A DNA stretch of 35,302 nt, taken from assembly GCA_947464415.1 (NCBI GenBank), contig CANHWU010000010.1, positions 1-35,302 of the forward strand, in the 5' to 3' direction. Made by a program: the position numbers and the translations under genes. Shown piece after piece: positions 1-35,302 of the stretch. Source of the stretch: Flavobacteriales bacterium. Lineage in GTDB: Bacteria > Bacteroidota > Bacteroidia > Flavobacteriales_D > Sanyastnellaceae. The notes under the pieces were generated by a model. It had not been told where the DNA came from, did not search any database, and worked only from the letters and a program-made list of their open reading frames with translations. The stretch's first letter is position 1. The number at the start of each line of letters is the position of its first letter.

Positions 1-1483
1 CAAAACCTTCGTCAGTAATTCCATTACAATTATCATCGATTGTATTACAATCTTCTGTAGCCGATGGATTTACCAAAAAATCAAAATCATCACAATCTGT
101 GTTATCAGTAACAAAACCTGCAGGCTGCGTACAAGCATCCTGGCTATTGGATGGATCACCAAATCCATCATTATCATTATCTAGAAAATAGCTAGTGGCC
201 GGATTATCAATGCCATCGCAATCTTCATCAACTCCGTTACCGCAAATCTCTGCGGTCGGGAAAGTACAACTTCCATCATCCTGAGTTGCTAATGGATTAA
301 AATTACAAGCTGTAACATCCGTGCAACCTAACACACACGCTAAGTCCGCACCATCACAATCTTCATCTATGCCATTATCGCAAATTTCGACAGCACCTGG
401 AAAGATTAGGTCACTGGCATCATCACAGTCTGGAATGGGAAGACTACAAGTAGTAAAACCATCTGCATCGACATCAAATCCATCATCCAATACACCATCG
501 CAATTTTGATCAATGCCATCGCAAACTTCAACAGCAGAGGGATTTATAGTGGAATTCAACTCATCACAATCATTTTGACAAACTGTAAACCCATCAAAAT
601 CTTGATCGAAACCTTCATCAATTCCACCGTTACAATTATCATCGAGCTGGTTGCAAATCTCTACAAGCCCTGGGTTGATCAATGGATCGTTATCATCACA
701 ATCATTTTCACAAGTCGACCAACCATCACCATCATTATCCTGACCTGCGCCGTTATCGATAACACCATCGCAGTCATTGTCTAATAAATCACATGCCTCT
801 GAGTTTCCGGGGAAATTAAAAGAATCGTTATCATCACAATCGCCTCCGATGTTTACGGTGAAGGGTGGAGCATTACAAGCATCTATGGTATTTAAATCGT
901 CACCAAAATTATCTCCGTCATTATCGAAAAAGAAAGTAGTCTGTGGAAGACCTTCATCCAAAACTCCATCACAATTATCATCCAAACCATTGCAGGCCTC
1001 TACTTGACCGGGAAAAATATTGAAATCAAAATCATCGCAGTCATCAGCGTTAGTAACAAATCCAGGAAGAATTTGACATGTCGGAGCGCCAGAAAAAATG
1101 GAAAACGGGTCTCCAAAACCATCACCATCCAAATCAGCAAATTTGTCTAATATGGGAAATCCCTCATCCGTCTGACCATCACAATCGTCATTGAGTCCAT
1201 TACAAATTTCCAACGCGTCGGGGTTAATGGTGAAATTGGCATCATTACAATCCAAATTATTGGAAACCCAGCCGCTTGGACAAGCGACCGCAACACTGTT
1301 GGTAAATGACACATTTGGATTGCCATATGTATCACCATCGGCGTCTCTGAAGCACGTAATGGCTTCAATGGAAGTCATTTGCAAGCTATCGACATTTGAT
1401 GAAGTCTCGGTATTCGACCAAGCGGATATTGCAACAACTTGAACAATGAACAAGAGTAAAAATTTCACTCTTTTCGTGTTCAT
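1..1483 (-). CDS. MopE-type Ca/metal-binding repeat protein, secreted (C-terminus cut by window edge)
   Basis: I translated the reverse strand from the ATG at 1481-1483; the frame stays open for 494 codons and runs off the left edge, so the C-terminus is missing. The N-terminus (MNTKRVKFLLLFIVQVVAIS) looks like a signal peptide. The rest is about eight repeats of 45-70 residues, each with a DxDGDGFGD-like loop, a DCDD pair, a NPGAxEVCNG stretch and a DDNCDGxxDEGF end. This matches the putative metal-binding MopE motif family (PF11617-like). One repeat is interrupted by a single GCTD-type module (GCTDVTACNFNP, then DDGSC), the same module that forms the tandem array at the right edge of the window. 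A T9SS sorting domain probably lies in the missing part (inference). Likely an extracellular, calcium-stabilised rod; function unknown. Confidence 0.85.
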   Translation of the reverse strand, partial: MNTKRVKFLLLFIVQVVAISAWSNTETSSNVDSLQMTSIEAITCFRDADGDTYGNPNVSFTNSVAVACPSGWVSNNLDCNDANFTINPDALEICNGLNDDCDGQTDEGFPILDKFADLDGDGFGDPFSIFSGAPTCQILPGFVTNADDCDDFDFNIFPGQVEACNGLDDNCDGVLDEGLPQTTFFFDNDGDNFGDDLNTIDACNAPPFTVNIGGDCDDNDSFNFPGNSEACDLLDNDCDGVIDNGAGQDNDGDGWSTCENDCDDNDPLINPGLVEICNQLDDNCNGGIDEGFDQDFDGFTVCQNDCDELNSTINPSAVEVCDGIDQNCDGVLDDGFDVDADGFTTCSLPIPDCDDASDLIFPGAVEICDNGIDEDCDGADLACVLGCTDVTACNFNPLATQDDGSCTFPTAEICGNGVDEDCDGIDNPATSYFLDNDNDGFGDPSNSQDACTQPAGFVTDNTDCDDFDFLVNPSATEDCNTIDDNCNGITDEGF

Positions 1484-1547
1484 AACAACTCTTTCAAAAC
1501 AACTCATTTTTCCTCTAATTTTGATTTCGGACAAATTACACCAATTA

Positions 1548-1555
1548 CAAATATA
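1548..1555 (-). promoter_or_regulatory. -7 promoter element for the MopE-repeat gene
   Basis: The minus strand reads TATATTTG, an exact match to the Bacteroidota -7 consensus TAnnTTTG. It lies 64 bases upstream of the ATG. No TTG sits at the usual 17-20 base spacing; a TTGAC is present but only 9 bases away. Confidence 0.4.
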
Positions 1556-1603
1556 AAAAGAAGTCAACTCATAAAATAGACATTTTAACACCCTTACCAA
1601 CAA

Positions 1604-2467
1604 ATGAATCTTAACTTGCTCTATTTAAATAAATTAAGGAAGGTAAACAAGCCCTTTTTTGAGAAAATTCCATTTTATTTAACATTATTGGTTTTTGATA
1701 TAGACGATTTTCTAAAAAATAGTTGCCGTATAAAAACCGCATATGTACACCCCGCTTTCCCAAGCAAAAAAACAAGTCTATATAAAATTCTTAGAAAGAA
1801 CAATATTTCGATCATCAACGAAAATCATACATCCAATATAATAAAAATAAACTTTATTGATGAAACTTTCCAAAGTATTCGTGTCAGCTCAACCTTTCAC
1901 ATTAATGATCAAGCCTATGACATATCCAAGCAATTTATTGATTCCATTCATGAAAAAGTATTTGAATATTCTACTTTGATTGACCCCATTACATATACTG
2001 GAAAAGGGGTTGAAAAAAGCAATTTGAATGCAAAGCATGATGGAAAAATTATTCAATTTCCGTTAGATAAAATAGAGGCCGATAAAATCTATCAAATCAT
2101 CATTGACAACTCAGAAGATGAACTCTATGTTGACTATCGTGTTTGCCTCGTCAAATCAGAAATTCCCATTATTTATAAGAAATACAAAACAGAGGAAAAT
2201 AGATTTACCAACAATATCCTGAAAGCTGAGCTCGCTTTGAAAGAATGCATACCAATAGCTATACAAGAAAAAATCATAGAATTTTGCAAAGCGGCCGGAT
2301 GTAACTTCTGCGAACTAGATGTATTAAAAGACAACCTCACCAATTTGTGGTATGTTATTGATATAAACAAAACACCCTACGGCCCACCAGCCGTTCTTTC
2401 CAAAAAAGACAAGAAAAAAGCTGTCCAAATACTATCCGAAAGCTTCTATCAACAATTTATAAAATAA
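1604..2467 (+). CDS. ATP-grasp-like protein of unknown substrate
   Basis: A protein of 287 residues with no signal peptide or membrane segment. Its C-terminal third carries FCELDVLKDN followed by WYVIDINKTPYGPP. An acidic residue and a DxN pair in these places are typical of the metal/ATP-binding end of ATP-grasp ligases, and short proteins with the (D)xNxTPxGPP ending occur near surface glycan genes in many bacteria. The N-terminal half (Asp/Lys/Ile-rich) has no motif I recognise. It stands alone: divergent from the repeat protein and tail-to-tail with fabI, with one base between the two stop codons. It looks richer in Lys/Ile/Asn and more AT-rich than its neighbours, which could mean transfer. 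The ATP-grasp call is moderate; no reaction can be assigned. Confidence 0.6.
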   Translation: MNLNLLYLNKLRKVNKPFFEKIPFYLTLLVFDIDDFLKNSCRIKTAYVHPAFPSKKTSLYKILRKNNISIINENHTSNIIKINFIDETFQSIRVSSTFHINDQAYDISKQFIDSIHEKVFEYSTLIDPITYTGKGVEKSNLNAKHDGKIIQFPLDKIEADKIYQIIIDNSEDELYVDYRVCLVKSEIPIIYKKYKTEENRFTNNILKAELALKECIPIAIQEKIIEFCKAAGCNFCELDVLKDNLTNLWYVIDINKTPYGPPAVLSKKDKKKAVQILSESFYQQFIK

Positions 2468-2468
2468 T

Positions 2469-3281
2469 TTAAGATCCAAACTTTTCCACCACGGCTTGTG
2501 TTACCCCTGTATTAGAAAAACCTCCGTCATGGAAGAGATTCTGCATAGTTACATATTTTGTTAAATCGCTAAATAAAGCCACGCAATAATTGGCACAAGC
2601 TTCAGCATCTGCATTTCCGAGAGGCGACATTAATTCTGAGTAATTGATAAAACCATCAAATCCTTTCACGCCGCTTCCAGCCGTCGTAACGGTTGGGGAT
2701 TGGCTAATTGTGTTGATCCTAACTTTCTTAGCTGATCCATAATGATAACCAAAACTTCTAGCAATACTCTCCAATAGAGATTTAGCATCCGCCATATCAT
2801 TATAATCCGGGAATATCCGTTGAGCCGCGATGTAAGTCAACGCCACGACAGACCCCCAATCATTGATCGCGTCCATCTTCCATGCTACACTTAACATTTT
2901 ATGCAAACTCATTGCACTCACATCCAGAGTTTGCTTATACCACTCATAGTTCAAATCAGTATAGTGCCTTCCCTTTCGAACATTTGGTGACATTCCTATT
3001 GAATGCAAGACAAAATCAATCTTACCTCCGAAATGCTCCATGGAGCCTTGAAAAAGATTCTGTAAATCCTGTTCGCTAGTGGCATCCGCCGGGAAAATAG
3101 GTGCATTTATTTTTTCAGCCAATCCATTTATTTCACCCATTCTCATCGCAATAGGAGCATTGGTTAGTACCACCTTTGCTCCGTGAAAATGACACAACTC
3201 TGCCACTTTCCACGCAATTGATTTATCATTTAAAGCACCCGAGATAATCCCCGTTTTACCTTCCAAAAGTTTTGATGACAT
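2469..3281 (-). CDS. fabI: enoyl-[acyl-carrier-protein] reductase (NADH), FabI
   Basis: Catalyses the last reduction of each fatty-acid elongation cycle (trans-2-enoyl-ACP to acyl-ACP) in the cytosol. The protein of 270 residues has the family's length and opens with the typical MSSKLLEGKTGIISGALNDK; the nucleotide-binding GALNDKSIAWK follows at residues 15-25. Catalytic residues are visible as Tyr150 and the Tyr160-x6-Lys167 pair (DYNDMADAK), and the substrate loop ISQSPTVTTAGSG is present. The frame stays open upstream to 3365, but that would overlap the divergent kinase and add a Lys/Asn-rich stretch not seen in FabI, so the ATG at 3279-3281 is chosen; a -7 promoter element just upstream supports it. 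FabI is the target of triclosan-type inhibitors. Confidence 0.96.
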   Translation of the reverse strand: MSSKLLEGKTGIISGALNDKSIAWKVAELCHFHGAKVVLTNAPIAMRMGEINGLAEKINAPIFPADATSEQDLQNLFQGSMEHFGGKIDFVLHSIGMSPNVRKGRHYTDLNYEWYKQTLDVSAMSLHKMLSVAWKMDAINDWGSVVALTYIAAQRIFPDYNDMADAKSLLESIARSFGYHYGSAKKVRINTISQSPTVTTAGSGVKGFDGFINYSELMSPLGNADAEACANYCVALFSDLTKYVTMQNLFHDGGFSNTGVTQAVVEKFGS

Positions 3282-3298
3282 ATGTAATGAATTTTGGA

Positions 3299-3306
3299 CA
3301 AATATA
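3299..3306 (-). promoter_or_regulatory. -7 promoter element for fabI
   Basis: The minus strand reads TATATTTG, an exact TAnnTTTG match, ending 17 bases before the fabI ATG. This predicts a leader of about 13 bases. No good -33 box is visible. Its position favours the ATG at 3281 over upstream starts. Confidence 0.45.
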
Positions 3307-3331
3307 ATCACCACATTCATTTGAACTCCCT

Positions 3332-3339
3332 TATTTTTG
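3332..3339 (+). promoter_or_regulatory. -7 promoter element for the kinase operon
   Basis: TATTTTTG matches TAnnTTTG exactly and ends 12 bases before the ATG at 3352. The TTG at its end could be mistaken for a start codon at 3337. No clear -33 box is seen. It would drive the sensor kinase, regulator, glycosyltransferase and neuB genes. Confidence 0.4.
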
Positions 3340-3351
3340 TTTTTTGCTTTC

Positions 3352-4956
3352 ATGACTTCACACACCCATTATCATAAGCTCCTTCAACGCCAATTAAAAA
3401 AGGTCAAAGAGAAAAATCTAACCTCGGAGGATAGTATAGAAGAACTATTAAGATTGGTAAATGAAAGTTATGAATCTCTAGAAAGAGATAATCAGCATCT
3501 CAAAATAATTATCAGAGAAAGTTCTAGTGAGCTGTTAGAAGCCAACAATAAACTCAAAAAAGCACATCAGGAACTTGCCGACAACTATTCAAAAGAAGTG
3601 AATTTACTGCGTCATCTCATAGATAAATCTGGAGAGGCCGTACAAGTAACATCGGAGGAGGGTGTTATGTTGTATATTAATCAAACAGGTGCTGAGAGAT
3701 TAGGACAAAGCGTGGAGCATTTACTTGGACAATATGTAGGTGAAGTAGAGAAAATGTTCGTTGATAAAAAAGATTGGGATGAGCATGTACAAGATTTAAA
3801 GGATAATGGGCCCATGATCATTGAAGGCCGACATCAAAGAAAGGATGGTTCCATTTTCCCCATTGAGGCCAATGCCTTCTATTCTCAACAAGATGACAAA
3901 GGATACGTAATCGCCTTTATCAGAGATATTACGGAGAGGAAGAGAATGATGCAAGCGATGCAAGATCAACATCAATTCATCAGGCAAATCATCGATACAG
4001 TGCCCAATCTCATTTTTGTGAAGAATCAGAAAGGCCAATTCATTATGGTCAATGAAGCAGTAGCTAAAATATTTGGGAAATCTGTAGATGAAATTGAATT
4101 AAAATACAACGATGAAATTCATCCCGTAAAAGAAGAGATTGAAGTATTCAACGAAAGCGAAAAAAAGGTGATTGAATTCATGAAACCCTTTTCCCTAGAA
4201 GAACAATTTACTTTAGCAAATGGTGAAATAAAAACCTATTTCACTACTAAAGTTCCATTAGAAAGAGCTGATGGGACTATAGATATTTTAGGTGTATCTA
4301 CCGATATAACAGAACAAAAAATTACTGAAAATCAAATTAAACAATCGTTGTCAGAAAAGACAACGTTATTAGGAGAAATTCATCATCGTGTAAAAAATAA
4401 TCTCACTGTTATTTTTGGATTATTAGAAATGCAAATCATACAAAGCAATGATGAAAATGTCATACAAATTTTAAGAGAAAGCCAAGGCAGAATCAGAAGC
4501 ATGTCAATGATACATGAAATGCTATATAAGACAACTAATTTAGAGTCTATCAATGTATCTCAGTATATAGAAGATTTATCCCGAAACATATACAAAACAT
4601 ATCATCGATTTGAAAATGTCCAACTCGAAATCACCGCTCAAGAACCCATCCTACTTCCGCTCAACAAAATGATACCGTGTGGATTGTTAGTGAATGAGAT
4701 TTTGACCAATGCATATAAATATGCTTTTGAGGGAAAAACAAATGGTAAAATTTGTATTTCAACACAACTTTTAGAAAGCCATTTTCTATTGAAAATATCG
4801 GACAACGGCATCGGCTTAGATGAAAAAAAAATGTCCGGTAAATCTCAATCACTCGGAATGAAACTCATTCAATCCTTCAATAAACAATTAAAATCAGAAA
4901 TGTCTATAACCAATGAAAATGGTTTGCACTATACATTTAAAATACCGATTTCATGA
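3352..4956 (+). CDS. PAS-containing sensor histidine kinase (HisKA_2 type)
   Basis: A protein of 534 residues that autophosphorylates and passes phosphate to a response regulator. Order of parts: an N-terminal coiled coil rich in Glu/Lys/Leu (about 15-85); a PAS domain (about 85-200, ending in AFIRDITERKR); a second PAS (about 205-325, ending in GVSTDITEQK); a HisKA_2 dimerisation domain with GEIHHRVKNNL, phospho-His probably His345; and an HATPase_c domain with the N box NEILTNAYKYAF, DNGIGLDE and SLGMKL. There are no membrane segments, so it should sense a cytosolic or membrane-proximal signal through PAS. The ATG at 3352 is preferred to the in-frame TTG at 3337, which belongs to a promoter element. 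It overlaps the next gene by four bases (ATGA), indicating translational coupling with its likely partner. Confidence 0.93.
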   Translation: MTSHTHYHKLLQRQLKKVKEKNLTSEDSIEELLRLVNESYESLERDNQHLKIIIRESSSELLEANNKLKKAHQELADNYSKEVNLLRHLIDKSGEAVQVTSEEGVMLYINQTGAERLGQSVEHLLGQYVGEVEKMFVDKKDWDEHVQDLKDNGPMIIEGRHQRKDGSIFPIEANAFYSQQDDKGYVIAFIRDITERKRMMQAMQDQHQFIRQIIDTVPNLIFVKNQKGQFIMVNEAVAKIFGKSVDEIELKYNDEIHPVKEEIEVFNESEKKVIEFMKPFSLEEQFTLANGEIKTYFTTKVPLERADGTIDILGVSTDITEQKITENQIKQSLSEKTTLLGEIHHRVKNNLTVIFGLLEMQIIQSNDENVIQILRESQGRIRSMSMIHEMLYKTTNLESINVSQYIEDLSRNIYKTYHRFENVQLEITAQEPILLPLNKMIPCGLLVNEILTNAYKYAFEGKTNGKICISTQLLESHFLLKISDNGIGLDEKKMSGKSQSLGMKLIQSFNKQLKSEMSITNENGLHYTFKIPIS

Positions 4957-5330
4957 GCAATAAGAAAAGAGTTCTCCTAGTGGAAGACGACGAAATTATT
5001 GCCTTCCTTCACAAACACTTTCTAGAGAAATGTGGGTATGAAACCATTGAGACCGTTGATAATGGCGTAGAAGCCATAGAAGATGTGAGAACAATGTTAC
5101 CAGACGCTGTATTAATGGATATTAGAATCAACGGAGAGATGGATGGGATCGAGACAGCGCAAAGAATCAGAGAATTTTCAGATGCCCCCATTATTTTCCT
5201 CACGGGTAATTCTGATGACGGAACGCTCGAAAGAGCTAAACTCACCGCGAGATCAGGATATTTGATAAAACCCATTAGACAAGAAGATTTATGTGAGGCC
5301 ATCGCCCAAATTAATATTCAAAATGACTAG
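4953..5330 (+). CDS. single-domain response regulator (CheY-like receiver)
   Basis: A protein of 125 residues made only of a receiver domain. The acidic pocket is EDD at 11-13, the phosphoacceptor Asp56 lies in LMDIRI, Thr84 in FLTGNS and Lys106 in LIKPI. There is no output domain, so it must act by protein contact, as a phosphate relay or through another partner. It begins inside the end of the kinase gene (ATGA overlap), and its own end overlaps the glycosyltransferase start by eight bases. The cognate kinase is very probably the upstream protein; HisKA_2 kinases often pair with stand-alone receivers (family knowledge). The target is unknown. Confidence 0.93.
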   Translation: MSNKKRVLLVEDDEIIAFLHKHFLEKCGYETIETVDNGVEAIEDVRTMLPDAVLMDIRINGEMDGIETAQRIREFSDAPIIFLTGNSDDGTLERAKLTARSGYLIKPIRQEDLCEAIAQINIQND

Positions 5331-5961
5331 CATAATCATCACCACTTTTAATTACGGTCGTTATATAGAACGGGCTATCAGAAGCTGCCTCGACCAAAGT
5401 ATGTCAAAGCATAAATATGAAATTATCGTGGTGGACGATGCTAGCACAGACAATACTCAACAAATATTAAGCAACTACAAAGAAGAAATACGCATCATCA
5501 CTTTTACAGAGAATAAAGGACTTGCTGCGGCAAGAAATGAAGGGGTTAGAAAAGCAAGAGGCCAATATGTCTTATTTATTGATGCCGATGACTATATTCA
5601 CCACGACCTACTGAAGATTCAATCCCTATACCTTGAAGAGAATCACGAACTAGATGCTGTAAGCGTGGACTATTTTTTGGTAGATGAAAAAGAGAATAAT
5701 CGAGAATGGGTGAAATCAGAAGAAAAGCCTATCGCCTGTGGTATCATGTTCAGAAAAGACTTGCTTGTGGATATTGGTTTGTATGACGAGCAATTTAGAG
5801 CCAGAGAGGAGGAAGATCTTAGAATTCGATTTCTACAAAAATTCTCGATTTATCCTATACCTCTGCCACTATACAGGTACCGCCGACATGATAAAAATCT
5901 CACCAATAATTTAGATGCGATGCAAAACGCCGCCAACCAACTTAAAAACAAACATTCATAA
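5323..5961 (+). CDS. family 2 glycosyltransferase
   Basis: A GT-A fold transferase of 212 residues that moves a sugar from a nucleotide-sugar donor to an acceptor. Visible motifs: the N-terminal strand SIIITTFNYGRYI; VVDDASTD at 36-43 (nucleotide binding); the DxD metal site Asp87-Ala-Asp89 in FIDADDY; and an acidic catalytic-base region REEEDLR. There is no membrane segment. The ATG at 5323 overlaps the response regulator end by eight bases, so translation is probably coupled. The longer frame from 5293 would add ten residues from inside the regulator and is not supported. It precedes a NeuB-type gene by 18 bases, pointing to a surface glycan containing a nonulosonic acid; donor and acceptor are unknown. 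Confidence 0.92.
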   Translation: MTSIIITTFNYGRYIERAIRSCLDQSMSKHKYEIIVVDDASTDNTQQILSNYKEEIRIITFTENKGLAAARNEGVRKARGQYVLFIDADDYIHHDLLKIQSLYLEENHELDAVSVDYFLVDEKENNREWVKSEEKPIACGIMFRKDLLVDIGLYDEQFRAREEEDLRIRFLQKFSIYPIPLPLYRYRRHDKNLTNNLDAMQNAANQLKNKHS

Positions 5962-5979
5962 TTTGTAATATAAAACAAT

Positions 5980-7032
5980 ATGAAAATCAGTGAATTCATT
6001 GCCTTTTATGACAACCAATCCATTCAGCGTCCCTTTATCATAGCAGAAGCCGGTGTAAATCATGAAGCCAATATGGACATCGCCAAAAGATTGATCGATG
6101 AAGCAGCGGAGGGTGGTGCAGACGCCATTAAATTTCAAACCTACAAAGCAGATACTATTGCCTCCAAAGACAGCCCATACTACTGGGATATTGAGAAAGA
6201 GCCCACAAGAAGTCAGCATGAACTTTTTCAGAAGTATGATAAATTTTGGAAAAAAGAATATGAGGAATTGAAAAAATATTGTGACACGGTGGGTATTGAA
6301 TTCATGAGCACTCCATTTGATGCTGAAAGCGCCATTTTTCTCAATGACTTGATGGAGGTATATAAGATTAGCTCATCCGATATCACCAATTTCCCTTTTA
6401 TCGAAATGCAATGTCAATTTGGCAAACCTATTATTCTGAGCACCGGAGCTTCTCACTTGTGGGAAATACAGGAAGCGGTGAGTATCATTGAAAAATATGG
6501 CAATCCCTTGATTTTGATGCATTGTGTGTTGAACTACCCCACTCCTAATGCAAACGCTCACCTCGGGATGATCTGGGATTTAAAAAAGAAATTCCCTCAA
6601 CATATCATCGGATATAGCGATCACACATTACCTCAAAATATGGAGGTGATACATGACTCTGTATTGTTAGGAGCGGCCGTAATCGAGAAACATTTTACAC
6701 ATGATAAAACATTACCCGGTAATGACCACTATCATGCTATGGACAAAGAAGATTTGAAATTGTTTTGGCAACGATGGAATAGAACCCAAGAATGGTTGGG
6801 AGTCTTCGAAGTATCCGCATTAGCTGCCGAAGAACCCGCCCGAAAAAATGCGCGAAGAAGTTTGGTGGCTGCCAAAAATATTCCTCTCGGAAAAGTCATT
6901 GAAGAAAACGATCTTACCTGGAAAAGACCCGCTCATGGCATCAGTCCAAAATTCATGAGTGATTTACTTGGAAAAAAATCCATTGTTAATATTGATGAAG
7001 ATACAGTATTACAATGGAGATATTTTGAATAA
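5980..7032 (+). CDS. neuB: NeuB-family nonulosonate (sialic/legionaminic/pseudaminic acid) synthase
   Basis: This family condenses phosphoenolpyruvate with an N-acetylated hexose (ManNAc or a bacillosamine-derived sugar) to a nine-carbon acid. The protein has 350 residues. A TIM-barrel domain starts with FIIAEAGVNHE and holds ADAIKFQTYKAD, FMSTPFD, YKISSSDITNFP, LSTGAS, MHCVLNYPTP, IGYSDHT and IEKHFTHD. The C-terminal SAF (antifreeze-like) domain occupies about 290-350 (ARRSLVAAKNIPLGKVI). It is the last gene of the kinase-regulator-glycosyltransferase operon. The usual partners, a CMP-sugar transferase (neuA) and an epimerase (neuC), are not in the window, so the exact sugar is undecided and the symbol is a family-level call. 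Confidence 0.9.
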   Translation: MKISEFIAFYDNQSIQRPFIIAEAGVNHEANMDIAKRLIDEAAEGGADAIKFQTYKADTIASKDSPYYWDIEKEPTRSQHELFQKYDKFWKKEYEELKKYCDTVGIEFMSTPFDAESAIFLNDLMEVYKISSSDITNFPFIEMQCQFGKPIILSTGASHLWEIQEAVSIIEKYGNPLILMHCVLNYPTPNANAHLGMIWDLKKKFPQHIIGYSDHTLPQNMEVIHDSVLLGAAVIEKHFTHDKTLPGNDHYHAMDKEDLKLFWQRWNRTQEWLGVFEVSALAAEEPARKNARRSLVAAKNIPLGKVIEENDLTWKRPAHGISPKFMSDLLGKKSIVNIDEDTVLQWRYFE

Positions 7033-7064
7033 TGATTTTTGTCTGACTAATTGTTAATTAACCC

Positions 7065-7092
7065 TTGTTTCGTTACAAAGGACTTAATTTTG
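7065..7092 (+). promoter_or_regulatory. promoter of the lamin-tail/SprB-like secreted protein gene
   Basis: TTG (7065-7067), 17 bases, then TAATTTTG (7085-7092): both boxes of the Bacteroidota promoter at accepted spacing. The -7 box ends 14 bases before the ATG at 7107. The TTG of the -33 box is also an in-frame false start. Confidence 0.6.
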
Positions 7093-7106
7093 TGTTCGGA
7101 AAATTC

Positions 7107-9686
7107 ATGAAAAAGTACTTCATTGTCCCTATGCTGTTTATTATGCTTTCACAGAGCATGATGCAAGGACAAGTAGTCATCAATGAAGTAATGATCAATG
7201 CCGGAAATTGCGATGGATCATGTGTTCCCAACACCGGTGAATGGACAGAGCTATATAATCATTCTCCCAACCCTATTGATCTCAGCTGTTATGTTTTGAC
7301 CGATGGCGATTGGGCGGCGACGATTCCTCAGGGAACAATTTTGGGTCCGTATGAATTCTATGTCATTGGTTCCAACAACTCAGCAGCCGCAGTTGATCTC
7401 AATATTGGAAATTGCAATTGCACTTCCATAGGTAATAATGGTGATGGTAATATTGGAGTGTTTACCAATGGAGATGAACAACTCGTACTAGCAAATAGCA
7501 CAGGAAATATAACAGATGGAGTTTATTGGGGAGCAGGGCAGTTTTCACAGACGCCTTCCATCATCACAACTGCCTCTGTAGGATGTCCCTCTACCACCAT
7601 TAACCTTAGCGCCAACAATCCGGAGATCACCAGTATTAGCGGAGGTGGGGCAGATGAGACCACCATAGCATTGGACTGCGATGGCGCGGGTAATTGGGAT
7701 ATAAGTGTTACTCCTTCAACCCCGAGCTCCACCAATGTTAATCCGATTGTACTTAATGACAACGCCACTATCGTTGCCCAAAGTTGTTCTGCCTTGGGCA
7801 GCATCACCCTGAATCCATCTGGAGGTATTGGACCTTACAATTTTCAATGGCAAGCTACCCTTGCAGGAAATGTCTCGAACAGCGCCGTTGATTTGAATGC
7901 AGGCAACTATAGTGTTATCATAACCGATGGAGGACAATGCGCACCTCCCCAGATTTTTTCTTTCACTGTTCCTCTGAGCACTACACCTTCTTTGACCATA
8001 AATGCCACTGATATAGCCCTTTGTGAAGGAGAAAGTACCACCATTATCGCCACTGGTGGCAATAACTATGTTTGGAATGCATCTCCTGATTTAAATACGA
8101 GTAGTGGCGATATCGTAATTGCCACCCCAACCTCAACCTCCACTTACACGGTTCAATCCAATTATAATGGTTGTAACGAAACACAAAGTATTACCATTCA
8201 AGTGGATTCTCCCCCTGCAGTTGTAATCAATAACAACTCCCCTATTTGCGTCGGGGAAAATTTGCAATTGAACACCAATAATATCAACGGTGCCGATTTC
8301 CAATGGACAGGCCCCAATGGCTATACTAGCCTAGCGCCCAACCCGGTCATTACTAATAGCACGCTGAACATACAAGGCAACTACCATCTAGACGTTACTC
8401 TTGGCGCTTGTTCGGTTTCTGCAACCACCAATGTGATTATTACCGCACCCATCTCCACCAATATTACCAATGTAGGGCCCTTTTGTATCAATGATTCTGC
8501 TATAGATCTAATGGCCGATACTGAGCCAGGAACATGGGATGGCGTAGGCATCACCAATACCCTTGATGGTGTCTTTGATCCCAGTGTGGCAGGTCCTGGC
8601 AACCACAACGTTACTTTTAATAGCGACAGCTACTGCACTGCGTCCGCAAGCATCAACCTAGTAGTGGAATCAATGTCAGATGCGAGTATTAGCCCCATCG
8701 GTTCATTGTGCACCAACGATGCCGATATCATATTAGTAACGGCCCAAATGGGCGGTATTTGGACCGGCAGCGGAGTTGGATCGAATGGAATAGTTTCACC
8801 TTCTCAGTTAGGGCCCGGAAGCTATGATGCTATTTACACTATAGCAGGACAATGTGGAGATACAGACAATATCAGTTTTACTGTATGGAATTCGCCGACA
8901 TCAGAAATCATAGGAGATTCCGCCTTTGGATGCACTCCTGTAGCTATTGCATTCAGTCACTCGCAAATAGCACCTGGCGATGTTTGTCAATGGCAAATAA
9001 ATGGAGCTACCATCAGCACCGATTGTGCACAGTTTGATTACTTGGTTTCAGAGCCCGGGTGTCATCAAATCGGATTAATCATCACCAATTCGGCTGGATG
9101 CACATCAATGACAGAAATACCCAATTTGGTGTGTGTAGACGGGACACCAAACGCTGCATTTGAATGGACTCCTTTAACACCCACTCTCTCGAACAATGTG
9201 ATGACCTTCCAAAATCTATCTTCCAACACAGCCTATCAACAATGGAACATCAACGGGACAATGAGTGAAGAGTCGATTGTTTCATACACTGTGCCCACCT
9301 CAGTAACAGATCCCTTTTTGGCATGTATATCAGTGTCGGGATCTTATGGTTGCCAGGACAGTATTTGTTATACGATAGAGGTGGATAACGAATTTTTCGT
9401 TTACATTCCCAATAGTTTTACCCCCAACAATGACGAAATCAACAATGGATTCGGTCCAAGCATTTATGGCATAGAAGCAGACGAAATGATATATGACTTT
9501 TCGATTTTTTCCAGAAACGGCGACTGTATTTTCAAGAGTAACGACCCGTTACAAAAGTGGACAGGCAATATCCATGAGGGTGAATACTATGGTATGAGCG
9601 ATGTATATGAATGGCAGTTGCGTATTTCACCAAAATGGGAAGCAGAAGTGAGTCTTTACCGCGGATACGTTTTACTACTGAGATAA
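7107..9686 (+). CDS. secreted multidomain adhesin-like protein, lamin-tail plus SprB/Ig-like repeats, T9SS type B sorting domain
   Basis: A protein of 859 residues. A signal peptide (MKKYFIVPMLFIMLSQSMMQ) precedes a lamin-tail-like domain (VVINEVMINAG, GEWTELYNHS, PIDLSCYVLTDG; about 22-150). Then comes an SprB-like repeat (GSITLNPSGGIGPYNFQW, LNAGNYSVIITDGG) and several Ig/PKD-like repeats with CxGE- or CxND-type openings. The last 90 residues (VYIPNSFTPNNDEINNGFGP to the end) match the CHU_C/type B T9SS sorting domain. It should be carried across the outer membrane by T9SS and stay on the surface or be released, possibly in adhesion or gliding (inference). The ATG at 7107 fits both the signal peptide and the promoter just upstream; an in-frame TTG at 7065 is the -33 box. 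Confidence 0.9.
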   Translation: MKKYFIVPMLFIMLSQSMMQGQVVINEVMINAGNCDGSCVPNTGEWTELYNHSPNPIDLSCYVLTDGDWAATIPQGTILGPYEFYVIGSNNSAAAVDLNIGNCNCTSIGNNGDGNIGVFTNGDEQLVLANSTGNITDGVYWGAGQFSQTPSIITTASVGCPSTTINLSANNPEITSISGGGADETTIALDCDGAGNWDISVTPSTPSSTNVNPIVLNDNATIVAQSCSALGSITLNPSGGIGPYNFQWQATLAGNVSNSAVDLNAGNYSVIITDGGQCAPPQIFSFTVPLSTTPSLTINATDIALCEGESTTIIATGGNNYVWNASPDLNTSSGDIVIATPTSTSTYTVQSNYNGCNETQSITIQVDSPPAVVINNNSPICVGENLQLNTNNINGADFQWTGPNGYTSLAPNPVITNSTLNIQGNYHLDVTLGACSVSATTNVIITAPISTNITNVGPFCINDSAIDLMADTEPGTWDGVGITNTLDGVFDPSVAGPGNHNVTFNSDSYCTASASINLVVESMSDASISPIGSLCTNDADIILVTAQMGGIWTGSGVGSNGIVSPSQLGPGSYDAIYTIAGQCGDTDNISFTVWNSPTSEIIGDSAFGCTPVAIAFSHSQIAPGDVCQWQINGATISTDCAQFDYLVSEPGCHQIGLIITNSAGCTSMTEIPNLVCVDGTPNAAFEWTPLTPTLSNNVMTFQNLSSNTAYQQWNINGTMSEESIVSYTVPTSVTDPFLACISVSGSYGCQDSICYTIEVDNEFFVYIPNSFTPNNDEINNGFGPSIYGIEADEMIYDFSIFSRNGDCIFKSNDPLQKWTGNIHEGEYYGMSDVYEWQLRISPKWEAEVSLYRGYVLLLR

Positions 9687-9697
9687 AAAAGTAATGG

Positions 9698-9722
9698 CGT
9701 GATTTTTCACGATGATTTTTTA
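9698..9722 (+). terminator. probable rho-independent terminator
   Basis: CGTGA-TTTT-TCACG hairpin followed by ATGATTTTTTAG, 12 bases after the stop of the lamin-tail protein gene. The stem is short (5 bp), so strength is uncertain. Confidence 0.45.
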
Positions 9723-9764
9723 GCGAAATAGAAAAAATTCATTTTAAAATACAGCAAGACCTAT

Positions 9765-9772
9765 TATCTTTG
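9765..9772 (+). promoter_or_regulatory. -7 promoter element for tRNA-Ser(UGA)
   Basis: TATCTTTG matches TAnnTTTG exactly and ends four bases before the mature tRNA 5' end, so transcription would start at or next to the first base of the tRNA. The -33 region (ATTTTA) is only a weak match. Confidence 0.5.
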
Positions 9773-9776
9773 CCTC

Positions 9777-9864
<88 letters not shown>

Positions 9865-9879
9865 GATTAAATAGTGATC

Positions 9880-9909
9880 ATCCCAACAGAAGTTGGGATT
9901 TTTCATTTT
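9880..9909 (+). terminator. rho-independent terminator after tRNA-Ser(UGA)
   Basis: Perfect 8-bp stem ATCCCAAC/GTTGGGAT with an AGAA loop, followed by TTTTCATTTTT. Confidence 0.8.
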
Positions 9910-10014
9910 TAGCAATCGGCGATTCTGCACCAAGGGTGCAAGAGAGGGATCATGGATCATGACCAAAACCTGGGGATTAGGCATAAATTTTTGTCAGTCG
10001 AAAAAGAAAAAAGA

Positions 10015-10042
10015 CAACAAAAAACCCAACTTTCGCTGGGTT
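10015..10042 (-). terminator. rho-independent terminator after tRNA-Arg(UCU)
   Basis: On the minus strand AACCCAGC-GAAA-GTTGGGTT (8 bp, one G-T pair, GNRA loop) runs into TTTTGTTG. It starts three bases after the encoded CCA of tRNA-Arg. Confidence 0.75.
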
Positions 10043-10044
10043 CC

Positions 10045-10121
<77 letters not shown>

Positions 10122-10153
10122 AAAAAATGAAGGGACAACTCTCGCTGTCCCTT
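10122..10153 (-). terminator. hairpin between tRNA-Pro and tRNA-Arg
   Basis: On the minus strand an 8-bp stem AAGGGACA/TGTCCCTT is followed by CATTTTTTG. It lies between tRNA-Pro and tRNA-Arg, so it may end the tRNA-Pro transcript or act as a processing hairpin if the two tRNAs share a transcript. Confidence 0.6.
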
Positions 10154-10157
10154 TTCG

Positions 10158-10231
10158 TCGGGGTGGCAGGATTCGAACCTACGACCTCCTGCTCCCAAAG
10201 CAGGCGCGATACCGGGCTACGCTACACCCCG
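10158..10231 (-). tRNA. tRNA-Pro(UGG), CCA not encoded
   Basis: On the minus strand, acceptor CGGGGTG pairs with CACCCCG, discriminator A at 10158; the next bases are CGA, so CCA must be added by nucleotidyltransferase. Anticodon stem CCTGC/GCAGG around loop TTTGGGA, anticodon TGG at 10195-10197, T loop TTCGAATC. Confidence 0.96.
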
Positions 10232-10240
10232 AGCGGGGTG

Positions 10241-10270
10241 CAAAAGTACAAAAGTTTTATGCCCAGCAAA
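10241..10270 (-). promoter_or_regulatory. promoter of tRNA-Pro
   Basis: Minus strand: TTTG (10267-10270), 18 bases, TACTTTTG (10241-10248). Both boxes match the Bacteroidota consensus at the expected spacing. The -7 box ends nine bases before the tRNA 5' end. It may also serve tRNA-Arg. Confidence 0.7.
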
Positions 10271-10318
10271 ACTTTTCATTTCTATTTTCTGATTTTTTTC
10301 TATATTCAATAAATTTCA

Positions 10319-10349
10319 TTGGCATTGTTGGCCTTTTTCACTACTTTTG
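10319..10349 (+). promoter_or_regulatory. promoter of tRNA-Ser(GCU)
   Basis: TTG (10319-10321), 20 bases, TACTTTTG (10342-10349), then 27 bases to the mature tRNA 5' end. The -7 box has the same sequence as that of tRNA-Pro. Confidence 0.6.
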
Positions 10350-10376
10350 CCCACCTCTAAATGTAGAGCGACCCAA

Positions 10377-10463
10377 GGAAAGGTGGGTGAGTGGCTTAAA
10401 CCAACAGTTTGCTAAACTGTCGTAGGGGAAACCCTACCGGGGGTTCGAATCCCCCCTTTTCCG
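10377..10463 (+). tRNA. tRNA-Ser(GCU), CCA not encoded
   Basis: Acceptor GGAAAGG pairs with CTTTTCC (one G-T pair), discriminator G at 10463, followed by CAT rather than CCA. Anticodon stem ACAGT/ACTGT around loop TTGCTAA, anticodon GCT at 10411-10413. Class II variable arm (GTAGGGGAAACCCTAC) and T loop GTTCGAATC are clear. Confidence 0.96.
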
Positions 10464-10469
10464 CATAAA

Positions 10470-10497
10470 AAAAGCTGTCCATCGACAGCTTTTTTTG
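10470..10497. terminator. bidirectional rho-independent terminator
   Basis: AAAAGCTGTC-CATC-GACAGCTTTT with a T run on the right and an A run on the left. It can end tRNA-Ser(GCU) on the plus strand and the universal stress operon (stop at 10515) on the minus strand. Confidence 0.85.
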
Positions 10498-10514
10498 TTT
10501 CTTTTTATTTTCTA

Positions 10515-11351
10515 CTATCCCCATTGGCCGATAAGAGAACGCGTGTTATGCAAATTGGCAACAACGGGATTCAATACCATCACAGGAATACCCGCCTTGT
10601 TGGTGATTACCTTTTGTTCAGCATCCACACCAAAGGCATGAATCATTTTCTCATTGGCAAAATTCAAAATACAAATCAAATCTATTCCTGCCTTCTCAGC
10701 ATGCTCAGCTACAGCTTCTGCAAAATGACTACTCTTTACCCCCGCTACTACCGTCTGGTAGGCAATCTCTCGGCTCTCAAAGTAGCCTTCTGCATAACTC
10801 AAATTTCGCATCAACGCATTTTGCAAATATTCATCATCTTCTTTGGGAACGATAATCTGAACTTCAGACTTGAACTTCTCTGCCATGTCTCCCGCAAAAC
10901 GGATCTTTTGCTTCGTTTCTTTGTGCAAATCCAAGGGAACTAATATTTTATGGATAGCATCCTTCACCATCGTTCCATCTTGAACAACAACAAAGGGGGC
11001 CTTGGTTTCTGTGATCACTCTCAAAGCATGGCTTCCCACAATGTATTGCAAACCCTTCAGACCATGGGTTCCCATCACCACCAAATCTCCCTTCTCTTCT
11101 TCCACCACCGAAGGAATATCCTCAAAAATGTTACCTTTCTTCAACATCGCCATAGGCACATGACCTGTTTTCACTTTCCAATGATCAATGAAACCCGCCA
11201 ATTTATTTTTTGCTTCATTCTCCTCCGCATCACTCTTAATAATGTGAAGCAAATGCACTTCTGCATCTAACGTTTTTGATAATGAAAAAGCGTACTCTAT
11301 GGCCTTTTCACTGGTAGGTGTAAAATCAGTTGGTACAATTATTTTAAACAT
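10515..11351 (-). CDS. double-domain universal stress protein (UspA family)
   Basis: A cytosolic protein of 278 residues with two Usp folds. The first domain opens with FKIIVPTDFTPTSEKAIEYA and contains VVMGTHGLKGLQYIVGSHAL, close to the ATP-binding G-x2-G-x9-G(S/T) motif but with eight instead of nine residues between the glycines. The second domain (from about 140, KILVPLDLHKETK) lacks that motif, so only the first half may bind nucleotide. The ATG at 11349-11351 is preferred; the frame extends to a GTG at 11372 that overlaps the upstream gene. It follows another double Usp protein by 11 bases, and the pair probably arose by tandem duplication. Expected to be a stress or starvation protein; its role is not defined by the sequence. 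Confidence 0.88.
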   Translation of the reverse strand: MFKIIVPTDFTPTSEKAIEYAFSLSKTLDAEVHLLHIIKSDAEENEAKNKLAGFIDHWKVKTGHVPMAMLKKGNIFEDIPSVVEEEKGDLVVMGTHGLKGLQYIVGSHALRVITETKAPFVVVQDGTMVKDAIHKILVPLDLHKETKQKIRFAGDMAEKFKSEVQIIVPKEDDEYLQNALMRNLSYAEGYFESREIAYQTVVAGVKSSHFAEAVAEHAEKAGIDLICILNFANEKMIHAFGVDAEQKVITNKAGIPVMVLNPVVANLHNTRSLIGQWG

Positions 11352-11362
11352 CTTGTTGTATT

Positions 11363-12196
11363 TTAATGCCACAATGGGATAGAATATACATTGCTTTCCT
11401 GGACCTCCGGTGTAAGCAATAAAACAGGAATTTGCGCTTCATTATAAATTAGATCCTCTTCTTCCGCTCTTGGAAAAAGGGTATATAAGTATTCATAAGA
11501 ATAATTAATAGCGCAAATTAAATCAGCATCCACTCCTGAGGCATAGTGTGCTACGGCCCTTGCAAAATTGGTACCTGTGGATACATGATGCAGCAAACAA
11601 GCCACTTTGGCTTCAGCAAAAGCATGCTCAATTTGCTCAACCAAACCAGTATTTGTTTCTTCCTCATTTAAGTTAGAAAATACCAGATGCACCTCTGATA
11701 AAAATGTTTGCGCCAAAGAAATGATCAACGGTAATTCTTCCAGAATCTGTGGGCGAAAGTTGATGGGGACCACCAATTTCTGCAATCCGTGCTCCCGCAC
11801 GACACGCTGTTGAACAACCAAAAAAGGAACATTTGACTCTGAAATAACTCTCAATGCCAAACTACCTGTTACATGCTGCATTCCTCTTATTCCGTGGGTA
11901 GGCATTACCACCAAATGACAAGATTCACGCTGAGCAATTTCTCCGATTCCCTCCTTGACATTTCCCACTTCTACCAAAGAAGTAACTTCTCCGGTGTACA
12001 TACTGTTCATTTTATTGAGCCAACCTTGCATCTCCCTTTCCGCTTGTTCTAACTGGGATGATACTGAAATGATATGCAAAAGAATAATATGAGCCTGGTC
12101 CTTCTTGGCTAAAAAGGCCGCGTATTTGAGCGCACTTTGGCTATCCTCTTTGAAGTCACAAGGAACCAAAATCCTGCGAATGTGTGTATGAATCAT
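11363..12196 (-). CDS. double-domain universal stress protein (UspA family), paralogue of the next gene
   Basis: A protein of 277 residues with the same two-domain layout as the downstream Usp gene. The first half starts IRRILVPCDFKEDSQSALKYA and holds MPTHGIRGMQHVTGSLALRVI; the first Gly of the ATP motif is Pro here. The second half begins near VVPINFRPQ and ends ALLLTP-like (IPVLLLTPEVQ). The start is the ATG at 12194-12196; a TTG at 12205 lies inside the -7 promoter box. With only six bases between that box and the ATG, the message should have almost no leader. It is the first gene of a two-gene minus-strand operon and is divergent from the HD-domain gene. Confidence 0.87.
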   Translation of the reverse strand: MIHTHIRRILVPCDFKEDSQSALKYAAFLAKKDQAHIILLHIISVSSQLEQAEREMQGWLNKMNSMYTGEVTSLVEVGNVKEGIGEIAQRESCHLVVMPTHGIRGMQHVTGSLALRVISESNVPFLVVQQRVVREHGLQKLVVPINFRPQILEELPLIISLAQTFLSEVHLVFSNLNEEETNTGLVEQIEHAFAEAKVACLLHHVSTGTNFARAVAHYASGVDADLICAINYSYEYLYTLFPRAEEEDLIYNEAQIPVLLLTPEVQESNVYSIPLWH

Positions 12197-12202
12197 AGGT
12201 TC

Positions 12203-12210
12203 CAAAAGTA
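12203..12210 (-). promoter_or_regulatory. -7 promoter element for the Usp pair
   Basis: Minus strand TACTTTTG, an exact TAnnTTTG match and identical to the -7 boxes of tRNA-Pro and tRNA-Ser(GCU). It ends six bases before the ATG, predicting a near-leaderless mRNA. No -33 TTG at proper spacing. Confidence 0.45.
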
Positions 12211-12250
12211 AGAAAGTTCAATGAATGTTTTATTAAATCTTCAAACTGAT

Positions 12251-12258
12251 TAAATTTG
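12251..12258 (+). promoter_or_regulatory. -7 promoter element for the HD-domain gene
   Basis: TAAATTTG matches TAnnTTTG exactly, 26 bases before the ATG at 12285. The -33 position shows GTTTT, a weak match. Confidence 0.4.
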
Positions 12259-12284
12259 CATTTAAATCAAGTGAACGTTCGTGT

Positions 12285-12872
12285 ATGAGTGAGTTGGAAA
12301 GTTTTTTTGAAGAGCAATACCCCATCATCCGAGATCGGTTAACCCATTCTTTACATCCCGAATATCATTACCACAATATCCGCCACACGATGGATGTTAT
12401 AGAGCAAAGTCAAATCATCGGCGAGGCAGAAGGGTTGAACAAGCGTGAATTGCTTTTGGTGAAAATAGCGGCCTTATTCCATGACACCGGATTTTTGAAG
12501 GTGAGAAAAGACCATGAGTCTGTGAGTGTGGAATATTTCAAAATTGCAGCTACGAACCAACTCCTTCCAGAGGATATGATTCAGATCTCTCAAAGCATCA
12601 TGGCTACGAAAATCCCGCAAATGCCATTCAACAAGGTAGATAAAGTTCTTTGCGATGCTGATTTGGATTATTTAGGAAGAGAAGATTATTCGTCCATAGC
12701 TGGTGCCCTTTTCAGAGAAATGAATTTCGCCAACGAAATTCAAAATGAAGAAGAGTGGAGCTTATTGCAAGTACAATTTTTAAGCAGGCACCAATACCAT
12801 ACCCACTTTTCCAAAAGAGAAAGAATGGCGGGCTTGTTACAAAACCTGAATTTGGTACAAACCAAACTATGA
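12285..12872 (+). CDS. HD-domain metal-dependent phosphohydrolase-like protein
   Basis: A cytosolic protein of 195 residues. The HD pattern is visible: YHYHNIRHTMDV with His34, ALFHDTGF with the His66-Asp67 pair, and CDADLDYLG with Asp124/Asp126. These residues bind divalent metal in HD hydrolases (family knowledge), which act on nucleotides, cyclic nucleotides or other phosphates. The substrate is unknown. Its stop overlaps by six bases the end of the convergent receiver-adenylate cyclase gene. A role in cyclic-nucleotide turnover is tempting but rests on proximity only; HD-GYP-specific motifs are not seen. Confidence 0.85.
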   Translation: MSELESFFEEQYPIIRDRLTHSLHPEYHYHNIRHTMDVIEQSQIIGEAEGLNKRELLLVKIAALFHDTGFLKVRKDHESVSVEYFKIAATNQLLPEDMIQISQSIMATKIPQMPFNKVDKVLCDADLDYLGREDYSSIAGALFREMNFANEIQNEEEWSLLQVQFLSRHQYHTHFSKRERMAGLLQNLNLVQTKL

Positions 12873-13886
12873 TCGACTGACCAAGTGAAGTGGCATTTCG
12901 CCCTTTCCCTTGAGCATCACATTCCCCAAATCCTCAGTCCGATACAGACTCGACAACAAATATTTAGTGGCATCTGTAATGGCCACTTTCATTGGCGAGC
13001 TAGCACTTTCCACCCTTGCCGCAATATTGACATCATCCCCTAAAATATCATAAATAAATCTCGATTTCCCAATGATCCCTGCAATCACGCTACCCGAATG
13101 AATTCCAATCCTGCACTGCCATTTTACCTGTTGTTGCTCATTTCTCTTATCCAGAAACTCTACCATCGCCAAACCTGCATCTACTAAACGATTGGCATGA
13201 TCAGGATCTTCCTCTAGGATTCCGGTGGCCGCCATGTAGGCATCTCCAATGGTTTTAATGCGGGTTACACCGCGCTGGTCTGCAATCTCATCGAATGCAG
13301 TAAAAACATCCGTTAACTCAGCAAACAGCGTCTCTGGAGCGAGGGTAGCAGTAATTTTTGTGAATCCCACGAAATCGCAAAATAGAATACTCACATTTTC
13401 CCTTTTTTCCGGAGGATAGCTTCCCTCCCTGATCAACGAATCTATCACCTTCTCTGGCAATAAAATCTTCAAAAGAGATTCTGACTTTCGGCGCTCCAAT
13501 TGCAGATCTAAATGCGTTTTAATTCTTGCTTTTACAATCTCCGGATTAAAAGGTTTGATGATAAAATCAGCGCCACCCAATTGAAAACCCTTGGTTTCAT
13601 CCGCCACTTCATTCAAGGCCGTGAGAAATATGATTGGAATATTCTTGGTAGTTGCATCCTGTTTCAACTCCTCACAAACAGAAAAGCCATCCATTCCCGG
13701 CATCATAATATCCAACAAAATCAAATCAGGGGCGGGATTCATACGAGCAATTTCCAACGCCTTCTCTCCGGACTTAGCTACCTTTACTTTATACAAATCC
13801 TTGAGCAAGCTTGATAGAATTTGAAGATTTTCCACTGAATCATCCACCACCAGTAAAGTGGCTATCATTTCCTTCCCAGATATCAT
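12867..13886 (-). CDS. response regulator with class III adenylate cyclase output
   Basis: A protein of 339 residues. The receiver domain (about 8-125) has acidic Asp15/Asp16, phosphoacceptor Asp59 ([13 protein letters not shown]) and Lys111 (IIKPF). A short linker (PEKVIDSLI) leads to a class III cyclase domain (about 160-339): metal-binding Asp171 (FCDFVGFT) and Asp215 (GDAYMA), purine-selecting Lys211 (RIKTIGD) and Asp280 (YDILGDD), and transition-state Asn287 and Arg291 (VNIAARVES). The Lys/Asp pair points to ATP rather than GTP, so it should make cAMP when its receiver is phosphorylated. It overlaps the upstream hybrid kinase by four bases (ATGA), so kinase and cyclase are very likely one pathway. 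Confidence 0.93.
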
Positions 13887-16438
13887 AATTTCTCTAATAT
13901 TTCAGACGCGGCATCAAACTCAAAGTCAGACAATGCGCGCAATACATCATTTAAAACCAGTTTCTCTTCCTCACTCAAATGGTATTGCTGTATCCAATTT
14001 TCGCAATAGCCCGTGGCATCGCTATCTTGAGCGCTGATTAGAATCTTGAGCTCACTGAGCTTCTGTTTCCAATCTCCTGATTGTAAATCATTACTACTCA
14101 CAGCTTCTTCTTTACCATCTTTCAAAACCGCTACAATCTCTTGAATCATGCCGTGCAAGTGCTTTTCGATATGCTCTAATTGTTTTATTTGAGGCACCGA
14201 TAACTTTGCTGAAGGCTCTTGACTCAATGCCTTTAAGCCGTGAGATAGCGGATAAGCCACCGCGTACAATTCTTTGGCTCCAATGTTACCACACACACCC
14301 GAAATCGTATGCAATTGCATGGCCAATCCAGCGAGATCATTCTGCTCTCGCATTTTCGCAATGATTACATGTGTTTGCGCATAATTGGTAACGAAAGTGC
14401 GAAGTAATTTTTTATAAGCGTCTAGTTTACCACCAATTCGTTTAATTCCTTCCTTTGTGTCTAGCCCCATGATTACTAAATCTTGAGAGTGCGATGCTGA
14501 TTTTCCTTCTTGCGCCTTCATTCCATTGACCTCAATCCCTTTCACATATTGGAGGAGTGCTTTGTATAATACCTCTGGATCAATGGGTTTGGTGATATGA
14601 TCATTCATCCCTGCCGCGATGCTCTTCTCTCTTTCGCCCTTCATGGCATGAGCGGTCATAGCCAAAATTGGCAATGTCTTATACTTCTTATCCTGCCGTA
14701 TTACTTTGGTAGCGGATAGTCCATCCATCTCTGGCATTTGAATATCCATCAATACCACATCAAAATCATCAAGTTTCACCATCTCTACTGCCTCTTTGCC
14801 GTTTCGAGCAGCGCGAACTTCCATCCCCACATCATTGAGCAACTCAATAGCCAGCTCTAAGTTGATATCGTTGTCTTCCACCAGCAGTACTTTTGAACCT
14901 TGCAGCATCTTATGATACCCCTCCAAATCCAAGTGTTGAACCACCTGTTCATGTGCATTTTTACTGCGCAAATGCAGAATACTATTCAATGTATCGTGTA
15001 AAGTAGAATGGTTGATAGGCTTTAATAATACACCATCCACTACTTTTTGCTTGGCCGCCTCTCTAACGGTTTCTAATCCATATGCGGTGACCATCAGCAC
15101 AGAGGGCACATCCAATCCCTCTTTCGACTTGATTTCTCTGACCAATTGCAATCCATCCATTCCAGGCATTTGCCAATCCACCACCATCAAAGTCAATTTT
15201 TCTTCTGATTGTTGCTCTGCTTCAAACATCTCAATGGCCTCAAATGCGTCTTTGGCCACTAAAACATTGAATCCAATGGAGGAAAGCATCTCATGCAAGA
15301 CCATTCTCGCACTTTCAGAATCATCCACTAACAGCGCTTTCTTCCCCTTGATTTCAGAAAAGAATTGCTCCTCTTCCAGCTCGGTCTGTTGAGCCAAATT
15401 AAAAAAAGCATTGAAGGAAAAAGTAGAACCTTTGCCCACCTCACTTTCTAATAACAACTCTCCGTCCATCATTTCAACAATCCGCTGACAAATGACCAAT
15501 CCTAGGCCAGTGCCACCAAATTTTCTTGTGGTAGAAACATCTGCTTGTTGAAAGGCAGAAAATAAATTCTTTATCTGCGCTTCACTGATGCCAATTCCAG
15601 TATCGGCAATAGAAAAATGTAGTATCAATCCATAAGGCAACAACTTCACCAATTTCACCTCCACCTTGATTTCCCCTCGCTGTGTAAATTTAGCAGCGTT
15701 ATCCAATAAATTCAATAAGACTTGCCGCAATCGGACACTATCCCCCAAAATCACTGGCGGAATAGCAGGATCTACGTACGTAACCAACTCCACCTCATGT
15801 TTGTGCTGCAACTTTACATTGACAGTATCCGCCACTTCCGATACCAATTGATCCATGAACAAATTGGTATGCTCTAGCGTCAACTTGCCTGCCTCAATTT
15901 TAGAAAAATCTAGAATATCATCAATGATCCGAAGCAAGTTTTTAGAAGACATTTCAATCTTTGAATTATAGTCCTTCTGCTTTTCAGTCAATGTTGTCTT
16001 CTTTAACAAATAACTCATTCCAATGATAGCATTCATCGGAGTGCGAATTTCGTGGGACATATTGGCTAAAAACTCACTTTTCGCGCGATTAGCAGCATCT
16101 GCAGTCTCTCTCAACTTCACCATTTCGGCATATCGAACATCAGACTCTTGATTTTTCAATTTTACCAAATCCAACGCTCTTCCCGCATAGGAAAACACAA
16201 CAGCTAAAACTATAGGGGCTAGGTCAATGATCCACAAAGTGGGTGTTTCTACTTGACAACTCAACAGATTGGAACAATTGAATGCCTTGTTTACAAATAA
16301 GCACTGCCAGATGGTTCCAACAATGGGAAACACCAAACCAAACATTCCTCCGTAAACAAAAAAGAGTCTTTGTTCTGTTACCAGCTTCTTTCGAAGCCAA
16401 ACAAAGAAACTTGTTTGCCCCAGAAAATCCAAAACCAT
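13883..16438 (-). CDS. membrane hybrid sensor histidine kinase with two receivers and Hpt
   Basis: A protein of 851 residues, a complete phosphorelay in one chain. Two N-terminal membrane segments (about 25-50 and 68-87) frame a short Cys-containing loop ([10 protein letters not shown]). Then a HisKA domain with SHEIRTPMN (His129), an HATPase_c domain ([22 protein letters not shown]), receiver 1 (Asp422 in [11 protein letters not shown]), receiver 2 (Asp566 in [11 protein letters not shown]) and a C-terminal Hpt domain (His711 in [14 protein letters not shown]). This is the BarA/LuxQ-like order. It starts one base after the YceI-like gene stop and overlaps the receiver-cyclase gene, its likely downstream target. 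The signal is unknown; the sensor part is too small for a large periplasmic domain. Confidence 0.94.
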
Positions 16439-16439
16439 A

Positions 16440-16976
16440 TTAAATCTGCTTGATCATTTGCACATTCAATTGCAACTTCACTTCTTCAGACAGCACCACC
16501 TCGCCATCTTCATTGGCGGCATTCCAAACCAAGCCATAATCAGAGCGCATTAATGCGGTAGAGATTTCAAAACCCGCCTTTACTTGTCCCCATGGATCAA
16601 TCACTGTGCCTGTGAACTCTACATTCAAACTGATCTCCTTCTCCACACCCTTCATATTGAACTTCCCTTTCATCTCGAAGATATTGCTCCCTTTAGAAAC
16701 AAATGCTGTTGACTTAAAAGATAATTTAGGATGAACGGACGCATCAAAAAAATCATTGCTCTTTAAGTGTGCATCGCGCTGCTCATTTCTCGTGTTGATG
16801 GAATCAATATCCGCTTCGAAAGAAATTTCCGCATCAGAAAAGTCCTTTTCAGAGGAGTACATCTTCGCCTCAATTTTATCAAAGGTTCCAGAAACATTGG
16901 TAATCATCATGTGTCTTACCTTGAAAGTAATTTCACTGTGAACGGGATCAATAACCCAAAGTGTTTTGCTCATCAT
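16440..16976 (-). CDS. YceI-like lipocalin-fold protein
   Basis: A protein of 178 residues matching the YceI family: start [20 protein letters not shown], then [11 protein letters not shown], a [12 protein letters not shown] motif, and an end with [12 protein letters not shown]. The family forms an extended lipocalin-like barrel that binds long isoprenoids or other lipids. There is no signal peptide, so this copy should be cytosolic, unlike periplasmic E. coli YceI. It is the first gene of a run with the hybrid kinase (one-base gap) and receiver-cyclase; a ligand-sensing or stress-linked role is possible but not shown. The start could be either of two adjacent ATG codons. Confidence 0.9.
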
Positions 16977-17020
16977 TTTAAATTTAATTGAATGCTAAAG
17001 TAAATCAATAATGATAAAAA

Positions 17021-19225
17021 TCACCATTTCACCCACCTTTTCGTTGATCGTACGCCACGGCATTCCCATTCCACAAAGTACACACCCGCACTCCATTTTT
17101 CTGCGTTCAAGGTTGTATGATTCTGATGAACATAAAATGAGTCGATACACTTTCCCGCAACATCAAAAACAGTGATTTTTCCCTTTACTTCCCCCAGCAA
17201 GAGGTGCATTTCATTGGCACCAGGATTGGGAAATACCGACCATGATGCATCCCTGTCTAGCTGATGGACATCTATGACGACACTGTCACCGGTATAAATG
17301 GCCAATCCTCCTCCAGAGTGACCATACAATAAGTCCATGGTACCATCTTGCGTCAAATCTGTGAAGAAAACAGAAGATCGATCCCCTTCTTTGATAGCTA
17401 ACCATTGCTCTTCTACCAAGGTACCTGATTGCGGAGAAAGACCCAAAAATTGATAATGATTGATTACACCTTTTTCATTACCCAAGTACAAATCCCAAAG
17501 GCCATTTTCACTTTGTTGAACAAAGGGCACACTATAACCATCGAGTCCTAAATAGCTCGAGGCCATCGCACCTGCAAGGGTGTCGGTTACCAAAGACCAA
17601 GCAGGTGCAGAGGCACTTCCTACGTTTTTGTAATAATTGACATTTCCATTTTTTTCTCCCACAACTAAATCCAATACCCCATCCAAATTGATATCCACTA
17701 ATTGCGGGGTGGCGCTTTGCCCCACATCGATGCTGAGGCCATTGACATCCGAGAGCAGTAGCGCATTACCAGGAATAAACTGCTGAGCGCTTCCTATATT
17801 CTCCACAGCATATAAATTGCCGTTGAGCTCACCAATGATCAAATCCCAATCCTCATCAGCATCCCAGTCTCCAAATGTGGGATACAAGTTTTGATAATTC
17901 AATGCACTGAGATTGGACCAATCAGTGCTTTGCCAAAAAAAATAACGTTCTCCATTATCATCCACTTCATTGGACAAAAAATGGATCTGCGATCGATAAC
18001 TCAGTTGCTCAGTATCATACCAACGAGATGCGATGAATATATCTTGATCACCATCGTCATCGATATCAGCGGCGACAGGATGGGCCCCCACTCCCACATC
18101 TATCATTTCTCCTTGCAAAAAGTCTGTGGCGGCAAAACTCCATTGAGGAGCATCATTGGTACCTTGATTCAAGTATAGTGCTACGCTGTTCTGATCATTA
18201 CCACCGAACAGTGCATTCGGACTGACCAACAAATCCTTCACCCCATCATTAGAAACATCCTCGTAAAAAGCTGCTGGAAACAAATGTACATTGATGCTTT
18301 GACCTTGAGGATAATCATACTCAACTGCTACCGCGCTATCCGGTCCCATTGGAGTATCTACTAAATAAATAGCGCCCATCTCTGTTTCAGTTACATCGCC
18401 AATGAGTATGTCATGGATGCCATTATCGTCTAAATCTAGCGTTAATATAGTGCCGCCTGTATGACGCCATTGCCCTCTTGGCTCTGCCACATTGAGGACA
18501 CAATTGAATTGATCACCGATAAACAAATTAAAACTCTCAGAGGCCTCCGAAACCATCCCAAAACAACGATTGGCGCATACAAAAGAGGGAATTGAACAAT
18601 CTCCATTTTCTATTTGCATGGACTTGTAAAAATACATACTGGTACTCGACTCCGTATTGGTAACGATATCCCAATCACCATCCCCATCTAAATCATCGAT
18701 GGCGGGAATATCCACACTCATGCAATACAATGGTGCGTTGAAAGAGCCGCCGCCCAGATCATAATTAGCGCTTATTAATTGTAAATCATTGAATGGTGCA
18801 AAAGATAGATAGCCTGTTTCATCGGTTGTATTTTCATACAACACCATCCCAGATTGATAATTGGTGAAAATGTCCTTTAAGCCATCGCAATTAAAATCAC
18901 GCAGTAATACCCAATTGGCGAGACCATCCGGAAATGCACTTTGGTATTGAGGGGCATGATAATAATAAGATTGCCCTTGCACATCAGAGGATTGAATGAA
19001 AACCAATTTTCTGTTTCCCACCCGATCAAAAACAAATAAATCCTCCACCCCATCCAAATTCACATCTATGCTCGAGAACTGACCATCATTGATCCCTCCC
19101 GCCCATGGCATGGCAATGAAGTAATCTTCCAACTTGACAGGGAAATTCGCATTGCGTTGAAAAGTTTGAGAAAACAATGGTAATTGGACCGTTAAGAGAA
19201 GAATAAAGCCGAGCAAATGGTTCAT
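17021..19225 (-). CDS. secreted VCBS/FG-GAP repeat protein with T9SS type A sorting domain
   Basis: A protein of 734 residues. A signal peptide (MNHLLGFILLLTVQLPLFSQ) is followed by many FG-GAP/VCBS-like blades with Ca-loop cores such as DVNLDGVEDLFVF, DLDGDGDWDIV, DLDDNGIHDILIGD, DDDGDQDIFIAS, DINLDGVLDLVVGE and LTQDGTMDLLYG. These predict a beta-propeller of about seven blades that binds calcium. The last 75 residues (VFPNPGANEM, VFDVAGKCIDS, SAGVYFVEW) form a T9SS type A sorting domain, so it is exported across the outer membrane. Function unknown; such proteins are often adhesins or surface enzymes' partners. It lies 44 bases upstream of the YceI-kinase-cyclase run and may share its transcript. 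Confidence 0.88.
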   Translation of the reverse strand: MNHLLGFILLLTVQLPLFSQTFQRNANFPVKLEDYFIAMPWAGGINDGQFSSIDVNLDGVEDLFVFDRVGNRKLVFIQSSDVQGQSYYYHAPQYQSAFPDGLANWVLLRDFNCDGLKDIFTNYQSGMVLYENTTDETGYLSFAPFNDLQLISANYDLGGGSFNAPLYCMSVDIPAIDDLDGDGDWDIVTNTESSTSMYFYKSMQIENGDCSIPSFVCANRCFGMVSEASESFNLFIGDQFNCVLNVAEPRGQWRHTGGTILTLDLDDNGIHDILIGDVTETEMGAIYLVDTPMGPDSAVAVEYDYPQGQSINVHLFPAAFYEDVSNDGVKDLLVSPNALFGGNDQNSVALYLNQGTNDAPQWSFAATDFLQGEMIDVGVGAHPVAADIDDDGDQDIFIASRWYDTEQLSYRSQIHFLSNEVDDNGERYFFWQSTDWSNLSALNYQNLYPTFGDWDADEDWDLIIGELNGNLYAVENIGSAQQFIPGNALLLSDVNGLSIDVGQSATPQLVDINLDGVLDLVVGEKNGNVNYYKNVGSASAPAWSLVTDTLAGAMASSYLGLDGYSVPFVQQSENGLWDLYLGNEKGVINHYQFLGLSPQSGTLVEEQWLAIKEGDRSSVFFTDLTQDGTMDLLYGHSGGGLAIYTGDSVVIDVHQLDRDASWSVFPNPGANEMHLLLGEVKGKITVFDVAGKCIDSFYVHQNHTTLNAEKWSAGVYFVEWECRGVRSTKRWVKW

Positions 19226-19276
19226 TTTTCGAAATTAGTGACATCTTTGCAAAACTGAAATAAAAAGAAGAGAGAT

Positions 19277-19798
19277 ATGTTAATGACCATCTTATTTGGA
19301 AGTGTAATTGCCCTTGTTGCTTTGTCTATGGGCTGGGTTTTGATATCAAGAAACCTAGATATAAAAGAAAAAAGTGTGAGATTGACAGATCAACAGAAAA
19401 GAACCGCTCCAATAGCAGCATTGAAAATATCCGCTTGTGAGCGTCTGACCATCATGCTAGAAAGAAGCACACCTACCAGTGTTGTTATGCGACTTCCTGT
19501 GGCCGGCATGACCGCCACTCAATTACAATTAGAAGTGATCAAATCCATTCGCCAAGAATTTGAGCACAATGTGGGTCTTCAGATATATGTATCTGCTGAC
19601 ACTTGGCAGTGCGTTATTCAAGCGCGAGAAGAAACTATTGCAATCATAAAATTAGCTTTTCAAGATTTAACCAGTGAAACCTCCTCTATTGAATTATCGC
19701 AAAGAATTTTCTTATTAGAGGCAAAAACAGAAAATGCAGCGATCCAAAAAGCGATAGAAAAAATTAAAGAAGAGATCAACCAACAATTCACGATGTAG
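19277..19798 (+). CDS. conserved Bacteroidota membrane-anchored protein of unknown function
   Basis: A protein of 173 residues with one N-terminal membrane segment (TILFGSVIALVALSMGWVLI), then a soluble part with ISACERLTIMLERSTPTSVVM, an IRQEFEHNVGLQIYVS motif and a Glu/Lys-rich helical end. I have seen this pattern in uncharacterised proteins of the phylum (possibly the DUF7935 family, from memory). A purine-rich AAGAAGAGAGAT precedes the ATG, one of the few Shine-Dalgarno-like sites here. It is divergent from the VCBS protein gene and convergent, three bases apart, with the Smr gene. No function can be assigned. Confidence 0.75.
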   Translation: MLMTILFGSVIALVALSMGWVLISRNLDIKEKSVRLTDQQKRTAPIAALKISACERLTIMLERSTPTSVVMRLPVAGMTATQLQLEVIKSIRQEFEHNVGLQIYVSADTWQCVIQAREETIAIIKLAFQDLTSETSSIELSQRIFLLEAKTENAAIQKAIEKIKEEINQQFTM

Positions 19799-19801
19799 AC
19801 T

Positions 19802-20392
19802 CTACCATTCCACGATCGTAGCGCCCTGACCATATTGATGCCAGGCAGCATCCCGAGCATTACAATGTGGATAATAATCCTTGATTAATCTTCGAATCTC
19901 GGCCTTTAAAACTCCTTGTCCTACTCCATGGATAAAAACTATTTTTCTTAATTTATCCTTCATGGCTACCCGCATCATTCTCTCAAAATGTTCCAATTGA
20001 ACCACGATGATTTCGCCATTGGTCATGCCCTGGTGTTGAGGTAGAAGATGATGGATATGCAAATCCACCTCCATAGTTTCCCCTCTTTTCTTTTCCGATG
20101 AAGCCAACTCGTTTTTATAGAGTATCTTAAAATCTTTATTGATTTTATTCAATACCTTTTGATTACTATTTCTTTGAAACCTCTCCTCAATATCTTCATG
20201 AGTAAAATTGTATTGATATGATTCTCTGTTCTTGGCATCTACTAACACCAACTCAGCAAGCGGATGAGGAAAAGAAAAACCGCTTTCGTCTTCTACCATC
20301 GCTTGACCATCCTGAATAGACGTGATTGTGCCGCCACCGGGATCATTGAGAAAGCGAACCAGCTGACCTACCTTGAAACTTTCCGTAATCAA
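19802..20392 (-). CDS. Smr-domain protein (DUF2027/MutS2 C-terminal-like)
   Basis: The N-terminal part (FKVGQLVRFLNDPGGGTITS, PLAELVLVDA) is a small beta domain like that of Bacteroidota DUF2027 proteins. The C-terminal Smr domain (about 105-196) shows EVDLHIHHLLP, the HGVGQGVLKAEIRRLI motif and a final QYGQGATIVEW; Smr domains are nucleases or nucleic-acid binders, as in MutS2. The start is uncertain: the frame opens with TTG at 20390-20392 and has no upstream ATG, while an exact -7 promoter box lies at 20394-20401, which would put transcription start at or inside that codon. A leaderless start, an upstream promoter or a sequence error are all possible. It runs convergent to the DUF7935-like gene and divergent from the DUF4197 gene. 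Confidence 0.88.
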   Translation of the reverse strand: MITESFKVGQLVRFLNDPGGGTITSIQDGQAMVEDESGFSFPHPLAELVLVDAKNRESYQYNFTHEDIEERFQRNSNQKVLNKINKDFKILYKNELASSEKKRGETMEVDLHIHHLLPQHQGMTNGEIIVVQLEHFERMMRVAMKDKLRKIVFIHGVGQGVLKAEIRRLIKDYYPHCNARDAAWHQYGQGATIVEW

Positions 20393-20393
20393 A

Positions 20394-20401
20394 CAAAGAT
20401 A
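20394..20401 (-). promoter_or_regulatory. -7 promoter-like element before the Smr gene
   Basis: Minus strand TATCTTTG, an exact TAnnTTTG match directly before the TTG start codon of the Smr frame; identical to the tRNA-Ser(UGA) -7 box. No -33 box is visible. Confidence 0.3.
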
Positions 20402-20420
20402 AATACAAAGTGGTAAGGCG

Positions 20421-20428
20421 TATATTTG
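20421..20428 (+). promoter_or_regulatory. -7 promoter element for the DUF4197 gene
   Basis: TATATTTG, an exact TAnnTTTG match, ends 12 bases before the ATG at 20441. The TTG inside it is in frame and could be mistaken for the start. No -33 TTG at proper spacing. Confidence 0.45.
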
Positions 20429-20440
20429 AAAAAAAAGAAG

Positions 20441-21166
20441 ATGAAAAAAATAATTGTAGTCTTAGCAATAGTCACTCCCTTTCTCTGCTATTCTCAGAAT
20501 CTCAAAGATTTAAAAAACAAAGCCGAGCAAAAAGTTGCACAACCGGATTCCAAAACAAACTTTACTGAAGAAGAAGCGGCCAAAGCCCTGCGCGAAGCCC
20601 TCAAACAAGGGGCGGAAAAAGGAGCTGCTTTGGTAAGTAAATCAGATGGTTATTTTGGCAATCCAAAGATCAAAATCCCCTTACCCCCAGATGCCCGACA
20701 AAAAGAGCAGAAAATCAGAAGCATGGGTTTGAATAAAGAAGTGGATGATGCGCTATTATCCATCAATCGAGCTGCGGAAGATGCCGGTGCAAAAGCCAAA
20801 GATATTTTTGTCAAAGCTATACAAAATATGACGGTACGCGATGCCATTACCATTGTCAAAGGAAATGAAAATGCAGGAACGGAATATCTGAAAAAACAAA
20901 CCACTACTGCATTGCAAGCGGATTTCAAACCCGTTATTCAAGCCTCATGAGACAAAGTAGGAACTACCCAACATTATGGGAAAATAGTCACTGCATACAA
21001 CAAAATCCCCGGGGTTGAGAAACTCAACCCAGACCTAGCAGATTATGTTACTCAAAAAGCCATTGAGGGCTTGTTTGTTATGGTCCAAGAGGAGGAAGCG
21101 AAAATCCGAAAAGATCCCACGGCCAGGGCCACGGAAATCCTTAAAAAAGTATTTGGTAAAAACTGA
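20441..21166 (+). pseudogene. DUF4197 exported protein interrupted by one in-frame TGA
   Basis: From the ATG at 20441 a signal peptide (MKKIIVVLAIVTPFLCYSQ) leads into a typical DUF4197 protein: EEEAAKALREALKQGAEKG, SKSDGYFGNPKIKIPLPP, NRAAEDAGAKAKDIFVKAI and ADFKPVIQAS. A TGA at 20948-20950 (codon 170) then stops the frame. Reading on in the same frame gives DKVGTTQHYGKIVTAYNKIP, NPDLADYVTQKAIEGLF, EEEAKIRKDPTARATEI and a true TGA at 21164-21166, which is the normal DUF4197 C-terminus. Full length would be 241 codons plus stop. The family usually has S-L-D-K-V-G here, so a TTA-to-TGA single change explains it. It is either a fresh nonsense mutation, a sequencing error, or, less likely, readthrough. 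The periplasmic/surface function of the family is unknown. Confidence 0.85.
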
Positions 21167-21255
21167 TTTTTCAAAAAAGTTTGAAAAACTAAGTTGGCCT
21201 ATTAACAAAAAGGAATATTAAACCTTGTTACATTCGCAACCTACAAAAAACAAAA

Positions 21256-21687
21256 ATGAAGACAGCATTAGAAAAAATCATCACCGTAACAGGCAAGGGC
21301 GGACTTTTTAAAGTGATCAGTGGCGGAAAGGGGGTTGTTATTGCCGAATCCTTAGTAGACGGAAAAAGACACCCAATCCACTCTTCTCAAAAAGTAAGCA
21401 CATTATCCGACATCAGCATGTTCACCTATGAGGAGGATGTTCCTTTAAGAAGTGTTTTAGAGAACGCGAAAAATGTTTGCGAAGGGAAAATGGGACCCTC
21501 TCACAAAGCGGAGGGAAAAGAGATCAGAAAAGCCATGGAGCAAGTGCTTCCAGAATATGATAAGGAGAGAGTGTACGAAAGTGATTTGAGAAAATTCTTT
21601 CAATGGTACAATTTGCTTTCCGAAAAAAACATGTTGGATTTTGAAGAGGCCGCCGATGCACCATCGGAATCTGTTGGTGAAGAATAA
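21256..21687 (+). CDS. DUF5606 protein
   Basis: A protein of 143 residues matching the Bacteroidota-specific DUF5606 family as I remember it: LEKIITVTGKGGLFKVIS, AESLVDGKRHPIHSSQKVS, LSDISMFTYEEDVPL, VLPEYDKERVYESD and KKFFQWYNLL-like (LRKFFQWYNLLSE), with an acidic Ala/Glu-rich tail. The N-terminal half is a small beta domain, the C-terminal half helical. It is cytosolic, single-gene, and ends at a strong terminator. Molecular function is unknown. Confidence 0.85.
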   Translation: MKTALEKIITVTGKGGLFKVISGGKGVVIAESLVDGKRHPIHSSQKVSTLSDISMFTYEEDVPLRSVLENAKNVCEGKMGPSHKAEGKEIRKAMEQVLPEYDKERVYESDLRKFFQWYNLLSEKNMLDFEEAADAPSESVGEE

Positions 21688-21720
21688 GTTGACATCCCCT
21701 TAGGATATAATATTATTCAA

Positions 21721-21748
21721 TCGCCCTCATAAAGAGGGCGATTTTTTT
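21721..21748 (+). terminator. rho-independent terminator after the DUF5606 gene
   Basis: Perfect 8-bp stem TCGCCCTC/GAGGGCGA with loop ATAAA and a run of seven T, 34 bases after the stop codon. Confidence 0.9.
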
Positions 21749-21767
21749 CTTTAAAATATAGCTCAAT

Positions 21768-21798
21768 AAAAAAAAGCCCTCCGTTGAGGGCTTTTTTT
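21768..21798. terminator. bidirectional terminator between convergent genes
   Basis: AAAAAAAAGCCCTC-CGTT-GAGGGCTTTTTTT. The T runs on both strands suit the DUF5606 gene (plus) and the end of the minus-strand receptor/secreted-protein cluster at 21815. Confidence 0.9.
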
Positions 21799-21814
21799 CT
21801 AAACAAACCTTGAA

Positions 21815-24631
21815 TTACTTAGCCACTGAGAAACGAACCACCTGAGTCTCATTGTTGTGAATCAAAGCAATGTTATACAATCCGCTAGACAATTTCTCAT
21901 TGAAGGAAAGTGTTTGCATCAAACCATTTTCTGCCACCCATGCTTTCTCCAATACTACACGACCTGTTGCATCCAAAACCATGGCTTTTACCACTCCATC
22001 CACATCGGTCCAAGCTACGTTAATAGCTGATCCATTGCTGGGGTTAGGATAAACATTGATATTGGAGAGAGAAGTAGAAAATACCTCGTCACTGTCATTA
22101 TTCGCTACCATTCCGGCTGCTCCCAATGTTTTTACACATGATGCATTTCCTGCGCAAGTAGACGATGTTGGAGTGGTACATCCTCCACTAGTTGGAAACC
22201 ATGAATCCACAGCCAAAGGAGAATCCACTGCTGTACCTGTAGAAAATGAAATCCCATCCAAGTGAGCCGCTCTGATCCAAACGTCATAACGCTTACCCGT
22301 TGCAATTCCAGCAACGCTGCTCAATCCCACCAAACGAGAGGCTCCTGCTCCGCCCGCTACATAGGCAGATAGCCCTTGAGTTGGGAATACTTCTTTGAAT
22401 TTCCAGTCATAACGACTAGTTCCACAAACGGAACGATTAGTGGCTAAAAAGCTAGTGATATTCTTAGAAGTTAGGTTACACAAATCAGTGCTACGCACCG
22501 TCAACGCTGTTTCATTATTCAAACCTACTGGAGATGCCACATTTCCAAAGGCAGTAATGTTATTGTTATTACCCGCAGCATCCTTAAGATTGTAAACCAC
22601 ATCTACAGTAACATAATAGGTAACCGGAGCAGAGGTTAAATTAGCAGGTAAAATCCTGCCCAACTGACAAATGGTATAACCTGTTCCGTTGGCTTGTGGA
22701 GGAATAGAAAAGGTCCAAGCTGGAGTTCCAGTACCGAATGTACCTGAAGCCACCGCCGCATTTGCCGCAGCCTGATCTGCCCATCGCTTTACAACATAAC
22801 CTGATGCCTGTGAACGGAAAGCCGCTTTGAAGTTAGCACACGTGTTGCTGAAAAAACCAGTACCTCCTGTAAAAGGACCAATATCCGCTTGGCTTCCTCT
22901 CAAGAAGGAAATGCTCAAAGAACAAGTGCCTGGCGTATTGTTGTTGTTGCGCACACACACATAATACGTTTGACCCGGTATACAGTTTCCATAATACAAT
23001 ACTTCACTACCCGCATCTGGAGCTGGATTGATCGTAGCCGCATTGGCAATGGTTACGTCATTCTCTGTTACCAATGGAACTAACTCAACTCCAGTGGTTG
23101 CTGGTGCACTGTACAATCCTAAATCATTATCATCTGCAACACCAGAAGCACCTGTCAACGCAATGCGAACCGCGTTTCCAGTGGCTAAGAAGCTATACCA
23201 TCTATCATTGCCTATTCCAGGACTTTCTACAGAATTGGTTCCAGTGGTTAAATTGACAGAAATAGAAGATTGAACTCCGAAACCAAATTGACCGATACCA
23301 GAAACAGCTACAGAAGAAGAAATACCACCGGCACCAGGACATACCAAGTCAGCACCTGAACAATCTTCATCTGTTCCATTACCACAAACTTCAGTAGCGG
23401 TTGGATATGCATTTGCGTTTGCATCGTTACAATCCGTGTTATTGGTAACATAACCAGCTCCTGGCGAAGCACAAGCATTGGTAGCTGCACCTGCACCGTA
23501 AGAATCGTTATCACCATCCACATAATACGCTGTGGGTGTATTGACGGTAATCGTTACGCTATTGCTGTTTACTGCACTCAAGGATTGTGCATCACAACCT
23601 GGAGTCATGGAACAACTTACAACGTCAGCATTGATCAATGAAGTACTTGTAAAAGTAGCTGCATTCGTTCCAACGTTATTTCCGTTTACTTTCCACTGAT
23701 AAGAGGGATTAGTACCGGCGTCAGTAGGTGTCGCGGTGAAAGTCACGGTCTCCCCTGCACAAATGCTGCTGATACTCGCCACCATGCTCACAGAAGCCGC
23801 AGCCCCTGCAGTACGGATCAATGAGGCATTGGTCAATTGACCTGCACCTGCGTTAGAATGTACATAGTTCACTGCCTGTCCAGATGGATTCAACAATTGA
23901 ACATTGAGGTTAAAAGTAAACACTCCATCTGTTGTGAACTGACCAATCAAAACTTTATTGGAAGCACCCGCTCCCACGATACCGCCCAATGCTGCCAATG
24001 ATCCATTGGATACAGTGATATTTCCCAAACTGTTACCCGCAGTCAAAGCATCCAAAATGGATCCTCCCATACCCAAGGTATTTATACTCACCACGGTTGT
24101 TCCTGAACTGGCTAACATACCATCTTTTCCGGCGGCTCCTGTGATCATATCACCATAACAACCTCCTAAAGTATTTCCCAATATTCCATTGGTGTGAGGA
24201 TTGGCAATGGTGCCATCGTTATCCTCATCCTTTGGAACTCCTACCTTGCCAGTTGCAGCCAGACCTGCTGTCAACCATGAGTCAATCATCGCAGTGTGCT
24301 TCTTGGTATTCGCCACAGAAACATTGGGTCCTGTTTGAGAATCATAATTTTCATCGTTGTAAAAGCTTGTAGTTGTATTGAAAACCAAATTCTGAGTTGG
24401 CGTTCCAAACAATTGAACAAACTTATAACCGACAGCCATATCTACATAGACACGATAGGTGACAGCACCTGCTGAAAGCGGAACTGTATATCCCTCAGTG
24501 CTGGTATATGCGGCATCTGCTGCGCTTGCCTGGTAGTATCGCTCTACGATGATACCCTCCAGTCCTTGAGCCATGGTAGTTTGAGCCAAACACACCATTC
24601 CCAGGCCTATGAATAAATTCTTTATTTTCAT
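21815..24631 (-). CDS. large secreted VEKYY-domain protein (paralogue D) with Ig-like and MopE modules, T9SS type A
   Basis: A protein of 938 residues. A signal peptide (MKIKNLFIGLGMVCLAQTTM, AQ) leads to the domain shared with three other proteins here (about 23-285): GLEGIIVERYYQ, AGAVTYRVYVDM, TSFYNDENY, MIDSWLTAGLA, EDNDGTI, AALGGIVGAG, IGQFTTDGVFTFNLNVQL. Next come an Ig-like domain (SSICAGETVTFTATP), one MopE repeat (YYVDGDNDSYGAG to EVCGNGTDEDCSGAD), a domain resembling pre-peptidase or carbohydrate-binding beta-sandwiches (about 450-600), a Cys-containing region, and a T9SS sorting domain (NVYPNPSNG to the end). The ATG at 24629-24631 is chosen because the signal peptide starts there. 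It is the last gene of the minus-strand cluster and the longest paralogue. Function unknown. Confidence 0.88.
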   Translation of the reverse strand: MKIKNLFIGLGMVCLAQTTMAQGLEGIIVERYYQASAADAAYTSTEGYTVPLSAGAVTYRVYVDMAVGYKFVQLFGTPTQNLVFNTTTSFYNDENYDSQTGPNVSVANTKKHTAMIDSWLTAGLAATGKVGVPKDEDNDGTIANPHTNGILGNTLGGCYGDMITGAAGKDGMLASSGTTVVSINTLGMGGSILDALTAGNSLGNITVSNGSLAALGGIVGAGASNKVLIGQFTTDGVFTFNLNVQLLNPSGQAVNYVHSNAGAGQLTNASLIRTAGAAASVSMVASISSICAGETVTFTATPTDAGTNPSYQWKVNGNNVGTNAATFTSTSLINADVVSCSMTPGCDAQSLSAVNSNSVTITVNTPTAYYVDGDNDSYGAGAATNACASPGAGYVTNNTDCNDANANAYPTATEVCGNGTDEDCSGADLVCPGAGGISSSVAVSGIGQFGFGVQSSISVNLTTGTNSVESPGIGNDRWYSFLATGNAVRIALTGASGVADDNDLGLYSAPATTGVELVPLVTENDVTIANAATINPAPDAGSEVLYYGNCIPGQTYYVCVRNNNNTPGTCSLSISFLRGSQADIGPFTGGTGFFSNTCANFKAAFRSQASGYVVKRWADQAAANAAVASGTFGTGTPAWTFSIPPQANGTGYTICQLGRILPANLTSAPVTYYVTVDVVYNLKDAAGNNNNITAFGNVASPVGLNNETALTVRSTDLCNLTSKNITSFLATNRSVCGTSRYDWKFKEVFPTQGLSAYVAGGAGASRLVGLSSVAGIATGKRYDVWIRAAHLDGISFSTGTAVDSPLAVDSWFPTSGGCTTPTSSTCAGNASCVKTLGAAGMVANNDSDEVFSTSLSNINVYPNPSNGSAINVAWTDVDGVVKAMVLDATGRVVLEKAWVAENGLMQTLSFNEKLSSGLYNIALIHNNETQVVRFSVAK

Positions 24632-24647
24632 ATGCTTTGTATTAAAT

Positions 24648-24667
24648 GGGGTGGGTTTCCCCACCCC
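24648..24667 (-). other. GC-rich intergenic hairpin
   Basis: Minus strand GGGGTGGG-GAAA-CCCACCCC: 8-bp perfect stem with a GNRA-type loop in the 49-base gap between the beta-helix gene and paralogue D. On the minus strand no T run follows, so it is not a standard terminator in the direction of the genes; it could be a processing or mRNA stability element. On the plus strand it is followed by TATTTTTATTTTTTT and would work as a terminator against antisense transcription. Confidence 0.6.
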
Positions 24668-24680
24668 TATTTTTATTTTT

Positions 24681-26423
24681 TTAGTTACAAGATTGACCGA
24701 AGGCTGGAGCGAAGATCAAGAAATCCAATACATCCGTTACACCATCATAGTTCAAGTCAGTTGGACAAGCTGCAACACCTTTAGTAGCACCTACCAATTG
24801 AGAGTACGTCCAGTTTGACAACCAGTTTTGACCAGGATTTGAAGAGAATGCACCACGGAAAGGAGCTGGCTCGAAGAAGCCATCTACTGGGGCCGTTGGA
24901 CAACCTGATACAGACAAAGCTGGGTTTGGAATCACATCATTTTTAGCCGTCCATGTATTAGTGGCGGTATTCACAGTATAAGTATAATCAAAACCAGGAA
25001 GGGTGTTACCCGCTACGATAGTGTTCATATCTGTTGTAACAAACTGAGTGTAATCAGCAGTTCCAACAGCTTGTGGTGTACCTGTTCCTTGGTTAGATCC
25101 AGAGGCATTGATGGTGATAGGAGTGGTTACATTGACGAAAGTATTACACTTTACTTTAAAGGACTGCGATCCGTTTCCTGCTGAAGCAGAAGCAGGACCT
25201 GGAATATTGGTCCAATTGTGCCATGCCTCACCACCAGCGGCATACGAACGAGTACCAGAAATACTCTTTTGGATATTCATACCATTTTTGAAGTTAGCGA
25301 AAAGGGAATTGTAGATTTCACCTTCTGTCAATTCCTTTGCACAGATACCCGCCAAAGAGGTGTTGTCCGCTGTAGTGGTAGATTTGGCATTACCAATGCA
25401 AGTAGCGTTGTAGATAATGGGATGTGATCGGGGTGTATTGTTTGATTTATTGTCATCTGAATCACACTCAAAACCATTGTCACTATCGATGCTCCAGTTA
25501 GCCGAGTTGTCATCCTTCATACTGAATAAAAACTGTGCCTTGCCTGTCCAACCATGATCGTAATCAAAACCATCATCATTTCCAAACAAAGTAGTACAAT
25601 ATTTCAAATTTACAGTACCCCCAAAAATCTCAATATTGTCATCCGCGCATGAAACAATTTCTATGTGCTCTATGACAGTATTGCGCCCTACAGAACCTAA
25701 AGTTAAACCATTGATCTCACCACCCAAAGCCAAAATAGCCCCTGAATGACGGATAGAAACATAACGCATGATACCGGAATTATCATCATCATTGAATGTC
25801 TCACCTAAAGCTAAATTCACTCCATATTGATCTTGTGGGTTGGTAGTTTGAAAACCTTCAATGGTACCCAATCCATCAGCCACCGCCAATTTACCTGCGG
25901 TACCTACTGTAAAAGGACCATTGGCCGCCAATGTCAAATTATTATGAGCATAACCATTGACAACCACTCCGCCCCATTTCCCTTTATTGGTCACTGGGTA
26001 AGTACCATCCATAGGATCTTCTTGCGCCGTAAATACAATTGGGCAAGACTCTGTTCCATTGGCGATAATATCTCCACCTCTCATGATTACCAAAGCCGTC
26101 GCCTCTGCTGGAACCGCGTTAGGAGCACCTTTGATTACGGTGCCTGGTTGAATAGTCAAAGTTTGTCCACTAGGAATGTAAATCTTCTTGTCTAAAATGT
26201 AAGTCTTGTCGCAAGTAAAATTGGCACCCAATGTCATCTCCCCTCCATAGGTATTGGGGATGGCCGTGTATCCTGGCATAGAAGATACAATTACCTCAGT
26301 TCTTGATGCAACAGGAGGACAACCACACTCTGCACCTAAATTAGATTGAGCCTTCAATCCTGAGAAAGCTCCGATAGCCAAAGCAACCGCCATGGACTTG
26401 AATAGAATTTGTTTGTTTTTCAT
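24681..26423 (-). CDS. secreted right-handed beta-helix-like surface protein with Cys-flanked dockerin-like tail
   Basis: A protein of 580 residues with a signal peptide (MKNKQILFKSMAVALAIGAF...KAQ). The body has the spacing of a parallel beta-helix: ILDKKIYIPSGQTLTIQPG, TVIKGAP, ALVIMRGGDIIANG, WGGVVVNG, MRYVSIRHSGA, TVIEHIEIVSCADDNIEIFG, VNLKYCTTLFGNDDGFDYDHG. The C-terminus CPTDLNYDGVTDVLDFLIF followed by APAFGQSC holds one EF-hand/dockerin-type loop (Asp, Asn, Asp, Asp, Asp at positions 1, 3, 5, 9, 12) between two Cys. No T9SS PNP-type domain is visible, unlike its neighbours, so how it leaves the periplasm is open. It lies two genes downstream of the TonB receptor-paralogue C pair. Such beta-helix proteins often occur beside TonB receptors in this phylum (recollection, not tested). 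Confidence 0.85.
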   Translation of the reverse strand: MKNKQILFKSMAVALAIGAFSGLKAQSNLGAECGCPPVASRTEVIVSSMPGYTAIPNTYGGEMTLGANFTCDKTYILDKKIYIPSGQTLTIQPGTVIKGAPNAVPAEATALVIMRGGDIIANGTESCPIVFTAQEDPMDGTYPVTNKGKWGGVVVNGYAHNNLTLAANGPFTVGTAGKLAVADGLGTIEGFQTTNPQDQYGVNLALGETFNDDDNSGIMRYVSIRHSGAILALGGEINGLTLGSVGRNTVIEHIEIVSCADDNIEIFGGTVNLKYCTTLFGNDDGFDYDHGWTGKAQFLFSMKDDNSANWSIDSDNGFECDSDDNKSNNTPRSHPIIYNATCIGNAKSTTTADNTSLAGICAKELTEGEIYNSLFANFKNGMNIQKSISGTRSYAAGGEAWHNWTNIPGPASASAGNGSQSFKVKCNTFVNVTTPITINASGSNQGTGTPQAVGTADYTQFVTTDMNTIVAGNTLPGFDYTYTVNTATNTWTAKNDVIPNPALSVSGCPTAPVDGFFEPAPFRGAFSSNPGQNWLSNWTYSQLVGATKGVAACPTDLNYDGVTDVLDFLIFAPAFGQSCN

Positions 26424-26647
26424 AACATTTTTTGGTTAGTGATGCAAATCTCTATCACGCATGATGCTTTTGATTGAATGAAACATTATGAAAGCATTAA
26501 AAAGGAAACGGGTTATTTAGCACATCGTTAACGAATGCCAATATCCATTTTATGAGAATGAGAACTGAATAATAAGCGCTATTCACACCTACTTAACAAT
26601 CAGAAAGGTAAAAAGAGTAATCGAAAAAACGGGACGAAAAAGAATGA

Positions 26648-27331
26648 CTATTTCCTTTTACCGAGACTAAGTCCTACACCGCATCCCCAAGGATGAATGC
26701 TCCATGCCTCTTGAGTTCCCAAAGGCTGAACAAAATAATTGCCCTGCAAAAAAACTCCACCATACCAATGAGCCGGTAATGCCCATTGCCAACCTAATCT
26801 GAGCTGTGCAGATAAAGAACTTCTTTGAAGACCCTCAGAAATCTCTACCCTTTGCGATTGATTCATCCCTAAGACCTGGTAAGTGCGTGAAGCCTGGAAT
26901 ACAGCATTCCAATTCAATCCACCTTGGATGAAGAAATTCCTATCTTCGTTTTGACTCACTTGATACTTGATCAACAAAGGAATACTCATCCATTGATAAT
27001 CATTGCGCATGGACAACATATTTGGGAGTGAATCCGCATTGTACCGCTCTCTCTTGGTTGTCCAAAAAGCACCTGTACACAACCACCATTTTTGATTCAA
27101 CTTTCTAGAAGCCAAACAACCCAGAGAAGCACCCATTGCGGGTTGAACCATTTGATTCTGCTTCAAAGTCAAAGCATCCCAATCTGCACCACCCGATTGG
27201 TAAAAAAAATCAGTAGCCTCAAAACCAATATTACCCTCCATAGACCAACGCAAAGTGTCTTTTACCTGTGCCTCTGACTTCAAGATAGTGAAAGAAAATA
27301 TTAATACAAAAAAAACGAACGTCTGTTTCAT
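26648..27331 (-). CDS. small outer-membrane beta-barrel candidate
   Basis: A protein of 227 residues. The ATG at 27329-27331 begins a signal peptide (MKQTFVFFVLIFSFTILKSE); the frame reaches up to 27388 but that part overlaps the upstream gene. The mature part alternates polar and aromatic residues with turns (SMEGNIGFEATDFF, KWWLCTGAFWTTKRERYN, RNDYQWMSIPLLIKYQV, FFIQGGLNWNAVF, AQLRLGWQWALP, WYGGVFLQGNYFVQPLG) and ends GCGVGLSLGKRK, as in PorT-like or OmpW-like 8-10 strand barrels. No family is certain. It follows paralogue C by 34 bases and may belong to the same transcript. About 224 bases without a gene follow before the beta-helix gene; I saw no certain promoter or terminator there. Confidence 0.75.
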   Translation of the reverse strand: MKQTFVFFVLIFSFTILKSEAQVKDTLRWSMEGNIGFEATDFFYQSGGADWDALTLKQNQMVQPAMGASLGCLASRKLNQKWWLCTGAFWTTKRERYNADSLPNMLSMRNDYQWMSIPLLIKYQVSQNEDRNFFIQGGLNWNAVFQASRTYQVLGMNQSQRVEISEGLQRSSLSAQLRLGWQWALPAHWYGGVFLQGNYFVQPLGTQEAWSIHPWGCGVGLSLGKRK

Positions 27332-27365
27332 GTTTATTTTTATTTCGGTGCGATGTGGATAAATA

Positions 27366-28694
27366 TTAGATTCTGACCAATAATACACTCACTTGATCCG
27401 TTGTACTTTTTAACAACACATAATACACGCCTGGCTCCCAATTGGAGGCATCTAAATTTTCATTAAATACCCCTGCAAACTGATTCAAATCAGCCTGAAA
27501 CTTTCGGATACCCATAGCACTGTACACCTCGATGTTCACATCATCCTTTTCCAATACAGAAGCCTGAATTGAAAATACACTCTGCGCGGGATTAGGAAAC
27601 ACATTGAGAGCTAAGTTAGACTCACCTAATTGAGGACAAACCCAATCAATATCTCTTCCACCACAATCTCCTGGAAAGCAACAAAGTTCTTCAAAGGAAA
27701 CATTCGCTTCGGCAGAATAATTGCACGCCAAAGTATCCATACATCCAATAATGGCCAAAGTTTGACAAGCACCTTCTTCCTCACAAATAAAGGCGGAATT
27801 GTACTCCAAATAATCACTGTTCATGCAACCGCATTCAAAAGGATAGGACAAAAATGGACTAAAAGTTTGACCTGATCCTAATAAAGTATCGCGTGCCACC
27901 AATTCCTGAGCAATCCATGCCGTATCCTGCCAAATTTCCAACTCCAAATTCAACTCAAAAGTTAATTCGCCAAGGGTAGTTAATTGAGCCAACAACACCA
28001 TATTGGTATCCGGTGATACTCCATCTATTCCCTGAGATGATTGAAGATAAAAATTCTCACTTTCAAAAACAGTTCCTTCCACTACACTGCCAAAAATGGT
28101 AGAATCTGATTGGGTAACAAAATCTTGAACACCGAAAGAAGTCCAGGTTACTGCCGCGAGATTCATGGTATCAATTCCATCAGACTCCGTTAAGGGTATC
28201 CCCGCTAACGTGTCATCATTGATCAATAACCCCGATAACACCATCTCACTTCCGCCATCATTGTTGACACCTCCGATGAATGAACCATCCATATCGTACT
28301 CCTTTGGAATTCCAAAAAATAATTTAGAACCTTGTTTGGCCAATTGCCCGATGGTCAAATACGTATCCAACGCAGTGGTATTCTCTGATAAAAAAACTTT
28401 CGAAAAATCTTTACCAAAGGATTGTCCTTGACTTTTATTATTAAAAAAAGGCTGAGTGCTGCTTACGAAAAAGGGATGACCACTGGTTCCAAACATTCTC
28501 TTGATACGCGTATTCGGTAGTAAATCGGCGTACACTCTATAAGTTACACTCCCAGGAGCAATCCCACCACCTGTGGTATCAGTTGCATCATTCGCATCGC
28601 TGATGTAATACTTTTCTACCACTAATCTTTCTAATTGCGAGAATGAAGTACTCGCAAATAAAAAAAGACATACAACTAAAACAATATTCTTCAT
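27366..28694 (-). CDS. secreted VEKYY-domain protein (paralogue C) with GCMD module and T9SS type A domain
   Basis: A protein of 442 residues. After the signal peptide (MKNIVLVVCLFLFASTSFSQ) the shared domain runs to about 280: LERLVVEKYYISDANDATD, PGSVTYRVYADLLPN, MFGTSGHPFF, PFFNNKSQG, LDTYLTIGQL, DMDGSF, NMVLLAQLTTLGELTFELNL. It lacks the AALGGIVG box found in the other three, where it reads LQSSQGIDGVSPD. A Cys-rich stretch with one GCMDTLACNYSAEAN module and a T9SS sorting domain (NVFPNPAQSVFS, EPGVYYVLLK) complete it. It starts three bases after the TonB-receptor stop, so translation is probably coupled. Confidence 0.88.
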   Translation of the reverse strand: MKNIVLVVCLFLFASTSFSQLERLVVEKYYISDANDATDTTGGGIAPGSVTYRVYADLLPNTRIKRMFGTSGHPFFVSSTQPFFNNKSQGQSFGKDFSKVFLSENTTALDTYLTIGQLAKQGSKLFFGIPKEYDMDGSFIGGVNNDGGSEMVLSGLLINDDTLAGIPLTESDGIDTMNLAAVTWTSFGVQDFVTQSDSTIFGSVVEGTVFESENFYLQSSQGIDGVSPDTNMVLLAQLTTLGELTFELNLELEIWQDTAWIAQELVARDTLLGSGQTFSPFLSYPFECGCMNSDYLEYNSAFICEEEGACQTLAIIGCMDTLACNYSAEANVSFEELCCFPGDCGGRDIDWVCPQLGESNLALNVFPNPAQSVFSIQASVLEKDDVNIEVYSAMGIRKFQADLNQFAGVFNENLDASNWEPGVYYVLLKSTTDQVSVLLVRI

Positions 28695-28697
28695 GAT

Positions 28698-31600
28698 CTA
28701 TAATCGATAATTAACAGTCAACATGTAAGTAGTACCAAAGCGGAAAGAGTCATAATCATACCAACCACCTGTATTCTCAATTGTGCCATTGGCATTGACC
28801 CGATCTATTTTGTATGAACGTCTAACGGCTGTATTCAAAATATCGCGGATATTGACTCCAACGATCCAATGATCCCCAATATTCTTAGTGACTTTTACAT
28901 CAATCTGATTTCGAGGCATTTCATATACATCTGGACGACCTTTGATAGCACCCGCTATGACCAATCTTGGGCCTTGCACATTATAGCTTACAGTGGCTGT
29001 TAGGCCTAGCGAATCATTTTGATAAGTCAATATCGAGTTGATCAAATAAGGCGCTTGTCCGAACATTGGACGATTCAACGTGTCCAATGGAATATAGGTT
29101 TTAGATCCATCGTTGTTGATGATGAGATCCTTTCTGATGAACTGCGCTTGTGATTTAACCAAAGTAACGTTCGTACGAGCTTCAAAAAACTTACCCATTT
29201 GTTTCTTTCCTTCAAACTCCAAACCCATCACATTGGATTTTTCTATGTTCTCCCAAGTAATCCCTGCACTTCCAAATCCCATCTCAATATGATTCTTGAA
29301 ATTCTTGTAAAATGCACTTGCACTGATCATATCACCTCCTTTGAAATAAGATTCCGCACGTAAATCAAAATTATCCACTTTCACCACCTTCAAAGCGGAG
29401 TTACCATAGATCAATGTTCTGAACTCGTTATCCAAAATCGCAGCATCACTCAACTCGCGGATACTTGGTCGAGCAAGAGATTTGCTATAGTTCAATCTCA
29501 CGTTGGTTTGTGCCTTCTTCTCATTCTTCAACTTGTACACCACATTGATGTTCGGAAGCCAATCCAATTGGTTAATTTGACTGGGATTGACCAACGGGAA
29601 TCCACCCACATTTTCTCTTCTGATATCATCCTTTGCGTAACCTTTTTTGAAGTAGTCATCCACATCAACGAAGATATTGGTGTACTCTGCACGGATACCG
29701 CCGATCAAACGAATTCTATCGGTAACTTCAAAATCACTGGACCAATAACCTGAGTGAACATCACTGTTACCGAAGGAGTGATTTCTCAAATAATTATTTC
29801 TTACATAATAAAATTGGAAGTTGTCACCCATGACAAATTTATCAGGACTCAAATAAGCGTCTAAATCATCACTTTGCAAGGGATCAATGTTGGTGGATGG
29901 ATTAGCAAACAACTTATACTCATCATTGTCTATTTTTCTATAATTCTTTAGAGAACTGAGACCAAACATCCAAGTACGCTTTAAACCTTCTTTGGCCCAT
30001 TTTTTAATGGGTTTGGATGCATCCAATCGAGCATCCAACAAATCCTCGTTCAAATAGCGGTAGAATCTTCTGATACCTTCCCCAAAAGTAGGAGCAAAAC
30101 CATATCCCGTCACTTGATCATAGTTGATCAACCCAACATTAAATTGCGTTACTTTAAAATCAGGAGCGATGCTATTCCCTGTAGTATAAGAGAGATTGGC
30201 ATCCAATTTAACAGATGACTTAGGAAAATAATGCTGAGAGCTGAATTGAGAAACCAATTGCTTTCGCTGTTCATAGAAGATGTTATTAAATACCTCTACC
30301 TCCTCAAAAGCACTGCTGAAGGGTCGTCCATAATATTGGGCAACATCATTGATTCCCATGAAATTGGGCATCACCATTACAGAGGCCCTGTGATTTTCAT
30401 GAAATTTGTAAGACATGTTCAAAAGCGCATTCCAAGAATTCGTCTCTCGACCCAATTCGGCCCGGTCTTGACGGTCAATGGGATAATCCAATGATTCATC
30501 ACCCACCCGCTGGGAAGTACCATTGGGATCATAACGATAATTACTTCCATAACGGAAACCAACAAAAAAGCCTAGCGGTTTGCCAAACAATAGAACTTCA
30601 TTTCCGATGGTAATGTTCTGCGTGAAATTCATAGGAGCAATGCGCCTCTTGACATTCCAATTGTTGGCAAAACCACTTCCATAATCCGTACCTTCAGGAT
30701 TGATGATACCGTAAGCTGTGGGTTTGTATTGCTGATTGTACTGATTTCGAGCGGCAATAAAGGCCGCATCATCATTGATAGCCGTAGGCGCTAATAAACC
30801 CAATTCCACTAAACCTAATCTAAAATAAGCCTCCCCTTGAGCTGTACCATCCGCCCAGCCCGTAACACCTATGCCTTGATAATAATCCCCTAATCCCAAG
30901 GCCACCATTTCTTGATAGGTAGTGGGTGCGGTATTTGGAACTACCACATCATCATTGGAGCGGATACGCAATCCATTATCAAATCCTAAGAAATCCGTAC
31001 TACTTCTTTCACTACTCAAAAAATTCTTAAATGTTGTCTGGGCATTATATCCTAACTGACTTTCCACGCTCACCATCAATTTATCAGGATAATCCTTGGT
31101 CTCCACAGAAATATACGCGCCAGACCAATCGCTCGCCAATTGTGAATTTGCTGTTTTGGTAATGATAATATTGTCAATCAAACTGGAAGGAAAGATATCC
31201 AATTTGATATTGTTGGTCAAAGGGTCTAACGTAGGAATACGTGAGCCATTTAAAGTGGTTTTGACATAACGATCTCCAATTCCACGAACCGTAATCAAAC
31301 CTCCCGAAGTAGAGACTCCTGAAACCCTTGCGATGGCATTGACTACATTCTGATCACCCGTTTTCTTCATGGTTTCTGAAGAAATATAATCAATGGTGGT
31401 AGCAGAGTTCATTTTCACCTTCTCCATGAAACTATCATTGGATTTGATGATTTTTTCTTCAACGGTCAATGCAGCGCCTACATAACTTGCTGATGGCAAG
31501 GTATAATCTTTCACCAACACTTCGTTGTCTTTTAATGAAACTTTTTCAGTCAAATTTTGAAATCCCACCATCACAAAGTTCAAGGTATATACTTGGGCAT

Positions 31601-31790
31601 TGGGAAGTGACAATTCAAACAATCCATCGAAATCTGATTTCGCCAGATTCGATTGATTCTCCATCACCACCACCACTACTCCAAATACTGGCTCCCCCTT
31701 TTCATCCGTAATCTTACCCTTTATTTTACCCTGCCCAAAAAGTACATTGGCTAGGCAGATCCCTACAATCGCAACTAAAAAATGTTTCAT
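28698..31790 (-). CDS. TonB-dependent outer-membrane receptor with carboxypeptidase-regulatory-like N-terminus
   Basis: A protein of 1030 residues. Signal peptide MKHFLVAIVGICLANVLFGQ, then a carboxypeptidase-regulatory-like beta-sandwich (GKIKGKITDEKGEPVFGVVV, about 20-105), a plug domain (VNAIARVSGVS, GLITVRGIGDRYVKTTLNG, GAYISVETKDYP) and a long 22-strand barrel ending in MLTVNYRL. TonB receptors take large substrates (siderophores, glycans, vitamins) across the outer membrane with energy from TonB-ExbBD. No SusD partner and no FecR-type regulator gene lie nearby. The ATG at 31788-31790 is taken; the frame extends to a GTG overlapping the upstream stop. It is 11 bases after paralogue B and 3 bases before paralogue C, so it works with these secreted proteins. 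The substrate is unknown. Confidence 0.93.
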   Translation of the reverse strand: MKHFLVAIVGICLANVLFGQGKIKGKITDEKGEPVFGVVVVVMENQSNLAKSDFDGLFELSLPNAQVYTLNFVMVGFQNLTEKVSLKDNEVLVKDYTLPSASYVGAALTVEEKIIKSNDSFMEKVKMNSATTIDYISSETMKKTGDQNVVNAIARVSGVSTSGGLITVRGIGDRYVKTTLNGSRIPTLDPLTNNIKLDIFPSSLIDNIIITKTANSQLASDWSGAYISVETKDYPDKLMVSVESQLGYNAQTTFKNFLSSERSSTDFLGFDNGLRIRSNDDVVVPNTAPTTYQEMVALGLGDYYQGIGVTGWADGTAQGEAYFRLGLVELGLLAPTAINDDAAFIAARNQYNQQYKPTAYGIINPEGTDYGSGFANNWNVKRRIAPMNFTQNITIGNEVLLFGKPLGFFVGFRYGSNYRYDPNGTSQRVGDESLDYPIDRQDRAELGRETNSWNALLNMSYKFHENHRASVMVMPNFMGINDVAQYYGRPFSSAFEEVEVFNNIFYEQRKQLVSQFSSQHYFPKSSVKLDANLSYTTGNSIAPDFKVTQFNVGLINYDQVTGYGFAPTFGEGIRRFYRYLNEDLLDARLDASKPIKKWAKEGLKRTWMFGLSSLKNYRKIDNDEYKLFANPSTNIDPLQSDDLDAYLSPDKFVMGDNFQFYYVRNNYLRNHSFGNSDVHSGYWSSDFEVTDRIRLIGGIRAEYTNIFVDVDDYFKKGYAKDDIRRENVGGFPLVNPSQINQLDWLPNINVVYKLKNEKKAQTNVRLNYSKSLARPSIRELSDAAILDNEFRTLIYGNSALKVVKVDNFDLRAESYFKGGDMISASAFYKNFKNHIEMGFGSAGITWENIEKSNVMGLEFEGKKQMGKFFEARTNVTLVKSQAQFIRKDLIINNDGSKTYIPLDTLNRPMFGQAPYLINSILTYQNDSLGLTATVSYNVQGPRLVIAGAIKGRPDVYEMPRNQIDVKVTKNIGDHWIVGVNIRDILNTAVRRSYKIDRVNANGTIENTGGWYDYDSFRFGTTYMLTVNYRL

Positions 31791-31801
31791 AACTAAACCC
31801 A

Positions 31802-32929
31802 CTAAGATTTAACCAATCTCAAGACTCTTGACTTTCCAGACTGCTTCAAGTGAACCATATATACCCCATTTGACCATGCAGAGGTCTGAATACGAATTTG
31901 ATTTCCGTAAAAACGATCTATTAAAACACGTTGACCCAATACATCCACCACTTCTATTTGCATAGCCGCCATACTCAAAGAGTTGTTCAATAATACAACT
32001 TCATTATTAAATGGATTAGGATAGGCAGCGGCAGTCCAATCATTCACTGACATTATCTCATGGATCGCCACAGTTGAAGTATCTGTTGTATCCACGATCA
32101 CGTCCGATTCACTCACGTAGATCAACGTGGAATCAGTGAATTCAGTTGCCGATGGATCCTCCGCTACATAATTTTCACTTCCCCCAACTTGAGGCGTTCC
32201 CAATTGAATATTCAATTTAAAACTAAACACTCCATCTGTAGTAAATTGTCCCAACATCACTCTATTCTCAGCAGTAACGCCCACAATTCCTCCTAGAGCA
32301 GCGATTGCCCCATTATTAATCACAATAGAGTCACCCGCAGTTTGGTCTAAAATATCTAATTCTCCCGATATACCCAAAACGTTCAATGCAGTGGGAACAC
32401 CCGGCATCAAACCATCTCTCCCTTCGGTACCAGTAATGGCATAAGTCATAGGTACCACATTATTCACCAACAAACCTTGCAAGTTTCCAATAGTACCATC
32501 GGTATCCTCCTCTTTCAAAACTCCCATCAATCCAGGATTACCATTGGCCACAGCACCTATCGTCAGGTAGGAATCAATCATCTGCGTGTTCTTTCTTGTG
32601 TTATTGATACTGGTTCCCTGGTAATAAGGTACCCCGTAATTCGGATCATTGAAAAAAGCGGTTGTAGTATTGATCTCCAGAGGATGTCCTGGGGCACCAA
32701 ACATCTGAATCACACTATAGTTTGGCAACAAATCAGCATACACCCTGTAGGTAATCATTCCAGCTCTTAGAGGATACACAGCGCCATTTTCTGCCGCATC
32801 GGCAGAATCAGCCGCATCCGCCACATAATACTTCTCCACTATAATGGACTCCAATCCTTGTTGTGCTTTGGACTGCGTCGATATCACTCCACAAAAAATG
32901 GCGAATGCCATCCAACTGATCTTCTTCAT
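31802..32929 (-). CDS. secreted VEKYY-domain protein (paralogue B) with T9SS type A domain
   Basis: A protein of 375 residues: signal peptide (to KAQ at about residue 22), the shared domain to about 260 (GLESIIVEKYYVADAADSAD, AGMITYRVYADLLPNY, MFGAPGHPL, AFFNDPNYG, MIDSYLTIGAVANG, EEDTDGTI, GRDGLMPG, AALGGIVG, LGQFTTDGVFSFKLNIQL), a Thr/Ser/Asp linker, and a T9SS sorting domain (AAYPNPFNNEVVLL, VLGQRVLI, SNGVYMVHLK). It is the simplest complete version of the family: domain plus sorting signal. It lies four bases after paralogue A and 11 before the TonB receptor, in one operon. No known function. Confidence 0.9.
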   Translation of the reverse strand: MKKISWMAFAIFCGVISTQSKAQQGLESIIVEKYYVADAADSADAAENGAVYPLRAGMITYRVYADLLPNYSVIQMFGAPGHPLEINTTTAFFNDPNYGVPYYQGTSINNTRKNTQMIDSYLTIGAVANGNPGLMGVLKEEDTDGTIGNLQGLLVNNVVPMTYAITGTEGRDGLMPGVPTALNVLGISGELDILDQTAGDSIVINNGAIAALGGIVGVTAENRVMLGQFTTDGVFSFKLNIQLGTPQVGGSENYVAEDPSATEFTDSTLIYVSESDVIVDTTDTSTVAIHEIMSVNDWTAAAYPNPFNNEVVLLNNSLSMAAMQIEVVDVLGQRVLIDRFYGNQIRIQTSAWSNGVYMVHLKQSGKSRVLRLVKS

Positions 32930-32933
32930 TTTC

Positions 32934-33815
32934 TTATTTTTTTCTGATTTGTTTTTGTTGTTTCTTCAATTTTCTTTTTTCTGCTTTGGTAAGCGGACGA
33001 TAATAATTGACACTTGCCTTCAAAAGTGGAAGTAAGATTTCTCCCTCACCCGGTTGATCATAGACATATCGAACTGACTTTCCCTCGGGAGTTCTGATCA
33101 TGATATTCAAACCATAATTCAAATCACCTGCAGTAGTCAATTGCCCGATTAAAACCATATTGGAATGCAATGAATCCGCACCCACTGTACCCTTGCCTAA
33201 GGCAGCCCAAGCTCCGTTCTCCACCACTATCTCGTTGGTTTTACTATCAGCATGAATCAACTTCTTTTGCTCATCCATATTATAAAAAGTTGGAAAGGTC
33301 AATTTCTCATTTCTCACCAAACCATCTCTATCTTTGATAGACCATTGATTCCCCAGGGGAGATTGTAGAAACTGATCATTCCACTCAATTTCCAACCAAT
33401 CTTTGGTGGTATCCATAGAAAGCGGAACACCTAAATGATTCTCGCCTGCAGCTCCTACACTTAACCAGCTATCCAAATATGCGAGATTTTTGATGTAGGT
33501 CCTTTCAGGAATCATATTCGGATTAGCGTTACCCACTTCTACATGATTGTAAAATAGAGACGATGATCTAAAAAATAATGGATGCTGTGGGGTTCCATAA
33601 GCCACTTGAAAGCGATAACCTGGAAGTAAATCTAGATATACCCGATAGGTAACAGCACCTTCCGTTATCTCGCCTGTTTTGGACGGTACCGAAGCATCCA
33701 CTGCATTGACTCGATAAAATTCCTCTACAAAAATTCCTTCTATACCCACTATTTCTTGGGCGCCCATTTTAAAAAAAGCCAACAAGAAACAACCCGCAAT
33801 CCAACTCTTTTTCAT
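32934..33815 (-). CDS. secreted VEKYY-domain protein (paralogue A) without T9SS domain, Lys-rich tail
   Basis: A protein of 293 residues; the ATG at 33813-33815 is preferred to a GTG directly before it. Signal peptide (to MGAQ), then the shared domain over nearly all the rest: IEGIFVEEFYRVNAVDAS, EGAVTYRVYLDLLPGY, YGTPQHPLFF, LFYNHVEVGN, YLDSWLSVGAAGE, LGVPLSMDTTKD, DRDGL, AALGKGTVGAD, VLIGQLTTAGDLNYGLNIMI, RTPEGKSVRYVY. Unlike its paralogues it has no PNP-type sorting domain; it ends in a strongly basic tail (TKAEKRKLKKQQKQIRKK). It may stay in the periplasm or contact negatively charged lipids or polysaccharide (inference). It starts 15 bases after the repeat-protein stop and four before paralogue B. 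Confidence 0.88.
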   Translation of the reverse strand: MKKSWIAGCFLLAFFKMGAQEIVGIEGIFVEEFYRVNAVDASVPSKTGEITEGAVTYRVYLDLLPGYRFQVAYGTPQHPLFFRSSSLFYNHVEVGNANPNMIPERTYIKNLAYLDSWLSVGAAGENHLGVPLSMDTTKDWLEIEWNDQFLQSPLGNQWSIKDRDGLVRNEKLTFPTFYNMDEQKKLIHADSKTNEIVVENGAWAALGKGTVGADSLHSNMVLIGQLTTAGDLNYGLNIMIRTPEGKSVRYVYDQPGEGEILLPLLKASVNYYRPLTKAEKRKLKKQQKQIRKK

Positions 33816-33830
33816 CACAGAAATACTATC

Positions 33831-35302
33831 TTAGTGCGCAATAATGATTTGAATACTTCCACTCTCCCCTGCAATGTGTAATGTGTACATACCATTAGAC
33901 CAGTTGGAGCAATCAAATTTCTCAATATCCTGAGTAATGAACTGGACGAAAACTCTTCTACCTTGAGCATCCAAAACTATCAAGTCTTGGTTTTTGAAGC
34001 TATCCAAACCATTTACTTGAAATTGATTCATTGCAGGTACAGGAAATACGCTCAATTGGGTAATATTCAATTGCTCCACATCCACCACTTCGCCATCACA
34101 ATCTTCATCTATAGCGTTGTTAGGAACCTCCACTGCTCCCGGATTGACGGCTGCATTGGTATCATTACAATCTGTTGTATTAGGAGCACCGCATGCGGCA
34201 GGTACATTGGTACCGTATCCATCTTGATCAGCATCCACATACAATAATTGAGTATCATCACAATCAGCATTATCCAATACATAACCAGGATCTTGAGTGC
34301 AACTGCTAACGCTATTATTAGCATCACCAAAACCATCATTATCTTGGTCAGCGTAGTAGGTTGTCAATAAATTCTCATCCGCTATTCCATCACAATTTTG
34401 ATCAAAGCCATCGCACACCTCTGTGGCTCCCGGATTAACCGTATCATCAAAATCTAAGCAATCACCAGTATTCACAACACCGCACGCATCGATAACGCTA
34501 CTGCCATAACCATCTCCATCGGTATCCATATAGAGTATGGCATTATCATCGCAATCGAAGAAATTTTCGACATAACCCGCAGGTTGACTACAAGCAAAAG
34601 TCACATTATTGTTATCTCCAAATCCATCACCATCTACGTCAGCATAAAAAGTGATCTGCACAAACTCATCGATTTCACCATCACAATTATCATCCACTTC
34701 ATTGCACACTTCTGCCTGAGGATAGATACAAGTTCCATTATCCGTATTCGCCAAGGCATCGTAGTTACACGCTGATTGATCTAGACAACCCAAGACAAAT
34801 GGCAAACATGACCCATCCTCAGTATTCGCCGAAGGATTGTAGTTGAAGGCCGTAACATCAGTACAACCGAGGACTACTGCAATACAAGAACCGTCATTAG
34901 TATTGGCTTCTGCGTCATAGTTAAGCGCTGTAACATCAGTACAACCAAAAATCACTTCCAAACAAGAACCATCATTAGTATTGGCCGCAGCATTATAATT
35001 AAATGCAGTAGGATCTGTACAACCGAGCACTACTGCAATACAAGATCCATCGTTGGTGTTGGCTGATGGATTGTAGTTGAACGCTGTCGCATCTGTACAA
35101 CCCGACACTACTGCAATACAAGATCCATCGTTGGTATTGGCAGATGGATTATAGTTGAACGCTGTCGCATCTGTACAACCCAACACTACTGCAATACAAG
35201 ATCCATCGTTGGTATTGGCAGATGGATTGTAGTTGAACGCTGTCGCATCTGTACAACCCTACTCTACTGCAATACAAGATCCATCGTTGGTATTGGCAGA
35301 TG
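33831..35302 (-). CDS. GCTD-repeat and MopE-repeat secreted protein with T9SS domain (N-terminus cut; in-frame stop near edge)
   Basis: The C-terminal part of a large secreted protein. From the right edge it reads a partial and seven full units of the 26-residue GCTDATAFNYNPSANTNDGS type, then MopE-like Ca repeats (EVCNEVDDNCDGEIDE, DVDGDGFGDNN, DTDGDGYGSS, EVCDGFDQNCDGIADE, DADQDGYGTN, NAIDEDCDGE) and a T9SS sorting domain (LSVFPVPAMNQFQVNG to the end). A TAG at 35259-35261 breaks the frame between the first visible, partial unit and the next; the frame is open from 35258 down. Compared with the copies beside it, that unit carries two T-for-A changes (plus strand), one of which makes the stop. 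As no sensible start lies below it, I treat the stop as a likely assembly or consensus error at the window edge and the whole as one gene. It is the first visible gene of the receptor operon. Confidence 0.8.
34716..35302 (-). repeat. 78-bp tandem repeat array (GCTD units)
   Basis: Period 78 bp, seven full units and a partial one, each coding for 26 residues with two Cys and an NDGSC end. The last 2-3 units toward the right edge are almost identical at DNA level (units at 35085-35162 and 35163-35240 differ at two bases); units further in have diverged, and the seventh (GCLDQSACNYDALANTDNGT) is the most different. Confidence 0.93.

Follow-up and report, generated by a model that had tools for sequence, protein, structure and literature searches.

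TonB-dependent transporters paired with beta-helix exoproteins are known from the phosphate loci of Flavobacterium johnsoniae, in particular PUSIII and PUSIV (Fjoh_0541-0549 and Fjoh_3851-3859; PMC8115612), which have PhoBR or PPK-like neighbors and, in the case of PUSIII, T9SS-domain proteins. Within Fjoh_0542-0546, PhoB, the TBDT and FII are induced on Pi depletion, and PUS FII is described as a lipoprotein (PMC8115612). A low-Pi lipoprotein of Caulobacter is reported as a relative of FI-FIII (PMC8115612); this is evidently the C. crescentus protein ElpS (PMC2996285), a surface/extracellular lipoprotein of phosphate starvation. PUS I and II, by comparison, encode a PusD (SusD-like) partner and a phosphatase or phosphodiesterase in the cluster.

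Here we describe a cassette in a window (the whole stretch of DNA analyzed, 35,302 nucleotides) from a Flavobacteriales bacterium. Like PUSIII and PUSIV, the cassette has a TonB-dependent transporter, a related beta-helix protein and phosphate-gene neighbors; unlike them, it encodes four or five proteins with a shared domain, a FISUMP lipoprotein, and cohesin-like/dockerin-like modules, and its beta-helix protein ends in a half-dockerin and shows no evident lipobox. With SusCD/PusCD it shares a receptor with plug and CarboxypepD_reg domains as well as surface binding proteins, but it has no SusD/PusD and no hydrolase, and its surface proteins carry T9SS sorting domains. ElpS differs in its T2SS-dependent release and in having no paralogous domain proteins described. 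The Dockerin_1/Cohesin modules and the half-dockerin-like end recall the cellulosome, although the matches are weak and the cassette is without cellulolytic enzymes.

Results

The open reading frames of proteins A to D, which an earlier note had placed around one TonB receptor, were confirmed, all on the minus strand. They were found to belong to a one-strand operon with the order A-B-receptor-C-(FISUMP lipoprotein)-barrel-beta-helix-D-(cohesin-like). The features of the window are as follows:

33831..35302, minus strand: D0, very probably the truncated first gene, C-terminal part with GCTD repeats, MopE motifs and a T9SS sorting domain (Pfam MopE E 3.8e-20, Por_Secre_tail 3.6e-7)
32934..33818, minus strand: protein A, with export signal (by inspection), shared domain (about 33012-33755) and lysine-rich tail, without sorting domain
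31802..32929, minus strand: protein B, with shared domain (about 32114-32866) and T9SS sorting domain (about 31826-32023)
28698..31802, minus strand: TonB-dependent receptor, with CarboxypepD_reg and plug domains (Pfam CarboxypepD_reg_2 E 1.4e-11, Plug E 4.2e-10)
27366..28694, minus strand: protein C, with shared domain (about 27843-28646), cysteine-rich GCMD-type module and T9SS sorting domain
26648..27388, minus strand: outer-membrane beta-barrel protein (OMP_b-brl_2 E 6.1e-7), grouping with the cassette barrels in 39 genomes
24681..26423, minus strand: right-handed beta-helix protein, without T9SS sorting domain, with a single half-dockerin-like motif at its end (about 24684-24767)
21815..24664, minus strand: protein D, with shared domain (about 23810-24574), PKD/Ig-like region, MopE motif and T9SS sorting domain (about 21833-22054)

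T9SS sorting domains were above the Pfam cut-off in B, C, D (Por_Secre_tail E-values of 3.5e-12, 5.8e-9, and 4.7e-6, respectively) and the D0 remnant, and not in A, among whose orthologues the lysine-rich C-terminal tail is frequent. The C-termini assigned by the earlier note (none of the sorting type in A, T9SS in B, C, and D, and MopE in D) were upheld, but its count of four copies fell short, as the genome has a fifth. Delivery by T9SS, with no sorting domain to direct it, cannot apply to A as it stands. The PKD-like match in D was weak. Domain searches of the operon proteins recognized (i) no SusD family; (ii) no phosphatase, phosphodiesterase or nuclease in the operon core; and (iii) no glycoside hydrolase or lyase family.

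The domain common to A, B, C, and D spans ~250 residues, with all-versus-all BLASTP E-values (computed at a database size of 1e6) from 4e-60 (B-D, 47% identity) to about 1e-17 (C versus A and D). Among 114 homologues, E11, Y14, R41, D98, D121, D151-G152, N201, and Q207 were invariant and the motifs listed earlier were conserved, which bears out the proposal of an unnamed N-terminal domain shared by four proteins around one receptor. As also anticipated, profile searching linked the domain to no characterized family: no match was found in Pfam, NCBIfam or the PDB sequences. Distant relatives were detected at 98 and 68 bits, collinear across both halves, and many large secreted proteins from other genera matched it partially and more weakly, suggesting that the domain is part of a larger unnamed superfamily. 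The expected association with TonB receptors was seen for the close family but not for the wider superfamily. An AlphaFold2 model of the domain of B (pLDDT 95.6) returned nothing below E 0.1 by Foldseek and, by VIA-align, only mixed beta-sandwiches at Z <= 5.7; type II cohesins were among the best rows, weakly (Z about 5, rmsd about 4 A). When the A-D domain was compared with the cohesin-like protein encoded downstream, hhalign gave 0.1%, and homology between the two was rejected.

The operon was found to be conserved in dozens of MAGs/loci, mainly of freshwater Bacteroidota, mostly uncultured. Of the 58 genomes with the domain that were searched, 57 had a close receptor homologue, usually a single one lying within the cassette; the exceptions, in a few genomes, were split fragments or a second, weaker match. 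This linkage and the gene order kept over dozens of loci agree with the earlier suggestion of a dedicated surface system of T9SS subunits and one receptor. The accompanying idea of local expansion with domain shuffling did not survive: across lineages, proteins A, B, and C sorted for the most part into orthologue groups of their own (7, 10, and 3 changes, respectively, versus about 42-53 in shuffles), with D looser (20 versus 46), which indicates that the duplications are old and that only the D-type C-termini vary. A recent expansion is rejected by this tree together with the conserved gene order. Dockerin_1 was matched in 26 of 41 D proteins of relatives and Cohesin in 19 of 36 downstream proteins, though these matches were weak and some fell under Pfam's cut-off; the window's own D had no Dockerin_1 match. 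The half-dockerin-like end of the beta-helix protein was present in all 63 cassette copies and in none of five non-cassette copies.

The closest paralogue of the cassette receptor in its own genome was found on another contig, C21, where it adjoins a second beta-helix gene, and the cassette beta-helix was likewise nearest to this C21-type pair. In three f6/g27 genomes the C21-type pair occurs in the order OprP-PhoR-PhoB-receptor-beta-helix, which is that of Fjoh_0542-0546 (a comparison by gene order, the F. johnsoniae sequences themselves not being aligned); the cassette pair is thus nearest to the pair found in the PUSIV position in other genomes, where F. johnsoniae has the low-Pi-induced Fjoh_0545/0546. 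An AlphaFold2 model of the beta-helix protein (pLDDT 83) aligned over about 270 residues (VIA-align Z 17-20, rmsd 3-4 A) with beta-helix enzymes, tailspikes and other beta-helix proteins, A. niger endopolygalacturonase II among them. By inspection, no lipobox cysteine follows the signal region of the window's copy.

Contig C21 also carries the fifth copy of the shared domain (L012:1-4800), directly downstream of PhoU-Pit and together with an OprP-type porin, the second receptor and beta-helix pair, Ppx, and PPK1. The terminal 56 bases of C21 have a single match in the window, at 35166-35221, within the same 26-residue repeat and with consistent strand. From this overlap the two contigs appear contiguous; the fifth copy's gene very probably continues into D0 and so starts the operon, whose apparent position in its own genome is then immediately downstream of PhoU-Pit. 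In the related G018, a DUF5606-like gene-Pit-PhoU without the cassette represents the empty site.

Phosphate genes flank the cassette across genera in varying arrangements of PPK1-Ppx, Pit-PhoU, PhoBR or PlcP-glycosyltransferase. They made up 53 of 488 flank genes versus 0 of 358 control genes (20 control stretches, same genomes), a comparison whose Fisher P-value is too small because the queries were mostly drawn from, or first noticed at, these loci and loci within one genus are not independent. By locus, 23 of 60 had a phosphate gene versus 0 of 20 controls, with over half of the loci having none within the flank fetched. Individual arrangements included: (i) PPK1-Ppx after the cassette on the same strand in G006 (gaps of 66 and 19 bp), also beside the cassette elsewhere in its genus; (ii) the cassette between Ppx and PlcP-GT-PPK1 in G714, G645, and G685; (iii) Pit-PhoU about 3 kb upstream in G779; and (iv) PhoBR adjacent and divergent in G653, G617, and G670, and downstream in G527. 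The HK/RR genes of G030 were rejected as PhoBR, since the kinase has a differing N-terminus and scored below the PhoR threshold.

Upstream of A, PhoB-box-like 11-bp repeats, TTAAY-N6-TTAAY, were found in 16 of 37 regions versus 3 of 113 control promoters (p 6e-9, for a pattern picked by eye in the same 37-region set), and the enrichment was specific to the 11-bp period. In the cassette's own genome, looked at later, the repeat precedes phoU, the D0 gene, and phoB, the latter with tandem copies. It is absent within the window, probably because the promoter lies beyond the contig end. The open-access literature yielded nothing relevant by way of follow-up studies, nor on a published Bacteroidetes Pho box or on cohesin/dockerin with TonB.

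Discussion

The stretch is probably one operon for a PhoB-controlled, T9SS-delivered surface system that would capture a polymeric phosphorus source and pass it to the receptor. The earlier note gave no function; the neighborhood, the repeats in the promoters, and the paralogy all indicate a role in acquiring phosphate, and at the sequence level this phosphate link is well supported, with ligand, assembly, and transport being what we infer from it. An ancient conserved operon, coupled to phosphate genes and preceded by PhoB-type boxes in many genomes, argues for a phosphate-starvation system. At low phosphate, PhoB would turn the operon on. Proteins B, C, D, and D0 would reach the cell surface via T9SS, with A periplasmic or released. 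The beta-sandwich-like shared domain and the beta-helix may then capture a phosphorus-bearing polymer or complex (candidates are nucleic acid, polyphosphate, phosphorylated glycan, or lipid head group), the proteins may be held to one another by their dockerin-like and cohesin-like modules, and the TonB receptor would bring what is captured, whole or in fragments, into the periplasm. As the operon core has no recognizable phosphatase, hydrolysis would fall to enzymes encoded elsewhere; Pit would then import the freed phosphate, and PPK1/Ppx would store it.

It is unlikely, although the idea deserves some weight, that the operon encodes a surface system for binding polysaccharide or attaching to particles, and that its proximity to phosphate genes, or co-induction with them, is incidental. 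Beta-helix, FISUMP, cohesin/dockerin, and Ig modules are typically met in surface machines that bind glycans; D proteins of relatives carry Big_7 along with Dockerin_1, the companion lipoprotein a FISUMP domain, and the model of the beta-helix is similar to polygalacturonases, alginate lyases, and tailspikes. Counter to this, the operon proteins include neither a glycoside hydrolase/lyase family nor SusD, and the phosphate neighbors recur in different arrangements across genera; the PhoB-box-like repeats also speak against it. Rather unlikely, too, is a cellulosome-like arrangement put to use for phosphorus, a phosphorus-capturing surface complex held by cohesin-dockerin-like contacts, in which the A-D domain would be a divergent cohesin-like sandwich that binds a phosphorus polymer such as polyphosphate or nucleic acid for TonB import.

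It is improbable that these proteins build a structure of the cell envelope (S-layer or appendage) when phosphate is short, the receptor serving just to signal or to anchor. Several paralogous subunits of mainly beta fold, with beta-sandwich adhesins among the weak fold matches, would suit such a role, but the shared domain is single and N-terminal in most chains, unlike the tandem repeats of most surface layers, and the plug and CarboxypepD_reg domains of the receptor are transporter-like. Metal, heme or siderophore scavenging, in which MopE/Ca-type motifs bind metal and the receptor imports the metal complex, is very improbable: MopE motifs are present in D and D0 and invariant acidic residues in the shared domain and beta-helix, yet MopE was matched in just 1 of 41 D-type proteins of relatives, and no Fur-type or metal genes were recognized in the cassette flanks read.

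The phosphate-capture reading gives a functional frame to a domain without a family record, and it would extend the Flavobacterium TonB and beta-helix phosphate loci to a surface system of nine genes, possibly assembled by cohesin-dockerin contacts. TTAAY-N6-TTAAY is offered as a candidate PhoB box for these bacteria. Lakes are often phosphorus-limited, and since the carriers are mostly uncultured freshwater Bacteroidota, the system may be of relevance to phosphorus-limited lakes.

A conserved operon carries the common domain

Proteins A, B, C, and D share an N-terminal domain of about 250 residues, and the genes of their operon (the cassette) lie almost abutting on the minus strand alone:

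32934-33818, minus: A, common domain without a T9SS sorting domain
31802-32929, minus: B, common domain and C-terminal T9SS sorting domain
28698-31802, minus: TonB receptor
27366-28694, minus: C, common domain and C-terminal T9SS sorting domain
26648-27388, minus: barrel
24681-26423, minus: beta-helix protein
21815-24664, minus: D, common domain and C-terminal T9SS sorting domain

The four ORFs were found where the earlier note placed them, and their common domain reflects true homology, with BLASTP E values from 4e-60 to about 1e-17 and no relative detected in Pfam, NCBIfam, or PDB sequences. A fifth copy was located on contig C21 of the same genome (a 2.5-Mb draft, 93% complete), and collinear distant relatives exist in other secreted proteins. 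A larger unnamed superfamily of this domain (stretches L041 and L042, with weaker matches in genera g17-g21) comprises big secreted proteins, at up to 28 matches per genome, whose domain region was without any Pfam model match.

A domain search of GTDB genomes returned 178 relatives; the loci kept were nearly all from MAGs labelled Flavobacteriales or Bacteroidetes, with lake sampling names frequent. Four domain matches, three of them strong, were found in a phylum-wide sample of 394 genomes, while strong matches in an order-wide sample fell in four families. The usual order, on one strand, was A, B, receptor, C, FISUMP lipoprotein, barrel, beta-helix, D, and cohesin-like protein; of 58 genomes bearing the domain, 57 have a receptor homologue, located at the cassette. 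The FISUMP gene (PF09603, E 1.7e-41) was present in 51 of 60 loci and is missing from the window at its usual site between C and the barrel, which overlap there (27366-27388). The cohesin-like gene follows D in many lineages, though not in the window; Cohesin was matched in 19 of 36 such proteins (best E 2.5e-6), along with PKD, and T9SS domains in some. Across lineages A, B, and C form largely separate orthologue groups, D being looser, and the local expansion proposed in the earlier note is wrong.

A multi-pass membrane protein inside or adjoining the cassette (L140:428-2263 in genome G670; also G737, L084, L113, and L114) resembles by eye a protein O-mannosyltransferase, and might be a candidate for glycosylating the secreted proteins. 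Elsewhere in the window, a response regulator with an adenylate/guanylate cyclase domain adjoins a hybrid histidine kinase with receiver and Hpt domains (12867-16438), and a NeuB-family sialic/pseudaminic-type acid synthase gene (5980-7032) lies upstream of an LTD/CHU_C secreted protein.

Phosphate genes neighbour the cassette

PPK1, Ppx, Pit, PhoU, PhoR/PhoB, and a PlcP-glycosyltransferase pair were recurrent neighbours, in arrangements differing among genera. In genome G006 the operon is extended by the cohesin-like gene and then by PPK1 and Ppx, with spacings of 66 and 19 bp. For several genera, searches with PF02503 and PF01384 found PPK1 or Pit at most about 25 kb from the cassette on the same contig. 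Phosphate genes made up 53 of 488 flank genes at 60 loci versus 0 of 358 genes in 20 control stretches, a count in which most query proteins were taken from, or first noticed at, these same loci, and in which related loci are non-independent. Apart from PhoD and perhaps Ppx, the query proteins are of kinds that PMC8115612 lists for the response of Flavobacterium johnsoniae to low phosphate.

At the window's own locus, the end of C21 and the start of the window contig both fall inside the same 26-residue GCTD tandem repeat. The terminal 56 bases of C21 are found at one place only in the window (35166-35221, minus strand), the kind of remnant that assembly graphs leave at repeats; upstream of that place, in the first GCTD repeat at the contig edge, lies an in-frame TAG that is possibly an assembly error. 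Joining the contigs would unite the fifth copy with the truncated MopE gene (33831-35302) in a single large first gene, D0, giving the operon the order PhoU-Pit-D0-A-B-receptor-C-barrel-beta-helix-D. In G018, a genome of the same genus, homologues of window 19802-21687 stand directly beside Pit-PhoU without the cassette, which is an empty site for it. Given the shared repeat and this empty site, the operon most likely lies directly downstream of the phosphate transporter.

The receptor and beta-helix protein are paralogous to a low-phosphate pair

In four genomes (the window's own, G006, G617, and G645) the receptor's closest paralogue is a second receptor, and the beta-helix protein's closest paralogue adjoins it. 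In G645, PhoB and PhoR come after this second pair, which in G617 and G670 lies between PhoBR and gene A. Three genomes of family f6, genus g27, have the order OprP-PhoR-PhoB-receptor-beta-helix, matching Fjoh_0542-0546 of F. johnsoniae, where depletion of phosphate induced PhoB, the TBDT, and FII, a hypothetical lipoprotein (PMC8115612). The same paper relates FI-FIII to a low-phosphate Caulobacter lipoprotein, for which ElpS (PMC2996285) is the evident candidate. The cassette falls outside phosphate utilisation systems (PUS) I and II because it has neither SusD nor a phosphatase; we file it as a variant of TonB/beta-helix phosphate loci with the unnamed domain family as its hallmark, the variant itself being new.

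PhoB-box-like repeats are enriched upstream of the operon

TTAAY-N6-TTAAY direct repeats, first spotted by eye within part of the counted set, occurred upstream of A more often than in control promoters (16 of 37 regions versus 3 of 113), and periods of 8-10 or 12-16 gave no comparable peak. Known PhoB boxes share this 11-bp phasing; the literature searched yielded no box published for these bacteria. A later look at the window's own genome found the repeat before PhoU and the fifth-copy gene, and in tandem 40-65 bp before phoB:

L230:7270-7296 (contig C9): candidate PhoB box before phoB
L012:7384-7400: candidate PhoB box before phoU
L012:5095-5111: candidate PhoB box before the fifth copy

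Structural features and proposed role

The model of the B domain (pLDDT 95.6) is a mainly beta fold with weak solved neighbours (Z ≤ 5.7; Als9-2 best, type II cohesins next), and that of the beta-helix protein is a right-handed beta-helix (Z about 20). Every cassette copy of the latter ends C-terminally in a single half-dockerin-like motif; the five non-cassette copies have no such end and, by eye, tails like T9SS sorting domains. Of 41 D-type proteins, 26 have a Dockerin_1 match; the window's D has none.

Comparison supports a conserved operon, phosphate neighbours, PhoB-type repeats, and paralogy to a low-phosphate pair. The earlier note, which suggested a dedicated surface system of T9SS-delivered subunits served by the receptor, was right in its sequence observation; the piece absent from its account is phosphate. 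Under low phosphate, PhoB would activate the operon, and B, C, D, and D0 would be exported via T9SS. The common domain and beta-helix may capture a phosphorus-bearing polymer at the surface, with cohesin/dockerin-like contacts, where present, assembling the proteins; TonB-dependent import would then be followed by storage as polyphosphate.
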